DNA of 64,000 nt from Ruminococcus callidus ATCC 27760 (GTDB lineage Bacteria; Bacillota; Clostridia; Oscillospirales; Ruminococcaceae), in NCBI RefSeq assembly GCF_000468015.1, contig NZ_KI260355.1, positions 1 to 64,000 of the forward strand, given 5' to 3'. How positions within the stretch are numbered: the first letter of the stretch is position 1; every line of letters begins with the position of its first letter. The notes beneath the pieces are model-generated. The model worked only from the letters and a program-made list of their open reading frames with translations. It was not told where the DNA came from and made no database searches. The position numbers were made by a program, and so were the translations under genes. Positions 1 to 64,000 of the stretch are shown one piece after another.

Positions 1-81
1 CCTCAGCTGGCTCAGTTTTATTTTAGCAGATATATTTATAGAGAAGAAAAAATAAATTCTGTAAAGATTATATAAAAAAGC

Positions 82-113
82 AAAGAGGACTGCCATATTT
101 GGCAGTCCTCTTT
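82..113 (-). terminator. Rho-independent terminator of the TIR operon
   Basis: A perfect 13-bp stem (82-94 with 101-113) encloses a 6-nt loop. Read on the minus strand it is followed by a T-rich run (GCTTTTTTATAT), as expected for an intrinsic terminator. It lies 100 bp past the stop of the last TIR gene, so it probably ends that transcript. It could also work in the other direction for a gene lying left of the window. Confidence 0.8.
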
Positions 114-213
114 GTAAATTGTCTTGTGACTATGAAATAGATGAACAGAGTAAGTATCCATTTCTTGAAAATTATAAGTTCAAAGTTAGCAACTCTAACA
201 TAAAGTAAAAATA

Positions 214-915
214 TTAAATTTCCTTTTGAATATTATAATTATCTTGATTATCTTGTATCTCATACGCCTTATCAATATATGATTCCATATCATCAACAAA
301 ATCTGACCATTTCACGCACAACATATAATTACAATCTCCATGATATATTGTATGACCAACATCACAGCTATTCGCATAAGGATTTTTATGATTGAACATA
401 TTTCCACTCATTATACTAAAAATCAAGCTTGAATTACTATCATAAAATTGACATCCACTACTACAACATGTTTTTTTGTATGTAAAATAATCATACATAC
501 CATTTATATCAGGCAAAATAACCGCTAAAAGTGCATTTGTTTTACTCTTGACTGGGTTTTCATTTTTATCTTTCCTAGAAACTTCTTTCAAGGAATATGA
601 TATTTCCTGCGGAATCCATTGATATTTTTCCTCTTTAAATTTTTCTCGCATTCCTTTTGACAGCATTATAATTGTTAACGTGCTATCACGAATTCTATTT
701 TTCAGTTTTTCCCAAATAGTTGAATCTTTGAGCTGTGATAAATCTTCTCCATCTGATTCACCTTTGTAAATATGATCGGTTTTAGATTTAAGTGTTTCTT
801 CAATCACATCAACATAATCCCTAACAGTACAAGTCCACCATTTTCCAGGATCATCAGTAATATTTTCAACGTCATTATCGGCATATTTATATGATATAAA
901 TATTTTTCTTCCCAT
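214..915 (-). CDS. TIR-like (MTH538/DUF1863, ThsB-type) protein
   Basis: The 233-residue protein begins MGRKIFISYKYADNDV, the first strand and box 1 of a DUF1863/MTH538 TIR-like domain. This is the fold of ThsB in Thoeris anti-phage systems, where the TIR protein makes an NAD-derived signal. Further TIR-like strands are TLTIIMLSKGM (about residue 80) and ALLAVILPDI (about 130), followed by a Cys-rich stretch near 150-185 (CCSSGCQF). It is the last gene of a minus-strand operon, 13 bp downstream of a small membrane protein. In Thoeris ThsB works with a SIR2-SLOG effector; the nearest candidate here is the TIR-SLOG protein of the same operon. The fold is fairly sure; a defence role is inference. 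Confidence 0.7.
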   Translation of the reverse strand: MGRKIFISYKYADNDVENITDDPGKWWTCTVRDYVDVIEETLKSKTDHIYKGESDGEDLSQLKDSTIWEKLKNRIRDSTLTIIMLSKGMREKFKEEKYQWIPQEISYSLKEVSRKDKNENPVKSKTNALLAVILPDINGMYDYFTYKKTCCSSGCQFYDSNSSLIFSIMSGNMFNHKNPYANSCDVGHTIYHGDCNYMLCVKWSDFVDDMESYIDKAYEIQDNQDNYNIQKEI

Positions 916-928
916 ACATGTTTCCTTT

Positions 929-1342
929 CTATTTTAAAATAAATCCACCAATAATCAATCCCAATGATAATAGCAAATAAAGCGGCAAAATCGTTATAGA
1001 AGTCATTGTTTTAACTAGACAACATTTACAATCTTTGTATTTATCTATTAGCATTTCAAACTCTTTTATATCCGTTCCATAATGGGCGGTGTTTACAATT
1101 TCTTTATACAACTCTCTAAATTTACGTTCTTGTTGTAAATAATATGAATCTAAAAACCAGAAGATTAATACAGGAATAAGAGCTATAAAAATGTATGTAA
1201 CTTTTCTGCTATTAGCATAAAGTGCTAATAGTGCTGATACCAATGTTATCGTCCATCCCTTTATTTGAAATGAATTCGTATTCATTCTTGTAATGATGCC
1301 TTGTATCATTTTTAAATGTTCTATTTTACTTTCCATACTCAT
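929..1342 (-). CDS. Small three-helix membrane protein, SLATT-like
   Basis: The 137-residue protein has two closely spaced membrane helices (about residues 27-45, WTITLVSALLALYA, and 49-66, YIFIALIPVLIFWFLD). A charged YYLQQERKFRELY segment follows, and a third helix lies at the C-terminus (SITILPLYLLLSLGLIIGGF). This topology resembles the SLATT/S-4TM small membrane effectors described next to TIR and nucleotide-signal conflict systems, though I cannot confirm the family. Its start overlaps the end of the TIR pseudogene by 17 bp, and it is followed after 13 bp by the ThsB-like gene. A membrane-perturbing partner of the TIR proteins would fit, by inference. Confidence 0.6.
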   Translation of the reverse strand: MSMESKIEHLKMIQGIITRMNTNSFQIKGWTITLVSALLALYANSRKVTYIFIALIPVLIFWFLDSYYLQQERKFRELYKEIVNTAHYGTDIKEFEMLIDKYKDCKCCLVKTMTSITILPLYLLLSLGLIIGGFILK

Positions 1343-1911
1343 TTTCCTCTATCTTATTAACTTGCTTATATAAGGTATCTAAGGGATGCTCATGGTCTGA
1401 ACAGCTTGTTAACCATACTTCTAAACTTTTATCATTAATTTTTTTCATATGTTCTTTATTAATTTGATATTTGATTTTCAATTCTGAATGTTCAAGTTGA
1501 AAACCCGCATTTATTGGATACCTATAACCTTTTCTTTGCGGTTTTTTTTCACGCAGATATCTTGTCATTTCAACCTCTGAATAAATCCATGAAGATAAAG
1601 TGCTTTCAGTGTTTTTAATATTATCTGCAACCGGCAAATGCAATTACATATTCTTCATCCAAGTGTGAATGAGATATAAAAATATTTGAATTTATATTTG
1701 GAAACCAATCTTGCGATATTGCATCTCCATCAATTATTTCATCATTCAATAAGTATTCTTCCAGTGTATTATGAACATCTTTTTGATTCTTGCTAAATAT
1801 ACCTTTGCCTGATGTCAAGAAGTCATTAAACATTTCCTTATTTCCAATTTTTGTATCAAAAGTGACAAACATACTTTTTACCTCCATACTATAATAAACA
1901 TATCGGTACAA
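1326..1911 (-). pseudogene. TIR-domain gene with internal deletion and frameshift
   Basis: Two overlapping partial reading frames match consecutive parts of the intact TIR protein at 5207-6244. The upstream frame (1621-1911) ends in NIFISHSHLDEEYVIAFAG, matching DVFISHSSNDVSLANALAG. The downstream frame (1326-1643) begins near the equivalent of the SPWIYSE motif (SSWIYSEVEMTRYL) and continues through HPLDTLY. About 100 codons between these points, the core of the TIR domain, are missing, and the frames no longer join. No functional TIR enzyme can be made. The promoter-proximal part still carries its start region, 39 bp downstream of the TIR-SLOG gene. Confidence 0.75.
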
Positions 1912-1950
1912 GTTTTTTTAATCCATAAAATAAAAATTTATGTGATGAAC

Positions 1951-3783
1951 TCATTGTTTTTCATTCAAGTAATCTAACAATTGCTTTGATAACATAACAT
2001 AATCAAGGCTTTCTGCAAATTCATTATTCATTACTAAAGGAGCATCGTTTAAACCCTGCCAACCATTAGCCTTATATTCAGAAGCAACGATAGAAGAACA
2101 TCCTCCAACAGAGCCTACTACAAATACTGGTATTCCATTCTCAATAGCTAATGCTATTTCTTCACGAATTCCTTCATCAGCTTTATTTTTCTTAATTTTA
2201 CCGCCCATACAAATTAGAGCTGAAACTTCTTTCCGTTGTATCATATGCTTTCTCATTGTGGTCAAGCTTTTACTTAATGAATTATTCTTTTCTGTTTCAT
2301 TAAAAGTAGTACTTTCATTATAATATTCTTTTGAATATAGATATTTATCCTCAAACCACTTTGATATATACATTTTTAAATGCTCTTTACAATTTTCAGG
2401 ATAAATCAACTTCGATATTTCAAAAAACAACTCTTGAAAGGTAGGGTGAGAACCAAATGTTAAAATATATCCGGATTTTAAAATTGATTTTGCAAAAATC
2501 ACAAGAGCATCCGTAAGCGTTTGCTTATATATTTCCTCACCATCTGAAAAAGCTCCAGAAATAATTATTTCACTATTTCTATTGCTAACAGGCTTTTGAA
2601 GATAATTACCCCAATGAAACATAAAATCCTCATATGTTTCAATAATTATTTTATCGCTTTCTTCCTTTGTGAATACTTTATCTGTTAAAATAACAGATGA
2701 ATCGTAATGATCATTCATTCTATTCAAGTATTTTTTTAAATTTTCTTTATCTGATAAAGTAGGTGTTCTGCCAAATAACTGAACATATTGATTTATATCT
2801 CGTTGTGGATATCTATACCCTTTTCGTTTTACATCAATATTAAAGATCATTTTTTCGCTATCAATACACTTTATTTTATCTTCAAACATTTCTTCCAACG
2901 CATTATGACAATCAAACACTACATTTGATTTAGTCATAATCAAGTCAAATGTTCTTTCCATAATTTCATCAGTAATTTCAGTTAATCTTTTGATATCTTT
3001 AAATTCATCTAAAGAATAACTCAAGTGTGGCTTTTCTGAAGGAACAAATTTTAATTTATGAATATCGGCATTTTCTATCTGCACCCATAAAACAGGAATG
3101 TTTCTCAGAATAGCATATCTCAATTCTTTCTGTATCCACTTAGAATCGGCAGACTCAGGTGTATGAATAAAGATAAATGCATCACTTTCTGACATTGCTT
3201 TATCTATTTCACTTTGTGCTTCTTCACCAACTTTTACAGAAGTAACATCACGAAATGTTTCACACGCCTTGAACTGAACACTAAGAGTATCACAGAGCTG
3301 TGCTGTAATTTCTTCACCATCCAAACGTCTATGGCTTATAAAAATAAGACCACTTTCACTATACATAGTCGGCATTATGTTCGCAATAACTTTTCGTGCA
3401 AAGCAACGAGCTGCCAATGGAAGGTAATCATCACTTAAATCTCTGCATCTGAGCTGTTCCCAAACATCATAGCTTTGCTTATCGGCAATAATCTCTAACG
3501 GCTTTCTTGTTTCCTTATCCATAGCAATCGGATATATGGTCGCTTTTTTGTTCTTAGCCAAATATAACAGCTTTTTTAAATTTTCATCTGTTGAAACTGA
3601 CTCATCATTAAAAATTATTATTATACTATCATTTTCAATCTTAGATAAATACTTAGCTGCATTATTCACCATAGAATAAGATATATCGTACTTATCAAAC
3701 TGTTCTTTGAGCTCCTTTACAAAGCAATGAGCTTTACTATGATTTTTCATTATAAATGATGGATTTATAATATAAATACTCAT
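1951..3783 (-). CDS. TIR-SLOG fusion protein
   Basis: The 610-residue protein has three parts. Residues 1-140 form an alpha/beta region that looks like a degenerate TIR-like fold (MSIYIINPSF, SIIIIFNDES). Residues about 144-260 are a TIR domain (GLIFISHRRLDGEE, then GEEAQSEIDKAMSESDAFIF, then WIQKELRYAILRNIPVLWVQ). After a linker, residues about 390-590 form a SLOG/LOG-type Rossmann domain (EIIISGAFSDGEE, SALICMGGKI, EEIALAIENGIPVFVVGSVG). SLOG domains bind nucleotide-derived ligands such as cyclic ADP-ribose isomers in ThsA. A TIR joined to a SLOG sensor suggests an NAD-hydrolysing effector gated by a nucleotide signal. It is the first gene of the operon. The activity is inferred from the domains only. 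Confidence 0.7.
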   Translation of the reverse strand: MSIYIINPSFIMKNHSKAHCFVKELKEQFDKYDISYSMVNNAAKYLSKIENDSIIIIFNDESVSTDENLKKLLYLAKNKKATIYPIAMDKETRKPLEIIADKQSYDVWEQLRCRDLSDDYLPLAARCFARKVIANIMPTMYSESGLIFISHRRLDGEEITAQLCDTLSVQFKACETFRDVTSVKVGEEAQSEIDKAMSESDAFIFIHTPESADSKWIQKELRYAILRNIPVLWVQIENADIHKLKFVPSEKPHLSYSLDEFKDIKRLTEITDEIMERTFDLIMTKSNVVFDCHNALEEMFEDKIKCIDSEKMIFNIDVKRKGYRYPQRDINQYVQLFGRTPTLSDKENLKKYLNRMNDHYDSSVILTDKVFTKEESDKIIIETYEDFMFHWGNYLQKPVSNRNSEIIISGAFSDGEEIYKQTLTDALVIFAKSILKSGYILTFGSHPTFQELFFEISKLIYPENCKEHLKMYISKWFEDKYLYSKEYYNESTTFNETEKNNSLSKSLTTMRKHMIQRKEVSALICMGGKIKKNKADEGIREEIALAIENGIPVFVVGSVGGCSSIVASEYKANGWQGLNDAPLVMNNEFAESLDYVMLSKQLLDYLNEKQ

Positions 3784-3814
3784 GTATTTGACTCCTAATT
3801 ATATTACAATTGCC

Positions 3815-3859
3815 CCTAGCAAAATGATATGATGCCAATAAACAAGCGATTTTGCTAGG
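3815..3859. repeat. 11-bp perfect inverted repeat
   Basis: CCTAGCAAAAT and its complement ATTTTGCTAGG are separated by 23 bp just upstream of the TIR-SLOG start. It could be an operator or a weak stem-loop; there is no T-run that would make it a clear terminator. The gene-free stretch 3784-4383 otherwise holds the longer palindrome at 3934-4050. Confidence 0.5.
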
Positions 3860-3933
3860 CCAAAAATTAGCTTTATCAACAAAATAAAGTGTATGATTAT
3901 GAAATATATTTTATTAATTCGACCATAATACTG

Positions 3934-4050
3934 CCAACAACCGCTTGATTGCCAGAATTCTACAAGAATGTAAAAGTCAAGTCCGCATGTGCGTTCATTT
4001 ATTGTTGTCTTTTATATTCTTGTAGATATAATGGCAAAGCCGGTTGTTGG
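3934..4050. repeat. 117-bp imperfect palindrome, MITE-like
   Basis: The outer arms CCAACAACCG and CGGTTGTTGG pair perfectly, and pairing continues inward through TCTACAAGAAT/ATTCTTGTAGA, giving arms of about 41 bp around a ~34-bp centre. No protein is encoded. The shape is that of a miniature inverted-repeat element or a long hairpin RNA. It lies between the TIR-SLOG operon and the next ThsB-like gene. Confidence 0.6.
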
Positions 4051-4383
4051 TAATTTGTATAAGATGTCATTATTTACACATTTGGAAGTTCAGTCTTGAA
4101 TTTATCTGTCATCATTATCATCATACACAAGAGGAAATCTATACTGCAGTTGAAGAATTGCATATGTACCATCCGCATTCTTATAATGATTACAAACCAC
4201 CCCTTGAGGTTCATTACAGTGAATCATTATTTAAGAAATGGTGTTACAAAGATACTTGACTAGAGCAGTTTATCATTAAAATCACTTGATAACCTATTAT
4301 TTTATTTTCGCTTGTTATATCTTTATTATATCATATTTTCTCTATGAGAACAAGTTCTTAACGCACAGAAAAATAATATTTTA

Positions 4384-4875
4384 TTACTGTGGTGGTTTGT
4401 TTTCTATTGCATTTTCAATAAGATCATCAATGTTATTTGATATATCATCATATACAAATTTACTTGATTTATACGGTGGATCATAACAAGTCACATACTT
4501 GGAAAGTCTTTCACCATTATTAGTAAATACATTATAAAATGGATTACTTCCTTTTTCAGTTTGATCGCCGTTTTCGTTTTTCAAACCATGAATGTATATT
4601 CCAACGATACCTTTTTTCAATTCATATGCCTTCTCTATTTCATATTTCACCCATTTTCTTGTTGAAGTGGTTTTACCAATTAGAACCACAATGCATGAGC
4701 GCATGGCCATCTGCTCATTAATCCACTTTTTTATTGAAGCTTCACTTTTGGATTTAACAGTTTCCCAGTCATTATCAGAAAAGGTGGAACTTTTACTTAC
4801 AACATTCATCTTTCTTATTTGCGATGCTCTCCAAACGTCCTTATTATATTCAAAGCTAAAAAATACCTGTCTCAT
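4384..4875 (-). CDS. TIR-like protein, ThsB family (second copy)
   Basis: I place the start at the ATG at 4875, which has an AGGTGAG ribosome site about 5 bases upstream, and not at the longer frame that runs into a SLOG remnant. The 163-residue product begins MRQVFFSFEYNKDVWRA, the box-1 region of DUF1863/MTH538 TIR-like proteins. It continues with SIKKWINEQM, CIVVLIGKTTSTRKWVKYEI and KKGIVGIYIHGLKN, all characteristic of ThsB. In Thoeris, ThsB senses phage and makes an NAD-derived messenger for the ThsA SLOG effector. The sequence just upstream is a broken SLOG domain, so this looks like an intact thsB beside a dead thsA. Confidence 0.75.
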   Translation of the reverse strand: MRQVFFSFEYNKDVWRASQIRKMNVVSKSSTFSDNDWETVKSKSEASIKKWINEQMAMRSCIVVLIGKTTSTRKWVKYEIEKAYELKKGIVGIYIHGLKNENGDQTEKGSNPFYNVFTNNGERLSKYVTCYDPPYKSSKFVYDDISNNIDDLIENAIENKPPQ

Positions 4876-4889
4876 AACACTCACCTGTC

Positions 4890-5170
4890 CTTTATAAATT
4901 TTATAAATCATAAATAATTTGCTGCTCACTGAATATTTTATTAATAAGTCAATAAATTCATTACCCTTTGCTACTTTTTCAATATGGACATAACATTTTT
5001 GTAAGTATACATATTTTGTCGGCTGTGATTTAACTTCATCCAACAATCCTTTGCCATATATCCAGTACTTCCAACGGGAATAATCCTTCTTCCCTTCTTA
5101 ACTGCTATTTCAAATTCTTTTTTACACCATCTGCATTAACAATATGACTATGACCAGCACATCCAATTAC
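4890..5170 (-). pseudogene. Frameshifted C-terminus of a SLOG (ThsA-like) protein
   Basis: Read on the minus strand, the DNA encodes IVNADGVKK, then in the next frame KEFEIAVKKGRRIIPVGSTG and YMAKD, then in a third frame LLDEVKSQP through GNEFIDLLIKY. Joined, these give the C-terminal part of a SLOG domain (ADGV, EF.IA, IPVG.TGY.A). At least two frameshifts break it, one in an A-run near 5119. Only about 95 codons remain, with no N-terminal SIR2 or TIR part. It ends just before the ribosome site of the ThsB-like gene, the normal gene order of Thoeris. Confidence 0.6.
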
Positions 5171-5206
5171 TTATTTTACTTATGTAAAATCTTTCTTCAT
5201 TCGCTT

Positions 5207-6244
5207 TTACTCATTTAAACCTCTTTGTTTATAAATGCATTTACATCTTTCACCTTTACAAATTGAACAGTTATTTTTTTCATATTCACATAAAAATACT
5301 CGTTCAAACAATTCATACATATATTGGGAATCAACATTTCCATCAACAACGGATTTAAAATATTCAATGTAATCACAACTAAAATAGCGAAACAAGGTCT
5401 TTGTATTTTCAAGCTCCTTAGGATGCTTGAAACAATATAAAGCATCTAAAGGGTAGTCTTGATACTTTTCATAACAATTACATTTAAAATTTTCATTCCA
5501 CTTCATTAAATCTTCTTTATCCAAATCAGTCAAATGTATCAAAGATATATTATATGAAATTTTTAAATCTATTAATGCATATTCAGGTATCACGCTTTCA
5601 TTTGCGTGAAAAAACTCAGCATATTTCCTATAATACAGTAATGGCTTTTTTCTTACAATTTGTGTGCATACAATTTCAGAATAAATCCAAGGAGAGTATG
5701 TAATATTCATTGTTTTGTTTATATCATCAAAAACTTCTATTGAATTGTCAGTGTTCAACAATATTACACATTCAACTCTGTCTATCATTTTTTGTAATGC
5801 AACTGACAACATTATATTTACATGTTGAGAAACATTGTTGCAAGCATTGTGATCATATGTAAATCCATAATTTTCATCTTTTTTCTTGTTGCAAAAATCA
5901 GAATTGATATCTTCCAATAATTTTTGTGAATACCCCCACACATTTGAATCAATAAAGACTTTTAGCTTGAACTCTTTATGAATCCATCCTGCTAAAGCGT
6001 TTGCAAGACTCACGTCATTGCTAGAATGAGATATAAAAACATCTGCATCAATAATAGGAAAATTATCGTCCTGTAATTCACTTCCATTAATTGTTCTTTT
6101 ACGGATATAACGATTCAAATCGTTTTTATATTCAAAAACCTTACTATTTAGATGACTTTCACCAATTATTTTATATTCATCAAAGCTCATTAGCTCGTTG
6201 TCAAAAAAATCTTCGTTTAATTTCAAATTATATCCTGTAAACAT
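5207..6244 (-). CDS. TIR-domain protein
   Basis: The 345-residue protein has a strong ribosome site (AAGGAG, 6 bases before ATG). Residues 1-60 are a leader region. A TIR domain follows at about 65-200: DADVFISHSSNDVSLANALA (box 1), FKLKVFIDSNVWGYS, VECVILLNTDNS and SPWIYSEIVCTQIVRKKPLL. The C-terminal third ends in a Cys cluster (CEYEKNNCSICKGERCKC, about 320-338) that could bind a metal. It is the full-length relative of the deleted copy at 1326-1911. TIR domains in bacterial defence cleave NAD. A role in the neighbouring defence-like island is inferred from context. Confidence 0.7.
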   Translation of the reverse strand: MFTGYNLKLNEDFFDNELMSFDEYKIIGESHLNSKVFEYKNDLNRYIRKRTINGSELQDDNFPIIDADVFISHSSNDVSLANALAGWIHKEFKLKVFIDSNVWGYSQKLLEDINSDFCNKKKDENYGFTYDHNACNNVSQHVNIMLSVALQKMIDRVECVILLNTDNSIEVFDDINKTMNITYSPWIYSEIVCTQIVRKKPLLYYRKYAEFFHANESVIPEYALIDLKISYNISLIHLTDLDKEDLMKWNENFKCNCYEKYQDYPLDALYCFKHPKELENTKTLFRYFSCDYIEYFKSVVDGNVDSQYMYELFERVFLCEYEKNNCSICKGERCKCIYKQRGLNE

Positions 6245-6383
6245 ATTAGTCTCCTTAATTATATTATTTTCATTAATTCTTGATCATACAAGATTGATGA
6301 AACAATTAAAAATTTTCACATATTATTCGCATATAAGATCAACATTAGATAACTTCAAATTATCGTGTAAAAAAGCAAAAACA

Positions 6384-7337
6384 TCATACTCTGTGATTAG
6401 AATTATAATCTTCGCTCATTAGTTGAGGCATATTTTCCTTTAGCCATTCATTGTTATAAAGATTATCAAGATATCTGTCTCCGCGATCGGGGAAAATAGC
6501 AACAATATTTCTATTAAATTCCTTTGTTTTATTTATTGCTGCTAAAACGGCACCGCTTGATGCGCCGATAAAAAGACCTTGTTCAAGCAGTTTGTGACAA
6601 TTTATTATACATTCCAAATCAGATACCCTAACAACTTTATCAATAATTGCATTACCTAAATTTCCAGGTTTGATTCTTGAACCCATTCCGGTAAATCTAT
6701 TTCTGGCAATCCTCTCTCCAAAAATCTGAGATCCATATGAATCTACGGCTATTATCTCTATTTGGGGATTTTGTTTTTTTATCCAAGTTGATACGCCTGA
6801 AATTGTACCACAGGTACTCACCGGAATGTAGATCGTTTCAGTTTGAGGATATTGACTTAGGATTTCTTCCGCAAGAGAAAAATAGGATTCTTGTATTAAT
6901 CGATTGTTATATTGGTTTGTCCAGTACATATTATTATTAGTTTGCAATAACTTTTTTACAGTTTCTATTCTTTTCTCCTGATTAGATTGGTTTTTTTCGG
7001 GTATATCAATTTGATGAATTGTGCTCCCAAACTGTTTTATTATTTGCAGATTCGCATTTGTAATATTAGAATCCACTACACATAAGCACTTTAACCCTAG
7101 GGCAGAACATACGCCTGATAAAGCAATAGCAAAGTTGCCTGATGAAGACTCAACGATGGTTGTATCTTTATTGATCGTGTTTGTACATAATAAAGATAAT
7201 AGTGTTGATTTTGCGGCTCGGTCTTTCATGCTACCGAACGGATTCATGCATTCGAGTTTTGCCATCAAATGTGTGTCACCAACAGATACCTCTACCATAG
7301 GAGTGTTTCCAATTGCTTTTAGAATTCCTAAATCCAT
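6384..7337 (-). CDS. PLP-dependent beta-replacement enzyme, SbnA-like
   Basis: The 317-residue protein belongs to the cysteine synthase (fold type II PLP) family. The lysine that binds PLP lies in GSMKDRAAK (about 36-44). The substrate loop is ESSSGNFAIALS (about 63-74), where ordinary cysteine synthases have TSGNTG. Other landmarks are TNQYNN (about 139), STCGTISGVS (about 173-182) and GASSGA near 270. The ESSSGN and WTNQYN signatures are those of SbnA, which joins O-phosphoserine and glutamate on the way to 2,3-diaminopropionate. No SbnB-like dehydrogenase is visible. It is divergent from the P-loop/TPR gene, and an ATP-grasp ligase lies beyond, so a small amino-acid conjugate pathway is possible. 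The exact substrate is unknown. Confidence 0.75.
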   Translation of the reverse strand: MDLGILKAIGNTPMVEVSVGDTHLMAKLECMNPFGSMKDRAAKSTLLSLLCTNTINKDTTIVESSSGNFAIALSGVCSALGLKCLCVVDSNITNANLQIIKQFGSTIHQIDIPEKNQSNQEKRIETVKKLLQTNNNMYWTNQYNNRLIQESYFSLAEEILSQYPQTETIYIPVSTCGTISGVSTWIKKQNPQIEIIAVDSYGSQIFGERIARNRFTGMGSRIKPGNLGNAIIDKVVRVSDLECIINCHKLLEQGLFIGASSGAVLAAINKTKEFNRNIVAIFPDRGDRYLDNLYNNEWLKENMPQLMSEDYNSNHRV

Positions 7338-7375
7338 AATTATTCCTCATTTCTTTTATTTTATAGGAGTGTATA

Positions 7376-9847
7376 ATGAAAATTAAAAGTTTTGCAGCAA
7401 CCTCAAGGATAGTTGATCGTGAAAAAGATATTGCTCAAATAATTGATTTATTTCATCATGCTGAATGTACCCAAGTACATATTGTATACGCCGAAACAGG
7501 ATATGGAAAGTCATCATTTTCTGCAAAATTAGCTAAAAATCACTTTTTTGCTGACTGGAATATTATAAATGTTAAAACTATGCCTCAAAATGTAAATTAC
7601 AATGTTTCGGAAGGTGAATACCTAGAATTGATTTTTACAGCTTTAATGAAATTTTTCAAAGCGCAGGGACACTCAAACTTTTCTTTTGAAAATTATTTAA
7701 CAAGCAATAAAAATAGAATTTTGAAAGAAGTATTTATCGACCAAAGCATCGATCAATTCATTTCAGCCAATTCATTGAAAGAATCTATAAAAAAATCGAG
7801 TGGCATAGGATTAAAAAGGATATTAAAAACAGGCGATTTTAGTTTGCATTCTATAATAAACAATATATCTCCTGTTGCAAGGTGCATAAAATCGGACTAT
7901 ATCCACTATCTGTTTAAAAAAAGTCATATTCTTTTGATAATTGATAATATTCAAAATATAGATAATACATCTCTTAAATATCTCATTGAATGGATAAATG
8001 AAACGAAATATAAAAATCAAGGATTCATTTTGGAATATACTATTTCTGATGGCTATTCTCTGGATTCAGTGAAAAATTTGCAACGGGAAATATCAATTGC
8101 CGAAGTAGATGTACATTTATGTAGGTTGGAAAAAATGCGTGACGAGTATATTGCGGATCTCCTTGAAGCCCAGCTTAATGTTCATTCCCCTGATATCCAC
8201 TTTGTTATCAATGCGAAAAAACATTATAAGGATTATTCTGAAGGAAACCTTTGGGATCTTATTGATTATGCAAGAATGTATGATGATCATACAGAGAATG
8301 GTGAATTGACCTCGCCAACTTTATTAAACTTGAAAAACTTAAGCCAAGAGTCACAATATATCGTTTCAATTTTGTATTATCATAGCGGACGCATAAATAA
8401 AAAAGTCTTTTACAATATCTGGACTAGCGAATTTTCAAATTCTGAAAATGACCTGGATAAATTATTTCTTGAACTGGTTACAAACCAAGTTATTTGTACC
8501 AAAACAAATGGAGATAATGAACAAATCTCTTTTATGCATGCAAGTATTCTTGATGCATATAAAGAAAACCTTTCTGATTTTGTTGATATTGACAAGGATG
8601 TATATAAGCGTTTGAGCCTTTTTTACGCAAAGGTTTATGAGGGTACAGTGACTGTTGTTAGTAAAGAGGCTGCTTGGCAAATTCTAGTTAAAATCTATTC
8701 GGTCAATAATCCGGAAAAAATCATGGGGCTGCTTACAGATTTTCAGACAAATACATTAAGAAATATATCAAGAGACAGCACATGGCATTATCTAAATAAA
8801 TTGATAGAATGCACAAAAGACAATATTCCTAGATTTAAAAAAATTTATTTTCAAATCTTAAGGATATGTCGTATTGCATCTTTGTATGAAGAAGGCTATT
8901 CGTGTATTAAACTAATGGAAAGAAGCATTGATATTATATCAGATGATGACCTACTTCTGTTTAAGCTATTGTTTCTCTCTATATTAGATCACCACGAAAT
9001 TGTTATTCAGGAGTATAAAAACGTTATGTCTAGAATAGAAAAGTTCAGCCATACATGGATTAAGTTGAAATTGCTTGTTTTGAATAGCTTTATAGCACTT
9101 AATGACAAAAGGGCATGCACCGATATTGACATTGAACTGAACCAAATACCAGGGTTTAAGCATTCTGATGAATATGCCTTTTATTTACGGTTGACAAACA
9201 TTTATACTAAACCATCGCAGGCTGTTAAAAATGCTAAGAAAAGCATAAAACTTTTTCAGCTAAAAGGCGATAATATTCAAGCAGGCAAATCGTATATCAC
9301 CTATTCAAAGCTTCTTTCAAGCATTGGAAAGCACAAAAAAGCGATAGAAAATATAAAGCAGGCTAAAAGACTACTGGAAAATTCAAATCAAGGCATTTCA
9401 TGCATTTATAATAATTGGGCTGGCTATTTGTTATTATCAGGTGAATTTGATTGTACCGTCTGGGATTATCTAAACATTGCTGATCAACACAGTGTTTCGA
9501 CTTACGATAAATTATCTGTAATAATCAACAAATTGGCGTGGTGTTATGAGAATAATGCTTTTGTCAGATTAGATCTTCTTAAAAACCAAGCATTGGAGCT
9601 TATTAATAAAGAACCAAGTAAATTGATGCACTGTACTGCTTATTATAATTTGTCCATTGCATATAGAAAAGCAGGAATGATTGATCAGGCTGATATGTAC
9701 TACCAGCAAGCAGTCAATCTGAAGGGGGAATGTTCTTGCATTAAAGCGAGAATTGATGGGATAACATTCAAGACACGTCACCTAATTCCAAGAATTAAAA
9801 AGCCATACCATATCTGTTATTTATCTTTCTGGCTGTTTGATTTTTGA
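7376..9847 (+). CDS. P-loop (STAND-like) ATPase with TPR-like repeats
   Basis: The 823-residue protein starts at an ATG with a TAGGAG site. It has an N-terminal P-loop module: RIVDREKDIAQI, then Walker A AETGYGKSSF at about residues 40-49 and Walker B ILLIIDNIQNID at about 185-196. The C-terminal half (about 520-800) is helical with TPR-like units (GKSYITYSKLLSSIGKHKKA, YNLSIAYRKAGMIDQADMYY). This layout matches STAND regulators or effectors such as MalT-like activators and Avs-like proteins. No DNA-binding domain is evident at the C-terminus. It is transcribed away from the PLP enzyme and towards the ATP-grasp gene, so it could regulate them or be a defence protein. Confidence 0.65.
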   Translation: MKIKSFAATSRIVDREKDIAQIIDLFHHAECTQVHIVYAETGYGKSSFSAKLAKNHFFADWNIINVKTMPQNVNYNVSEGEYLELIFTALMKFFKAQGHSNFSFENYLTSNKNRILKEVFIDQSIDQFISANSLKESIKKSSGIGLKRILKTGDFSLHSIINNISPVARCIKSDYIHYLFKKSHILLIIDNIQNIDNTSLKYLIEWINETKYKNQGFILEYTISDGYSLDSVKNLQREISIAEVDVHLCRLEKMRDEYIADLLEAQLNVHSPDIHFVINAKKHYKDYSEGNLWDLIDYARMYDDHTENGELTSPTLLNLKNLSQESQYIVSILYYHSGRINKKVFYNIWTSEFSNSENDLDKLFLELVTNQVICTKTNGDNEQISFMHASILDAYKENLSDFVDIDKDVYKRLSLFYAKVYEGTVTVVSKEAAWQILVKIYSVNNPEKIMGLLTDFQTNTLRNISRDSTWHYLNKLIECTKDNIPRFKKIYFQILRICRIASLYEEGYSCIKLMERSIDIISDDDLLLFKLLFLSILDHHEIVIQEYKNVMSRIEKFSHTWIKLKLLVLNSFIALNDKRACTDIDIELNQIPGFKHSDEYAFYLRLTNIYTKPSQAVKNAKKSIKLFQLKGDNIQAGKSYITYSKLLSSIGKHKKAIENIKQAKRLLENSNQGISCIYNNWAGYLLLSGEFDCTVWDYLNIADQHSVSTYDKLSVIINKLAWCYENNAFVRLDLLKNQALELINKEPSKLMHCTAYYNLSIAYRKAGMIDQADMYYQQAVNLKGECSCIKARIDGITFKTRHLIPRIKKPYHICYLSFWLFDF

Positions 9848-9849
9848 AG

Positions 9850-10809
9850 TCAGGAGTCAAGAGAAGCATTAAATAATACCTCATCATAATATCTGCTGAC
9901 TATTGAGTCCCATGCTACACAATTCATATAGTATTCCAGGCTTTCAAGATTTGCCCCGTTTACAAAGTGGTCCAGATATTGTTCTATGTAATTAAAAGAA
10001 GCAATCATTCCTTCGCTTGCTGAACCACCTATTCTAAGATTGATTTCAATGAAATAAATGCCGCTATCATTCTCAATAAACTCTACATTAGATAGACCCG
10101 GTATCCTATATTTTGAATAGATTTGTTTGCATATTTGTATAAGCTTGTCATGTTTCACTATTTGGCTGCGAAAAGCTGATCCCATTTGTTTTTCAAGTGA
10201 TTTTCGGGGCAATATCAATTTGGGACTTCCATTTTTATCGGCAAATATATCTACTACATATGTTGTACCTGTTTCATATTTCTGAGCAAACCAATCTGTA
10301 TGAAAATGATTTTCAATATGTGACGCTTTCGAAAGATCAACAATATAGATTCCCTGACTTGAAACGGAGCATCTTTTGCGAAATATCACTTTATCTTTTC
10401 CAAAAAGTGAATCATAAATAGTTGGTACTTTAATTCCCATTTTTTCAATGGATCTATTTGCTTCTAGTTTGTCTTGGAATATATTAATTGTATCCGAAGG
10501 GCAATTATCGAACGGTATTGTTATTTCATCTTTGTGGCGATTAAGAAACCGCACTTCCTTATCTGTTGATACAAAAAGATAATCTATCTTGTGCTTATCT
10601 GATAATTCATTGATGAATTGCAAGTATTCCTTTTCATTGTTTATGTTAGGCGCTTGAAAATATCGATCAACAAAATTGCTTGATGCGATATGCCCAGCTG
10701 CGGATATGTCAGTTCCCCATACATCAACAGGGAAGCTTCTTATTCTTTTTAGTTGCCTTACTAATAGTGTTGAATTTGTGCTTTTAATATTATTTACCAG
10801 GATTCTCAT
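9850..10809 (-). CDS. ATP-grasp ligase, PylC/CarB-like
   Basis: I choose the ATG at 10809, which follows an AAGGTGG site, giving 319 residues. The N-terminus is a Rossmann-like pre-ATP-grasp domain (MRILVNNIKSTNSTLLVRQL, then DVWGTDIS). The ATP-grasp core shows VIFRKRCSVSSQGIYIVD (about 145-162), WFAQKYETGTTYVVDIFADK and the metal-binding end GIYFIEINLRIGGSASEG (about 263-280). Such enzymes join an amine to a carboxylate using ATP. With the SbnA-like enzyme it would make a compact two-enzyme route to an amino-acid-derived small molecule. Its stop is 2 bp from the convergent P-loop gene. The substrate cannot be read from sequence. Confidence 0.7.
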   Translation of the reverse strand: MRILVNNIKSTNSTLLVRQLKRIRSFPVDVWGTDISAAGHIASSNFVDRYFQAPNINNEKEYLQFINELSDKHKIDYLFVSTDKEVRFLNRHKDEITIPFDNCPSDTINIFQDKLEANRSIEKMGIKVPTIYDSLFGKDKVIFRKRCSVSSQGIYIVDLSKASHIENHFHTDWFAQKYETGTTYVVDIFADKNGSPKLILPRKSLEKQMGSAFRSQIVKHDKLIQICKQIYSKYRIPGLSNVEFIENDSGIYFIEINLRIGGSASEGMIASFNYIEQYLDHFVNGANLESLEYYMNCVAWDSIVSRYYDEVLFNASLDS

Positions 10810-11033
10810 TACCAACCACCTTCCTATTTTATGTGAATCATCATAAAGAGAAAATTAACACATGATAATTTGAAGTTATCCTGCGTTGAGTTTTGATAAT
10901 ACTATTATACACCCATTTTTCTTCAAAATCAACATAATCTCGCAGATTTTTCCAAGAAATTCATCGACACTATTCGACAAAAAGCGTATTACAATATATA
11001 ATAGAATTATTCCCAAACGAAGGAGTAGCTATC

Positions 11034-11951
11034 ATGATAAACTTAAACCTGCAAATAGAACGATTTCTTAACTACTGCATGTCCAGAAAAGCTCTGAATG
11101 AAAAAACCATTAAGGCTTACAGAATCGATCTTAGGCAATTCTCTGAATATACAGACAACACATTTTCCAAAGAGATGATTTGCCGATACATCGACATACT
11201 TCACGAACGATTCAAGCCCAAGACGGTAAAGCGAAAAATCGCTTCCATCAAAGCGTTTACTCATTATCTTTTAATTGAAGACGTAATTGAAATCAATCCA
11301 TTCAACAAAATTGATGTTTCCTTTCAAGAACCTACAATTCTTCCCAAAACGATCCCCCTCAATATAATCAACAGTCTGCTAACGTGTGCTTACAATTCAT
11401 TTTCACAGGCTGAAACAGATTATCAAAAACGCTGCACGACTCGTGACATTGCAATTCTTGAAATTCTCTTTGCAACCGGAGCCAGGGTATCTGAAATTTG
11501 CAATCTGACACCCACATCTGTAGATTTGACGAATCACACCATCAAAATTTTCGGAAAAGGTTCTAAAGAACGGATGATACAGATTGAAAATACCGATGTT
11601 TTAAGGGCGCTTCAATCTTATTATGACCTATTTCAAGAGGACATAAAGACGTGTGGATTCTTCTTTGTCAACAAACTGCATCATCGTCTCACTGAGCAAT
11701 CAGTTCGTGAAATCATTCGAAAATACACAGCTATGACAGGGTATGATATACATATCACGCCGCACATGTTTCGTCATTCATTTGCCACTTTGCTTCTTGA
11801 CGAGGATGTTGACATTCGTTACATACAGAAGCTATTGGGGCACAGTTCCATCACAACCACACAAATTTATACCCATGTTGCTATGGCAAAACAAAAAGAA
11901 ATTCTTTCTGTCAAGCATCCAAGAAATAAGATAAGGGTTAACGCAAAATAA
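11034..11951 (+). CDS. Tyrosine recombinase, XerC/D-like
   Basis: The 305-residue protein starts after an AAGGAG site. It has a SAM-like core-binding domain (about 5-90, TIKAYRIDLRQFSEY) and a catalytic domain with ATGARVSEIC (Arg), GKGSKERMI (beta-hairpin Lys), HITPHMFRHSFAT (His-x-x-Arg), LLGHSSITTTQIYTH (His and nucleophile Tyr). All catalytic residues appear present. The length fits Xer-type recombinases and simple element integrases. It is isolated, with no partner genes. A degraded ~47-bp copy of its middle occurs at 18692-18738, so at least two copies once flanked or lay near region B. Confidence 0.85.
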   Translation: MINLNLQIERFLNYCMSRKALNEKTIKAYRIDLRQFSEYTDNTFSKEMICRYIDILHERFKPKTVKRKIASIKAFTHYLLIEDVIEINPFNKIDVSFQEPTILPKTIPLNIINSLLTCAYNSFSQAETDYQKRCTTRDIAILEILFATGARVSEICNLTPTSVDLTNHTIKIFGKGSKERMIQIENTDVLRALQSYYDLFQEDIKTCGFFFVNKLHHRLTEQSVREIIRKYTAMTGYDIHITPHMFRHSFATLLLDEDVDIRYIQKLLGHSSITTTQIYTHVAMAKQKEILSVKHPRNKIRVNAK

Positions 11952-12130
11952 TATACAATTATCTTCAGTTGTAAAAACATGTGCCATCAAACGCTTTCAA
12001 AAGCATCCTCATAAACATATAGTCCTAAAATTCTAAAAAAGATCATAGCTACAAACAAATTCTGAAGCAGTGCATAGAATTATTTAATATTTATGCTGAT
12101 AAAATCAAATAATCACATATGCTCAACTAA

Positions 12131-15100
12131 TCAACTATTTACTCTGAAATAATCCTCTGCCTGTACAATCGTATTCCAAATCTGCTCATCCTTACAGGGA
12201 TTGATATAATCATCATCAGAAAGCACGCCATACACAGCTTCAAGCTTTTCTTTTACTATCTTTGCATATGAATACATATTACTTTCATAACGTTCCTGCT
12301 TCACTCCTCGGTTACGCATTCGCTGCTGAGAATGATTCATTCGTTCCAAATGATGCATTTGCACAGAACGTCTTGATACAGTTATCTGTGCTAAAAGCTT
12401 TTGCATTTCATCAGATAACTTTACCGCCTCTTCATACTTCTCTACAGCATCCTTCGCAGTATCTATCTTCAATTGATCTTCATAAGAAACTCGATTATTT
12501 CTGTTTTCCGATATATCACGAAGCTGATTTACTGTTTCTTTCAACTCGTTTAGAGAAGCAGACCTTTCTGCAATATTGATATTGGATTCTATCACTCCGA
12601 TATTTTCAAGAAGCCGATTATCCATTTCATCGAAATCAGGCAAAGATTCTCCAAATTCCTGCATATAAGCATCCTGAACAAAATGCATCATTTCTGTATT
12701 TCGCTCCAATACATGAGCCGCTTCAGATATATCAAACTTCTGATCATGATACTGAACACAATTCCTGTAGCGCTCTTTTAGATAAACATTAGATACAACG
12801 CCGTTTTCCAGATCCTTTACATCTGGTTCTATTTTCTCCATCATGTTGTCAGAAATGACCTCTCTTCCCTTCGCCGAATCCTGCATCAACGTTTTCTGTA
12901 CTGACCATTCATGACTGTATTCCTTTCCAAGCGCAACAAAGTCAATACTTAACTGCATATACAATTCACTTGGATTCGCTGATAATCTTGCTGCTAATCT
13001 GCGAATGAAGAACAAGGATGCAACCGATGTGATGACACCCTTTACAAGCTGAAGTACCCCTTCACCGAGCATTCCGGCAAACTGCACTGCTGCCTGAGCC
13101 ACTGAAAGTGCTGCTTCTGCAACATAAATAGATGCATAAAGCACTCCTTTTGCAATTTCATATCCTGCTATTTCACATCCGATAATCGGCGCATAAAATA
13201 TTTTTTTGAACCATCCCATATTGCGGAGTCTATTCCTGCATGCATCTATCTGATGATCCAGGTATGAGATTTCATCGTACAATTTCCGTACCTTTGTTTT
13301 TGCATCTTCCAGTGATTGCGTTGCGTCATTAATTTTCTTTCTGCAAACTTCGATCGCATGATTCAATCGATCTTTTACCTTTGTCAGTGTTTCTTCTAAT
13401 TTGTATGTATCAAAAGAAAACTGAAAATCAAAGTTCAACGATTGAAAACTCTGATAGTTCACATTCAAAGAAAGATGCGTTGTCATGCCCCAGAATGTAC
13501 TTTCCAGATTGATAATGATCAAGCCTTTTTGATAATACAATTGTGCCTGTTTTTCCGTCAATCCAGCTATTGATATTTTACCGTCAAAATAAAATGACAC
13601 ATCATTTTGAGATGCTTGCAGATAAAATGCAACGCCTTTCGCTGTCGTATCCAGAAATTGTGACAGAACGCTGTTTTCCGGAATTGGGATAGGATTTTCC
13701 TGTTGAAAATCAGAGGATGTAATTTTGATTATTCCCAAATCAATATCCGACAGCATGCCAAACGCCAGTGCACCTTCCTGCTGACGGAATGAAAACAAAA
13801 CTTTCAAAGACAATTGAAACACACAAATTTTTGCACAAAAGAATATTCCCGCACTGACAACCATGCCGTTACCAATTGTGAAGGGTTCTGCCACATCTGA
13901 ATAATAAAATTGTGGACGCAGATACAAAACACCGTCTGCATCCACATAATAATGACGCATTCTATATTTATCCACAAGCGCATATCCATCATCCTGCGGT
14001 ATTCGTCCTATAGAAATTGTATTTACATCAATCGAAAGCTGAGATGCCGTAATATTATCATTAAAAAATGCTGCAATCTGCGATAAATCAGTCTTTTCAA
14101 ACCATTCCATCTGAAATTTATTTCTACATTCAAAATCAAAGTAGTCGATAGAAATAATATCAAGTGCTTTGATACCTGGAATCAAAAGACCCGTGATGTT
14201 TTCAATCAAATCCGATATGGAAAGTCGACTGGTAGCAAAACATAATAATTGCGGTTTTAAGATTCCATCGTATGAAAACTGCATCGCCGCAAATAGATAC
14301 AACTTTCTTAAATAAATTTCACCGACAATGCCAAATGTCAACCCCTTGTTATATCCAATTGTAAGAGAAGTGTTTCCGAGGTAAAATGCACCGAAAAGAT
14401 TGATTGGTTCTTTCGGAATGGCAGATGCCGACAGCATCAGTGAACTGGAAGATAATTTACAGTCAACGCAAAAAGACATTTCGGAAATTGCCATTAACTG
14501 AAACATCCCGGAGGCCTGAAAGATCGTGTCAGCTTTACCAGTATCCAGTTCCAGAAATAATTCTTGTATGCTGATAATGTCATTAGAGATCTGTGGGACG
14601 GAAAGTACAAAATATGCGCCTTGCTGTCCTTTTCCCGCGAAAAAGGACAGATTTTCTATACCAAGCAGCTCATGAAAAAACAGGTCCAGCAGCCCATTGC
14701 ATTCCTGTGAAAAGTAATATTCGGAATACAAACAAAAACTGTTTTTTTCGTAGAATCTGGAAGGAGGCAGCAATGTTTCCGTATTATGAAAAGTTTCTAA
14801 CAGCCTGCCAATATTGACCGGCTGCAATCCTTTGGAAATATACAGATAAAAATTATCAATGCCAATCAGACGCTTGGCATTTGCGATAAGTTCTGCAACG
14901 AACCCTGAACTCTCTTGTTCTGAAATTTCACATAAGAATCCGCTGCCAGAGTAACTTCCATCTGAATTTTTTAATCGAATCGCTGTAACACGGAACGACT
15001 GCATATCCACAAAAAACATCTCATGATCATAAGCATAACTGAAACGCAATTCAGCAGATCTATGTGTCAGAAAATCCGGAAGAAGTGTGTGTAATTCATC

Positions 15101-15298
15101 AGACAGCTTAGAATCAATCAATGCAACGATTGCAGTCATATCAGCATTGTTGATATTCAAATTCCCTTGAAAACAGCTTTCGCCATGCAGTACACTGTAT
15201 GATGCCGCTGCTTCATAGCCCAGTATCGTTCCACGAACACCAACGCTCATGGAAAATGTTTTTTCTTCCATTGAATTCACCATATCGGATTTTTTCAT
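12131..15298 (-). CDS. 1,055-residue beta-rich/coiled-coil protein, unknown function
   Basis: I do not recognise the family. Residues 1-640 are predicted mostly beta strand, with repeated amphipathic segments (MSVGVRGTILGYEAAASYSV, AFYLGNTSLTIGYNKGLTFG). Residues about 650-700 form a coiled coil (VKDRLNHAIEVCRKKINDAT). Residues about 720-790 are small-residue-rich hydrophobic helices that could enter a membrane (IAGYEIAKGVLYASIYVAEA). The remainder is charged coiled coil (ENIGVIESNINIAERSASLN). There is no signal peptide. The N-terminus resembles the start of the upstream 169-residue protein, to which it is directly coupled. A TTG at 15301 is an alternative start. Possible roles are a large structural, lipid-binding or pore-forming protein. 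Confidence 0.6.
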   Translation of the reverse strand: MKKSDMVNSMEEKTFSMSVGVRGTILGYEAAASYSVLHGESCFQGNLNINNADMTAIVALIDSKLSDELHTLLPDFLTHRSAELRFSYAYDHEMFFVDMQSFRVTAIRLKNSDGSYSGSGFLCEISEQESSGFVAELIANAKRLIGIDNFYLYISKGLQPVNIGRLLETFHNTETLLPPSRFYEKNSFCLYSEYYFSQECNGLLDLFFHELLGIENLSFFAGKGQQGAYFVLSVPQISNDIISIQELFLELDTGKADTIFQASGMFQLMAISEMSFCVDCKLSSSSLMLSASAIPKEPINLFGAFYLGNTSLTIGYNKGLTFGIVGEIYLRKLYLFAAMQFSYDGILKPQLLCFATSRLSISDLIENITGLLIPGIKALDIISIDYFDFECRNKFQMEWFEKTDLSQIAAFFNDNITASQLSIDVNTISIGRIPQDDGYALVDKYRMRHYYVDADGVLYLRPQFYYSDVAEPFTIGNGMVVSAGIFFCAKICVFQLSLKVLFSFRQQEGALAFGMLSDIDLGIIKITSSDFQQENPIPIPENSVLSQFLDTTAKGVAFYLQASQNDVSFYFDGKISIAGLTEKQAQLYYQKGLIIINLESTFWGMTTHLSLNVNYQSFQSLNFDFQFSFDTYKLEETLTKVKDRLNHAIEVCRKKINDATQSLEDAKTKVRKLYDEISYLDHQIDACRNRLRNMGWFKKIFYAPIIGCEIAGYEIAKGVLYASIYVAEAALSVAQAAVQFAGMLGEGVLQLVKGVITSVASLFFIRRLAARLSANPSELYMQLSIDFVALGKEYSHEWSVQKTLMQDSAKGREVISDNMMEKIEPDVKDLENGVVSNVYLKERYRNCVQYHDQKFDISEAAHVLERNTEMMHFVQDAYMQEFGESLPDFDEMDNRLLENIGVIESNINIAERSASLNELKETVNQLRDISENRNNRVSYEDQLKIDTAKDAVEKYEEAVKLSDEMQKLLAQITVSRRSVQMHHLERMNHSQQRMRNRGVKQERYESNMYSYAKIVKEKLEAVYGVLSDDDYINPCKDEQIWNTIVQAEDYFRVNS

Positions 15299-15301
15299 CA
15301 A

Positions 15302-15811
15302 TTAAAATGAATCAGGTGTTATCAATGCCATTTTTTCCAGCACAGTCTGACGCTGCGTATTCCAGATATTGAAGCTTAAACTGTCGATCTGGAATATCTT
15401 GATTTCCTTTGGAATCAAACCTTCTGCATTGATTTGCAGTGAAAGTGCGTATTCGACTGTCTTTTCTTCCGTTTCGCCGTTTTTCTTTGATTCAATATTC
15501 AAGAAGAGCATTTTCAAGCAGAACTTGACAGAATCAAAATCAATTGCATTCACAACCTGAGGATCTTCCTCTTCTGCAATCTTGCTCTTAACATCATCTT
15601 CAGAAAGAGCGCCTTCGCCTGCCATGCCGTTAAACTGACCAATCATTTCCTTCAGTGTAAGCTGTACGTCATTGGAAACATTCGCAGGTGCCAGGAAAAT
15701 CTGATAGCCGTCTGCTGTCTTTTTGTAATAGGAACTCAGATCTACTCCCATAAATGTAAATTTCAATCCCACGGATAACTGTACCTTTTCTGTTACTTGT
15801 AAATTTTTCAT
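15302..15811 (-). CDS. Small protein related to the N-terminus of its giant neighbour
   Basis: The start at 15811 (MKNLQVTEKVQ) is set by a GGAGGT site 7 bases upstream; a longer frame begins five codons earlier inside that site. The 169-residue product has VQLSVGLKFTFMGVDLSSYY near its start, which resembles FSMSVGVRGTILGYEAAASY of the next gene. The C-terminal part is probably beta-rich (VEYALSLQINAEGLIPKEIK, SLSFNIWNTQ). The next gene follows with no gap, so the products are likely made together. The function is unknown. It may be a soluble partner or a separate copy of the giant protein's first domain. Confidence 0.6.
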   Translation of the reverse strand: MKNLQVTEKVQLSVGLKFTFMGVDLSSYYKKTADGYQIFLAPANVSNDVQLTLKEMIGQFNGMAGEGALSEDDVKSKIAEEEDPQVVNAIDFDSVKFCLKMLFLNIESKKNGETEEKTVEYALSLQINAEGLIPKEIKIFQIDSLSFNIWNTQRQTVLEKMALITPDSF

Positions 15812-15826
15812 ATGAATTACCTCCAT

Positions 15827-16228
15827 TCATTTTCCGATCCAACTCATTCTAGCCGCTTTTACCGCACACCTCAATTGTATATTTTTTCCTGGTCCGCTGC
15901 TGTTACAACCTCTGCATAATGGAACTATATAAAATTCCTCATCGGGCTGCAAAGCCTGTGTAGGCTGTGATAAGACAACATGCGCTCCAACGAGATCATC
16001 TGGATGGCTTGATGTGCAATGCTGATTGCAGCATTGTCCGCCAATTTGTATTGTACTGGAGCCAGTTAACACTTCCCATGCATTAATCATCGTTGAATCG
16101 TACTCAATTCCTTCGTATATCACTTTATCTCCTGAACTACCTATTGCATTATACAAAGGCAGTCCATATCCTAACACCTCAACTTCCACATATTCCGATT
16201 TAAGTTCCATATTGTTTTCTTTGTTCAT
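15827..16228 (-). CDS. HNH-like zinc protein
   Basis: The 133-residue protein has an AAAGGAAAG site before its ATG. The C-terminal half carries CCNQHCTSSHPDDLVGAHVV followed by FYIVPLCRGCNSS: two Cys pairs around a GAHV segment. This is the pattern of a short zinc-bound HNH/treble-clef module found in many small bacterial proteins, where the His of GAHV and the PLC..CN segment form the core. The N-terminus (VEVEVLGYGLPLYNAI) is probably beta. It sits between the secreted dockerin protein and the two unknown proteins in what looks like one transcript. Nuclease activity is possible but unproven. Confidence 0.6.
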   Translation of the reverse strand: MNKENNMELKSEYVEVEVLGYGLPLYNAIGSSGDKVIYEGIEYDSTMINAWEVLTGSSTIQIGGQCCNQHCTSSHPDDLVGAHVVLSQPTQALQPDEEFYIVPLCRGCNSSGPGKNIQLRCAVKAARMSWIGK

Positions 16229-16271
16229 AATGCTTTCCTTTCATAATGTCAATTTAAAAACGTGCAGTAGA

Positions 16272-18386
16272 TTATATTATCCTGCCATATACCTTTTTGA
16301 TCATATCTGCAAAAGTGAATTTCCCTGATACTATATCATTTAGAGAATTGTAATCATTGCTATCAATTTTGCCATCATAGTTAACATCAGCGTTCACAAG
16401 ATTAATACTTGAATTTCCACCATTCAGATAATTGTTTAATATGGAAAGATCTGAACTGTTTGTAACACCATCCATATTCACATCGCCCCTGTTATAATTG
16501 GACTTATAACACTGCGCTAAATAAGCCTCACTCTCTTGACTAACAACTCTTGTACCATCTGCATCACAATAGTAACTATATGTACCAGGAATAATATAAC
16601 CATCATACTGCCCTTCAGGAGTCCCATTATACCATTCATTTTGATATGTCATAGCAAATGATTCTGGGTTTGAATTTGTGCATTCCACAAAGTACCATTG
16701 ATTATATAACTTTATACCTACTAATGCATGCCCAGGAGCGCTGATAAGCTGAACGTCATCCTTTGTAAAACCTGATTTTAGTAAAAGCAAAATATAAGAT
16801 CTTGACATACCGGCACAAGCACCTTTTCCAGAAACAAGTGCATATGCTGTTTGAGGCATAGAATAAGAAGCATCATACCGAATGAGATTGGACGCCAACT
16901 GGCTGTGAATATATTTTGCAACTTCATATTTCGCATTTTCTTTTGCATTGCCAGATAGTCCACTAATATTCCAATTCACATTTGCAGATTTACTTTTCAA
17001 ATTATTGTATACTTGGGTTACTTTGGCATCCACATCTGGTTTAATTAATTTCGCACCGCCTATACAGTATTGAAAATGAGAAATGAATTCTCTATCTGCC
17101 ATATCAGCAGGAACCGTAATATCAGTAAGATTATTACATCCAGTAAATAAATATCCTCCGCTCTGCGCACATGAAACGTTTTTAGAGACTGTTAATTTCT
17201 TCAAATTGGCACAACCATTAAACGACCAACTTTCCAGGGTTGTAATATTATTGGACATGATTACCTGATATACATTAGAACTGCTAAATGCTCCTGTTGC
17301 AATTTTGGTAACATTTCTTCCTAAAATTGTATCTGGGATTGTAACTGTTACATTATCACTGGCATTAGCGTTTGCATTATATTTTGTTATTGTTGCATTG
17401 CGATCTTTTATAGGAATCTCATAATCCAATCTGTATTGTGAATTGTTTACAGAGCCTTTAATTACAGTATCAAGATGGTAATTAAAGTGGTCGATGAACG
17501 TCTGATCTATCATATTTTCAGGAACATATACAGTTTCGATACTAGTGCTATTATAAAATAAATAACCACCAGATTTTTCTGAACTCAAATTTCTGGATAA
17601 TGTTACCGTTTTTAAGTTCGAACAAGTAGAAAATGAATAATCACCCAATGAAATTACAGTATCCGGCATTACAATAGACGATATTCCATCGCAACAGTAA
17701 AAAGCAAATTTTCCAATTGATGTTACATTATACCCATTAATAGTACTTGGAATTATAACTCCTACAGCTGATGCACTCGTAGTTTTTGTAAAACTAGTAA
17801 TTTCAATCTGATGATCTGAGATTTTATAGTCCAGCTTATACGCTGAAGTAACTGATGAACCTTGTACCACAGTATTAGTATAATAATTAAAGTGATCAAC
17901 GAACGAAGGATCTGCCATGTTTTCGGGAACATTTACAATTTCAATATTTTTACTTTTATAAAACAGGTAACCGCCTGATTTTTCTGAACTCAAATTTTTA
18001 GATAACGTCACCGTTTTTAATTTTGAGCAATTATAGAAAGAATAATTTCCTAAAGAAACAACCGTATCAGGTATTATAACAGAGGATATATCTTTTCCAC
18101 TGAATGCGTATGCACCAATTGATGTTACACTACATCCATTGATTTTACTTGGAATTACAACACTTACAGATGATGCACTGGATGTCTTTGTAAAATTGGT
18201 TATCTCAATGTTATTATCCACCGTTTTATAATTTAATTGATATCCAGAACCTATATAGGTTGCCTCTACATCAGCTGCCGATACCTCAATAGAATTCATT
18301 CTTATTATGGGATTTTCAGCGAAAGTCATACTGCATGTCCCTAGGACTGTAACCGCAAGGATTGCTGCTAATTTTTGTGATTTCAT
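16272..18386 (-). CDS. Secreted LRR_5/transglutaminase-like protein with dockerin
   Basis: The 704-residue protein has an AAGGAG site and a signal peptide (KLAAILAVTVLGTCSMTFAE). Three repeats of about 110-130 residues follow (about 40-445), each with BspA-type LRR_5 strands and a SGGYLF segment, for example TLSKNLSSEKSGGYLFYKS. Next is a transglutaminase-like domain (about 455-610) with Cys in GKGACAGMSRSY and His in GHALVGIKLYN; the third position reads WYFVECTN, Glu where Asp is usual. The C-terminus is a type-I dockerin (GDVNMDGVTNSSDLSILNNY and ADVNYDGKIDSNDYNSLND). It is probably exported and attached to a cohesin. It heads the operon and lies downstream of two LytTR-type boxes. Confidence 0.85.
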   Translation of the reverse strand: MKSQKLAAILAVTVLGTCSMTFAENPIIRMNSIEVSAADVEATYIGSGYQLNYKTVDNNIEITNFTKTSSASSVSVVIPSKINGCSVTSIGAYAFSGKDISSVIIPDTVVSLGNYSFYNCSKLKTVTLSKNLSSEKSGGYLFYKSKNIEIVNVPENMADPSFVDHFNYYTNTVVQGSSVTSAYKLDYKISDHQIEITSFTKTTSASAVGVIIPSTINGYNVTSIGKFAFYCCDGISSIVMPDTVISLGDYSFSTCSNLKTVTLSRNLSSEKSGGYLFYNSTSIETVYVPENMIDQTFIDHFNYHLDTVIKGSVNNSQYRLDYEIPIKDRNATITKYNANANASDNVTVTIPDTILGRNVTKIATGAFSSSNVYQVIMSNNITTLESWSFNGCANLKKLTVSKNVSCAQSGGYLFTGCNNLTDITVPADMADREFISHFQYCIGGAKLIKPDVDAKVTQVYNNLKSKSANVNWNISGLSGNAKENAKYEVAKYIHSQLASNLIRYDASYSMPQTAYALVSGKGACAGMSRSYILLLLKSGFTKDDVQLISAPGHALVGIKLYNQWYFVECTNSNPESFAMTYQNEWYNGTPEGQYDGYIIPGTYSYYCDADGTRVVSQESEAYLAQCYKSNYNRGDVNMDGVTNSSDLSILNNYLNGGNSSINLVNADVNYDGKIDSNDYNSLNDIVSGKFTFADMIKKVYGRII

Positions 18387-18591
18387 TTTAAATTCTCCTT
18401 AATTTAATTGTATATTAACAGACATTTATCTGTTATAAGCAATATTTCGAATTAAAACTCGTCCGGTTACCTAAAGCTCTATAAAGTTTGTAGCAATAAA
18501 CAAAATTGGAATCAAATATTTGTCTATTTTGCTAAATATAGCCATTCTAGTATAATTTTAGCATAAAATACTTTTTTCACACACTTAATGT

Positions 18592-18654
18592 ATCATAAAA
18601 ACAAAAAAATCAATACTTTTGCACTAAATGGTCGTTTTTCAGCATTGTTTGGTC
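18592..18654 (-). promoter_or_regulatory. LytTR-type direct repeat A and possible -10
   Basis: On the plus strand CTAAATGGTC (18624-18633) is repeated as TTGTTTGGTC (18645-18654) with a 21-bp period, that is one 9-10 bp half-site per two helical turns. This geometry is typical of LytTR-family activators such as AgrA. A TATGAT that could be a -10 lies at 18592-18597 on the minus strand. It points to the secreted-protein operon starting at 18386. The half-site matches the one in front of agrD. Confidence 0.6.
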
Positions 18655-18691
18655 AATTTTCACCATATTTTACCATAATAATTCTATTTAA

Positions 18692-18738
18692 GATCTATTT
18701 CAAGAAGACGTAAAAACGTGTGGGTTCTTCTTTGTCAA
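18692..18738 (+). pseudogene. Short remnant of the 11-kb tyrosine recombinase gene
   Basis: About 47 bp ending in TTCTTCTTTGTCAA match 11626-11672 inside the recombinase gene with about five mismatches, including CTATTTCAAGA.GAC and ACGTGTGG.TTCTT. No other part of the gene is seen next to it. It is a scrap left by decay of a second copy. Confidence 0.7.
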
Positions 18739-18976
18739 TATGTCAATGGCTCTCTATAACATATAATATATAATCCTAAAAACAGTCAAAAAAGTTACGG
18801 TTTTTAAAAAATTCTATCAATTATGTATTAATGCACAAAATCGAAATCAAGTATTTGGTTGTTTTGAAAACAATTAGCTGTAAATAAAATTATAGCATAA
18901 AATGTCAAAATTGGTATGAATCAGACTTTTTATATACTCAATGTACCATAAAAAATCAGAAAAATCAACCATTTTG

Positions 18977-19009
18977 CACTAAATGGTCATTTTTTTACGT
19001 TAAATGGTC
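18977..19009 (-). promoter_or_regulatory. LytTR-type direct repeat B
   Basis: AAATGGTC at 18981-18988 is repeated at 19002-19009 with a period of exactly 21 bp, embedded in CACTAAATGGTC and CGTTAAATGGTC. It is the best-conserved of the two boxes upstream of the secreted-protein operon and closely resembles the agrD box (CGTCAAATGGTC twice). It lies about 590 bp before that operon's start, so it may act from a distance, drive an unannotated transcript, or be left over from the duplication. Confidence 0.55.
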
Positions 19010-19013
19010 AATT

Positions 19014-19289
19014 TCAACTATTTTCTAATATATATTCATCGATTAACCTCAAATATTCCTTTTCCTCCGACTCAATGACATCCATCGCAAACTGTTCTGC
19101 ATCGCAAACAGAATTTTTCAGTATCTCAAATCCTACCGCAGCAGTAAACACATCCACGGTCACTTCTTCCGATTGGTTGGAGAAAATTTCAATCTGAAAT
19201 CCGTTGCAATCACTGATACTCCCGTCTTTTCTCTCCCTCTGAATATTTTTCAAGGGCGTAATTTTTACATAAAATCCATGATACAGCAT
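19014..19289 (-). CDS. Small conserved mobile-element protein
   Basis: Starting at the ATG at 19289 (a TTG one codon earlier is possible), it makes 91 residues beginning MLYHGFYVKITPL, with an acidic C-terminus (ESEEKEYLRLIDEYILENS). The ATG shares one base with the stop of the upstream GGCT-like gene, so the two are translationally coupled. I recognise no domain. Small proteins of this kind sit with amidoligase and GGCT-like genes in Firmicutes conjugative elements, and it may help their reaction. Confidence 0.55.
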   Translation of the reverse strand: MLYHGFYVKITPLKNIQRERKDGSISDCNGFQIEIFSNQSEEVTVDVFTAAVGFEILKNSVCDAEQFAMDVIESEEKEYLRLIDEYILENS

Positions 19290-19756
19290 CAAAATATCTC
19301 CATTCCGAATTTAGATTCAAACTCCATATTTTCCGCTAGAACCGCTTCTTCAAACGCAGTTTCCAGATATCTTGTGTCCAGTCCGTTTTCCTTGTAGCCT
19401 TGCTTTATTATGCCGTAGTACTGCTCTGTGGGAGCTTCAAGCGGCGTATCTCCGTTCATGATGTAAACCATCGCTTCAACAGTTTCTCCGTTAAGTTCAA
19501 GAGAAATATTCTCCTTGCGATAATACTTCGGCTCGCCTTCGTAACGATCTAAAAATTTTTCATCCTGCGAATCAAGCTCCCATAAAAGCACAGGAACTTC
19601 ACTTTCCTCATTCGGTTCAATCGTGGCATGATGCCTGAACTGCAACTCATAGCCCTTTAGCATGGCTGTTCCTGCAACTGTTGAATGCGGGCACCTATAT
19701 GCCATTTGTTCCAAATTGATGTTGCTGCCGTAAGCTGCATATAATTTTTTCGCCAT
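19289..19756 (-). CDS. Gamma-glutamylcyclotransferase-like (AIG2/GGCT) protein
   Basis: The 155-residue protein begins MAKKLYAAYGSNINLEQM. The YGSN loop is the hallmark of the GGCT/AIG2 fold, which binds the gamma-glutamyl carboxylate. LDRYEGEPKYYRKE supplies the expected acidic and aromatic positions (about 71-84), and VEAMVYIMNG follows. GGCT enzymes release 5-oxoproline from gamma-glutamyl amides. It is 11 bp downstream of an amidoligase, which makes such amide bonds, so the pair could add and remove a glutamyl-type tag. This pairing is known for the families; the target here is unknown. Confidence 0.8.
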   Translation of the reverse strand: MAKKLYAAYGSNINLEQMAYRCPHSTVAGTAMLKGYELQFRHHATIEPNEESEVPVLLWELDSQDEKFLDRYEGEPKYYRKENISLELNGETVEAMVYIMNGDTPLEAPTEQYYGIIKQGYKENGLDTRYLETAFEEAVLAENMEFESKFGMEIF

Positions 19757-19767
19757 AAAAAGCTCCT

Positions 19768-20877
19768 TTACATTGATATGGAAAAGTCCATACTTTCCTC
19801 AAATTCTTCTTGCTCGTAATCTTCCTCAAAATCGTCCACAGCGGCTTGCTCCACTTCATCGGGTAAACTCTCACATTGCTCCAGAACTTCGCTTACAGGA
19901 TGCTCATGAGCTGCGATACGCTCTTCTTTCAGCCGTTCTCGCTGAGCAATTGCATCTTCGGGATGCCGCCATGAAATACATCCGTCCAGATGCGAAATCA
20001 GGTGCTTGCGGCAATTGCGGAATTCCTCACCGTTCAGTCCAAGATTAATCAGCCAAACCCTTGCACTGTACCTCAGATTATCGCTCTCTGAAATGTGCGG
20101 CGAACAGAATTTTTTCGTCAGCGCAGCATTGGAAATGGCAAGCGCAAGAGTCACATAAGATCTAATAACTCCGGCGTGCAATGAACTATTGCAGGCTCTC
20201 ATCTTCCAATGCCCATTAGCAAAAAAACTATGTAAATTACAAGCTTTATAGCGAGTGGAACTGTAATGATGATGCACCTCATCCATATCGCCTCTATACC
20301 ACAATTTCTGGATTGCTTCGATAGTTTTAGGTTTCTCTTTGTTCAGCATTTCCAGAAAATCTCTGTCCACCTTCTGGCAGTAAGTTTCTCTCATAGGCGA
20401 TACCTGAAGCATATCAAACAAGAAGTTTTCCTTGCTGGCAAAAATGTTCACCAAGTTTCGCAAACTCTGCGCCGTATAAGGTGCACCGTCTACATGAATG
20501 TGAATACCGCAATTGTACTGTGCTCCGGTCACACCGTCAGCGCTTCTGACCGCCCGGACAATTTCCTGCAACAGTGGAATATCGCTATATTCCAGCACCG
20601 GTGTGACGATTTCCACGGCATACTCTCTTGACGCATTACCGCCGTTTTTGTCCACACGCCGAATGCTGGAATCATAAACAACTGCCCATTTTCTGTCCTT
20701 GCTATCACAAATATGATACTTATCGTAACTGCCGCCAAAGTGCTCCGGCACGCTGTCAAATACTCTGCCGATTGCCCTTGCGGCTGCGTTTCTCGTCAAT
20801 CCGGTACACTCAATTTCCACGCCAAATTTTTGCGTTTTAATCCCGTCAAAATTTCCTGACAAATTCTCATCTCCCAT
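19768..20877 (-). CDS. Amidoligase-family enzyme
   Basis: The 369-residue protein matches the ATP-grasp-like amidoligase family (PF12224 type). It has QKFGVEIECTGLTRNAAARA near the start, EYAVEIVTPVLEYSDIPLLQ around 85-105, and NCGIHIHVDGAPYTAQSLRN around 120-140; these acidic and His residues line the predicted active site. The C-terminus is acidic (EEDYEQEEFEESMDF). These enzymes resemble glutamine synthetase/gamma-glutamyl-cysteine ligase and are predicted to form amide bonds between amino acids or to proteins. It precedes the GGCT-like gene in an operon and follows the third serine recombinase. No good ribosome site is visible before its ATG. Confidence 0.75.
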   Translation of the reverse strand: MGDENLSGNFDGIKTQKFGVEIECTGLTRNAAARAIGRVFDSVPEHFGGSYDKYHICDSKDRKWAVVYDSSIRRVDKNGGNASREYAVEIVTPVLEYSDIPLLQEIVRAVRSADGVTGAQYNCGIHIHVDGAPYTAQSLRNLVNIFASKENFLFDMLQVSPMRETYCQKVDRDFLEMLNKEKPKTIEAIQKLWYRGDMDEVHHHYSSTRYKACNLHSFFANGHWKMRACNSSLHAGVIRSYVTLALAISNAALTKKFCSPHISESDNLRYSARVWLINLGLNGEEFRNCRKHLISHLDGCISWRHPEDAIAQRERLKEERIAAHEHPVSEVLEQCESLPDEVEQAAVDDFEEDYEQEEFEESMDFSISM

Positions 20878-20920
20878 GAAAAAACGACCTGCAATGCAAG
20901 CCGTTTTTCTTGATATTTCG

Positions 20921-22159
20921 TTATTTTTCCATCTGTGCTTTTACTTCCACGCCGCCCTTGAAAACGATCAGTAATTTCTCTTTCGACAGCACTTTCACGC
21001 AATCAATCAGCTTGCGGACAATCACATTGTCAAACACTTCAACCTGAAAGTTTTCATGTGCCAGCATTTCCATGGCAGAATCGATTTTATTCTGCGTATC
21101 CGTTGAAATCTCTGCATTCTTTCGGAGTTCCGAAAGCTTTTCATTTATCTCTTGTTCCTCTGCATGAATTTTTTCAAACTCGCAGTCCAGCTTATTCTCA
21201 TCACATCCGCCGCCAGTAATCAGCGATATCAAGTCGTTTCGGGCTTTATCTAAATCCTTCAGCCGCTGTTCCAGATTCAAAATTTCCTGTTGGTTTTTGC
21301 ACTCTAGAACCGAGCCGATATTTGCTTTCAAAATTTTAGCAATCTCATCTCCACAGCCGAGATATTCGTTCACTGCTTTCAGAATCGCTCTATGCAACTT
21401 GTCCTCATGAATGGTCGGCGATTCGGAACAATACTTTTTCCCATGATCCAGACGGCTGATACATCGCCAGACAATCTGCTTTTTACCGCCAGCCGTCCAT
21501 GTACACCGACGATATGGCGTGCCGCAATTGCCACATATCAAAAGTTCGGAAAGCGCGTATTTACTGGAATATTTTCCTTGCTCGGTAGTCGTTTTATCGC
21601 TGATTTTACGCTTACTGGAACGCCTTGCAAGTTCTTGTTGAACACGGTTGAACGTGTCCCTATCAATGATTGGCGCATGATGTTTTGTCACCAGATACAT
21701 GGGACGTTCACCGTTATTTTTCACAACCTTTTTGGTAATGCAGTCAGCAGTAAATGTTTTTTGCAGAAGCACATCGCCCACATATTTTTCATTTTTCAGA
21801 ATGCTTTTGATGTTGGATTCGCTCCAGATCTGATTGCCCATGGCAGTCAGTTTCCCTTTAGATTCAAGAGCATTCTTTATCCTTGTGAAGCTCAATCCGT
21901 CCAGAAATAATTCGTATATCAAATGGACTGTTTCCGCTTCATCAGGAACAATTTCCGGCTTGCCATCTGCACCTTTCTGATATCCCAGAAGCTTGGAATA
22001 TTGAAACGCCACCTTGCCTTCTGCATAAGCTTTTTGCTTGCCCCAGCTGACATTCTTACTGATGGACTCACTCTCCGCCTGAGCAAATGAGCCGTACAGA
22101 GCAATCATAAATTCACTTGTCATGGTCATTGTGTTGATGTTTTCCTTTTCAAACACCAC
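20921..22159 (-). pseudogene. Large serine recombinase, C-terminal half (split gene)
   Basis: The frame starts abruptly inside the conserved catalytic segment (VFEKENINTMTMTSEFMIAL) and lacks the N-terminal half of the resolvase domain with its Ser nucleophile. What remains is the end of the catalytic domain, the recombinase domain (IKSILKNEKYVGDVLLQKTF), the zinc ribbon (LLICGNCGTPYRRC, then CSES) and a coiled coil (LEQRLKDLDKARNDLISLIT). The missing half lies at 36.2-36.6 kb, on the same strand and broken at the same FEKEN position. The 14-kb element between them explains the split. Confidence 0.85.
22133..22147. repeat. Left junction (att) of the inserted element
   Basis: GTTGATGTTTTCCTT at this junction and GTTGATGTGTTTTCCTT at 36230-36246 mark the points where the serine recombinase gene is interrupted. 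The two differ by two bases. They are the best candidates for the crossover sites of the integrase whose gene stops 190 bp to the right. TTCAAACACCA also occurs here, at about 22269 and at about 36162, and may be an arm-binding motif. Confidence 0.5.
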
Positions 22160-22281
22160 CCCATCGCTATCATAACGTATTGTATCGTTGAAAAGTGCCG
22201 AGTTTACGCCAAATTCGTATGTCCAAAAATGTGTATCGCTGCATATCGTATCCCCTCATTTTGTGGGTTCAAACACCAAAT

Positions 22282-22328
22282 AAACGCCATGCTGAACGGA
22301 TTTCTGTGTCCGAATCAGCATGGCGTTT
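22282..22328 (-). terminator. Terminator of the integrase gene
   Basis: A perfect 14-bp stem (AAACGCCATGCTGA with TCAGCATGGCGTTT) lies 11 bp after the integrase stop. It separates the element's integrase from the disrupted recombinase half. Confidence 0.8.
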
Positions 22329-22338
22329 GTTCATATAT

Positions 22339-23700
22339 TCAATTGACTGTTCCAAGTGCCTGACTAATGGCATCGGAAGCTTTCGCTCTTGTTTCTGCAA
22401 AAATATGAGCGTAGATATTTTCCGTTGTGCGAGTATCACAATGTCCTAAATGTTCCGAAATCACCTTAACCGGAACTCCCATATTGATAAGGAGTGAAGC
22501 GTTTGCATGACGAAGGTCATGAATATGAATATTAGGAAAATCATGTTTTTTCAGCAGTTCTTTAAATGTTGTATTTACATAAGTGGAATTCATGTACTCT
22601 CCGTACTCGCCTGTGAAAACCGTACCCCTGTCAATCCATCGATTTCCGATATCCTGCTTTCTATGCTCCTGCCATTCCATCTGCTCTGCCAGTGTTTCCA
22701 TAACCTGTGGCGGTAGTGAAATTACTCTTGCACTGCTTTTCGTTTTCGGAGTACCAAGCTTGTACTGCCCTTTGCTACGATAAAGACTATATTTGACTGT
22801 CAGCGTGGAATTTTCAAAATCCACATCTGCCCAGTGCAGTCCTGTGATTTCACCTACTCGCATTCCTGTGAACAGCAGCACTCTGATAAGCCTTGTAAGC
22901 TGTGGATTACTGAATTCATTGATGATAGTCAGAAGTTCTTTGCATTGTTCTGCATTCAGATACGCTCGTTCCTTTGTATCTGTGTCCTTTGGTGTGGTGG
23001 CATTCATAACTGGATTTTTCAGCAACAATTCTTTCTTGACAGCCGTTGAAAAAATCGGAGAAAGTGCAGTGCGTACCCTTGCAATTGTGCCGTCCTCCAA
23101 ACCGCCACTACTTTCCGCAAGTGTGAATGTCTGTTTCAGCGTCTTGCCACAAGCCTTTGAAACTTTTTCTGCTGTAGAACGCATCACAGCCTTACCATTC
23201 GCCATATCCCGCAGCGTATTCATATTTACTCCAGATTTTCGGGAAAGCGGTCTGCGATAGCCGTGAGCAAGCAAAGAAGTATCCTTTAAAATGTACATTT
23301 CACGCTTACTGCCGTGGCGATGCAGTTCATTGAACAGTGCGTCAATTCTTGCTGTGTTGATGTCTTTCAGCTTCATGTTTCCGATGTATGGCAGCACATA
23401 AGTTTCGAGAATATAACGGCTGGATTCCAGTGTATATTCTTTCAGCTTATGAGGTGCAATCTGATCGTAGTACCAGTCAAATAACTCATGAAAGCGAATA
23501 TTTTCATCAAGATTCGTCATGCCCCTGCATCGCTGCTCAAATTCATAGGCATATGCTCTCGCCAGTTTTTCTGCCTTACCCTCAGTTACTCCGTCAGGCG
23601 GTGTAAATGTGGTGGTCTTGCGTATCTGTTTCCCCGCCATATCATAGCCCCTTGACACCATGATACGAAAAGATTTTCCTCGTTTCTTAATACTTGGCAT
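22339..23700 (-). CDS. Tyrosine integrase of the inserted element
   Basis: The 453-residue integrase has an N-terminal arm-binding region (MPSIKKRGKSFRIMVSRGYD), a core-binding domain interrupted by an extra HTH-like insert, and a catalytic domain with GMRVGEITGLHW (Arg), HIHDLRHANASLLI (His-x-x-Arg) and HLGHCDTRTTENIYAHI (His and Tyr). The insert, about residues 150-195, reads LSRKSGVNMNTLRDMANGKA and resembles an XRE helix-turn-helix. The gene sits at the left end of the element next to the junction, as expected for integration and excision. The XRE repressor and excisionase-like genes lie to the right. Confidence 0.85.
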   Translation of the reverse strand: MPSIKKRGKSFRIMVSRGYDMAGKQIRKTTTFTPPDGVTEGKAEKLARAYAYEFEQRCRGMTNLDENIRFHELFDWYYDQIAPHKLKEYTLESSRYILETYVLPYIGNMKLKDINTARIDALFNELHRHGSKREMYILKDTSLLAHGYRRPLSRKSGVNMNTLRDMANGKAVMRSTAEKVSKACGKTLKQTFTLAESSGGLEDGTIARVRTALSPIFSTAVKKELLLKNPVMNATTPKDTDTKERAYLNAEQCKELLTIINEFSNPQLTRLIRVLLFTGMRVGEITGLHWADVDFENSTLTVKYSLYRSKGQYKLGTPKTKSSARVISLPPQVMETLAEQMEWQEHRKQDIGNRWIDRGTVFTGEYGEYMNSTYVNTTFKELLKKHDFPNIHIHDLRHANASLLINMGVPVKVISEHLGHCDTRTTENIYAHIFAETRAKASDAISQALGTVN

Positions 23701-23812
23701 TTTGTAGCCTCCTTTCAGATGTTGCCTTACTCTATATTCGCTCTGAATCGGCTGAAAGTCAAGTAATATTGTGGATTATCCGGTAGAAATATCACTGAGA
23801 AATTTGTGCAGA

Positions 23813-24400
23813 TTATTCTTCGGAAACAGTACTGTCCTCAATTTGTAAGCCACGCTTCTGCAACTGTTTCAGAATAAATTCTTCCACAAACTTCTGCAAA
23901 TCCCAGATGAAATATCCTTCTATATTAAAATTGCCCACTTTACTTTTATCGAATTTCCCATTTAACACATTTCTGACCTGTGTGGATTTGAACTCCAGTT
24001 CCTCCAAAAATGCGTAGAAATCCTTGTCACTAAGCAGTGAATCCAAAAGTTTGATCAGTGGTGCGGTACTTTCAAAGCCCTCTGTATTTTTTGCATATTT
24101 CATGAGCGTGATTGCACTCTCTGATAAGCCCAATTCCTCATGCAGAGCCTTATTTTCCGAGCTGATACCTGTGAGCAGATAGTCAACAGATACATGAAAA
24201 TACTCTGCAATTCGGATCAGGTTCTCCGGTGTCGGCTGTGTTGTTCCATTTTTATACAGACTGATGGTTTGCTGACGGATGCCGACATATTCGCCTAAAG
24301 CCTTGAGTGTGGTTTTCTCGCCTGTTTTTGGATGGCATTCGAGCAATTCTCTCAATATCGTTGGGAACGTTCCCTCATATCCGGTTACTTGTTCAGCCAT
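23813..24400 (-). CDS. XRE-family repressor
   Basis: The 195-residue protein has a helix-turn-helix at about residues 28-70 (LKALGEYVGIRQQTISLYKN, NLIRIAEYFHVSVDYLLTG), the classic XRE/Cro form. The C-terminal part (about 85-195) is helical and probably mediates oligomerisation or sensing. It is divergent from the excisionase-like gene, with a perfect palindrome between them. By analogy with phages and ICEs it would keep the element silent, and its loss would activate excision and replication genes. Confidence 0.8.
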   Translation of the reverse strand: MAEQVTGYEGTFPTILRELLECHPKTGEKTTLKALGEYVGIRQQTISLYKNGTTQPTPENLIRIAEYFHVSVDYLLTGISSENKALHEELGLSESAITLMKYAKNTEGFESTAPLIKLLDSLLSDKDFYAFLEELEFKSTQVRNVLNGKFDKSKVGNFNIEGYFIWDLQKFVEEFILKQLQKRGLQIEDSTVSEE

Positions 24401-24479
24401 ATGATTTTCTCCTTTGATTTTCGATTTACTTGAACTTCTCTAAATTGATTTCGCTTTCATTGACATTCTGTTTTGCTTG

Positions 24480-24498
24480 TGATATAATTATTATATCA
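24480..24498. promoter_or_regulatory. Perfect palindromic operator between repressor and xis-like gene
   Basis: TGATATAATTATTATATCA is a 19-bp perfect palindrome in the divergent promoter region and contains TATAAT-like -10 sequence on both strands. Two GATGAAACG repeats follow at 24499 and 24520. It is the obvious binding site for the XRE repressor encoded on the left. Confidence 0.6.
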
Positions 24499-24540
24499 GA
24501 TGAAACGAAACTTGTCAAGATGAAACGGAGGAATTTTACA

Positions 24541-24762
24541 ATGAAAGAAATGCAGAAACAACCGACAATGATGACTATCCGTGAAATTGCCGGAACAGGG
24601 CTGATGTCTGAACACGCTCTCCGAATAATGCTGAAAGCAGGAAAATTACCGGCAATTTTCATTGGTAAAAAAGCACTTATCAATTATGATAAGCTGTGTG
24701 AGGAATTGCAGGCATTAGAGGCGAATGTGGCAAAGCAGGAAGAGAACGATTTTTGGAATTAA
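24541..24762 (+). CDS. Excisionase-like small DNA-binding protein
   Basis: The start at 24541 follows a GGAGG site; the frame stays open upstream but without a ribosome site. The 73-residue product has TIREIAGTGLMSEHALRIML followed by KLPAIFIGKKALINYDKLCE, the winged-helix pattern of MerR/Xis-type excisionases (HTH_17). It is the first rightward gene, facing the repressor. It likely helps the integrase excise the element and may activate the replication genes downstream. Confidence 0.7.
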   Translation: MKEMQKQPTMMTIREIAGTGLMSEHALRIMLKAGKLPAIFIGKKALINYDKLCEELQALEANVAKQEENDFWN

Positions 24763-24795
24763 TCATATTGTTCAAGATGAAAGGAGGGGTGTATT

Positions 24796-27060
24796 TTGCT
24801 CAAGTTGAAACAAATGAAGATCTGGCTTTGCTGGAATTATATTGAAGTTAAGGGAAAGAAAACAAAAAAACCTGTTGCAGCCGGAGGCGGTGCGACAGGT
24901 ACAAACAGCGAGTATCAAAAAACATGGGTAACATATGATGAAGCCATATTGGCAAAGCAACACATGAAAGCTGATGGCATTGGCTTTGTGATTCCGGAGG
25001 GGTATTTCTTCCTTGATGTCGACCATCAGGAACTGACAAATCCATTCGTACAGATGATGCTGAAACGCTTCAGTTCCTATGCAGAGATTTCTCCGAGCGG
25101 AAATGGATTACATATCTATGGTATTGCTGATATGACAAGGCTGCCTATGGCACAAGATAAAGACGGCAAACAGAAACTTGACAGACAATTCTATATGAAA
25201 AATCCGAACAATGGGATTGAATTGTATTTCGGTGGTCTGACAAACCGCTTTGCAACATTTACAGGCAATGTTGTGCATGATGTCCCACTTTGTGATTGCA
25301 CCGAAGCTGTACTGACAACACTTGATAAAGATATGCGAAGAAGTCAACCGAGAAATTACAGTGCCAAGCGTGATGGTGACAGGGAAACTTTTGATATCAT
25401 CTGCAACCTCCGTAAACAGAAGAATGGTGCAAAGTTTATCAAGCTATTTGATAAAGGAGATTTCAGCGATTACGGCAGTCAGTCAGAAGCTGACCTTGCT
25501 CTCTGCACGATGCTTGCTTTTCGTGCAGGAAATCATCCTGAAATGATTGATACGCTATTCCGTCAGTCTGCTCTGTATCGTCAGAAATGGGACAGAGCTG
25601 ATTATCGTGAAATGACGATACAAAGAGCAATAGAAGCTTGTGGAGAACAATTTCATAAGAGTGTCATGCCACATCCTGATTGGATATCCTATAGCGAAAA
25701 GGGGATTCCTCGTATCTCTGCGACAAAGCTTGCAAAGGCAGTAAAAACAAGAGTGAAATATATTCTCGTCCGTGACAATGGCAAAGAAGGTGTGCGTGTA
25801 TATGTCTATGAGCAAGGCGTTTATGTGTATTACGCTCCCGATATGTTCAAAGCCGTGATAAAAAATATCATTGCAAAATACGATGAAGATGTTGTCAGTA
25901 TGGGGGCAGTACATGAAACATACGCAATTCTGACAACAGACCTCGACTATATATCTGAATCCGCATTGAATGCCCGTGAGGACATCATCAATTTTCAGAA
26001 TGGGTTGCTTGTTGTGACTGCCACAGATGTTCATTTGATTCCATATACCCCCGATGTTCTAACAACCATTCAGATTCCCTGCAACTATACAGAGGAGTTG
26101 ATCCCCACACCGAATTTCGACCGCTATCTTCATACGCTGACAAACGGCGATCGTGATGTACAGCAGCTTTTACTGGAATTTATGGGCGTGGTTCTCTCCA
26201 ATATCAAGGGTTACAGAATGAAGAAATCTCTGTTCCTTGTTGGTGCAGGTGATACAGGTAAATCCGTTCTGAAATCTTTAACGGAGCGTCTGATTGGCAA
26301 AGGGAACTTTATCGGTATTGACCTCAAAGAAATCGAAGCCCGTTTTGGTACGGGTGCGATTTATGGAACAAGACTTGCAGGCAGTTCCGATATGAGTTTT
26401 CTCTCTGTAGATGAACTGAAAACATTCAAGAAAATAACTGGCGGTGACAGTCTGTTTGCAGAATTCAAGGGGCAGCAGGCATTTGAATTTACCTATGATG
26501 GTTTGCTATGGTTCTGTATGAATCGTCTGCCGAAGTTCGGCGGTGATGATGGTAAATGGGTATATGACAGAATTATGGTGGTGGAATGCAAAAATGTAAT
26601 ACCTCCTGAAAAACAGGACAAGCAACTCCTGGATAAACTGTATGCAGAGCGTGAGGGAATTGTCCGCAAAGCAGTTCTGGCAATTCAAAACGTTATTCGT
26701 AATGGTTACCGTTTTTTCGAGCCAAAGTCTGTAACCGTTGCAAGGGAGCAGTATATGAGTGATAATAATACAGTCGTCAGTTTCTGGAATGAGTGCATGG
26801 TGCAGAGAAACAAGATTTCTGATAAAGCCACAGTTGGTAAAATTTATGATGTCTACAAGGCGTGGTGTCAGGATAACAACAGTGGCTATGCCAAATCAGC
26901 AAAGGAGTTCAGAAACATCATTTCCGAGTATTTAAATACGTCTTATTCAAATCTGACTGTCCGTTCCAAGGCAGGAATCATATACCGAAACTATACACTT
27001 TCTGTAGATACCAAACAGCAGTATTGCAGAATCTATGGGTTTGATGAAATTCTGTGGTGA
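24796..27060 (+). CDS. Primase-helicase (D5/SF3-type replication protein)
   Basis: The 754-residue protein probably starts at a TTG 6 bases after AGGAGGGG. The N-terminal part (about 10-110) resembles a phage/plasmid primase-polymerase region (GIGFVIPEGYFFLDVDHQEL; SPSGNGLHIYG). The C-terminal half has the SF3/D5 helicase: Walker A VGAGDTGKSVLKS (about 484-496), GTRLAGSSDMSFLSVDELKT and WFCMNRLPKFGG. A winged C-terminal region follows (EYLNTSYSNLTVR). Such proteins start and unwind replication origins of satellites and ICEs. The repeat-rich stretch just downstream could be its origin. Confidence 0.8.
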   Translation: MLKLKQMKIWLCWNYIEVKGKKTKKPVAAGGGATGTNSEYQKTWVTYDEAILAKQHMKADGIGFVIPEGYFFLDVDHQELTNPFVQMMLKRFSSYAEISPSGNGLHIYGIADMTRLPMAQDKDGKQKLDRQFYMKNPNNGIELYFGGLTNRFATFTGNVVHDVPLCDCTEAVLTTLDKDMRRSQPRNYSAKRDGDRETFDIICNLRKQKNGAKFIKLFDKGDFSDYGSQSEADLALCTMLAFRAGNHPEMIDTLFRQSALYRQKWDRADYREMTIQRAIEACGEQFHKSVMPHPDWISYSEKGIPRISATKLAKAVKTRVKYILVRDNGKEGVRVYVYEQGVYVYYAPDMFKAVIKNIIAKYDEDVVSMGAVHETYAILTTDLDYISESALNAREDIINFQNGLLVVTATDVHLIPYTPDVLTTIQIPCNYTEELIPTPNFDRYLHTLTNGDRDVQQLLLEFMGVVLSNIKGYRMKKSLFLVGAGDTGKSVLKSLTERLIGKGNFIGIDLKEIEARFGTGAIYGTRLAGSSDMSFLSVDELKTFKKITGGDSLFAEFKGQQAFEFTYDGLLWFCMNRLPKFGGDDGKWVYDRIMVVECKNVIPPEKQDKQLLDKLYAEREGIVRKAVLAIQNVIRNGYRFFEPKSVTVAREQYMSDNNTVVSFWNECMVQRNKISDKATVGKIYDVYKAWCQDNNSGYAKSAKEFRNIISEYLNTSYSNLTVRSKAGIIYRNYTLSVDTKQQYCRIYGFDEILW

Positions 27061-27345
27061 AAGCCTACACCAACTACACCCAACTTACACCATAACTACA
27101 CCTTGTAAAATCTCGTATTTTAGCCACAATTCTGCTCTTTGGTGTAATTGGTGTAGGTTCTGGCAACTTCTTAGATTCTGAAAAAAACTTTGAACCTTGT
27201 ATCTGACATAGGTACAAAGTACAAGGTTTATTTTAGGAAAAGAGATTTCAGGAAAAACTACACCAACTACACCAAAAACACTGAAACCACGCAGAATAGC
27301 AGAAAAGTGTGGTGTAGGTTTGATGTAGGTAAGGTGTAATTAGTG
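27061..27345. repeat. Iteron-like repeats, candidate replication origin
   Basis: The gene-free stretch after the primase-helicase contains many copies of CTACACC or TTACACC (for example near 27064, 27073, 27083 and 27095) and, further right, the complement GGTGTA (about 27142, 27151, 27310 and 27331). They form clusters in both orientations with spacings of about 9-13 bp. This is the pattern of an initiator-binding origin next to its replication gene. No protein is seen between 27061 and 27419. Confidence 0.5.
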
Positions 27346-27419
27346 CAGGTATGAAAGGGTGTGGTTAAAATGAGCAGTTTATCATCCGAATATCCACCAA
27401 AGAGAAAAGGAGGTGCAGT

Positions 27420-27725
27420 ATGTTATTAAAACCGTCCGATTTATCTAATGCTGCCTATGACTGTCACATTATCATGGAAACATTGAAAGGAGAACCTGTA
27501 CTGATATTAAAGAAAAAGACCGATTCTCCGATGAATTGGTGCGTTATACAGAGGTTCTCAACCTGTTTCTTTGCTACCAGAAAAGAAGCGATAGACTTCT
27601 GCGAAAAGCATGGTTGCAGCATTCCTAAGCCACCCCGAGGGGGCATAAAAATCGCTAAAAACGATTCATCTGCTGACCGTCTGGCAGCAGTACAAACAAA
27701 AACACATATTCAAACATGGTATTAA
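27420..27725 (+). CDS. Small element protein, unknown function
   Basis: The 101-residue product follows a strong AAAGGAGGTG site. It contains LKGEPVLILKKKTDSPMNW and FSTCFFATRKEAIDFCEKHG, a compact alpha/beta layout that I do not recognise. It sits between the candidate origin and the capsid-like gene. It may belong to the replication or packaging module, or it may regulate it. Confidence 0.55.
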   Translation: MLLKPSDLSNAAYDCHIIMETLKGEPVLILKKKTDSPMNWCVIQRFSTCFFATRKEAIDFCEKHGCSIPKPPRGGIKIAKNDSSADRLAAVQTKTHIQTWY

Positions 27726-27787
27726 CCCTGTTATGAACCGAAATTGTCTAAAAGTAAACTGAAAATAACAAAAGGAGAAATCACGCT

Positions 27788-28678
27788 ATGTTACTGATAA
27801 AAGATTATTACAGAGTTGCATTTGAAAATCGCCTGAGAACCAATCAACTCGGTGATGTTGACGATTACAATCTCAAACTTGCAAAGCTGAAAAACAACAG
27901 CTATCCATTACCGTATAGTTTCAAGGGAGATTATACAGAACATCTTGCTCATGAAAATTTGTTCCGCCGTTTCGGAACAGTGATTCACACGGAAATTGAA
28001 GAAGGAACTGTGGTATGTATGGATGTTATGCCGGAACCTGAAATCATTGATGAGAACCAGTCTTATCCCTCTCCGCATGAAATGCGTTATCCATGTCTCC
28101 GCTGCCGTTCACACAAACTGGCAATGTTAGGAAAGATTCCATGCAGCTTCGTTGATGATACACGTTTTGACCTTGCAGGCTATGTTTACAGGGAAATCGG
28201 TCACTGTTTCGGTAGAGCGGAAGAAAATATATGCCTGAATGGTATCGGGCAGACTAAACCAAAGGGATTGCTCCATTCTGCTGAAATTGGTGTTACAGCA
28301 AGTACACTCACAGCAGATGCAGTTATTGAATTGTTCTTCAGTCTGGACAAGCAGTATCGCAAAAATGCGGTATGGGTGATGAATGACGAAACTGCTATGA
28401 CACTTCGTATGCTGAAAGACAGTGCCGGAAATTTTCTCTGGAGAAGCACGGACGATACGATTTTCAGCCATACTGTTGTCATCAGCAACTACATTAACGA
28501 CAGCACAATTGTCTTCGGAGACCTTTCTTATTATTGGCTTATTGAGCGTCAACCCCTTGCTGTACGCCCTCTAAACGAGCTTTACGCACAGGAAAGCTGT
28601 CTTGGTTTAGCTGCTTCGGAACGCATTGACGGCAAGCTGGTGCGTTCAGAGGCAGTCAAGCTGTTTAAACTGAATTAA
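27788..28678 (+). CDS. HK97-fold major-capsid-like protein
   Basis: The 296-residue protein follows an AGGAG site. Its C-terminal two thirds match HK97-type capsid landmarks: AVWVMNDETAMTLRMLKDSA with NFLW (about 196-220), VVISNYIND, TIVFGDLSYYWLIERQPLAV (about 240-262) and LAASERIDGKLVRSEAVKLF at the end. Its length is near the mature capsid protein without a scaffold domain. No portal, terminase, protease or tail gene is visible in the element. It may make particles with a helper phage's other parts, as capsid-encoding satellites do, or be a domesticated compartment-type protein. Confidence 0.75.
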   Translation: MLLIKDYYRVAFENRLRTNQLGDVDDYNLKLAKLKNNSYPLPYSFKGDYTEHLAHENLFRRFGTVIHTEIEEGTVVCMDVMPEPEIIDENQSYPSPHEMRYPCLRCRSHKLAMLGKIPCSFVDDTRFDLAGYVYREIGHCFGRAEENICLNGIGQTKPKGLLHSAEIGVTASTLTADAVIELFFSLDKQYRKNAVWVMNDETAMTLRMLKDSAGNFLWRSTDDTIFSHTVVISNYINDSTIVFGDLSYYWLIERQPLAVRPLNELYAQESCLGLAASERIDGKLVRSEAVKLFKLN

Positions 28679-28695
28679 AAGCGTTTTTTATTCTA

Positions 28696-29316
28696 TTAGT
28701 CTATATGTCTAAACGCAGAATTACCCGTAAGATTTCGCAAAAGAATCTTACGGGTAATTTTATATTCAGTACCGATCATACCAAGCCGTAGTAAAAAACA
28801 GCGAAAGGTGTATTTTTCATTGTCGGTTCCCTTAACTGTTCCCACTCTTTTCTGTCTGTTTGTCATTTCACACAGCTTGGTGACAAGTTCTGTATAGGCT
28901 CTGATTTCATCAGAATCCTGCGTATAAGGAAACCATGGAAAGCTGATTTTCTCCACACTGGTTTTGACTGTAAGCGTATCTGTTCCGATTGCTTTTTTCA
29001 GCAGACTTGCTTTGCCTGCAATGATTTTCTCAAGCATTGTCAGTTTCTCGTCCGAAAGTGTATTTCTCGGAACAGAGATTGTAAAACGATCTGTGTCTGT
29101 TTCTCCGCTCTCCCAACCACGCTCTTTCAGATGATTGAGAAGTGTCATAGCATCAATATTATCGGAAATCGTCAGCGTTCCGTCACGTTCCAGAATGCAG
29201 TCGCCAATCTGATAGTTACAGGTTGGGACTCCCAGATAACGTGGAATTGTTCCAAGGATTTCTCCGATATGGTCGGCAAGTTCCCTGCGTGTTCTGTTTT
29301 GCAGATTGATTTTCAT
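28696..29316 (-). CDS. Conserved mobile-element protein ('virulence-associated' family)
   Basis: The 206-residue protein has MKINLQNRTRRELADHIGEI, LGVPTCNYQIGDCILERDGT and a C-terminal RCFLLRLGMIGTEYKITRKI. This is the pattern of a protein common on Firmicutes ICEs and often labelled virulence-related without evidence. Its biochemical role is unknown. It is convergent with the capsid-like gene and divergent from the WYL regulator. Confidence 0.6.
   Translation of the reverse strand: MKINLQNRTRRELADHIGEILGTIPRYLGVPTCNYQIGDCILERDGTLTISDNIDAMTLLNHLKERGWESGETDTDRFTISVPRNTLSDEKLTMLEKIIAGKASLLKKAIGTDTLTVKTSVEKISFPWFPYTQDSDEIRAYTELVTKLCEMTNRQKRVGTVKGTDNEKYTFRCFLLRLGMIGTEYKITRKILLRNLTGNSAFRHID
28720..28758. 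terminator. Bidirectional terminator between convergent genes
   Basis: A perfect 15-bp stem (ATTACCCGTAAGATT with AATCTTACGGGTAAT) encloses a 9-base loop and is followed by TTTATA on the plus strand. It ends the capsid-like transcript and overlaps the last codons of the convergent gene. Confidence 0.75.
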
Positions 29317-29476
29317 TTGAATTGTACCTCCTTGAATTTGGTAGGTACATTATAAATCAGGTTTGGGATAATAGCAATGGTGTGTAGGAGAGTTATAAAT
29401 TTATTATCAAAGCAATACACAAGATGCATATTTTATTAAAATTAATATATAAGATAAACGATATATAGGGTTTCAC

Positions 29477-29505
29477 TTGCAAATTTTATCAATTTGATGT
29501 ATAAT
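29477..29505 (+). promoter_or_regulatory. Sigma-A-type promoter of the cargo operon
   Basis: TTGCAA (-35) and TATAAT (-10) are separated by 17 bp. The -10 ends 37 bp before the ATG of the WYL regulator. It is one of the best consensus promoters in the window, which suggests constitutive expression of the regulator. Confidence 0.7.
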
Positions 29506-29542
29506 ACAGACATAGAACCAACGAATTTGAGGTGAATTGCTT

Positions 29543-30562
29543 ATGATCGATATGCAGCCGAAGAAGATGATTATACTTGACATCTTGCATATTTTAAAGA
29601 AACATTCTGATAAAGATCACAGGTTATCCCAGCACGATTTACAAGAATTATTGGAATCGGAATATGGAATGAAAGTAGACCGCAAAACTATCAGCCGCAA
29701 TATTATCAAACTTGTGCAATGCAAATATCCAATCGAATATGGCAGCAACAGCGATGAATCAATATTGACAAATATATATTACGATCACAAGTTCCTAAAC
29801 GGCGAACTTCGTCTGCTGATAGATAGTGTCCTGCTGACGGACGGTCTGTCGAAAAAAGATCGTATCAGTTTGATCCGCCGTATTGAGGGACTGTCGAGCA
29901 AGTATTTTCATTCTGAAATATCCAAGATCGATATGGATATATACGGCAGGATTGAAAACAGGGAAATCATACTGACACTTGAAGAAATCGGCAGTGCCAT
30001 TGCTGAGGGAACACAGGTCACATTTCATTATTCCGACTGTGGTATTGATGGTGAATCGAATATCAGGCGTGACAGTAATGGGAAAGAAAAGCAGTATACC
30101 GTCAATCCCTATCAGATCATATCAAAAAACGGACATTCTTATTTAATCTGCAACCTGCCGGAATACCATGATCTGACACATTTTCGTATTGATCGTATCA
30201 AGGACTGCCGTAAAACAGATGTGCTTTCCAGATCACTTCGTATGCTGAAAGGCTTTGAAACAGGTATCAGACTATCGGAGTATATCAAATCACATCCCAA
30301 TCTTTGGAGTGGAGTTCCCACACATATTACGTTCCAGTGTAAGCAATATATGATGAACGATGTTGCAGACAGCTTCGGCACTGAACTCAATATAGAAGAG
30401 TTGCCTGATGATATGATGAAAGTACACGTTTATGCAAGCGAATCTGCTATGCTTCACTGGGCGGTGCAGTTTGCTGATGCTGTTGAGGTCTTATCGCCTG
30501 CAAGTTTACGCAAACAGATTGCTGAAACACTGCGAAACGCTCTTGAAAAATATGAAACATAA
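29543..30562 (+). CDS. WYL-domain transcriptional regulator
   Basis: The ATG at 29543 fits the GAGGTG ribosome site better than the TTG two codons earlier, giving 339 residues. The N-terminus is a winged helix (IILDILHILKKHSDKDHRLS, DRKTISRNIIKLVQC). A WYL-type ligand-sensing domain follows (about 150-235: VTFHYSDCGIDG, YTVNPYQIISKNGHSYLICN, LTHFRIDRIKDC), then a C-terminal extension (SAMLHWAVQFADAVEVLSP). WYL regulators control many bacterial defence systems and sense nucleotides or DNA ends. It heads the cargo block of the element. Confidence 0.85.
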   Translation: MIDMQPKKMIILDILHILKKHSDKDHRLSQHDLQELLESEYGMKVDRKTISRNIIKLVQCKYPIEYGSNSDESILTNIYYDHKFLNGELRLLIDSVLLTDGLSKKDRISLIRRIEGLSSKYFHSEISKIDMDIYGRIENREIILTLEEIGSAIAEGTQVTFHYSDCGIDGESNIRRDSNGKEKQYTVNPYQIISKNGHSYLICNLPEYHDLTHFRIDRIKDCRKTDVLSRSLRMLKGFETGIRLSEYIKSHPNLWSGVPTHITFQCKQYMMNDVADSFGTELNIEELPDDMMKVHVYASESAMLHWAVQFADAVEVLSPASLRKQIAETLRNALEKYET

Positions 30563-30775
30563 GTATCCCTTTTTTGGTACATCGACCGTGATATAATAGA
30601 ATTACAAACGGAAGGGAACGTTCAGCTGATACCGTCCGTTGGTCGTGTTGCACATTTACGACATCATTCTTTTGTGCAAAAGGGAGAATTTTCGGATTTT
30701 CACCCGAATCTTCGGAATTGAGATTTTTGTGTGCTATAATGGAAACATAAAGAGAAAGAGTGAGGAGGTATGCTT

Positions 30776-30988
30776 ATGTATCAGTACACTTGCGATTCAA
30801 AATATTGTGCCACCTGTTCCTGCTGGTCTGGCGAACGGAAAATCTGCGATCATTTTGGCTCAAGACTTGAGGTCAGCAGTCCAATGACAACAGGCAAGTG
30901 CATGAATCAGAAGTCAGGTGCGTGGCAGCAAACAAGACAGGCAAACGGCGGATGCTCTGCACATGAGAAGTGGGGAGCGTTGAGGTAA
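30776..30988 (+). CDS. Small cysteine-rich protein
   Basis: The ATG at 30776, 7 bases after GAGGAGG, is preferred over the ATG two codons earlier. The 70-residue product has MYQYTCDSKYCATCSCWSGE then KICDHFGSRLEV, GKCMN and GGCSAHEKW, seven Cys in all, suggesting a zinc or Fe-S site. It has no membrane segment. It lies between the WYL regulator and an unknown protein, all rightward. The function is unknown. Confidence 0.6.
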   Translation: MYQYTCDSKYCATCSCWSGERKICDHFGSRLEVSSPMTTGKCMNQKSGAWQQTRQANGGCSAHEKWGALR

Positions 30989-31034
30989 AAACATTTTCAG
31001 TCAAATTATGCTATCTATTAAGGAGAAAATGCTT

Positions 31035-31544
31035 ATGTTAGTAACATCCGCACAGGCAGCAAAATTGCTGCGTCAGTTCAACGATGAACTGAGAGCATTA
31101 CAGCTCAAAGAGGCAAACTCCTGCAGCTTTGTAGCCGCAATTCAGGAGGATGTCGAATCTGTACGTCCTGAGTACAATTTCAAGGAAATGCGTGATGCTC
31201 AGGCAGAGGTTGAGTGTAAGATCCGCAAAGTAAAACACGCAATAAACGTGTTCAACACAACAACGATTATTCCGGATTTTAATATTACGATCGACGAGAT
31301 GCTTGTATATCTTCCTCAGCTTAATGCGAAATGTACGACCCTCTCTAAAATGAGAGATGCAATGCCGAAAGTGCGTGTCAGCTCAGGTTATTCCGGCGGT
31401 GGCAATATCATCGACTATAAATATGCTAATTACGACATCGAAGAAGTCAGCAAGTATTATGCCGAACTTTCCGATACGCTTGCAAAGGCTCAGACAGTGC
31501 TTGATCTGGTTAACAGCACTGTCGAATTCGAGATAAATATCTAA
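31035..31544 (+). CDS. Helical protein of unknown function (DIP1984-like?)
   Basis: The ATG at 31035 is spaced properly from AAGGAG; two earlier in-frame ATGs overlap or crowd that site. The 169-residue product is largely helical with VECKIRKVKHAINVFNTTT followed by ITIDEMLVYLPQLNAKC. This vaguely recalls the DIP1984/DUF6847 family (paired helices, an asparagine-threonine turn, then a short helix), but I am not sure. It has no catalytic motif. It follows the Cys-rich gene by 46 bp and may be in the same transcript. Confidence 0.55.
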   Translation: MLVTSAQAAKLLRQFNDELRALQLKEANSCSFVAAIQEDVESVRPEYNFKEMRDAQAEVECKIRKVKHAINVFNTTTIIPDFNITIDEMLVYLPQLNAKCTTLSKMRDAMPKVRVSSGYSGGGNIIDYKYANYDIEEVSKYYAELSDTLAKAQTVLDLVNSTVEFEINI

Positions 31545-31775
31545 GACTTATTCCGTTTACAGTTCTCACGCTTCCTTATGAATATGACTTTGTTCGTGTT
31601 CAAGGTTATCGTTGTCCGTTATTATCTTTCTTTATTGGTTTAGGTCAGGGTTCAATGTTTCTGAATTACAATGATAAAAATAATTTGGCTGTGAAAACTG
31701 TAATAAAAACTTTATGTCGGCGGAAGTTCGGTTTCAGGCTGGCATTGAATTTGATTATTTTAAGGAGAAATTCTA

Positions 31776-32528
31776 ATGAAAGAATATGTTAAAATTATAA
31801 AGGCTCTTGAATTACAGCATAATAATCCTCAAACCAAAAAAGGCATTGACAAAACAATGGCAGATTCTGATAACGGCAAGATTCGTTCCATCTCAGAACA
31901 CGTTGCATGCATGATACTTGCAATGTTAACTGCTAACCGACCTTATGAACCAATCAAACAGCATTTAAGTCAACTTGAGAATATATTCATGAATTATGAT
32001 GCAGACAAACTAATGAATGCCGATCCGGAACAATTGATAAAGTCAGTCAAAAGCATTCGATGTGGTAACATGAGAATCAAGTTTCAAATGTATGCCTTAA
32101 AGCATAACATATCATATTTGCGGCAAATGCAGCAGGAACATGGAAGCATTGATGCCTATTATCATTCAATGACTAAGTATGACTTAGTTAAGACGTTAGA
32201 TAATAATTTAAAAGAAATGAGCGCCACGCTTATTTCTGAATACTTACCGAGTGTAGGTATTGATCTTCCTAAACCGGATAGACATATTCAACGCATACTT
32301 GGCAGCGAGAGACTTGGATTTTCAAGCCGAAAAATGGCATCTATTCAAGAGTGTTATGAGGTTATTCATGATTTTGCAGTTGCAACATCTGAACACGAAA
32401 GGTACATTGACGTTATTTTATGGTCTTATTGTGCGGAAGGTGAAAAGAATATTTGTTGTGCAAGTCCTCGGTGTGAGAAATGTGTAATTAGCGAGTATTG
32501 CAACTACAAAGGAAAAAGTGAAAAATAA
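31776..32528 (+). CDS. HhH DNA-glycosylase-like protein with Fe-S cluster motif
   Basis: The 250-residue protein has AAGGAG before its ATG. Helices in the first half resemble the HhH-GPD core (SEHVACMILAMLTANRPYEP). The helix-hairpin-helix region is SEYLPSVGIDLPKPDRHIQR, with Asp in KPDRHI at the position of the catalytic Asp of endonuclease III-type enzymes. The C-terminus CCASPRCEKCVISEYC gives C-x5-C-x2-C-x5-C, close to the usual C-x6-C-x2-C-x5-C of the [4Fe-4S] loop. It probably excises or recognises modified bases. In this cargo block it could target modified phage DNA or repair damage caused by another component. Confidence 0.7.
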   Translation: MKEYVKIIKALELQHNNPQTKKGIDKTMADSDNGKIRSISEHVACMILAMLTANRPYEPIKQHLSQLENIFMNYDADKLMNADPEQLIKSVKSIRCGNMRIKFQMYALKHNISYLRQMQQEHGSIDAYYHSMTKYDLVKTLDNNLKEMSATLISEYLPSVGIDLPKPDRHIQRILGSERLGFSSRKMASIQECYEVIHDFAVATSEHERYIDVILWSYCAEGEKNICCASPRCEKCVISEYCNYKGKSEK

Positions 32529-32553
32529 ATCAAGCTCTAAGAAATTAAATTTT

Positions 32554-32643
32554 ATGGGAATATTAAACATCCACGGCTACGGCGGTTCACCTCATAACGC
32601 AGCTTATGCCGCATTACAAGCAAATAGAAGAATGATTATTTGA
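32554..32643 (+). pseudogene. Truncated start of an alpha/beta-hydrolase-like gene
   Basis: The 29-codon frame reads MGILNIHGYGGSPHNAAYAA then a short tail and stop. ILNIHGYGGSPHN matches the oxyanion-hole start of YqiA-like esterases (IHGF.SSP), but the Ser and His of the active site are missing because the frame ends. It looks like the leftover 5' end of a lost gene between the glycosylase and NADAR genes. Confidence 0.45.
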
Positions 32644-32693
32644 AAAGAACGGTTTCTCAATACAAGAAGTCATTATTATAAGGAGTAATTACA

Positions 32694-33866
32694 ATGAATC
32701 AGATCACAACTTTCAGAGATACATATCGCTTTCTCAAAGATACACATCGCTTTCTCTCCAACTTTTATCAGTATCCGTTCACTTACAAGGGACTTGTGTA
32801 TCCCAATGCAGAGGCAGCATTTCAGGCACAGAAATGTTCTTCGGATGCGGACAGAATCAAATATACACTCCAGAAAAGTCCTGTCGAAGCCGAACGAATG
32901 GGCAAGAAAGAGCCTAATCTTCCGTCAAACTGGGACGAAATATCCTATGATATCATGTTTGATATTCTTCGTGCAAAGTTTTCCGTACCGGAGTTGGCTG
33001 AAATGTTAGAGTCTACGGGTGACACTTATCTGGAGGAGATCAATAACTGGCATGAAAATCGCTGGGGAAGATGCACCTGTGAAAAATGCAGAGAAAAAGA
33101 GGGCAAGAATTGGCTTGGAGAAATATTGATGCGTGTACGCCATATGAATAGAACCAAATATATGCATATAGAAAACTTAGAAAAAATCACATCACATCTG
33201 AACAGACCTGCTCTCATTGCATTGGCTGCACGTCCGGGTGTGGGAAAAACAACTCTTGCAATGAATATTGCAATTTATGAAGCAGAGCATTACAACAAGA
33301 ATGTTGTTTACTTTTCGCTTGAAATGTATGAAAAACAATTATATGTCAATTATAACATACAAGGTAAATCATCCATACGTATTATTGATAATTGTCTTAA
33401 TGATTATCTTACAGTATCACAGATGAAAGAAAAACTGCAAAATCTGGGAAATGTAGATTTAGTCATTATAGATTACTTGCAGTTGATAAAATCTGAATCC
33501 GAACACAAAAAACGGCTTGCTTGGCTCTTTGATATTGGAAGAGAACTGCATGATCTTTCACAGGAACGAAAAATTCCGGTTCTCTTCTTATGTCAACTTC
33601 CCAGAAATATAGACTATCGTACAGATCAACGCCCGTCTATGCAGGATTTTAGAAACTGGATCGGTCTTGAACAACTTGTAGATATTGAGATGCTCCTTTA
33701 TCGGAATTCTTATCCGAAATGCGGTGAACCATTTTACTATCATTACTATCATTTTGATCCCATTATAGAATGCAATATTGCTAAAAACAAATATGGAGAA
33801 ACCGAAATAATTCCATTGAACTGCCGACTTGATTTCAAAGTATTACAATCAAATAATGAAGTTTAA
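32694..33866 (+). CDS. NADAR domain fused to DnaB-like helicase ATPase
   Basis: The 390-residue protein joins two domains. Residues about 18-145 are a NADAR (YbiA/DUF1768) domain: RFLSNFYQYPFTYKGLVYPN, AEAAFQAQKC and NRWGRCTCEKCREKEGKNWL through GEILMRVR. NADAR enzymes remove ADP-ribose from nucleobases. Residues about 160-385 are a RecA-fold ATPase of the DnaB type: Walker A AARPGVGKTTLAMN, VVYFSLEMYEKQL, Walker B DLVIIDYLQLIKSE, and PVLFLCQLPRNIDYRTDQRP. A near-perfect 21-bp tandem repeat duplicates RFLKDTHRFL at the N-terminus. The fusion suggests removal of ADP-ribose from DNA by a DNA-translocating enzyme, or a conflict-system effector. The role is inference. Confidence 0.8.
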   Translation: MNQITTFRDTYRFLKDTHRFLSNFYQYPFTYKGLVYPNAEAAFQAQKCSSDADRIKYTLQKSPVEAERMGKKEPNLPSNWDEISYDIMFDILRAKFSVPELAEMLESTGDTYLEEINNWHENRWGRCTCEKCREKEGKNWLGEILMRVRHMNRTKYMHIENLEKITSHLNRPALIALAARPGVGKTTLAMNIAIYEAEHYNKNVVYFSLEMYEKQLYVNYNIQGKSSIRIIDNCLNDYLTVSQMKEKLQNLGNVDLVIIDYLQLIKSESEHKKRLAWLFDIGRELHDLSQERKIPVLFLCQLPRNIDYRTDQRPSMQDFRNWIGLEQLVDIEMLLYRNSYPKCGEPFYYHYYHFDPIIECNIAKNKYGETEIIPLNCRLDFKVLQSNNEV

Positions 33867-33881
33867 TTAGGAGCTGATTAT

Positions 33882-33950
33882 ATGATTTTTATCACAGGCG
33901 ATTTGCATGGGTATCATGATATAGCTGTTTTTATAGGTGGTCTATTATGA
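33882..33950 (+). pseudogene. Truncated start of a metallophosphoesterase gene
   Basis: The 22-codon frame begins MIFITGDLHGYHDIAVF; GDLHG is the first metal-binding motif (GD.HG) of calcineurin-type phosphoesterases. The frame stops before any later motif. It has an AGGAG site and its stop overlaps the next start as ATGA, so it may still be translated and couple the next gene. It is a remnant, or possibly a true leader peptide. Confidence 0.5.
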
Positions 33951-34105
33951 ATATTTATCCGTACCATTCGGCTTATCCTGCCTATACGGTAAAAGGTAAT
34001 GATATATATGAGTACCATTCAGTTTATCCTGCTTATACGATAAAGGGCAATGAGATATATCCGTACCATTCAGCTTATCCTGCATATACAATAAAAGATA
34101 ATTGA
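33947..34105 (+). CDS. Small protein of three 17-residue repeats
   Basis: The 52-residue product consists of three near-identical units of the form IYPYHSAYPAYTIKGNE, encoded by 51-bp DNA repeats. Each unit reads as a beta strand, turn and strand with conserved Tyr and Gly-Asn. This resembles the repeat of small beta-flower type proteins (IY......Y.I.GN). Its start overlaps the preceding stop (ATGA), so translation is coupled. The number of units could vary by slippage. The function is unknown. Confidence 0.6.
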   Translation: MNIYPYHSAYPAYTVKGNDIYEYHSVYPAYTIKGNEIYPYHSAYPAYTIKDN

Positions 34106-34119
34106 TCGGGGGTCAAAAT

Positions 34120-35088
34120 ATGCAGTATATCAAACGAGGCAGACAGTATACTTTTGATGGTTTTGAAGTCACCAAATTCAACAGCAAAGCCTTTGATGCC
34201 GCAAAGAAATTTGCTGAGAACGCTGATTCCAAGCCTTTAGCGTTATTCGGCGGTACAGCAACCGGCAAAACGCATCTGCTCTATGCAGTCAAAAACATGA
34301 TTGAGCAGAATGAGCCTAAGTTGACGGTGATCCTCACCACAGCAGCAGAAATGCGAACTTCGCTGGTGAATACTCTTCAAAACGACGGTACAGCGGAGCA
34401 GTTTCGTGAAAAGTATATGCAGGCAGATGTTCTGTTGGTAGACGATATTCAGGAGCTTGCACGTAAGAAAGCGATTCAGAATGAGCTGATTTTGCTTTTC
34501 AATTGGTTCTATGAGTCGGGTAAGCGTTTCATGATGACTTCTTCTAAGAAGGAAGCTAACTGCGGAATGCGTAGCCGGCTGGTCATCCGTTCATTCTGGG
34601 GAGATTTTGCAGTAATTTCTAAGGCATATATCCATGCACAGTTTCCGTCTGATCATGGACGAACCGAAATACGTAACACTCTCTTAGAAAACGGCAAATA
34701 TCTAATTGATGACTTTGAACTCGACAGCTTCAAAACGTATTATAAAAATGTTTGGAAATACTTCAAAAGATACATCGGACTTTTTGATGTGGATCGTAAA
34801 GATATTCAGCTAATAAACAATCTGAATGATATCCTGAACCTATTACTATATGAAACACCTTTAGAGGAACGGGAACGCCAGACTTGTATTTTATTCACAA
34901 AAGCATTGCTATACACCATATCAACATACGATATTTGTATATTCAGAGGCGGCTTCTACAGCGAAGGCGTTCTTTACATTCCATTGCCGCATCATGCAGG
35001 AACAAGTGATTTAGAAATCAAAATTGATGAGTTTGATGAGGAATTTAATAAATTCTGTGAGGAATATCAGGAATATGAGGATTTCTGA
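34120..35088 (+). CDS. DnaA/DnaC-like AAA+ ATPase with extra C-terminal domain
   Basis: The ATG at 34120 follows GGGGGT; a TTG 18 bp earlier overlaps the previous gene. The 322-residue protein has an AAA+ core in the first 150 residues: LALFGGTATGKTHLLYAVKN (Walker A), DVLLVDDIQELARK (Walker B) and RFMMTSSKKE (sensor 1), the pattern of DnaA, Hda and DnaC-type loaders. The C-terminal half (about 165-322) has no DnaA helix-turn-helix and is unrecognised, with an acidic end (DEFDEEFNKFCEEYQEYEDF). Next to a DnaB-like fusion it could act as its loader, giving a specialised helicase-loader pair. Confidence 0.7.
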   Translation: MQYIKRGRQYTFDGFEVTKFNSKAFDAAKKFAENADSKPLALFGGTATGKTHLLYAVKNMIEQNEPKLTVILTTAAEMRTSLVNTLQNDGTAEQFREKYMQADVLLVDDIQELARKKAIQNELILLFNWFYESGKRFMMTSSKKEANCGMRSRLVIRSFWGDFAVISKAYIHAQFPSDHGRTEIRNTLLENGKYLIDDFELDSFKTYYKNVWKYFKRYIGLFDVDRKDIQLINNLNDILNLLLYETPLEERERQTCILFTKALLYTISTYDICIFRGGFYSEGVLYIPLPHHAGTSDLEIKIDEFDEEFNKFCEEYQEYEDF

Positions 35089-35146
35089 AATTTTTATCAA
35101 AAAGAATAAGAAGAATTGGCGTTTTGATTTATGATCGGAGGTATTG

Positions 35147-36058
35147 ATGAACGTATCTGTTTATTCAAGAGAAGCCATCGAATTCATTATTGCAGCCGGT
35201 AACTTTCCGAAGAATACTGCTGTTATCAGCTTTTACGATCCGGCGATAAAGCGTATCGACGAGGACTACTCCCACGTTGATTACAGCGGTGTCTGCAATA
35301 CAGTTTTTTACAGCGAACTGGACGACCTTGACCTTGATGTACTGAGACGCAAGGGATATACATACGATACTTATTTCCCCGAAGCACCTGATATTGCCGC
35401 CTTCATCTACCGTGCATACGATATTGGTATGAATATCATATGCCAGTGCGAATACGGTCAGAGCAGAAGTGCTGGTTGTGCAGCGGCTATTTTGGAATAT
35501 TTTTATCAAAACGGTATTTCTGTATTTGCAAATTATAATTATTATCCCAATCAGGTTGTGTTCCATAAAATTTATGATGCACTTGTAAAAATAAACCCTG
35601 CATATTGCAATAAATATCATTCAAGCAAATTAAGCACAGGCATTGAAGCTTTGTTACTTAAGCAATCTTTAGAAAAAAATGATTGTTATCATTCATTGGA
35701 AGAAGCATATTTTAGGCTTTGTCATGGTATTGCTAAAGTTAATGTTTCTTTGCATATCGATAATGCAAAGGTTTGTCACGGAAAAAGCATGGGAGAACAT
35801 AATGTTGGTGTGAAAACAATTTTTAAATATTACGACAAAGAGATACCTCTTATTATTTATATGCCTAAAATAATAAAATATATCAAGTCAGATAATCAGG
35901 AGTATTATTTAGGAACAATAGGGGCTTCAATTGCTCGTTTCAGAAGACCTCATGCTTCGGTTTCCTTTGATATACTTGGAATTATGGAACAAGATGAATT
36001 TAAAAAACCAGTCATAGACAGAGCAATCATTACGAATATCAAAGTGGCACCAAAATGA
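35147..36058 (+). CDS. DSP-like protein phosphatase with unknown C-terminal domain
   Basis: The ATG at 35147 is 4 bases after GGAGGT. The 303-residue protein has a tyrosine/dual-specificity phosphatase fold in residues 1-150, with the P-loop IICQCEYGQSRSAGCAAAIL, that is Cys-x5-Arg (CEYGQSR). Asp in SELDDLDLDVL or nearby may be the general acid. The C-terminal half (about 170-303) contains ARFRRPHASVSFDILGIMEQ and is unrecognised. It is the last cargo gene before the element end. Possible substrates are phosphotyrosine, or the phosphate of an ADP-ribose or nucleotide product, which would fit a NADAR neighbour. Confidence 0.7.
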   Translation: MNVSVYSREAIEFIIAAGNFPKNTAVISFYDPAIKRIDEDYSHVDYSGVCNTVFYSELDDLDLDVLRRKGYTYDTYFPEAPDIAAFIYRAYDIGMNIICQCEYGQSRSAGCAAAILEYFYQNGISVFANYNYYPNQVVFHKIYDALVKINPAYCNKYHSSKLSTGIEALLLKQSLEKNDCYHSLEEAYFRLCHGIAKVNVSLHIDNAKVCHGKSMGEHNVGVKTIFKYYDKEIPLIIYMPKIIKYIKSDNQEYYLGTIGASIARFRRPHASVSFDILGIMEQDEFKKPVIDRAIITNIKVAPK

Positions 36059-36191
36059 AAGAAACATGGCGGTAACTAATGGTTCAGAAATTTATAAATT
36101 TTCAGCAGAGATACCCTATATTGACTTATGTGATATTTTGTTTATTATTGTTTCATAAATTCAAACACCAGTTAAACATCAATATCAAACT

Positions 36192-36226
36192 AAAAGTGCC
36201 GTAAACTGCGAATTTACGGCACTTTT
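36192..36226. terminator. Terminator/hairpin at the right end of the inserted element
   Basis: A perfect 14-bp stem (AAAAGTGCCGTAAA with TTTACGGCACTTTT) has a 7-base loop. It lies exactly at the junction with the interrupted recombinase half and contains the stop codon of that truncated frame. AAAAGTGCCG also occurs near the left end at 22190-22199. Confidence 0.75.
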
Positions 36227-36639
36227 GCTGTTGATGTGTTTTCCTTCTCGAAGATGACGCCGATTCCAAGGTCTTTTAATTGCCGCACATACTCCAAGCA
36301 ATCCACAGTGTTTCGGGCGAATCTTGATATTGACTTGGTAATCACAATGTCAATTTTCTGCTTTTTACACAGCCGTATCATTTTCAAAAATTCCGGTCTT
36401 TTCTTTGCTTGAGTGCCGGAAATTCCTTCGTCGGCAAATATGCCAGCCAGTGTCCATTCCTTTTTGCGATTGATCAAATCCGTATAATATGCGATCTGAA
36501 CCTGGTAGCTGTTTTGCTGCTCCTCCTGTTCCGTCGATACACGACAGTATGCCGCCACTCTAAGCTGATGGTATTTATCCCTGTTTTCCGTAGTTTGCGG
36601 CTTTGCAGGAATTACCCTGACATTGGGCGCTGTGGTCAT
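36214..36639 (-). pseudogene. Large serine recombinase, N-terminal half (split gene)
   Basis: The frame encodes the N-terminal resolvase domain: [20 protein letters not shown] (nucleophile Ser in CRVS), [35 protein letters not shown] and [14 protein letters not shown]. It then runs seven aberrant codons into the element end hairpin and stops. The rest of the gene continues at 22159 from the same FEKEN position. Together they would encode a protein of about 545 residues, normal for ICE-type large serine recombinases. It overlaps the end of the second recombinase by 65 bp. Confidence 0.85.
36230..36246. repeat. Right junction (att) of the inserted element
   Basis: GTTGATGTGTTTTCCTT marks the break in the N-terminal recombinase half and pairs with the left-junction copy at 22133. 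Read on the minus strand, coding continues normally to GAGAAGGAAAAC and then diverges. Confidence 0.5.
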
Positions 36640-37513
36640 TTTGCATCTTCCTTTCTATGATATTTTTGATGACAACGCCATTGATAAATTCGATTTCAAC
36701 GGTGCAAAAATGGCTTACCAGAATCCGTGAAATACAGGATTGCAGTAAGCCAATGTCAAGCGTATTCAGTTGTTCATGACTTGCAAGAACTTCTCGCAAC
36801 TGCGTTGTTTTCTGCGGTTTATTGCTGTAGGTACAGCAGTCATATTTCAGTTCTGCAAGCTTGCATATTTCTTCTTTCGCACTTTCAAAATCAACATCAG
36901 GAGTTTCCATCAAGCGGCTGATTTCATTCTGCTGACGGGTTATCTCAATACTCGGCGTATATCTGCTGATTTCTGCATCAGCATCAAGCAAATTGGGATT
37001 TGCAATCACTGTATTCAGAACAGCGACGATTATTCCAATCAGCATCTGATCTGTAATTCTGTGGCTGAATCGTGAGCATTCCGGATTGCGGCAGTCCCAT
37101 TTTTCAGAGTGCGTATTGCCGCCGATTCTTGAAATCCGATGACCGCATTCCGCACAATATGTAAGACTGCGGATTGCCTGAAGCTCCTCAGAAATCTCGA
37201 CGACTGTAGTCGATTTAATTTTCTTCCGCATATTTGCTCTGCAAAACATATCTTCATCAATGATTGCAGGATAGCCGTTTCTGCCCAGATACTTTTCATT
37301 TTCCAGAATCCGCTTTATCATGTTTTTGTTCCACACAAAATCGATGCCATTGTAAGGAATGCCTTGACTACTCATCCAATTTGCAATGGCAAGCAGGGAA
37401 CTGCCGTTCAAGTAAGCCTGAAATATATTCTGCACGGCTTTACTTTCCGTTGGCTTTGGCTGAATTTCTCCGTTCCGCATCATGTAGCCAAATGGGATTG
37501 TTCTGTTTTTCAT
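36575..37513 (-). CDS. Serine recombinase lacking the catalytic domain
   Basis: The 312-residue protein begins directly with the recombinase domain ([40 protein letters not shown]) and has a zinc ribbon ([23 protein letters not shown]) and a C-terminal region with [20 protein letters not shown]. No resolvase domain or nucleophile Ser is present. It is the middle of three tandem recombinase genes, 5 bp after the first and overlapping the third. It probably assists or directs the catalytic members by binding att DNA. Confidence 0.75.
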
Positions 37514-37518
37514 ATATT

Positions 37519-39066
37519 TTACACCAGCCTTTCAGTAAATTTCAGACCGCCGTACAGATGGAATTCCAGTTCATTCTGGTTAATCACAATAATTTTCTCA
37601 ACCAGACTTTCGAACATGATCTCATTGAATTCCGTCATCAGCTCCATGCCGTTTTCAATGATTGAAGCGATATCCTTGATTTGATCTATCATATCGTCCT
37701 CATCATCGGAGCGCACGATTTTATGCTGTTCACGGCTGAGTTTGTTAATCTTGGAATTGAGTTCAGCAATTTGCTCAAGGTACTTTGCTTCGTCCAGAAA
37801 TCCTTTTGTTTTCAGCCGGGCAAGTACGTGATTCTGCTCCTTAAGTTTGGCGATTTCCTTTGCAATCTCCATGTACTGCTGATTGCCGCTGAATTTGCGG
37901 TTTTTCAGCTCCTGAAGCTGTGAAATTATAGGAGGAAAAATCATGCTGTATTGCGATTTCAGCTTATTGTAAACCCGCATAAACATTTCATAAATTTTTG
38001 ATTCTGGCAACCGCTGTCCGCCGCACTTTTCCGCATTCTCATTGTGCGTTCTACATACCCAGTAATATTTTTCACGACAGCGTTTCCTTTTAAAAGTTGC
38101 ACCGCAAAAAACGCAGATAAGCTTTCTGGACAGCGGATGTTCACAGCATGCAGATTGTGCTTTTTGTCCCCGAATCGCCAGCAATTCCTGCACTTTTTCA
38201 AAATCTAACTTATCCACAATGGCGTCATTGATTCCAGAAACATAATATTTTTCATACTCTCCATGATTTATTTTCTTCATATATGGCAAAGTTGTCGTTT
38301 TATACGTCTTCTGAAAAACCGCATCGCCAATGTATCTCTCGTTCGTCAAAATATATTTCACGCTAAAAAATGACCACGCCGATTTACTGATACTGCTTGG
38401 AATTTTCAAATCATTCAGTATATTTGCGATTTTCGTAATTCCATAGCCGCTTAAGTACCATGTGAAAATATTTCTGACAATTTTTGCTTCTGTTTCATTG
38501 ATTTCCAATCGTCCATTGCAGATGGAAAAACCATAGGGCGGACAGGAGATTTTATAACTTCCATCTGCCATGCGTTTTCGATTTGCCCACCGCATATTCT
38601 GGGAAATCGATACCGACTCTTCCTGCGCAAGACCACCCATCAGCGTGATCATCATTTCATCTGAAATATTCGCCGTATCGATATTTTCCTTCTCAAAAAG
38701 TACCGTAATTCCAAGTGATTTTAGTTCCCGCAGAACGGTCAGGCATTCCTTGGTATTCCGTGCGAAACGACTTATTGATTTTGCTATGATACGATCAATT
38801 TTACCTCTGCGGCAGTCTTTGAGCATCCGCTGAAACTCCTCACGTTTATCCATTCGGGTGCCCGTTATGCCTTCATCAGCGTATACCGAAATCAATGTTT
38901 CCGTTTTACTATCAGCAAGGAAATTTTCATAGTACCGCATCTGCGTCATGAACGAATTCAGTTGATCTGTGGAATCGGAACTGACTCTACAATATGCTGC
39001 AGCCCGGATTTTCTGCTCCTGTTCCAATGTAATTGTCGGCTGAATTACCGTTACGTTTGGATTCAC
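37519..39066 (-). CDS. Large serine recombinase (complete)
   Basis: The 515-residue protein has the full domain set. The catalytic domain is [53 protein letters not shown] and GITVLFEKENIDT. The recombinase domain is YILTNERYIGDAVFQKTYKT. The zinc ribbon is LICVFCGATFKRKRC with CGGQR. A coiled coil follows (MEIAKEIAKLKEQNHVLARL). It is the first of three tandem recombinase genes of element C and the only one left with both catalytic and DNA-binding parts. It could still act on the decayed element. Confidence 0.9.
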   Translation of the reverse strand: MNPNVTVIQPTITLEQEQKIRAAAYCRVSSDSTDQLNSFMTQMRYYENFLADSKTETLISVYADEGITGTRMDKREEFQRMLKDCRRGKIDRIIAKSISRFARNTKECLTVLRELKSLGITVLFEKENIDTANISDEMMITLMGGLAQEESVSISQNMRWANRKRMADGSYKISCPPYGFSICNGRLEINETEAKIVRNIFTWYLSGYGITKIANILNDLKIPSSISKSAWSFFSVKYILTNERYIGDAVFQKTYKTTTLPYMKKINHGEYEKYYVSGINDAIVDKLDFEKVQELLAIRGQKAQSACCEHPLSRKLICVFCGATFKRKRCREKYYWVCRTHNENAEKCGGQRLPESKIYEMFMRVYNKLKSQYSMIFPPIISQLQELKNRKFSGNQQYMEIAKEIAKLKEQNHVLARLKTKGFLDEAKYLEQIAELNSKINKLSREQHKIVRSDDEDDMIDQIKDIASIIENGMELMTEFNEIMFESLVEKIIVINQNELEFHLYGGLKFTERLV

Positions 39067-39146
39067 TTTGCTCCCTCCAATCTGATTTTTTCACTACATA
39101 CAATACCACTTTTTCTTGAAAATTGGTATCATCAAACCCACTGAAA

Positions 39147-39308
39147 TCACGCCGCTAAAGCTGTGCAGAACTGACGAAAGCAGCCCTCTTTGTTTAGCGC
39201 ATTCAGCTGTTTCAGTTGTTCTTCTGTCAGAATTCCCTCGGCAAGCAGTTTCTCTGAAATCTGTCGGAGAATCCCATAGGCATATTCGGCTTGTCCGTAC
39301 TTGTTCAT
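39147..39308 (-). CDS. Small SHOCT-like protein
   Basis: The start at 39308 (MNKYGQAEYAYG) follows an AGAGG site; the longer upstream frame has none. The 53-residue product contains EKLLAEGILTEEQLKQLNAL, the short SHOCT-like helix motif seen in small proteins that precede serine recombinases on Firmicutes elements. It ends 80 bp before the first recombinase. It may be an accessory directionality or oligomerisation factor. Confidence 0.55.
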   Translation of the reverse strand: MNKYGQAEYAYGILRQISEKLLAEGILTEEQLKQLNALNKEGCFRQFCTALAA

Positions 39309-40015
39309 TTTCCTCTTTCCTTTACACATTTGTACCTGGAACATAAAATTTTTCCCGATCTTGTATCTGCCCAGATACATTTTCGGCAATTTTCGCCGTA
39401 ATGAAATTTTTTTCTTCTATGCAAAATCAGATTTCTGATTTCGTTCCAGCTTAACTTCTCTTTCAACTTACCACACTCCAATTCATTATATATAACGCAA
39501 ATGCAGGAAAAAATGCTCCTGCACTTGCGTTATATCCGCACTGATAGATTTGATTTGCCTTAGCAAAAAACAGTGCGGTATAACTTTAACGTTTTGCCTT
39601 CGTCTGATTCCTCAGACGATTTTCCGTGATATTTGTTCTTAACACCCGTCACGGCGGAACATCGGAAACGACTGACAGCGTATCAGTCTCATGGAAATCT
39701 CATCCCTCCGAGGATCTCCCGGAGCCGCCCTCATTGCCTGATTCCCCGACCAAGGGGTGCTATGACTGGACGGAAGTAGCATTATCCTCCTGCGTTTCAT
39801 CGCCGTTCCGAAAAGCTATTCCGGATTTGGAAGCTGCATATTTCTCGCTCGCTCTTTTGAGGTCGTGGCGTATGGCTTCTGCGGCTGACGGGGTTTATTC
39901 CGCCCGCAGGATTCATGTATTCCCGATGCTGTGTATTCAATTTTCAAGATACATGAAATTCGATTTTTATCTCCTTTCGCTTGTATAGGGGAAGAAGTCG
40001 GGAATTTGATACCCT
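39309..40015. other. 707-bp gene-free region with stem-loops
   Basis: I see no protein gene here; frames on both strands lack ribosome sites and recognisable sequence. A stem-loop with arms of 16 bp and one mismatch lies at 39493-39532. Local hairpins follow at 39601-39618 (CGTCTGATTCCTCAGACG) and 39624-39654. The block at about 39600-39930 is clearly richer in G+C than its surroundings, which suggests a structured RNA or DNA acquired separately. Confidence 0.4.
39493..39532. terminator. Stem-loop, possible terminator
   Basis: TAACGCAAATGCAGGA pairs with TCCTGCACTTGCGTTA with one mismatch and an 8-base loop. There is no strong T-run, so it may be a structural hairpin. Confidence 0.45.
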
Positions 40016-40450
40016 TTATTTTATACTTTCTAAAAGTTTGTGCAGATCGCACAGAATCCTCCTTTTCTTTTTGTTGATATTTTTCTGGCTGATGCCATAG
40101 TATGCTGCGCATTCTCGTTCTGTTTTCCCCTCAAAAAACAGCATCTCTATCAGTTGACGATCTGATGCTGATAATAAATTGAGACATTCATAAAGCTTTT
40201 CCGTGAAAAGCTTACTTATCACCTCTTTTTCAACGCTGTTTTCAATTCTAAATTCTCTGAAATTCTCAAACGTACCATCATTGCCGCCAATTAACGCTGA
40301 AAACTGAATTTCATGCTTATAGAACGAATCATCATTGTCATCCATATTCCATTGTGACCTATTGTAATATGTATAGACTTCCTCACTGACTTCAATGTCA
40401 ACATATTCTTTTGAAATTGTATCATAAATACGAACTGTGCTTTTCTTCAT
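40016..40450 (-). CDS. Sigma-70 region 4-like regulator
   Basis: The 144-residue protein ends with a sigma-factor region 4 helix-turn-helix: LLSASDRQLIEMLFFEGKTE, ECAAYYGISQKNINKKKRRI. The N-terminal half lacks a region 2, as in the small sigma-like regulators found on Tn916-type elements. It probably activates transcription of element genes. It lies upstream of the gene-free region and the recombinases. Confidence 0.7.
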   Translation of the reverse strand: MKKSTVRIYDTISKEYVDIEVSEEVYTYYNRSQWNMDDNDDSFYKHEIQFSALIGGNDGTFENFREFRIENSVEKEVISKLFTEKLYECLNLLSASDRQLIEMLFFEGKTERECAAYYGISQKNINKKKRRILCDLHKLLESIK

Positions 40451-40596
40451 TTTCTCACCTCCGTTTGATATATAAGGTTTTAAATCAAACGAAGGCTATG
40501 GATACTTGGCAATGCTGCACTGCCATACTTGAAAAAAGGGCATAAAAAACTCCATCCCGCTTTTAAAGCAGAACGGAGTTTCTCCGAAAACAAAAA

Positions 40597-40647
40597 AGAG
40601 TAGGAATTGACAATAGCTTTAAAAGCTGCTTGTCAAACTCCTACTCT
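40597..40647 (-). terminator. Terminator of the zinc-ribbon gene
   Basis: AGAGTAGGA pairs with TCCTACTCT and, one step inward, TTGACAA with TTGTCAA. On the minus strand it is followed by TTTTTTG. It ends the gene whose stop is 6 bp away. Confidence 0.75.
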
Positions 40648-40652
40648 ATATT

Positions 40653-40844
40653 TTATATACGTGGTGTCTGTACTAAGTCAGAATATATGATTTTGATTTC
40701 TTGACGGCACTTCCAACATTTGATTACAACCATGCAGGACACATAGTGCTGTGCCAAATTTTCATCTGTCACAATATCAAATAACCTACCATTACAAAAC
40801 GGACAACGTACCTGATGCTGTGATTTATGTTGCCTTTCTTTCAC
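40653..40844 (-). CDS. Small zinc-ribbon protein
   Basis: The 63-residue product has two Cys pairs, RCPFCNGRLFDI and KCWKCRQEI, plus DENLAQHYVSC. This is the C-x2-C...C-x2-C layout of a zinc ribbon. Such proteins occur on Firmicutes conjugative transposons next to XRE and sigma-like genes. It may bind DNA or RNA or serve as an adaptor. Confidence 0.65.
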   Translation of the reverse strand: MKERQHKSQHQVRCPFCNGRLFDIVTDENLAQHYVSCMVVIKCWKCRQEIKIIYSDLVQTPRI

Positions 40845-40924
40845 ATTTGTTCGTTCACCTCAATTTTAACTACCTAGCTAAAACAACTGCAATAATTTTG
40901 CGGATTGCTCCGCAAAATTATTGT

Positions 40925-41287
40925 TCATTTGTTCAGCTGTTCTATGAATAGTTTCCAATCTTCCTCTGTTGCATCGGCATCACGGGCAGTCCGCAGTGCT
41001 TGCCGCACTGTTTCACTGGAGGAAACATATACGGCAAGATCAGGACTAATTTGCCCGCTTACCTTTGCATACAGATCGTACAACGTTTCTGTTTCAATTT
41101 TGTTCAGACACAAAACCATTGCGATTTTGTCCAGAAGCTCTGTGCTGGGATTCGTCCGGACACCTCGTTCCAATTGAGAAAGATAGGCGCCTGAAATCCC
41201 AAGCGCTTTTGCAAGCTCCTGACTTTCCATAGAATGCTTTTGTCTTTGTTCAGAAATGAACTGACCGAAGGTTAGATCGTTGGTCAT
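40925..41287 (-). CDS. XRE-family regulator of the decayed element
   Basis: The start at 41287 follows AAAAGG; a longer frame adds eight residues without a site. The 120-residue protein has a helix-turn-helix (ESQELAKALGISGAYLSQLE, NPSTELLDKIAMVLCLN) and a C-terminal region LYAKVSGQISPDLAVYVSSS with ETVRQAL. It likely represses element C. A degraded copy of its C-terminal half lies 0.55 kb upstream at 41815-41895. Confidence 0.75.
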   Translation of the reverse strand: MTNDLTFGQFISEQRQKHSMESQELAKALGISGAYLSQLERGVRTNPSTELLDKIAMVLCLNKIETETLYDLYAKVSGQISPDLAVYVSSSETVRQALRTARDADATEEDWKLFIEQLNK

Positions 41288-41359
41288 GTTTTTCCTTTTG
41301 AGTTGATTCAATCGGTAGAATTCGCTTGAAGAAGCTGATCTTTCACCTCAGATTTGCGG

Positions 41360-41728
41360 CTAACTTGCGCTTATTGAACAAGTCACCGCACACATATTGT
41401 GAATCAACATGCCCCTTTTGACGTTTTCAGCAATTGTCCAGATCACCTCAGAATTGGAAGGCCGACCGAAGGAATGTGGAAAGAAGTGATTCAATTTGTT
41501 TTTGTCATAGGTGATTTCAATGGCATAACGTATGGTGTGTTCGATGCTGGCAACACTTTTGTTGTGCTTTTCTGCTATGGTTTGATACATCTGCATTACA
41601 AAAATGCTTGAATCTTGAAGTGCCAAAATGGCAGCTTCTTCGATGTAGTGACTGCCTTTTAGGTGCATGGAGATTCCGAAGTCTTGGGTTATGATTTTTG
41701 TGATTAGTTGTTTTTCAACTTCTTTCAT
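41360..41728 (-). CDS. Spo0A C-terminal-domain protein
   Basis: The ATG at 41728 is placed by a GAGGAG site; a TTG 9 bp earlier is the alternative. The 122-residue protein matches the DNA-binding effector domain of Spo0A: ITQDFGISMHLKGSHYIEEA, HNKSVASIEHTIRYAIEITY and GRPSNSEVIWTIAENV. It has no receiver domain. Stand-alone Spo0A-C proteins are common on Clostridia mobile elements and may let the element read or disturb the host sporulation programme. Confidence 0.75.
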   Translation of the reverse strand: MKEVEKQLITKIITQDFGISMHLKGSHYIEEAAILALQDSSIFVMQMYQTIAEKHNKSVASIEHTIRYAIEITYDKNKLNHFFPHSFGRPSNSEVIWTIAENVKRGMLIHNMCAVTCSISAS

Positions 41729-41814
41729 GTACTTCAACTCCTCTCTTAGAGTCTTTTATTCTTTGGTGCATTGGGGTTTCAGATAGTCAACGCCAACAAC
41801 TTAAGGATATGTTG

Positions 41815-41895
41815 GCATTGTTCAGAAAGTTCGCAATGTCTGTTGTTACAGTTTCATTGACGGAAATATATGCAGTAAGATCGGGGGGCAATTTG
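41815..41895 (-). pseudogene. Remnant of an XRE regulator gene
   Basis: Read on the minus strand it gives QIAP then, after one extra C, DLTAYISVNETVTTDIANFL, which matches QISPDLAVYVSSSETVRQAL of the intact regulator. Only about 27 codons remain. It marks the outer edge of element C next to the RHS immunity gene. Confidence 0.6.
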
Positions 41896-41899
41896 TATT

Positions 41900-42406
41900 T
41901 TAAAATTGTACATTTAATCTAGATGGGATATCAGTGAGTAATACAATCCTATAAACTGACTCATCGTTATTCTTCAAAAAAACATAGATTCTTATTTCGT
42001 ATTCTATTCCTTGATATTGACTAAAAACAAAATTAACATAAGTGATTTCTTCACTATTTAAATTAAATTTTAAAAGATAATCTTTAATTTCTTCTTTGTA
42101 TTTATTATCTTTATCATATGAAGGAAGTGGATTATAGTCAATTTTATACTGATAGTAATCTCTATTTTGAAATTCTGAATCAGTTATTTCATAGAATAAA
42201 ACGAGCCTTGTTTCTACAACGTAATCTTCCACAAAATTACCTTTTAATTCTACTTCATTACTACACAAATTTATTGGCAAAATTTCTTCAAGTTGACTCA
42301 TGGAGTAAATATCCCTAGTACAACTTTTAATGCTAACCATTATAATAATAAAAATGATAGTCAAAGAAAAAACCGTACGCTTTATAACCTTACGCATTCT
42401 AATCAC
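41900..42406 (-). CDS. Candidate immunity protein for RHS cassette 1
   Basis: The 168-residue protein has one N-terminal membrane helix (KRTVFSLTIIFIIIMVSIKS) followed by CTRDIYSMSQ, which may be a lipobox-like Cys, and a soluble domain (YEIRIYVFLKNNDESVYRIV). It starts 8 bp after the stop of an RHS C-terminal toxin cassette. Position, size and pairing are those of an immunity protein placed outside the membrane. The family is not recognised. Confidence 0.55.
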   Translation of the reverse strand: MIRMRKVIKRTVFSLTIIFIIIMVSIKSCTRDIYSMSQLEEILPINLCSNEVELKGNFVEDYVVETRLVLFYEITDSEFQNRDYYQYKIDYNPLPSYDKDNKYKEEIKDYLLKFNLNSEEITYVNFVFSQYQGIEYEIRIYVFLKNNDESVYRIVLLTDIPSRLNVQF

Positions 42407-42414
42407 CTATAATA

Positions 42415-43497
42415 TTACGGCATTGTTGTTCGACTTCGCCAATTGTCATAATACTCATTTCCCGTTGATGCGTGACTAAATGTTTTATGGTTCTCCGATT
42501 TCTCATATTCCTTCTTTGTTTGACTGATCATATTTACTATTGAAGGAAAAACATGTCCCAATGATTTAGTTTGTGTTGCTTTATCATGTTCAGTATACAA
42601 CACAAATCCTTGAGAAACTCTATAGTTACCTAAATTACCATTTTTTATAAACCTAAATATATTATCGCCAGGAACAGAATGAACGACTGTTGTTCCACCT
42701 ATAGGTTCACGATAATGTTTTCCATCGCAAGCTACCAGTGCATTAATACTTGAGTGATCAAAAAGTTGAGATGCTACATTATTTTCAACATCTTGATGTC
42801 CTGATTGGCAAGACAAAAGATAAAGATAACCTATTTCTTTTGAATCCATTTCATCCAACTTCATATTTGCAACGCCATCTTCATTTCCATGTAAATTGAT
42901 TATTACACTATCAGAGTATGTCATATCTATACTATTCCAAGCACTAGAAAAATCTAAATCGGAGTTTACATAAATACCTTGAACATCTTCTCCATATATT
43001 CGCCTTATTTGAGTACTATTGATTTCATATGCAGTTTTCTGATCTTTACCGTAAAAATAATAGTATGTTTTCCCGCTTGGATCAATATAGAAAATCGGAT
43101 TATTTGCGCAATAAGTGTAGCGATTTAGACTAAGTGGATCAGTATTCTCGCCAGCATAAGAGTCGCGACTAATAAATCTACCAATCGTCGGGTTATAATA
43201 CCGTGCCCGCAGGTAAATCGTACCCGTTTCCGCATCATAGTACTCACCGCAGTAACGGAACGCATTGCTGTCCGAATCATCAATGTTCTGTTCGACACCA
43301 AACGCATCATACTTGTACGACTTTGTAATCGCACCCTGAGCATCTGTCAGATTAACAATATCCCCATGCGCATTCTGCGTATAATACTGATAATCCGTCT
43401 TGACATTACCGCTCTGCTTGCTGAACTTCGCCAGCAGATTTGTTCCACGAACATAGACCTCGGCATTGTACCAGTCACTTTCGTCCATGTCTGCCAC
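42415..43497 (-). pseudogene. Displaced RHS C-terminal cassette 1 (caspase-like tip)
   Basis: The 360-residue frame begins inside RHS core sequence (RGTNLLAKFSKQSGNVKTDY) and ends the core at the usual boundary FYIDPSGK; homology to the core extends upstream to about 43550, where a stop precedes it. No signal or full N-terminus exists, so it is a silent or displaced cassette. The tip (about 135-360) has SDSVIINLHGNEDG and GYLYLLSCQSGHQD. A His-Gly after a strand and a Ser-Cys after another strand are the catalytic layout of caspase-fold peptidases (C80/CHAT type). The toxin could become active by recombination into the giant RHS gene. Confidence 0.7.
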
Positions 43498-43594
43498 AAT
43501 CTGCTTGTTTGCATCCCAAATGTGGTTGGTCGTTTTGCCGTTTACTTAATGTAAATAGTTAATCATGGCTCAAAAGTTAAAACTCAAACACTTT

Positions 43595-44008
43595 TCAAAT
43601 CAAGAAATCATCAAATTCAAAGATTTTACAAATCACTTTTAATTTATCTCCAGAATTGAGCCAAATTTCCACTCCTATAAATTCCAATAAATTCATTGGA
43701 CTCCTGTCGATGCTGTTTGATTTTGCATATTCAACTTGTTCAAGTCTTAAAAGTTTATCATAAATATTTGTCGTATCCATTAAATTACAACAAATTATAT
43801 GATGACCACTTCCCCAAAACTTGCAGCAAGTCATTTCATAATACAACACGTCCTGAAAACTTAAAGAAGATGGGACTGTCTCCGCACTCTTTTTTTTTAT
43901 TTCTAACTCTATATATTTTTTTTCGTAATCGTGCTTTATCCCTTTAAATTCAAAATCATGTAAACTAATGTGGTTTATTAAATACGAATTTCTATAATCA
44001 ACTATCAA
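43595..44008 (-). CDS. Candidate immunity protein for RHS cassette 2
   Basis: The 137-residue product probably starts at a TTG 10 bases after AGGAGG; no ATG fits. It is soluble, with IKHDYEKKYIELEIKKKS and LLEFIGVEIWLNSGDKLKVI, and begins 48 bp after the stop of RHS cassette 2. The arrangement toxin tip then small gene is that of polymorphic toxin-immunity pairs. I recognise no family. Confidence 0.5.
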   Translation of the reverse strand: MIVDYRNSYLINHISLHDFEFKGIKHDYEKKYIELEIKKKSAETVPSSLSFQDVLYYEMTCCKFWGSGHHIICCNLMDTTNIYDKLLRLEQVEYAKSNSIDRSPMNLLEFIGVEIWLNSGDKLKVICKIFEFDDFLI

Positions 44009-44056
44009 ATCAACATAACCTCCTTTTTGTCAGCTCATGAAAATTATTATAAAAAA

Positions 44057-45430
44057 TTAATATCCTCTGTACATTGATGCCCATGGTTCTGGCATCACCA
44101 TGCCTGCCTTAAAATGTGATTCTTCACTTTCATCATGTTTGTTATTCCATTCTGGCATCATGCAATGATAATGCGATCCATTTTTATAGTCCTCATCCCA
44201 TTCAAATATTGCTGTTTGTTTACAATATCCCCATTTATAAATCATCCCATTCGGTGTTGGATACGGATATTTTTGCATTCCAACCGGATTAAAATCATCA
44301 GGATTTTCTGGAAAAATAACAGGGTCATACTTTTTCTTATTTGATGTTATTGTGATATCTTTTTCTTTAACATTTTCCTTTGCCTTTTCAAAAGAATCAG
44401 ACCACTTGGAAAGATAGGGGTTGGCTGTTGAATCATAAGCTGTAGAAAATTTTGACTTAGTGTTTGATGTTTTCCCATCCATTTCAGGAATTTGCGTTGC
44501 TGATTTTATAGTATTTAAGCTATTAAACAAATTTGATTTAATTGAATTTGATGCATCAGTCAGCGATTGACGTGTCTGAGGATTGCTTACAACCTGAGCA
44601 CTAATTGTTAATGCACATATAGAAATAGCGCCTAAGAGAAGATATCCAAAATAAGGAATTGCAGGATTATGTCCACTTGAGTCCATATACAAAATGGGAT
44701 TATTTTCACAGTATGTATACAAATTTAAACTCAGCGGCTCTTTGATTTTACCAGCATAACTATCTCGTGAAATAAACCTACCCATACTCGGATCATAATA
44801 CCGTGCACGTAGATAAATCGTACCCGTTTCTGCATCAAAATATTCACCGCAGTACCGGAACGCATTATCATCCGCATCATCGACATTCTGCTCGACACCA
44901 AACGCATCGTATTTGTACGACTTCGTAATTGCACCTGTGGAATCCGTCAGATTAACAACATCGCCGTGAGCATTCTGCGTATAATACTGATAATCCGTCT
45001 TGACATTACCACTCTGCTTGCTGAATTTCGCTAGCAGGTTTGTACCACGAACATAAACCTCAGCACTGTACCAGTCGCTGTCATCCATGTCCACAACAAT
45101 CTGCTTGTTGCCGTCCCAGATATGATTGATTGTCTTGCCGTCGACTGTCTTACTCGTCCGCAGTCCATCTGCGTTATATTTATAACTCGCTGTTGTCTCT
45201 CCATCGGTAAATCCGATCAGCTGATTCAAACCGTCATAAGTATTTATCTCTGTCTTACTCTCTGCGGTTTTTGTGATCTGATTTCCGTTGGCATCATAGG
45301 CATACTCATTGTTTTCAACACCAGTATCTTCATAAAAAACATTTGCCAAATCCAATGAGCTACTAGCTAAATCATTTGCAGTTGCAGCATCGAAATCATT
45401 TTCAAATATTTTAGTTTCTTTCCGAAGCAA
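44057..45430 (-). pseudogene. Displaced RHS C-terminal cassette 2
   Basis: The 457-residue frame starts at a TTG inside sequence homologous to residues around ALLQKETKTVEE of the giant RHS protein. Upstream homology goes on for about 25 bp in a shifted frame, so this is a broken copy and not a gene with its own start. The core matches the giant protein nearly base for base for about 270 bp. After the boundary ILYMDSSGH comes a tip of about 200 residues with one membrane helix (FGYLLLGAISICALTISAQV) and an end rich in His and aromatic residues (GSHYHCMMPEWNN; HFKAGMVMPEPWASMYRGY), possibly a nuclease. The toxin class is unknown. Confidence 0.7.
44740..45300. repeat. RHS core repeat, cassette 2 copy
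   Basis: This stretch repeats 46446-47006 at a constant offset of 1,706 bp, with the right half (45040-45300 against 46746-47006) almost identical. A more diverged third copy lies at about 43140-43550 in cassette 1. These direct repeats would let homologous recombination swap the toxin tip of the giant RHS gene. Confidence 0.8.
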
Positions 45431-45472
45431 GTCTGTATATCATTTACTGTTTTTAATGCTATTTCTATGATT

Positions 45473-45769
45473 TTACAACATTTTATTAAAACGGTAAATC
45501 AAAATAAGGTCACATATCAATGGGAGCAAGTACATGTAAATCAATCCACTGCAAATCATTTTGATATTTTCAGTAGTAACATTCTCAAATAATGATCCAA
45601 TAAAAACGATTCCTATAGCAGGGCACATAAAGCTTTTAATAACCATTATTATTTTCTTCTTGTAGTCAATTTCGGAAAAAGTGATTTTGAAAATCAAAAC
45701 AATCATTAAAATTAAATTTACTACCGGAACAAATGCCATTTTTGTCTTTTTCAACACAAATATCACCAT
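45473..45769 (-). CDS. Small membrane protein, candidate immunity for the main RHS toxin
   Basis: The 98-residue protein is almost entirely hydrophobic, with about three membrane helices (VPVVNLILMIVLIFKITF; KSFMCPAIGIVFIGSLF; LIYMYLLPLICDLILIY). Its start overlaps the last codons of the giant RHS gene by 7 bp, ensuring coupled synthesis. Position suggests that it protects against the RHS tip, perhaps because that tip acts at the membrane. Confidence 0.55.
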   Translation of the reverse strand: MVIFVLKKTKMAFVPVVNLILMIVLIFKITFSEIDYKKKIIMVIKSFMCPAIGIVFIGSLFENVTTENIKMICSGLIYMYLLPLICDLILIYRFNKML

Positions 45770-48700
45770 CTCAATTCAAGATTTACTCCAAACACATCAG
45801 CAACACCAACTTTAACGCCCTTTTTACTTGCAGTTAATGTTGCCCCTGCAGCCATCCAATTTAAACCTAATGTAATGTCTAGATCACCTAGTTTCAATGT
45901 CGCAGAAGGAGACCAAAAAGATACCATTGCTGAAGCTTCAATTCCATCTGTTGACACACCAGCAGCAGCTTCTGCTGTCCCCATATCAAATAAGGAAAGT
46001 TCAAAGTGCTCCCATTCCCAACCACCTGTCATTGCTGAAAAGCTATGTTTACCAGCACTTAGCCCCCAACTATTAGAATCTGGAGAATATCCTAACACTG
46101 GACTGCTTTCCTGCTCATAAGCAAATACTTGACTATGAAAAGGACCGTCATATATTTTTCCCCTTTGATCATCATACAATGAATATGTTCCATCATCATT
46201 ATAATAATCTTTAAGAGCAGGATAAGGGCCGTATTGATCAGGATATTCCATGTAGACATCCTGTGGCATTGCTTCTATACTTGTTGGAGGTAGATATTCT
46301 GCTGGATTAGAAACATCATAATTATATATGTTATAAGACGAGTTCCATTCTTGTGCCCATTCCGGAATATATTTGTTTCCACTTGGATCAATTAAAAAAA
46401 TAGGATTATTACAACAGTATGTATAAAGATTCAAACTCAAAGGGTCTGTATTTTTACCTGTATAACTATCCCTTGAAATAAACCGTCCAATAGAAGCCTG
46501 ATAGTATCTTGCTCTGAGGTAGATTGTTCCGGTTTCTGTATCGAAATACTCACCGCAGAATCGGAATACATTTACATCTCCTGTGTCCGGATTTATCTCC
46601 ACGCCAAACGCATCATACGTATACGACTTCGCAACCGCACCAGTTTCATCGGTCAGGTTCACAATATCGCCATGGGCATTCTGCGTATAGTACTGATAAT
46701 CCGTCTTGACATTGCCGCTCTGCTTGCTGAATTTCGCCAGCAGATTTGTACCACGAACATAAACCTCAGCGCTGTACCAGTCGCTGTCATCCATGTCCAC
46801 AACAATCTGCTTGTTGCCGTCCCAGATATGATTGATTGTCTTGCCGTCGACTGTCTTACTCGTCCGCAGTCCATCTGCGTTATATTTATAACTCGCTGTT
46901 GTCTCTCCATCGGTAAATCCGATCAGCTGATTCAAACCGTCATAAGTATTTATCTCTGTCTTACTCTCTGCGGTTTTTGTGATCTGATTTCCGTTGGCAT
47001 CATAGGAATATACCGTTTCTTTTGTACCGGTGTCTGCGGTAGAGTTGGTAATCAGCTCTGTGGGGCTGGCTGCCAGTCCATTGGCAGTTGTAGCACTGGA
47101 AGTTTCCTCGACTGTCTTGGTTTCCTTTTGCAGCAAGGCGGTATAATTACCGTTTGCATCATTGTAATCATAAACAGTCTCATATTCTTCCGTACCAGTA
47201 GCCGTCATCTTGGAACGGTTGCCGTAGTCATCATACTCATACGCATAGGTGTCCATTGTTGTGCCATTGGAAACTGATTCTTCCGTCAGCCGTTTCAACC
47301 CATCATACTCGTAGGATGTTGTCTCTATTATACCACTTTCATTGCGTACTTTGCAAGCATCTGAACCATCTAAATAGTACGAATATTCATAACTGGATAT
47401 GTCGGAGTTTCCAGACTTGGTAACAAGTTTTGTCACCTTGTTGCATCCATTATAAGAATAGGTCGATACCACACCATTTGCAAGTGTTTCAGAAACCTTA
47501 TTGCCATTTGCATCATAGGTATAAGTTGCAGTCAAATTACCGCTTTCCTTTACCTGAGCAATACGCATTTCAGCATCGTATTCATATTGCGTGGAGGAAT
47601 ACATTGTTTGATGATTAATACCAACCAGCTGCTCCTTCGCATACTGAGATACACCCTCGTAGAAATAGCCCTTAAAAGATTTTGGGCTAAGTTCCTGATA
47701 AACACGTCCCAAGGAATCGTACTGATAACTTGTCTGTACACCATTGGCAGTTTTACTCCGCACTCTTCCCATATTGTCGTAAACATAAGATTTCGATACA
47801 TTTTTGGAAGTATCACTGCAAACAGTATTTGCTGTCAACACACGATTCAGAGCGTCATAGGTGTTGGTCGTCACATTGCCGTTGGCATCAGTTGATGTCA
47901 GCACATTGCCATTCAGATCATAGGTTGTTGCACCAGAGTTATAGCCTGTGCTGTCAGTCGTTCTTACCAAATGTCCCCACGCATCATATTCATAATTCGT
48001 GGTCATGTAGTCAGAATCATTTGCACTGTTCAGACCGGTTTCCATCTTGGTTTGAATACCGCCATTGTTGTAGAAATACTTGGTGATATTCTTTTCAGAA
48101 GATCCTGTTCCGCTGAGTGTTACCTGTGTCAGCAACCCCTGTGCATTGTACTGATTTTCAGTTACACTATACTTTACTGTATCCGAATCCTGCTTTTGAA
48201 CAGTTTGCTTTGCCAGCGTTACATTGCCATTCTTGTCATACTGATTTTCCGTTACAGAGTAGTTGACAGAACCATCTGATTTAGTGTTGAACGGTGTGTA
48301 AGTCTTAGTAACCTTGTTCAGATAACCGTATTCATATTTCGTGATGTTGCCCAATGCATCTGTCTGACGAGCAAGCTGCCCGTTGGCATAGTATGCACTA
48401 GTCCGCTTAGTTTCACCATTTGTTTTTTCGTAAATTGTATGTTCCTTGATATCGGTCAGCGTTTCGGAAATAACCTGTTTGTCCTCGGTAATGTAGGTTG
48501 TTTTGGTTGTTTTCAGTCCCTTACAGGAGTGAGAAGCTGATGTATCAAGAGCCGTATAAATGTCGAAATTGTACCCTGCAAATTCATAGGATGTTGCAGT
48601 AAGAATCTGCTTGATTCCGTTTTCGCCTGCTTGGAAATAGGTTGCCTTTTCTCTTTGAAGACCATCATACGCCGTCAGATTCATTGTGCCGTCTGGATTG

Positions 48701-51700
48701 GTTTTCTTGATTACCTGTCCATACGCATCATACACATAAGAGGTAACATTACCTTCTGCATTTGTTTCTGATTTTTTGTTTCCGTCCGGATAATAAGTTG
48801 TCAAGCTGCCGTGGCTCTTATCCGCAGAATAATTCGGTGTATACTCCGCAGTTTTGCGGCTCAGCAAATCATATTCTGCAACGGTAGTCGCCGGTGTGCT
48901 TCCCGTTCCGTAATCTCTAGTAACTGTAACATTGTTGAACTTATCGTACTCATATTCCTTTACAGAATAAAGATTTTTGGAAATGTCAAAACTGGTGGTT
49001 TCCTTTGACACTTGAAGTTGTGCATTATACTCATAAGAAACTGTATTTACAACAGTATTTCCATCCTTCAGTGTCTTGGATTTTACCAGTCCTTTTCCAA
49101 CGCCATCCTTGTAGTAATCATACTCAGTTACATTACCTTCGGGGTCGGTTGTAGCACGAATCAACCCTGCAATTCCACTCACATAACTATCAGCATAATA
49201 TTCATGACTCGTGATTGCATAACTTGCCTCATTCGCTGCAAGATACTTCACTGGATCAAAATTGTCTGCTGTAACTGTATTGATATCAGTTTGAGATAAT
49301 GGATGCAGACTGGTTGCTTCTTTCAAAAGCCGAGTTCCATTCGAATCATATGCTTTGATAGTTGCATTCCCAGATTCGTCAACTTCTGCAATAACACTGT
49401 TTTTATCATTGTAATTGGCAAGTGTGTATGTGCCATCTGCATTGGTGGTCTTGATGACATTGCCATTCGCATCACGGTCGTACTTTGTCGTATTACCCAT
49501 GATGTCAACGCTTTCAGACATTTCGTCATACTTGTTTTCGTCATCAATCATGTTATAGGTGATTTTATCTACGTCGTATGTTTGACCATCAGTTTCAACA
49601 GTATTTGTCTTGACGGCATATTTTTCATCATAATCATATGTAAAAGTCTTGATAAGCGTATCGCCATCATACTCTTTCAGTCCTGTTTGTTTCTGTACTT
49701 TATCATAGGTATACACCTGTTTCAGACCAGATGCATTGGTCAGCCAGTTCACAGAACCATTCTCGTTGTACACGATCTGGTCTGTCATTTCATCGTAGCA
49801 GTTGGTGATTTTGCAAAGTCTGCCGTTCCCATCATACTCATATGTTTCAGTACCGCCAGAAACGCTGGTTGCTGATACCAACTGGAAATCATTGTTGTAT
49901 TCGTAAGTGACAGTACGTTCTGCTGTGGTATCTTCTATTTTTGTAATGCGAGAATGTTCTTTATTGCCATTGTAAGTAATCGTGTAAGTTCTGCCTGTGG
50001 AATCCGTTACAATTCTCTGGTTGTTGGACATGGAAGAGATGGTCAGAATATTGCCCTCTGCATCCTTGACCCAATCCAGTTCGCCGTCTGCATTGAAGTG
50101 ATACTGAGACTGAGCGGCATTTGTGATGGTGTATTCATTGCCGGACTTTGTCATGGTGCTGTGTGCATTCAGGCACTCAAATCCGCCGTTTCCATCATCC
50201 TTGAATGTGGTGTTAGATCCATCTGGAAGAACTACCTGATAGTAACCCTGTGCCGGAATTACGATCTTACTCACATCGATATTGAAATCCCAGCCAATAC
50301 CAAAGCTGCCTTCCTCATCACTCATGGAATTGTAAGTGCGGACAAAATCGGAAGTGACACCAGGAGAAGTTACGCTCAAATCTGTAAAAGATTTTGTGTA
50401 ATTGCCAGTTGCAATATGGACACCATCGCCAATCTCCCAGCCCTTACGGTAGAGGGTGTAATCCGGAATATCATACGGGCGGAACCATGGTCTGAACCAG
50501 TAGTTTTCTTCTGTGAAATCATTCAGGAAATAAATACCCTGGCAATAACCTTCTTCATCCACATAGCCAAAATTAAACGTGCGCTCTGTATTCAGCGAAC
50601 CATCTTCATTGTTAATGTAGGTTTCACAGTTGTCCCAAAGAACAGTCTGTTTGCCGCCTGCATAACCAAAATAAATTGTCTGTGTACCAGAAGAATAGAT
50701 AGACTTATCGCCGGAAGCTTCGTTTACTTCCCATGTTGGTCCGAGGAACCAGATATTTCCGGCTGTCCATTTGCCTTCCATGTCAGTCAATGTGATGTAT
50801 GTCCAGTTTCCACCGACCATCAAGGTATCATCGCTATTGGTCAACTCAATTGTATCATAGCAGTTTGCCTGACCAAAATCAAAGCAGTTGCCAATGGCAA
50901 CCATACCGCCGTTCAGATTCATCAGCTGACCGGTATTACCACCCCAGCCATCCGGCGATGCGGTACGAAATACCAGATTATTCTCAATCAGAAGTGCTCC
51001 TCCGTTAATATCCAATGTTGCGCCGTTTCCAGACCAGAATTGCGGCATATCGGTTGTGAAGGACATACAATCTGCAACATAAAGAGCGCAGCCGTTCAGG
51101 TCAAAATTGGTATCATGAAGATTGAAACTGTAGGGGAACATACCGTCTGACAGCATTGTCAGATTTCTCTTAAATGCATGATCCCAGTCCAAACTTCCGG
51201 TTTCTGGTTGAGCATCTGAAAACCAATTAATATCGAAATCGTCAATGATGCCACTGTTGTCCTTATCCATGTATTCATAGTAATTGCTGGAGCGATCTCT
51301 CAATTTAATTTGTTCATTTATTTTGTCAATGCCTTCATTGTAGTCCTCTGCATCTACCTTTCCATCATTTGTATAGTAATGGTTATAGACAAATGCAGGG
51401 GACTCGTAATCCCGTGCTGATTTAACAATGCTGGCAAAATCAGCCAGTTCCGCCTCTGTTGCACCTGTATCTTTCTGTTTTAACTGTAAGTCATAGTAGT
51501 TAATAACTCCGTTATTATCCAAGTCATATTGATATATATCCAACTGGTTCATATCATAGAACTCATTTTCATCGAGTTCTTCATACAATCTATAAAAATA
51601 ATCCCAATCGGCATCGCCTACAATCCCATCTCCATCATGATCCATACTTGGATTAAATCCAGGATCACCACGATAAGCGCCGTAGCAGCTTTGCACATAT

Positions 51701-52428
51701 GCCAAATCGCTGCTATTGATTACATCGTCGCTCCATTGGTTTGCATTGTCCTCATTCCATATCGTATCACCGGGCACAAGTGTTACCGTATCCAGCGAAT
51801 CACCAGAGCCAATCTGGAACGAACCTGTTCCGAAGTCCTTCAGGTAAAACGGCAGATAACCATCGCACTCAAACTTCACATGATGCACGCCGGAGCCAGT
51901 TACAGTTGCAGTGTATTCTTCGCCTTCGGAAACCTCCCAGCTTTCAATTTCATTCCAATCTCCGTCAAAAATACGCACATAAATCGGTGTATTGTCGGAA
52001 GCAGCATGACCGTTTACTGTACCTTTCTGTACTTTACCGGTAATAGTTAAGGCAGATGTATCCTGAACGCCTGTTGCTTCTTTCAAATACTGAATATATG
52101 ATTTTGCAGTGAAATCCCATGTAAAATCAGATGCAGACTCAGTTTCAGCTTCAACCTGTGCTTCTGTTCGGCTGCTATACGTCATGATATTCTGCTCAAC
52201 CGATTCCGGCAGCTCAAAATAATCTACCTCGCCAAGTCCCTTTGTCGCTTCTTCAAATTCTTCCGCCAACTGATCAGCATTTTTCATGCCTTCAATTGCT
52301 TCTGCTGCAGAAGCGATAGTATCCGCGTGCAGAATGCCTTGAGATGCACCGTCACCAAAAACCATGATTTGTCCGACAAACATGAGAGACATGACTCCGG
52401 CTAATGTGCGTGTTAACTTTTTAGCCAT
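45763..52428 (-). CDS. Giant secreted RHS/YD-repeat polymorphic toxin
   Basis: The ATG at 52428 sits 6 bases after AGGAGG, giving 2,221 residues. It has a signal peptide (LAGVMSLMFVGQIMVFGDGA). Dockerin/EF-hand-like Ca loops follow (DHDGDGIVGDADWDYF, DLDNNGVINYYDL, DKDNSGIIDDFDI; about 265-405), then a region of beta strands. A DUF6531-type entry (DGVHIATGNYTKSFTDLSVT) precedes long YD repeats (about 720-1,950) that should form a shell around the C-terminal tip. The core ends at FLIDPSGN near 2,010. The variable tip (about 200 residues; ASAMVSFWSPSATLKLGDLD, AAGATLTASKKGVKVG) is unrecognised. It lies 111 bp after agrB on the same strand and may be quorum-regulated. Confidence 0.85.
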   Translation of the reverse strand: MAKKLTRTLAGVMSLMFVGQIMVFGDGASQGILHADTIASAAEAIEGMKNADQLAEEFEEATKGLGEVDYFELPESVEQNIMTYSSRTEAQVEAETESASDFTWDFTAKSYIQYLKEATGVQDTSALTITGKVQKGTVNGHAASDNTPIYVRIFDGDWNEIESWEVSEGEEYTATVTGSGVHHVKFECDGYLPFYLKDFGTGSFQIGSGDSLDTVTLVPGDTIWNEDNANQWSDDVINSSDLAYVQSCYGAYRGDPGFNPSMDHDGDGIVGDADWDYFYRLYEELDENEFYDMNQLDIYQYDLDNNGVINYYDLQLKQKDTGATEAELADFASIVKSARDYESPAFVYNHYYTNDGKVDAEDYNEGIDKINEQIKLRDRSSNYYEYMDKDNSGIIDDFDINWFSDAQPETGSLDWDHAFKRNLTMLSDGMFPYSFNLHDTNFDLNGCALYVADCMSFTTDMPQFWSGNGATLDINGGALLIENNLVFRTASPDGWGGNTGQLMNLNGGMVAIGNCFDFGQANCYDTIELTNSDDTLMVGGNWTYITLTDMEGKWTAGNIWFLGPTWEVNEASGDKSIYSSGTQTIYFGYAGGKQTVLWDNCETYINNEDGSLNTERTFNFGYVDEEGYCQGIYFLNDFTEENYWFRPWFRPYDIPDYTLYRKGWEIGDGVHIATGNYTKSFTDLSVTSPGVTSDFVRTYNSMSDEEGSFGIGWDFNIDVSKIVIPAQGYYQVVLPDGSNTTFKDDGNGGFECLNAHSTMTKSGNEYTITNAAQSQYHFNADGELDWVKDAEGNILTISSMSNNQRIVTDSTGRTYTITYNGNKEHSRITKIEDTTAERTVTYEYNNDFQLVSATSVSGGTETYEYDGNGRLCKITNCYDEMTDQIVYNENGSVNWLTNASGLKQVYTYDKVQKQTGLKEYDGDTLIKTFTYDYDEKYAVKTNTVETDGQTYDVDKITYNMIDDENKYDEMSESVDIMGNTTKYDRDANGNVIKTTNADGTYTLANYNDKNSVIAEVDESGNATIKAYDSNGTRLLKEATSLHPLSQTDINTVTADNFDPVKYLAANEASYAITSHEYYADSYVSGIAGLIRATTDPEGNVTEYDYYKDGVGKGLVKSKTLKDGNTVVNTVSYEYNAQLQVSKETTSFDISKNLYSVKEYEYDKFNNVTVTRDYGTGSTPATTVAEYDLLSRKTAEYTPNYSADKSHGSLTTYYPDGNKKSETNAEGNVTSYVYDAYGQVIKKTNPDGTMNLTAYDGLQREKATYFQAGENGIKQILTATSYEFAGYNFDIYTALDTSASHSCKGLKTTKTTYITEDKQVISETLTDIKEHTIYEKTNGETKRTSAYYANGQLARQTDALGNITKYEYGYLNKVTKTYTPFNTKSDGSVNYSVTENQYDKNGNVTLAKQTVQKQDSDTVKYSVTENQYNAQGLLTQVTLSGTGSSEKNITKYFYNNGGIQTKMETGLNSANDSDYMTTNYEYDAWGHLVRTTDSTGYNSGATTYDLNGNVLTSTDANGNVTTNTYDALNRVLTANTVCSDTSKNVSKSYVYDNMGRVRSKTANGVQTSYQYDSLGRVYQELSPKSFKGYFYEGVSQYAKEQLVGINHQTMYSSTQYEYDAEMRIAQVKESGNLTATYTYDANGNKVSETLANGVVSTYSYNGCNKVTKLVTKSGNSDISSYEYSYYLDGSDACKVRNESGIIETTSYEYDGLKRLTEESVSNGTTMDTYAYEYDDYGNRSKMTATGTEEYETVYDYNDANGNYTALLQKETKTVEETSSATTANGLAASPTELITNSTADTGTKETVYSYDANGNQITKTAESKTEINTYDGLNQLIGFTDGETTASYKYNADGLRTSKTVDGKTINHIWDGNKQIVVDMDDSDWYSAEVYVRGTNLLAKFSKQSGNVKTDYQYYTQNAHGDIVNLTDETGAVAKSYTYDAFGVEINPDTGDVNVFRFCGEYFDTETGTIYLRARYYQASIGRFISRDSYTGKNTDPLSLNLYTYCCNNPIFLIDPSGNKYIPEWAQEWNSSYNIYNYDVSNPAEYLPPTSIEAMPQDVYMEYPDQYGPYPALKDYYNDDGTYSLYDDQRGKIYDGPFHSQVFAYEQESSPVLGYSPDSNSWGLSAGKHSFSAMTGGWEWEHFELSLFDMGTAEAAAGVSTDGIEASAMVSFWSPSATLKLGDLDITLGLNWMAAGATLTASKKGVKVGVADVFGVNLELRW

Positions 52429-52539
52429 CAATATCCTCCTTTTTAATTTTCATGTTATATACTTTTTTCGACAACCCATGTTTCAAAAAATGCAAGATTT
52501 TATACCCAAAGTATAGATATAAAGCCTTGCATTTTACGT

Positions 52540-53127
52540 TCATATAGTTGTTGTTTTTCTTTTATGATTCATCGCAACACCGATGATAATCATCCATGCT
52601 TCTGTAGACAATCCCAGTACAATTGTTGCGGCAATCTGTTCTTTCAAAAAGATTAAAGAGAATATGCTAGCCGCCGCTTCAATTCCCAGAACAATTCTTG
52701 TTCGCTTACGATACACGTATTGTTCTGTATCATCTAATGGATTATTTTCCGTTTCCACCGGAGCCAGAATCCAGATGACAATACTTGCAACCACAAGTAA
52801 AATAACGGATGCAATCGGATTAATTGGAATCCACTTAATTACCGCAAGCAAAATCGCAATCATGATGGTAGAATTGATATAGCATCGAAAGGGACTGTCT
52901 GCATGATGACCACCAGCGCTGATCCGAATTGGTATGTATGCTGCATTTAACAACATGCAGAGAAGAAGCTTTTGAAACAATATGCCCAACAATAACGTCG
53001 TTATCACGTTCAGAAGCAGCATCATGCCCTGAAAAAATCCGTACACGTACACGTCTGCATCTGCTTCGGAAATAATTCCAGCACAGATTAATTTCCCTGC
53101 AAACCTTTTAGACAAATGTTCCAGCAT
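52540..53127 (-). CDS. agrB: AgrB-type processing/export peptidase
   Basis: The 195-residue membrane protein carries the AgrB core IRISAGGHHADSPFRCYINS, with the catalytic His and Cys, and the downstream PVETENNPLDDTE. Hydrophobic helices surround these (MMLLLNVITTLLLGILFQ; IASVILLVVASIVIWILAPV). AgrB cuts the C-terminal tail of AgrD and forms the thiolactone that becomes the autoinducer. Its ATG overlaps the agrD stop by one base. Confidence 0.95.
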   Translation of the reverse strand: MLEHLSKRFAGKLICAGIISEADADVYVYGFFQGMMLLLNVITTLLLGILFQKLLLCMLLNAAYIPIRISAGGHHADSPFRCYINSTIMIAILLAVIKWIPINPIASVILLVVASIVIWILAPVETENNPLDDTEQYVYRKRTRIVLGIEAAASIFSLIFLKEQIAATIVLGLSTEAWMIIIGVAMNHKRKTTTI

Positions 53128-53279
53128 CAGAATTTACGTAGCTTCTTTACAGACTTCGGCATTTTCGGTTCATAGTCCCACCACATACAAGCCTGTCCGG
53201 CACTGATCTGCGAAGTTTTCTTTGCAGCCATAGCAACACCTGTCAGCAAACTTTTTTTCAAGCTTTTCTTCTCTCGCAT
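53127..53279 (-). CDS. agrD: AgrD-type autoinducer precursor peptide
   Basis: The 50-residue peptide begins MREKKSLKKSLLTGVAMAAK, an amphipathic membrane-binding helix. It continues SQISAGQA, then the predicted signal core CMWWDY, and ends with the acidic/proline recognition tail EPKMPKSVKKLRKF. A Cys followed by four residues and an aromatic, then E-P-x-M-P, is the hallmark of clostridial cyclic lactone autoinducers. The ATG at 53279 is 8 bases after AGGAGG and is preferred; an ATG at 53285 is too close to the site. It is translated with agrB and lies directly behind the LytTR-controlled promoter. Confidence 0.92.
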   Translation of the reverse strand: MREKKSLKKSLLTGVAMAAKKTSQISAGQACMWWDYEPKMPKSVKKLRKF

Positions 53280-53323
53280 TTTCATGACCTCCTGTTCATA
53301 ATTTCAAGATATCTTGCACATGC

Positions 53324-53393
53324 AGTATACCATGCCTGATTTGGAAATACAAGAGATTTACGTCAAATGGTCGTTTTTTTACGTCAAATGGTC
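53324..53393 (-). promoter_or_regulatory. agrDB promoter with LytTR direct-repeat box
   Basis: ACGTCAAATGGTC occurs twice (53360-53372 and 53381-53393 on the plus strand) with a period of exactly 21 bp. Downstream on the minus strand are TTGTAT (53347-53352) and TATACT (53324-53329) with a 17-bp spacer, and then the agrD ribosome site. An imperfect -35 just past a LytTR direct repeat is the usual layout for activation by phosphorylated AgrA. The same half-site occurs upstream of the secreted-protein operon at 18.6 and 19.0 kb. Confidence 0.8.
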
Positions 53394-53430
53394 AAACGGA
53401 CAAAAAAATACCGGCTTTCCTGCCGGCATT

Positions 53431-54714
53431 TCAAGATTTGATCGGAATCGTCACGGAAACCTGAAACAATTCTTCTTTCGTCCTGACGGATACCACACCA
53501 TGGTATTTTTCCACAGTTTTCCGCACATTGGATAAGCCAATTCCCATATGATCCTTTTTGGTGGAATGCCATTGCCGCGGAGAAAGATCCGCTGCTGCCT
53601 GACAAGTATTTGTCATTCGTAGGGCAAGAAGTCCCATCTTCTGACACAAAACCACCTCAATTCGTTTTACCGAACGATCCAGTTCCATACACGCATCTAT
53701 GGCATTATCCAGCAGATTAGAAAAAATTGTCGTGGTATCCATATCGGACAAAAATTCCATGGGAAAATCCTCAATTTCCAGACTGAGCTGAATCGCCTCT
53801 TGTTCACAGCGCCGAGCGGCTGTATTCAGGATTATCTCTAAAATTGCATTCTGATTCCGAATTCTCGGCTGTAGTTGCTTCGCCGCCGCGGACAGATCGG
53901 AAAGATATTGTTCCCCATCCCGTGTGGATTTTCCCGCGATCCATGCCTGTAAGGCTGTAATGTGACGGTTGATATCGTGCGCCGTTTCACATGTCTGCTG
54001 ATAGAGCTTCTGTAATTCCCGGTACATTTGCAGCTGGAGCTGCTGATGCTGCTGCATCAGGTCAGTCTGACGTTCTTTCTCCCGCATTTGAGAAATTTTA
54101 TGGAATATATAAATAATATACAAATCCAGTCCTAAGAATCCCGCTAAAAACAACAGCATAGCCCAACCGGAGGATTTTTCCTGTGCTGTAGCAGAAAAAT
54201 ATGCAAAAATCCCAACTTCAAACAGCACCACCAGCACATAGAACATGACCTCGTGCCACCGGATCTTAAATTGTTCCTTGGAACGAATCAAAATCTTTGC
54301 AATTCTTGTAAGGACGATCTGGAGAATCCAGTTCCAGATATGATGTTGCCAGACAAGCGCTGTAGTTCCTAATGTTATTGAAATTGTATTTTGGTGAAAT
54401 GCTGATACAACAATAACACCCAGTGCATCTGCACTTAATGTGAGCATTGCAAATAACGCTGTATACATAAATAAAGCAGCTTTATTGCAAGAAAACAACA
54501 GCCAAATTATTAGCAAAATAATGCAGCATCCTGAGATAAAATTCAGTGGTGAAATCTGTAAATACACAATTAAAGCTTTTGAAATCACTGCTGCTGTGAT
54601 CAGCAAGATTCGTTTTACCATGTGGGTGGAACGAACAGGATATTTCCCATATAATAAATAAAAGCAAAGAACGACATTCAAAAGTAAAGTCACACAATCT
54701 AAAATATACTGCAT
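53431..54714 (-). CDS. agrC: AgrC-type sensor histidine kinase
   Basis: The 427-residue protein has a six- to seven-helix membrane sensor region (about 1-200, for example FISGCCIILLIIWLLFSCN and WAMLLFLAGFLGLDLYIIYI). A cytoplasmic HPK10-type kinase follows: CETAHDINRHITALQAWI with the phospho-accepting His near residue 245, FSNLLDNAIDACMELD (N box) and MGIGLSNVRKTVEKYHGVVS (G box). It should bind the cyclic peptide made from AgrD and phosphorylate AgrA. It starts 2 bp after the agrA stop. Confidence 0.92.
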   Translation of the reverse strand: MQYILDCVTLLLNVVLCFYLLYGKYPVRSTHMVKRILLITAAVISKALIVYLQISPLNFISGCCIILLIIWLLFSCNKAALFMYTALFAMLTLSADALGVIVVSAFHQNTISITLGTTALVWQHHIWNWILQIVLTRIAKILIRSKEQFKIRWHEVMFYVLVVLFEVGIFAYFSATAQEKSSGWAMLLFLAGFLGLDLYIIYIFHKISQMREKERQTDLMQQHQQLQLQMYRELQKLYQQTCETAHDINRHITALQAWIAGKSTRDGEQYLSDLSAAAKQLQPRIRNQNAILEIILNTAARRCEQEAIQLSLEIEDFPMEFLSDMDTTTIFSNLLDNAIDACMELDRSVKRIEVVLCQKMGLLALRMTNTCQAAADLSPRQWHSTKKDHMGIGLSNVRKTVEKYHGVVSVRTKEELFQVSVTIPIKS

Positions 54715-54716
54715 AG

Positions 54717-55448
54717 TTAAAAATCTCCATTTGTCATATAACGATTTAACGCATCAAATACTTCTCCATATCTTCTGCGAGAAATCAGAATCACATCGTC
54801 ATTTTCCATGACGAGCTTTTTATTTTTTCCGTCAATCTCCCGAATATGCTGGATGTTTACCAAAAAACTCGGATTCGGCATCAGAAAGTAATCGTGGTTT
54901 ATAATACCATATACATTTGTGATACTGTCTTTGATGATATAATATTCTTTTCGCATTTGCACCCGAACCGTGCGATCCTGCACATAGCAAAAATAATAAA
55001 TATCAGACATTTCTACATATTTACAGGAGTTCTCTGTTGACAGCTGAAAATATTCCTTGGGCATCGCATTTGTAATGCTGCGCTGGAAACTAAGATACTC
55101 ATCCAGCACTTGAAAAATTGCAACTTTCTCCGTCGGTTTTGTCAGATATGCAAAAGGGTGAATTGTCATTGCCTTCTGGATATAGCTGTCGTAGGATGTG
55201 ATATAGATCAGCGCAACCCACTTATTCCAGGCACGCAGTCGTTGCGCGGTTTCAATCCCATTAATGCCATTCATCTGAATATCCAGAAATGCGACATCGA
55301 TCGGGATATTACATGACAATAGATCTTCACCACAAAAAAATGGAAAAATCCGGTATTCCAGATTTCTTTCCTGAAAAAAAACTGACACACAGGTTGAGAG
55401 CATTACAACCTGTTCTTTTTCATCATCCACAATAGCAATCCGAATCAT
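54717..55448 (-). CDS. agrA: AgrA-type LytTR response regulator
   Basis: The 243-residue protein has a receiver domain (IRIAIVDDEKEQVV with the acidic pair, AFLDIQMNGINGIE with the phospho-accepting Asp, and TKP) and a LytTR DNA-binding domain (FQLSTENSCKYVEMSDIYYF; LMPNPSFLVNIQHIREIDGK; DDVILISRRRYGEVFDALNR). LytTR domains bind 9-bp direct repeats spaced two turns apart, matching the boxes in this window. The gene order agrA-agrC-agrD-agrB differs from the staphylococcal B-D-C-A. Confidence 0.93.
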   Translation of the reverse strand: MIRIAIVDDEKEQVVMLSTCVSVFFQERNLEYRIFPFFCGEDLLSCNIPIDVAFLDIQMNGINGIETAQRLRAWNKWVALIYITSYDSYIQKAMTIHPFAYLTKPTEKVAIFQVLDEYLSFQRSITNAMPKEYFQLSTENSCKYVEMSDIYYFCYVQDRTVRVQMRKEYYIIKDSITNVYGIINHDYFLMPNPSFLVNIQHIREIDGKNKKLVMENDDVILISRRRYGEVFDALNRYMTNGDF

Positions 55449-55559
55449 TTTGTATCTGCCCCTCTTTCTTTTTACAAATCATACCACAAAATCAACCAAA
55501 AATCAAGCTGTATAAACAAATTCCAGCATGGTATAATATTTAAAAAGAAAAGGACAAGC

Positions 55560-55578
55560 TTTCGTCAATTCCGCCCAT
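55560..55578. repeat. 19-bp repeat flanking the integrase, left copy
   Basis: TTTCGTCAATTCCGCCCAT occurs here and, in inverted orientation, at 56935-56953, so the two copies bracket the integrase gene. GGACAAG lies close to each copy on its outer side in the same inverted sense. They are candidates for the attachment core and an integrase arm site of element F. Confidence 0.6.
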
Positions 55579-55658
55579 ACATGGATAAAACAAGAAAATA
55601 CATAGAAACCACGTTGCTTTCAAAACAAATACTGACAAGAATCTGACGGCAAATAAAT

Positions 55659-56759
55659 TTATGCTGACAAACAAAGTCTGCTTACATAACTCCGCTTCAT
55701 CTGCATGGAAGAATGCACATAACGGTTCAAAGTAATGCTGGCGTCCGCGTGCCCCAGCAGTTCACTGAGTGTCTTTGGATCGAAACCGTTTGCAATACAA
55801 ACCGTGGCATAGGTATGTCGAAGCAAATGAAACGGTACATTCCGCAGCTGACAAGCTTTCAAAACCGCCTTAAAGCGATATTGCATCGTTCTCGGTTCTT
55901 CAGGCTTTGCCGTGCCAGAAAGCAAAAACAGCTTGCTATCTTTTTTCTGCTGTGATAATAAATCCAGCAAAAATGCCGGAATCGGTACAGTTCTAATTGA
56001 TGTTATGCTCTTTGGAGAACCGATAATCACCTCGGAACTGCCACGCTTGTTGATTCGCTGAACAGTTCTTTTCACGGAAAGCGTTCCGTTTTCAAAATCA
56101 ATATCGCCCCAAGTCAGGCCGCATAGTTCTCCCACACGCAAACCTGTGAACAGACACAGCAGAATCCCTAAGTTTGTTCTGGTAAGGTTGTGCAAAAGAT
56201 ATTGTTCCAGCTGTCTTCGCTCTGCCGCATTCAGCACATCCAATTGTTTCTTCTCCGCCTTGGGCATAGTGAAATTTGTAGATTTTACGTTGTATTCCTG
56301 CACTGCATACTGCTCGATACTGCGATACACACGCATCATATCCCGTACTGTCTTTGCTGACAATCCCCCTTGTCCATTCAGCCGACCGAATTGCATCTTG
56401 CTTTGAATAAAGCTGTTTAATTTTTGCGTGGTCAGGCTGGAAAAATATTCGCCGCCCAGTGTCGGCAGAATGTGCTTTGCAACGATATTTGCGTAATTCG
56501 CATAGCTTGCCGGCTTCACACGCAGCTTTGCCGCTGCAAGCCATTGTTCTGCCGCATCCCGAACCGTAAGTTTTAAGTTGGAAACTGTCCGCTCTTGACG
56601 AACAGTGTAGAACTGTGTCATTTTTTCTTTCACACCAGATAGTGTGCGGTCATAGACAGATTTGTACTTCAGTTTTCCGTCTTCTTTATAACCAATTGGT
56701 ACACGACCTTCGTAGCGTCCATCTTTGCGTTTGTAAATATTACTTCCTTTTCGAGCCAT
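55659..56759 (-). CDS. Tyrosine integrase of the conjugative element
   Basis: The 366-residue protein has an N-terminal arm-binding domain (NIYKRKDGRYEGRVPIGYKE), a core-binding domain (AAKLRVKPASYANYANIVAK) and a catalytic domain with TGLRVGELCGLTW (Arg), HLLRHTYATVC (His-x-x-Arg) and LLGHADASITLNRYVHSS (His, Tyr). It is of Tn916-Int type and length. It sits at the left end of the transfer genes and should integrate and excise element F. Confidence 0.88.
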   Translation of the reverse strand: MARKGSNIYKRKDGRYEGRVPIGYKEDGKLKYKSVYDRTLSGVKEKMTQFYTVRQERTVSNLKLTVRDAAEQWLAAAKLRVKPASYANYANIVAKHILPTLGGEYFSSLTTQKLNSFIQSKMQFGRLNGQGGLSAKTVRDMMRVYRSIEQYAVQEYNVKSTNFTMPKAEKKQLDVLNAAERRQLEQYLLHNLTRTNLGILLCLFTGLRVGELCGLTWGDIDFENGTLSVKRTVQRINKRGSSEVIIGSPKSITSIRTVPIPAFLLDLLSQQKKDSKLFLLSGTAKPEEPRTMQYRFKAVLKACQLRNVPFHLLRHTYATVCIANGFDPKTLSELLGHADASITLNRYVHSSMQMKRSYVSRLCLSA

Positions 56760-56862
56760 AAAGCAAAACCTCCTGACAATTTTTCAGACGGCGAAACCGT
56801 CCGATTCTAACGTGAAAAACAGCTTTTCGTTGCCCTGTTCACAAAAAAATTTGGAAAACCTC

Positions 56863-56890
56863 TTTACATTTCCTCAGAATGTGGTATAAT
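56863..56890 (+). promoter_or_regulatory. Plus-strand promoter-like sequence
   Basis: TTTACA and TATAAT are separated by 16 bp and point right, although no plus-strand gene follows. A strong hairpin at 56959 would end a transcript of about 95 nt crossing the 19-bp integrase repeat. This could be a small RNA, or a promoter that becomes useful after excision and circularisation. Confidence 0.4.
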
Positions 56891-56958
56891 AATAGCAAAA
56901 ACCGCATGATCTTGTCCCGAAAAACGTGACGTAAATGGGCGGAATTGACGAAAAAATA

Positions 56959-56988
56959 AGGCGTACTGAAATCAAAAACAGTACGCCT
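56959..56988. terminator. Stem-loop terminator
   Basis: AGGCGTACTG and CAGTACGCCT form a perfect 10-bp stem with a 10-base loop. It lies between the relaxase gene end and the integrase start, and can end transcription coming from either side. Confidence 0.65.
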
Positions 56989-57072
56989 CATATATTTTCC
57001 TCTTTGCTATAAAACTATCTTCTATTTTCTACTTCACATTCCCATGGCATCATGACACGGGGCATATGGCAC

Positions 57073-59316
57073 TTAATAAGACTGCTCCTGTGTTTGCGTG
57101 CGTTCTTCCTTCATGCCAAGTGCCTGTTTTTTCTCCTGCATCATTCGGCGAAGCTTTTTATCCACGGATATTCTGCCGGATTGAAATTTCTGATTGTAGT
57201 CCTCAGAAAGACACCTACTGAGATTTACAAACAAGCTGAAAATCGTATTTGTCAACATTTCGGACTGATACTGTTCCATATTATCAAGTATATTTTGCGC
57301 ATATCCGTTGCCCCGTTCAGCAGAAAATGTGAGAAATTGCAACGCTTTTTCCCGATTCTGCGGAACTTCTTCACAGCCAAATAAATAGATTTTTCCCAAC
57401 CAGTAACTTGCCCACGTATTCATATTCGAACACTTTTCAAAATACGAAACGGCACACTGCACATCACGCTTTTCCTCTGTCAGATATAACTTGCCTAGCG
57501 CGTAAAAAGCATACTCGTTCTCATCCGCCGCAATCAGATATTTTTCCGCTTTATCCAGATTCTGTGTAGTTATTTTGCCGTCCAGATAGAGTTTTCCAAG
57601 CTTGTAACAAGACAGCGTATCACCGCTGTCCGCACATTCCGTCAGCACGAAAATACCCTTGTCAACGTCCTGTTCCAAAAACTCGCCGCTGATATATTCC
57701 AGTGCAATAATTCGTTTCGCATAAACATTTCCGTGTGCTGCAGACTGCTGAAAATATGTAATTGCTTTCGGCATGTCCACGTCTGTTCCCAAACCTTTCA
57801 TATACATCCTACCAATCTGATACTGCAAAAGTGGCTTGATCTTTTTCGATTTCGGTTCAATCAATAAAAATCCCTGCAACGCTTCCTGATAAAGTGCAAC
57901 CGATTTTTCCACATCCTTTTTGCCCAGCTTTTCAGATGTATACAGCTTTCCCAATTCAAACATCACAAGCACATTTCCGGACTTAGTCTCTGACAGCAAA
58001 AGCTGTTCCGCTTTTTGAAAATCCTCAGTCTTTGACTGTTTGTCATAAATGATTTTGCAAGCCGTTTTATAGTTGTCGCTCCACTTTAGATAATATTGAT
58101 TTTCTGAATCAATAGGTTCCTCATCAATTTGCGGCAGAATCTCCATTTCCACAAAATGCTCTGGTAGTTCTGGTTCTACAACTGACATTTCTTCAGCAGG
58201 GAATTGCATCTGCAAAACTTGCTGAATAATCATGTTCCGCACAGGCTGAAAGACCTTGTTCTCCCATAGCAAAGGGAATTCCTTTTCCTTCTGCGTATAG
58301 GTTTTGTACTTCTGCCGTTCAAGTTCACACCACTTCTCGTACAGTTCAGATATATTTTTCTCCTGCGACAGAATTCTGAAAATCTCATCCACCGTTTTCT
58401 TGACTTCCGGCTTGAGATAACCGTAAACTTTTTTGCCTTTTGTGTTATCAAGTTGATTTTTCAAAGTAAGGATAAGATTTTCAAGGTTTGCATTATGAAA
58501 ATGATTCTCCGCAATCTGCTTCACCAACTGTTCGACATACTTTTTAGACTCCATTTTCAATTCATCACGCCGAAGCGTCTGCTCCTGATAGATCGACTGC
58601 AATTCATCATGAAAAATATCATTTGCAAATACAGAACGTATTTTATCAATGCCTTGCTTCGTCAAAAATCCCTGCTTCGAATTTGTGGAATAAACAATCA
58701 GATGTATATGCGGATGATGCGTGGTATCGTGAAATGCGCCGTACCATTTCAGATTGCACAGCGGAATTATCGTCTGCTCCGCAATGTCAGCAATGTGCCG
58801 CATGACAAGCTCACGCCAACGGTCAGAGTTGTCATAACCCAGCCGAATCGCATCTTCACGGCGTAATGAGACAACGTGCGACCACACATTTCCGGGATGA
58901 TTCGCAACTTCCTCTGCAACCTGATCAAGCACAATCGGCTCATTGCTTTCATTAAAAAGTCCATGTTCGCCACGCTTTTCCACGCCGGGTCGCATCGCCA
59001 TGTAGCCGACAAAATTCTGACGGTTGCCAATCACATCCGCATTGCGCTCAATAATTATGCTAATCAGTTCAGACGCATTTTCAGCTGTAGGATTATTTTT
59101 GTAATCCTCAAATTCCAAATATTTTTTTGATTCTGGAAAATCATTGAGCAGTTCATTCAGTAGCTTTTTCTGATTCTCCGTAGAATATTTTTTACTCTGC
59201 TCACGAACTTCAACCGACTCACGAGTCGCAATATATTTCGTATAATTCTTCCGTTGAGATTTTGTTTTTGCAGTACCACTTTTCAGATATCGGCTTGTAA
59301 CAATTAATAACGACAT
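57073..59316 (-). CDS. Relaxase (MobP-like) with Sel1-like repeats
   Basis: The 747-residue protein has a relaxase domain in the first 250 residues. The metal-binding HxHxH-type motif is HDTTHHPHIHLIVYS, and HPGNVWSHVVSLRREDAIRL belongs to the same family. It nicks oriT and pilots the strand to the recipient. Residues about 430-720 form Sel1/TPR-like repeats (LLQYQIGRMYMKGLGTDVDM; ASYWLGKIYLFGCEEVPQNR), an unusually long protein-binding tail. The start shares one base with the stop of the preceding accessory gene. Confidence 0.85.
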   Translation of the reverse strand: MSLLIVTSRYLKSGTAKTKSQRKNYTKYIATRESVEVREQSKKYSTENQKKLLNELLNDFPESKKYLEFEDYKNNPTAENASELISIIIERNADVIGNRQNFVGYMAMRPGVEKRGEHGLFNESNEPIVLDQVAEEVANHPGNVWSHVVSLRREDAIRLGYDNSDRWRELVMRHIADIAEQTIIPLCNLKWYGAFHDTTHHPHIHLIVYSTNSKQGFLTKQGIDKIRSVFANDIFHDELQSIYQEQTLRRDELKMESKKYVEQLVKQIAENHFHNANLENLILTLKNQLDNTKGKKVYGYLKPEVKKTVDEIFRILSQEKNISELYEKWCELERQKYKTYTQKEKEFPLLWENKVFQPVRNMIIQQVLQMQFPAEEMSVVEPELPEHFVEMEILPQIDEEPIDSENQYYLKWSDNYKTACKIIYDKQSKTEDFQKAEQLLLSETKSGNVLVMFELGKLYTSEKLGKKDVEKSVALYQEALQGFLLIEPKSKKIKPLLQYQIGRMYMKGLGTDVDMPKAITYFQQSAAHGNVYAKRIIALEYISGEFLEQDVDKGIFVLTECADSGDTLSCYKLGKLYLDGKITTQNLDKAEKYLIAADENEYAFYALGKLYLTEEKRDVQCAVSYFEKCSNMNTWASYWLGKIYLFGCEEVPQNREKALQFLTFSAERGNGYAQNILDNMEQYQSEMLTNTIFSLFVNLSRCLSEDYNQKFQSGRISVDKKLRRMMQEKKQALGMKEERTQTQEQSY

Positions 59317-59789
59317 TAGTCACCGCTCCTTTGATAGCGAACCGCTTTTTCAAAATTGATAATGCCATTGATGCGTTTCACTTCATCCACACACATGATA
59401 CGAAGCTTTTTCAAAGTTTCGTCATCAATTTCATTGATTGCCGCAAGCATATGTGTTAGTGCACCAACTTCCACTGCCAACTTAAAAAGAGCACGGGAAA
59501 GTTTTTGCTCGCTGCCCTTCACAATACCCTCTGTAATCACAGCAAGCTGCGGAGCAATAAACTCTGTAGCAGTACTTTCTTTGTTCAGAAGATAACCACA
59601 GTAAAACCGAATTGCCTTTTCCATAAACTCCGTTTTGGAACGACAGTTGTCGGTCTCATACAGCATATTCACCTTTTCCATCGTGTCTGAAAAAATGTAC
59701 AAAGGAAACTTAAGCTTTTCTGATGCGACATTATCAAAAAGTGCTGAATCTTCGGCACTTTTTCTCTTTTTTTGCAAATCTGACTCCAT
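59316..59789 (-). CDS. Relaxosome accessory (MobC-like) protein
   Basis: The 157-residue protein has a ribbon-helix-helix-like N-terminal half (LKFPLYIFSDTMEKVNMLYE, CRSKTEFMEKAIRFYCGYLL) and a helical C-terminus (LKKLRIMCVDEVKRINGIIN). Small proteins of this type bind oriT and help the relaxase. It is translationally coupled to the relaxase and lies just after the candidate oriT hairpins, which supports this role. Confidence 0.65.
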   Translation of the reverse strand: MESDLQKKRKSAEDSALFDNVASEKLKFPLYIFSDTMEKVNMLYETDNCRSKTEFMEKAIRFYCGYLLNKESTATEFIAPQLAVITEGIVKGSEQKLSRALFKLAVEVGALTHMLAAINEIDDETLKKLRIMCVDEVKRINGIINFEKAVRYQRSGD

Positions 59790-59849
59790 GATCTTTGAAA
59801 CCCTCCGTTTCTGACTCCATTCCTACAAGATTTTGTAACTCTCGCAGAA

Positions 59850-59902
59850 TCGGCGAGCTTTGCTCGTCCGATGTGATTGTTTTGGCGGCTTGACGCCAAA
59901 AC
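59850..59902. other. Candidate oriT with two hairpins
   Basis: Two perfect stem-loops lie side by side: CGAGC-TTT-GCTCG at 59854-59866 and GTTTTGGCG-GCTTGA-CGCCAAAAC at 59879-59902. Hairpins directly upstream of a MobC-like and relaxase pair are typical of the transfer origin. The 290 bp between the accessory gene and the DUF6103-like gene hold no protein. Confidence 0.5.
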
Positions 59903-60077
59903 TTTAACCTGCAATAAAATAAATGACCCACAAACCCACCCGAAATCATCTAATTTCTACCATTCTCAAACTCTGCGATAAATGCCCCAAATTCGCTCCG
60001 ACTACATTTAGGGTAAACTTATTCCACCGACCGCCGAATCTCGTCACACGGTGGCACACGGTGCGAACTGCGGCGAA

Positions 60078-60314
60078 TTACTGCTCCGACTGATTTTCAC
60101 TTTCCACAGGAGCAGTCAGTTTTGTCCTGCGGGACGGCTTTTTTGATGCGGTCAACTCGATAAACTCACGCACATTGGAGGGGACATATTTCTGATAAAG
60201 CTGCTCTGCAAACTTTTCAAGTTCCTCCGACAGCTTCATATTTTTCTGCCCCAGATACATCTCCAGCGCAGACAATTTTTCAGAATCAACGCTTACTGTG
60301 ACTGATTTTTTCAT
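60078..60314 (-). CDS. DUF6103-like small protein
   Basis: The 78-residue protein begins MKKSVTVSVDSEKLSALEMY and contains LSEELEKFAEQLYQKYVPSN and VREFIELTA. This matches the small DUF6103-type proteins next to ArdA-like genes on Firmicutes ICEs. The N-terminal strand and two helices suggest a ribbon-helix-helix fold. It overlaps the preceding gene by 4 bp (ATGA). Confidence 0.65.
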   Translation of the reverse strand: MKKSVTVSVDSEKLSALEMYLGQKNMKLSEELEKFAEQLYQKYVPSNVREFIELTASKKPSRRTKLTAPVESENQSEQ

Positions 60315-61462
60315 AAGCTCAGACCTCCAATTTTCATTTCAAAATCTTCTTCCATGTCCTCCTCAAGTTGCTGCTCCGGCTGCATTGTCAGCACAGAATA
60401 CAGGCTCTGACCCCTGCCGGAAATCACACCGTAAGATGTCACGGCACTGCCTGTTTGCTTCATAATCTGACTGCCAAAATCATAAAAATCTCCACTTTTC
60501 AGAAGAGAAATATCAAAATTGGTAGGCAGATTTTTCGCCAGATACGCCCGACCAAACTCACTGCAATCCCGAACAGACCGATCCCATTCATACTCAGGCA
60601 AATGCTCCATACACGCCAGCGCATCTGGAATCTCACGAATCCGTTTGCTGTCCATAACCGCTTTCAGCTTCACAAAATCATTGTGAGAAAGTTCCGACAT
60701 CCGTTCTGCCAAGGCATTCAGTATGCCGATCTGATGCATATTTTTCAGACTGTCTGACGTAATCCACGGCAGTGATGACTGCAATTCACAGCAAGTCTGA
60801 TCATAAACTTCAAGCAATATTTCCACATCACAGGGCAGGGAAATCCACCCTGCCTGCGCCGTATTCTGTGTATCCGGTGCAATCAGCAGACGAAAAAAAC
60901 ATTGCTCTGGTTCTCCAAATTCAAAATGAATGTCGGGCGGTTCGTAATCCGATGTCACACAATAATATCCATCCACAAACACACCGCCCTCACGTTCCTG
61001 CATGAGCTGACCGACTTTTTCACGGTCAAGCAATTCCAGAATCTCATCGGAACAGCCCTCCAATTCCGGCAGCAATTCGTTTTCAATGACCGTTTCGCCC
61101 AGTTCACGACAGTCCTCACAGGGATAAACCATTACAGAATCCAACCCGTAGGTCATCAAAAGCATGTCCTCAAAATCGCTTTCCGGATAAGTTTGCAGCA
61201 GACTTTTCATCGCTGCCATCTCTGTATCATCCAGATTTTCCAATCGCTCAACGAACAGATTCAGCCTGAAAATATCCGCCGTAAACTCCTTTTCACACAG
61301 CTCCGACGACAGATTCATGTTCCGAAAATCATAAATCTGAAACGTGACAGCTCTGGTTTCCGGTGGAATTTGTAGCTTGTCCAGTGCATCCTGCATTTCA
61401 AAAACGGTCATCGAGAACTCTGCTGATAACGCATACCCATTATTTTTCAAGTGTACTCTCAT
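60311..61462 (-). CDS. ArdA-like antirestriction/ICE protein
   Basis: The ATG at 61462 is chosen for its GGAGG site 9 bases upstream; the frame is open further up but overlaps the previous gene more. The 383-residue protein is acidic (LENLDDTEMAAMKSLLQTYP; GILNALAERMSELSHNDFVK; LEEDMEEDFEMKIGG). It has the repeated acidic surface and helix pattern of ArdA-type DNA mimics in clostridial ICEs, which protect incoming DNA from restriction. The assignment rests on composition, partial motifs and position in the transfer operon. Confidence 0.55.
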   Translation of the reverse strand: MRVHLKNNGYALSAEFSMTVFEMQDALDKLQIPPETRAVTFQIYDFRNMNLSSELCEKEFTADIFRLNLFVERLENLDDTEMAAMKSLLQTYPESDFEDMLLMTYGLDSVMVYPCEDCRELGETVIENELLPELEGCSDEILELLDREKVGQLMQEREGGVFVDGYYCVTSDYEPPDIHFEFGEPEQCFFRLLIAPDTQNTAQAGWISLPCDVEILLEVYDQTCCELQSSLPWITSDSLKNMHQIGILNALAERMSELSHNDFVKLKAVMDSKRIREIPDALACMEHLPEYEWDRSVRDCSEFGRAYLAKNLPTNFDISLLKSGDFYDFGSQIMKQTGSAVTSYGVISGRGQSLYSVLTMQPEQQLEEDMEEDFEMKIGGLSL

Positions 61463-63014
61463 TTTCCTTTTCCTCCACATAACTGATGTACGGAATCTGT
61501 AGCCAGTGCGTCCAAGACCGTCCGACAAGCTTCGTTCTGGTCACGCCCCGCATCGTATTCATCGCTTCGATTACCTCGCCGTTTCCAATATAAATGCCGA
61601 TATGTCCCTGATGCCATACCGCAAGTCCGGGCACTTCCGGAATGGTATCAATCGTGCCTTTGACAGTCGCCGCTTCAAACATACCATTTGCAGTCACGTC
61701 CATCATACCGTTGGAACCTACCACAATTTCGCCGGATTCTGCGTTATACCAACCGTATCCTTTGATCAGACCCACACAATCAGCAGTGCGTTTCCCCATC
61801 CAATTGGAACGAATGAAATCCATGTAGCTTGTGACCTGACCGCCGAACACAGACGCTCTGTCCTGCAGCAATGATTCCGTCAGCACGTTTCCGTAAGTGC
61901 CGTAGACATAACCCCATCCGTTTTCATGCGCCTGAATTGCCCACTGCACCAAGTCCAAATTGTTTTTCACAGCAGGGTCATATTCCTCAAACTGAATGTC
62001 ATTGCTAAAACTCTTTTCCTCGCCGTACTGAATCCAAGGAATTTCAAACCAAGCCATCCAGTTCCCCTCCGAAATAGGCTCTTTTACCACACCGTCCGCA
62101 ATGGATTTGGCGTACACAACATAGCTATCACCGACAAAAATGCCGATGATATTGTCGCAGATCACCACCGTTCCGACCGTTTTGGGAAGCGTGTCCATAC
62201 TGCCTTTTACAGATGCAGATTGATACAGTTCCTGCACCGTTTCACTGTACCCCTCTACTGTAATCTCTCGGCTTTCTGCATCGTACCAGAGATACGACCG
62301 CAGCAGATTGTAATTGTCAACAGCCCTGCGGCTCCGCCACTTGTCACATTCTTCTGTAATCTCATCGGGATATTGCTCCTGCAAAGATTGATATAAATCT
62401 GCATACAGCACATTCCCATCGCTGTGTGGAACATATCCCCACTGGGTTTCATAGGCATTTTCTGCCCAGCGTGCCAGATCAATGTTGTTCTTCACATCCA
62501 AATTTAAGAACCAATTTTCATCAATGCTGACATTAGAAATTACAGCATAGGAACGCATAAATTCCGTATAATCAATGCCCAGTCCGTACTTCTGATTTAA
62601 GCTGTCAATCAGCTTTTTATCATCGCTTTCCTTGAAACAATCGGCGTATTCTGCAAAAAAATTCTCACCCTTTTGAACACTGTCAAAATAGGTGAGATAG
62701 AGCATCTGTGCTTTCACGATTTGATTTTTTAGGTTCAGTTTCGTCAGCGCATCCGCAATAGCTGTTCCGTCCGATTCCATCTGAGAAAGCTGCGACTGCT
62801 GCTGGGCAGAGAGATTCTGCACGTAGTCAGAATAATCGATGCTCTGGGTTTCCGCAGATGACAACTGATTTCCCATTGCCAGCAAAAGCATGACAGGCAG
62901 TAACACAATGGCGATTGCAATACCGATAATCGTACCAACCACTTTCCATGTCCGCTTATCCGTGGCAAGGTAGACAGCAATTTTTTTGGCAGCAGCAGCG
63001 ACTGTGACGCTCAT
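61440..63014 (-). CDS. Membrane-anchored bi-domain NlpC/P60 hydrolase
   Basis: The 524-residue protein has an N-terminal cytoplasmic stretch, one membrane helix (TIIGIAIAIVLLPVMLLLAM, about 27-46), a lysozyme-like helical region, and two NlpC/P60-like domains. The second (about 365-500) keeps the catalytic Cys and His (KRTADCVGLIKGYGWYN; WHQGHIGIYIGNGEVI). The first (about 175-335) has lost them (RRAVDNYNLLRSYLWYD; NIIGIFVGDSYVV). It cuts cell-wall peptide for the type IV secretion channel. It overlaps the VirB4 stop by 4 bp. Confidence 0.85.
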   Translation of the reverse strand: MSVTVAAAAKKIAVYLATDKRTWKVVGTIIGIAIAIVLLPVMLLLAMGNQLSSAETQSIDYSDYVQNLSAQQQSQLSQMESDGTAIADALTKLNLKNQIVKAQMLYLTYFDSVQKGENFFAEYADCFKESDDKKLIDSLNQKYGLGIDYTEFMRSYAVISNVSIDENWFLNLDVKNNIDLARWAENAYETQWGYVPHSDGNVLYADLYQSLQEQYPDEITEECDKWRSRRAVDNYNLLRSYLWYDAESREITVEGYSETVQELYQSASVKGSMDTLPKTVGTVVICDNIIGIFVGDSYVVYAKSIADGVVKEPISEGNWMAWFEIPWIQYGEEKSFSNDIQFEEYDPAVKNNLDLVQWAIQAHENGWGYVYGTYGNVLTESLLQDRASVFGGQVTSYMDFIRSNWMGKRTADCVGLIKGYGWYNAESGEIVVGSNGMMDVTANGMFEAATVKGTIDTIPEVPGLAVWHQGHIGIYIGNGEVIEAMNTMRGVTRTKLVGRSWTHWLQIPYISYVEEKENESTLEK

Positions 63015-64000
63015 CTTCCCCCTGCCTTTCCAAACAGCTTTTCCTTGTAAACCGGCGCATGTACCTGAAGCAAATACCGCTCATTTCCACACCGATACAA
63101 ACAAGGCCCTCTCTCCGGATATCGAATCAGCGAAAACTCCGACATTTCCAATTGCAAGGTGTCGATATACGCCTTTGGCTCGATGTTTCCAGCATTGAAC
63201 AAGAACTGATGGGTTGGAATCGCAAACAGCGGTTTGGTCAACTCCCGTACCTCCGGAATCAAAAAATCATCCACATTCTGACTTGCGATCACCATCGCCG
63301 ACTCCTTTTTGCGCACACGCTTCATGGCATTACGGATGTACTCGATGGCTGTTAAATTTGTGAGGAACAAATACAATTCGTCAATTGCTGCAACGGTATT
63401 TCCAACCCCCAAAAGCTGATTGCTCATATAGCTGAGAATGTTAAACAACAGCGTATCTTTCAGCCGTTTGTTGGTATCCATCAAACCTTTCACGCCGAAG
63501 CACAGAAACTGCGAATCCTTAATGTTCGTATGCCCATTAAAGTATTTCGACTCCGCACCTTTACACATAGAGTGCAGTCCCAGGCAAATATTCTGCAAAG
63601 TTTCCTCTGTGTATAAGTGCTTTTTCTCATGATCAAAGATCATAAACTCTTTTTCAATGAGATCATATAAATCCTGCATCACCGGATAATCCGTTGGTTT
63701 CAGCTTGTTAAAATCCGTCAGATCGTCAATGTCAAAAATCGCATACAGCTTCATCAGCATAATTTCAATGGTGTCGATCTCACTGTCGGAAAAGCCCTTG
63801 TAAGCTCGGAAAAAGTCCTTGAGATAAGAGATATGCTGACTAAGCCTTGTCACTTTCCGGAACGGCTCCGGTGAAGTTTCATCACGCTCTGCTTCGCCAA
63901 AACTTTTTGGTTCCAGTGGGTTGATCATATATTCTCCCGACATGAAATCCAGATAAGTGCCGCCAAGATTGTTCGTCAGATCAGCATATTCCTGTTCTGC
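63011..64000 (-). CDS. VirB4-like conjugation ATPase, C-terminal part
   Basis: The gene runs in from the right edge; in-frame coding (NNLGGTYLDFMSGEYMINPL) continues to the last base. The visible 330 residues contain the C-terminal RecA-like motifs of VirB4/TraE ATPases: GVGNTVAAIDELYLFL (Walker B region), AMVIASQNVDDFL (the glutamine-containing motif) and HQFLFNAGNIEPKAYIDTLQ. Walker A lies outside the window. It powers pilus or channel assembly in the membrane complex of element F. Confidence 0.9.
   Translation of the reverse strand, partial: AEQEYADLTNNLGGTYLDFMSGEYMINPLEPKSFGEAERDETSPEPFRKVTRLSQHISYLKDFFRAYKGFSDSEIDTIEIMLMKLYAIFDIDDLTDFNKLKPTDYPVMQDLYDLIEKEFMIFDHEKKHLYTEETLQNICLGLHSMCKGAESKYFNGHTNIKDSQFLCFGVKGLMDTNKRLKDTLLFNILSYMSNQLLGVGNTVAAIDELYLFLTNLTAIEYIRNAMKRVRKKESAMVIASQNVDDFLIPEVRELTKPLFAIPTHQFLFNAGNIEPKAYIDTLQLEMSEFSLIRYPERGPCLYRCGNERYLLQVHAPVYKEKLFGKAGGR

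What the first reader, a model, noticed from the sequence alone, without database searches (positions are those of the whole stretch)
12131..16228. Operon of a 1,055-residue unknown protein, its short relative and an HNH-like protein, under predicted quorum control
The 169-residue and 1,055-residue proteins share an N-terminal pattern (SVG...T..G......Y), suggesting that one domain exists alone and within the giant. The giant adds a long beta region, small-residue hydrophobic helices and coiled coils. Co-transcription with a zinc HNH-like protein and a secreted transglutaminase protein is unusual and could form a surface or contact-dependent system.
Basis: partly seen in the sequence, partly recalled or inferred. 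Interest (0 to 1): 0.65.

Follow-up and report, generated by a model that had tools for sequence, protein, structure and literature searches.

The report
Undescribed quorum-linked giant and short proteins
In gut Clostridia a roughly 1,050-residue protein of no described family is always encoded next to a small partner protein, often with a protease, wall- or lipid-cutting enzymes and quorum-type regulators nearby, which suggests an undescribed density-controlled, membrane-acting weapon or lysis device.

Summary
The operon is real: secreted LRR/transglutaminase-like/dockerin protein, HNH-like protein (133 aa), short protein (169 aa) and giant (1,046-1,055 aa), minus strand. Short and giant have no credible match in Pfam, NCBIfam, PHROGs, PADLOC or PDB sequences. 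I found 15 loci in Clostridia; wherever DNA is readable the two are adjacent, and 12 of 12 genomes searched held one credible short gene. A C11 (clostripain) peptidase follows in 9 of 13 loci readable downstream, sometimes with lysozyme, PI-PLC or M23. In near relatives the HNH-like gene is upstream, once fused to short. The quorum claim is well supported: LytTR-type direct repeats of 21-bp period occur (at most one mismatch) twice in the 3.1-Mb genome, before this operon and before agrDB, which is followed by an RHS toxin-like gene; LytTR genes flank the pair in other loci. The giant's model is a long amphipathic beta-belt plus helices, loosely like ApoB100. The claimed shared N-terminal domain is not statistically supported. 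Best guess: a density-controlled, membrane-acting antagonism module; mechanism unproven.

The parts
12131..15298 (-). giant protein (1,055 aa from ATG 15298; relatives align from ATG 15271)
   Evidence: ORF, start codons, 14 relatives, predicted beta-belt plus helices
15302..15811 (-). short protein (169 aa), obligate partner gene of the giant
   Evidence: GGAGG before ATG 15811; relatives directly before the giant in all readable loci, one credible copy per genome
15827..16228 (-). HNH-like protein (133 aa); relatives stand alone in L009 and are fused to short in L010/L012
   Evidence: no Pfam family at E 10
16272..18386 (-). secreted BspA-type LRR / transglutaminase-like / dockerin protein, first gene of the operon; neighbour in this window only
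   Evidence: PF13306 and PF00404 above cut-off, Transglut_core below cut-off; hydrophobic N-terminus
18979..19008 (-). LytTR-type direct repeat ACCATTTAACGTAAAAAAATGACCATTTAG (period 21 bp) upstream of the operon
18625..18653 (-). second, degenerate copy of the repeat, inside a 63-nt element (18597-18659) duplicated from 18952-19014
53363..53392 (-). matching LytTR-type direct repeat upstream of agrD/agrB
   Evidence: (1 mismatch)
53127..53279 (-). AgrD-like peptide gene (50 aa)
   Evidence: read directly; no family test made
52540..53127 (-). AgrB
   Evidence: PF04647 E 7.4e-40
53431..54714 (-). AgrC-like sensor kinase (GHKL domain)
   Evidence: PF14501 E 1.6e-20
54717..55448 (-). AgrA-like response regulator with LytTR domain; related to the regulators beside the pair in L011 and L035
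   Evidence: PF04397 E 8.7e-15; clustering
45763..52431 (-). RHS/DUF6531 toxin-like protein (2,222 aa) directly behind agrB; putative co-regulated gene
   Evidence: PF05593 E 3.7e-52, PF20148 E 5.3e-12

Best explanation
Short and giant form an undescribed two-protein unit: a long amphipathic beta-belt with amphipathic helices (giant) and a dedicated partner (short). It most likely acts at or in membranes as part of a density-controlled antagonism module. At high density AgrA (LytTR) switches on this operon together with the agrDB-RHS genes. The giant-short complex then associates with a lipid bilayer and delivers, or lets out, companion proteins that work outside the cytoplasm: the HNH-like protein here, and in relatives lysozyme, PI-PLC or M23 peptidase, with an exported C11 peptidase processing the complex or its cargo. 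Shown by sequence: the obligate pairing, the operon, the LytTR-type sites and neighbouring LytTR genes, the recurrent degradative neighbours, the absence of signal peptides on all companions but C11, and an HNH-like/short fusion. Inferred: AgrA binding, membrane association, delivery or release, and antagonism as the purpose.
For: Short-giant pairing in 14 of 14 loci where the gene before the giant is readable, one credible short gene per genome in 12 of 12. LytTR-type repeat at no more than 1 mismatch only before this operon and before agrDB, with agrC, LytTR-type agrA and an RHS/DUF6531 gene alongside. LytTR genes directly beside the pair in L011, L014, L017, L035 against a base rate of about ten per genome. 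C11 after the giant in 9 of 13 loci readable downstream; PI-PLC, GH24 lysozyme or M23 in L007, L018, L034. HNH-like/short fusion in L010/L012. Two-faced strands, moment 0.41 against 0.22 sd 0.025 in shuffles; hydrophobic amphipathic 67-residue helix; ApoB100 and beta-barrel proteins as closest solved folds.
Against: No immunity gene, secretion machine or variable toxin domain was identified. The giant model is of middling confidence (pLDDT 70.6, pTM 0.46) and alternating hydrophobicity is also found in soluble beta-proteins. Lysozyme, PI-PLC and M23 occur in only a few loci; the window clade has no C11. No companion is universal, so cargo is a guess. The HNH-like protein lacks a family match.
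Confidence: 0.33

Rival explanations
1. Programmed self-lysis or release cassette: the giant perturbs the producer's own membrane at high density so that signal-less lysozyme, M23, PI-PLC, HNH-like or RHS proteins escape, working like a holin-endolysin pair.
For: GH24 lysozyme without signal peptide between giant and C11 in L034 and behind PI-PLC in L018; M23 in L007; quorum-type control; hydrophobic helix in the giant.
Against: A wall hydrolase is present in only 3 loci; a 1,050-residue belt is unlike any known holin; L019, a near-complete scaffold, has no lytic gene next to C11.
Confidence: 0.2
2. Lipid carrier or lipid-particle coat: the giant is a bacterial beta-belt that wraps or channels lipid (works like ApoB or bridge-like lipid transfer proteins), short is its partner, and PI-PLC acts on the lipid.
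For: ApoB100 is the best solved match (Foldseek E 5e-6; VIA Z 11.9 with 329 residues aligned, rmsd 14.7 A); amphipathic strands and helices; PI-PLC in two loci.
Against: TM-score only 0.11; porins and receptors score Z 8-10; PI-PLC rare; LytTR, C11 and the RHS link are not explained.
Confidence: 0.18
3. Surface or contact assembly: giant and short end up on the cell surface by an unknown route and are processed there by the C11 peptidase, next to a secreted LRR/transglutaminase-like adhesin.
For: C11 peptidases carry N-terminal signal/anchor segments, and clostripains are implicated in processing of surface proteins (PMC3482391); the first gene of the window's operon is secreted.
Against: Short and giant lack signal peptides and any known surface anchor; the LRR gene is not conserved; C11 is missing in the window clade.
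Confidence: 0.12
4. Anti-phage defence component, as the genes lie in TIR-rich islands in two genomes.
For: TIR/ThsB-like genes 6-12 kb away in the window, TIR- and SIR2-like genes around L011.
Against: Only one marginal PADLOC hit (JetA over 32 residues of short, E 7.5e-4), none for the giant; other loci lie beside housekeeping genes such as arg and cob genes.
Confidence: 0.07

Closest known systems
Apolipoprotein B100 beta-belt (large lipid transfer proteins)
   Same: Long meandering sheet of two-faced beta strands followed by long helices; best solved match of the giant
   Different: No sequence similarity, no vitellogenin-type N-terminal module found, TM 0.11, bacterial and cytosolic start, tied to LytTR and C11 genes
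Agr quorum sensing / LytTR regulons (AgrA, SilA, VirR type)
   Same: Paired direct repeats of 21-bp period before the target operon and before agrDB; SilA's site is two 10-bp repeats with an 11-bp spacer (PMC2766830); agrBDCA genes present
   Different: The target operon encodes an undescribed giant-short pair; AgrA binding not shown
Polymorphic toxin systems (RHS type; PMC3482391)
   Same: Quorum-type site shared with an RHS/DUF6531 gene; companions of the lytic, peptidase and HNH-like kinds; an HNH-like relative near an RHS gene in L055
   Different: The giant is conserved to its end, with no swapped C-terminal toxin domain, no trafficking domain and no recognised immunity gene
Holin-endolysin lysis cassettes
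   Same: Signal-less GH24 lysozyme or M23 next to a gene for a membrane-prone protein in three loci
   Different: Giant rather than small membrane protein; lysin absent in most loci; not in a phage
Clostripain (C11) peptidase operons
   Same: C11 gene over Pfam's cut-off after the giant in nine loci
   Different: I know of no description of a short-giant pair with C11; the library search found none

Membership tests
Agr/LytTR regulon | Paired direct repeats with about 21-bp period, shared with agrDB | tested here: met
   18979-19008 (0 mismatches) and 53363-53392 (1 mismatch), only two such sites in the genome
Agr/LytTR regulon | Binding and activation by AgrA | not testable with these tools
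   needs gel shift or reporter
Polymorphic toxin (RHS/CDI/LXG type) | Conserved N-terminal part with variable C-terminal toxin domain | tested here: not met
   Giants align along the whole length, including coiled-coil C-termini
Polymorphic toxin (RHS/CDI/LXG type) | Known trafficking, repeat or toxin domain in the giant | tested here: not met
   No Pfam or NCBIfam match above cut-off
Polymorphic toxin (RHS/CDI/LXG type) | Immunity gene next to the toxin | tested here: inconclusive
   No recognised immunity family, but most are unknown
ApoB / large lipid transfer protein | Vitellogenin-type N-terminal lipid module by sequence | tested here: not met
   No Pfam match in 11 giants
ApoB / large lipid transfer protein | Amphipathic beta-belt fold | tested here: inconclusive
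   Foldseek E 5e-6 but TM 0.11; VIA Z 11.9 with rmsd 14.7 A
HNH nuclease (15827-16228) | Match to an HNH family | tested here: not met
   No Pfam, NCBIfam or PHROGs match
HNH nuclease (15827-16228) | HNH-type His, Asn and zinc cysteines | tested here: inconclusive
   GxHV and C..(H/C)N conserved in three relatives; the first cysteine pair is lost in L009/L012
Holin-endolysin cassette | Wall hydrolase encoded with the pair | tested here: inconclusive
   Present in L007, L018, L034 only
Known anti-phage defence system | Match of the core proteins to PADLOC models | tested here: not met
   None for giant, HNH-like or C11; one marginal 32-residue JetA hit for short
Peptidase C11 (downstream gene in relatives) | PF03415 above gathering score | tested here: met
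   Nine loci; absent next to the pair in the window clade

The most novel reading that the evidence does not exclude
A new kind of bacterial protein-delivery or release device: a lipid-belting giant with a small adaptor that carries signal-less lytic and nuclease-like companions across a membrane, switched on by Agr/LytTR quorum sensing, with the HNH-like/short fusion as direct cargo loading.
Probability: 0.15. Interest if true: 0.9.

Novelty: categorically new. Interest (0 to 1): 0.6.

Why it matters
An obligate two-gene unit of this size, in gut Clostridia, with no known family and wired to quorum sensing, an exported peptidase and lytic enzymes, points to an unrecognised way in which these bacteria act on neighbours, on themselves or on lipids. 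Relatives sit in named isolate genomes (Clostridium sp. DSM 8431, Lachnospiraceae bacterium A2), so the question can be tested directly. 'Categorically new' here means that no tested family contains it, not that a new mechanism has been shown.

Tried and rejected
(1) Short domain nested in the giant: rejected as a sequence claim. (2) DUF6603-type giant, recalled from memory: no Pfam match, no paper in the library. (3) DUF2589 (PF11655) upstream in L018 as a partner: absent from nearly all other genomes. (4) Viral, phage or plasmid origin: no relatives in IMG/VR, INPHARED or PLSDB. (5) Two weak extra hits of the short profile in G932 and G926 (E 0.009, 0.04): lie in unrelated-looking genes. (6) My impression that the 224-aa gene upstream of short in L034 looks like a ribosome-inactivating protein: no support in Pfam or PDB sequences. 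(7) Fold of the short protein: best VIA Z 5.3 (CapZ, then leviviral coat), no Foldseek hit under 0.001. (8) Giant against viral predicted structures: nothing under 0.001. (9) Coiled-coil Pfam/PDB hits of the giant (HrpB7, prefoldin, myosin): taken as compositional. (10) C11 gene elsewhere in the window's genome (contig 196): ordinary setting, no link seen.
Full report
OBSERVATION. The short gene starts at ATG 15811 behind GGAGG. The giant has an ATG at 15298 (1,055 aa), but relatives align from ATG 15271. The HNH-like gene ends 15 bp before the short start. The LRR/transglutaminase-like/dockerin gene (16272-18386; PF13306 and PF00404 above cut-off, transglutaminase core below cut-off) ends 43 bp before the HNH-like gene. 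No minus-strand terminator-like site lies between genes, so one operon is likely.

RELATIVES. Short and giant match nothing credible in Pfam, NCBIfam, PHROGs, PADLOC or PDB sequences; only coiled-coil-type hits and one marginal 32-residue JetA hit appear. Relatives were found only in Clostridia: 11 loci in GTDB contigs (L010 and L012 are near-identical), plus genomes G181 (the same contig as L011), G020, G1208, G1066 and G1029. The family is rare: 4 of 248 genomes of the window's family matched, one of them only weakly (E 3.5e-4), and 6 of 299 in the family around Lachnospiraceae bacterium A2, two of them weakly. No relative turned up in viral, phage or plasmid collections. The short gene lies directly before the giant in every locus where that DNA is readable, and 12 of 12 genomes searched hold one credible short gene. 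The giant tree has a window clade (window, L009, L011, L012; support 100/100) and deeper Lachnospiraceae and Clostridium branches.

NEIGHBOURS. Blast clustering of all ORFs around 15 loci gives giant in 15, short in 14, C11 peptidase in 9. C11 follows the giant directly in most of these (behind a LytTR gene in L017, behind a lysozyme gene in L034), all over Pfam's cut-off. In G020 it is the genome's only C11 gene. PI-PLC follows C11 in L007 and L018; a phage-type lysozyme (GH24) lies in L034 and L018; M23 in L007. The window clade has no C11 next to the pair, nor has L035; instead, in the window clade, an HNH-like gene precedes short in the window and L009 and is fused to short in L010/L012 (397 aa). 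All nine C11 proteins have a hydrophobic N-terminus; short, giant, HNH-like, lysozymes, PI-PLCs and M23 do not. So C11 is probably exported by Sec and the others are not.

REGULATION. The promoter region carries ACCATTTAACGTAAAAAAATGACCATTTAG (18979-19008, minus strand), a direct repeat of 21-bp period, within a 63-nt element that occurs again 355 bp away. In the whole 3.1-Mb genome the repeat occurs at no more than one mismatch only here and at 53363-53392 (at two mismatches the reversed control pattern gives 19 hits against 13, so only the 0-1 mismatch hits mean anything). The second copy precedes an AgrD-like peptide gene and agrB, with agrC and a LytTR-type agrA next to them. Behind agrB lies a 2,222-aa RHS/DUF6531 gene. 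LytTR-type regulators bind paired direct repeats; SilA's are two 10-bp repeats with an 11-bp spacer (PMC2766830). In relatives LytTR genes lie directly beside the pair in L011, L014, L017 and L035 and two genes away in L034; the L011 and L035 regulators are relatives of the window's AgrA. With about ten LytTR genes per genome, four directly flanking genes in about 13 loci is far more than the roughly 0.1 expected (rough estimate, about 2,500 genes per genome assumed).

STRUCTURE. AlphaFold2 on 11 sequences gives mean pLDDT 70.6 and pTM 0.46 for the giant (best at about 230-510, where most blocks are near 80-90): a long antiparallel beta meander, then long helices including a 67-residue hydrophobic helix, a three-strand sheet and a helical end. 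The strands are strongly two-faced: mean hydrophobic moment 0.41 against 0.22 (sd 0.025) in shuffles. Foldseek's best solved match is ApoB100 (E 5e-6) and its VIA Z is 11.9, above porins and receptors at 8-10; but TM is 0.11 and rmsd about 15 A or more. This supports a belt-like sheet, not homology. The short model (pLDDT 72) has no useful match. The claimed shared N-terminal domain is not significant; only the order of elements (three strands, helices, strands) is alike.

INTERPRETATION. Shown: a rare, obligate two-gene unit of unknown family, quorum-type regulation, recurrent association with a peptidase and other degradative enzymes, and an HNH-like/short fusion. Inferred: action at membranes, and a role in antagonism or release. 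The link to an RHS gene behind agrDB argues for conflict between bacteria; companions that act on wall or lipid yet lack signal peptides argue that something other than Sec lets them out, either delivery or lysis. I put 0.33 on the antagonism module, 0.2 on programmed lysis or release, 0.18 on lipid handling, 0.12 on a surface assembly and 0.07 on anti-phage defence.

LIMITS. Fifteen loci, many on short MAG contigs; no expression data; no complex prediction; companions vary. The LRR/transglutaminase-like protein is a neighbour only in the window. The paper library holds open-licence papers only, so a description elsewhere cannot be excluded.

Noticed in passing
window 214-6244 (-): Four genes with ThsB-like/TIR matches, one of them also with SLOG-type domains (PADLOC ThsB models; Pfam): a multi-TIR, Thoeris-like island next to the operon.
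   Followed up: partly
window 45763-55448 (-): agrB, an AgrD-like peptide, agrC and agrA, with a 2,222-aa RHS/DUF6531 gene directly behind agrB and another RHS fragment at 44060-45430: a quorum-controlled RHS toxin-like locus.
   Followed up: partly
L055 7609-8289 (+): A stand-alone relative of the HNH-like protein on a contig with an RHS-repeat protein and transposase fragments, in a genome where no giant was found in the class scan.
   Followed up: partly
window 11034-11951 (+) and L013 496-1320 (+): Related XerC-like tyrosine recombinases border the pair in two different genomes: behind the giant in the window, before short in L013.
   Followed up: no
window 6384-10815: SbnA-like PLP enzyme (-), AAA/TPR protein (+) and ATP-grasp ligase (-): possible small-molecule genes between the TIR island and the operon.
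   Followed up: no
window 19289-20877 (-): Amidoligase next to an AIG2-like gamma-glutamyl cyclotransferase, a pair that suggests a peptide-modifying unit.
   Followed up: no
window 39689-39785 (-): pemK RNA motif (RF02913), 61.3 bits.
   Followed up: no
L034 3411-5087 (-): STAS protein, anti-sigma-type ATPase and an HD-CE protein directly behind the C11 gene: a possible partner-switching regulator.
   Followed up: no
C-termini of the giants in L007 and L014-L018: A short basic tail ending like Y(T/K/Q/S)(E/D/T)(R/K)(L/I) at the very C-terminus, missing in the window clade; may be a docking or targeting signal.
   Followed up: no
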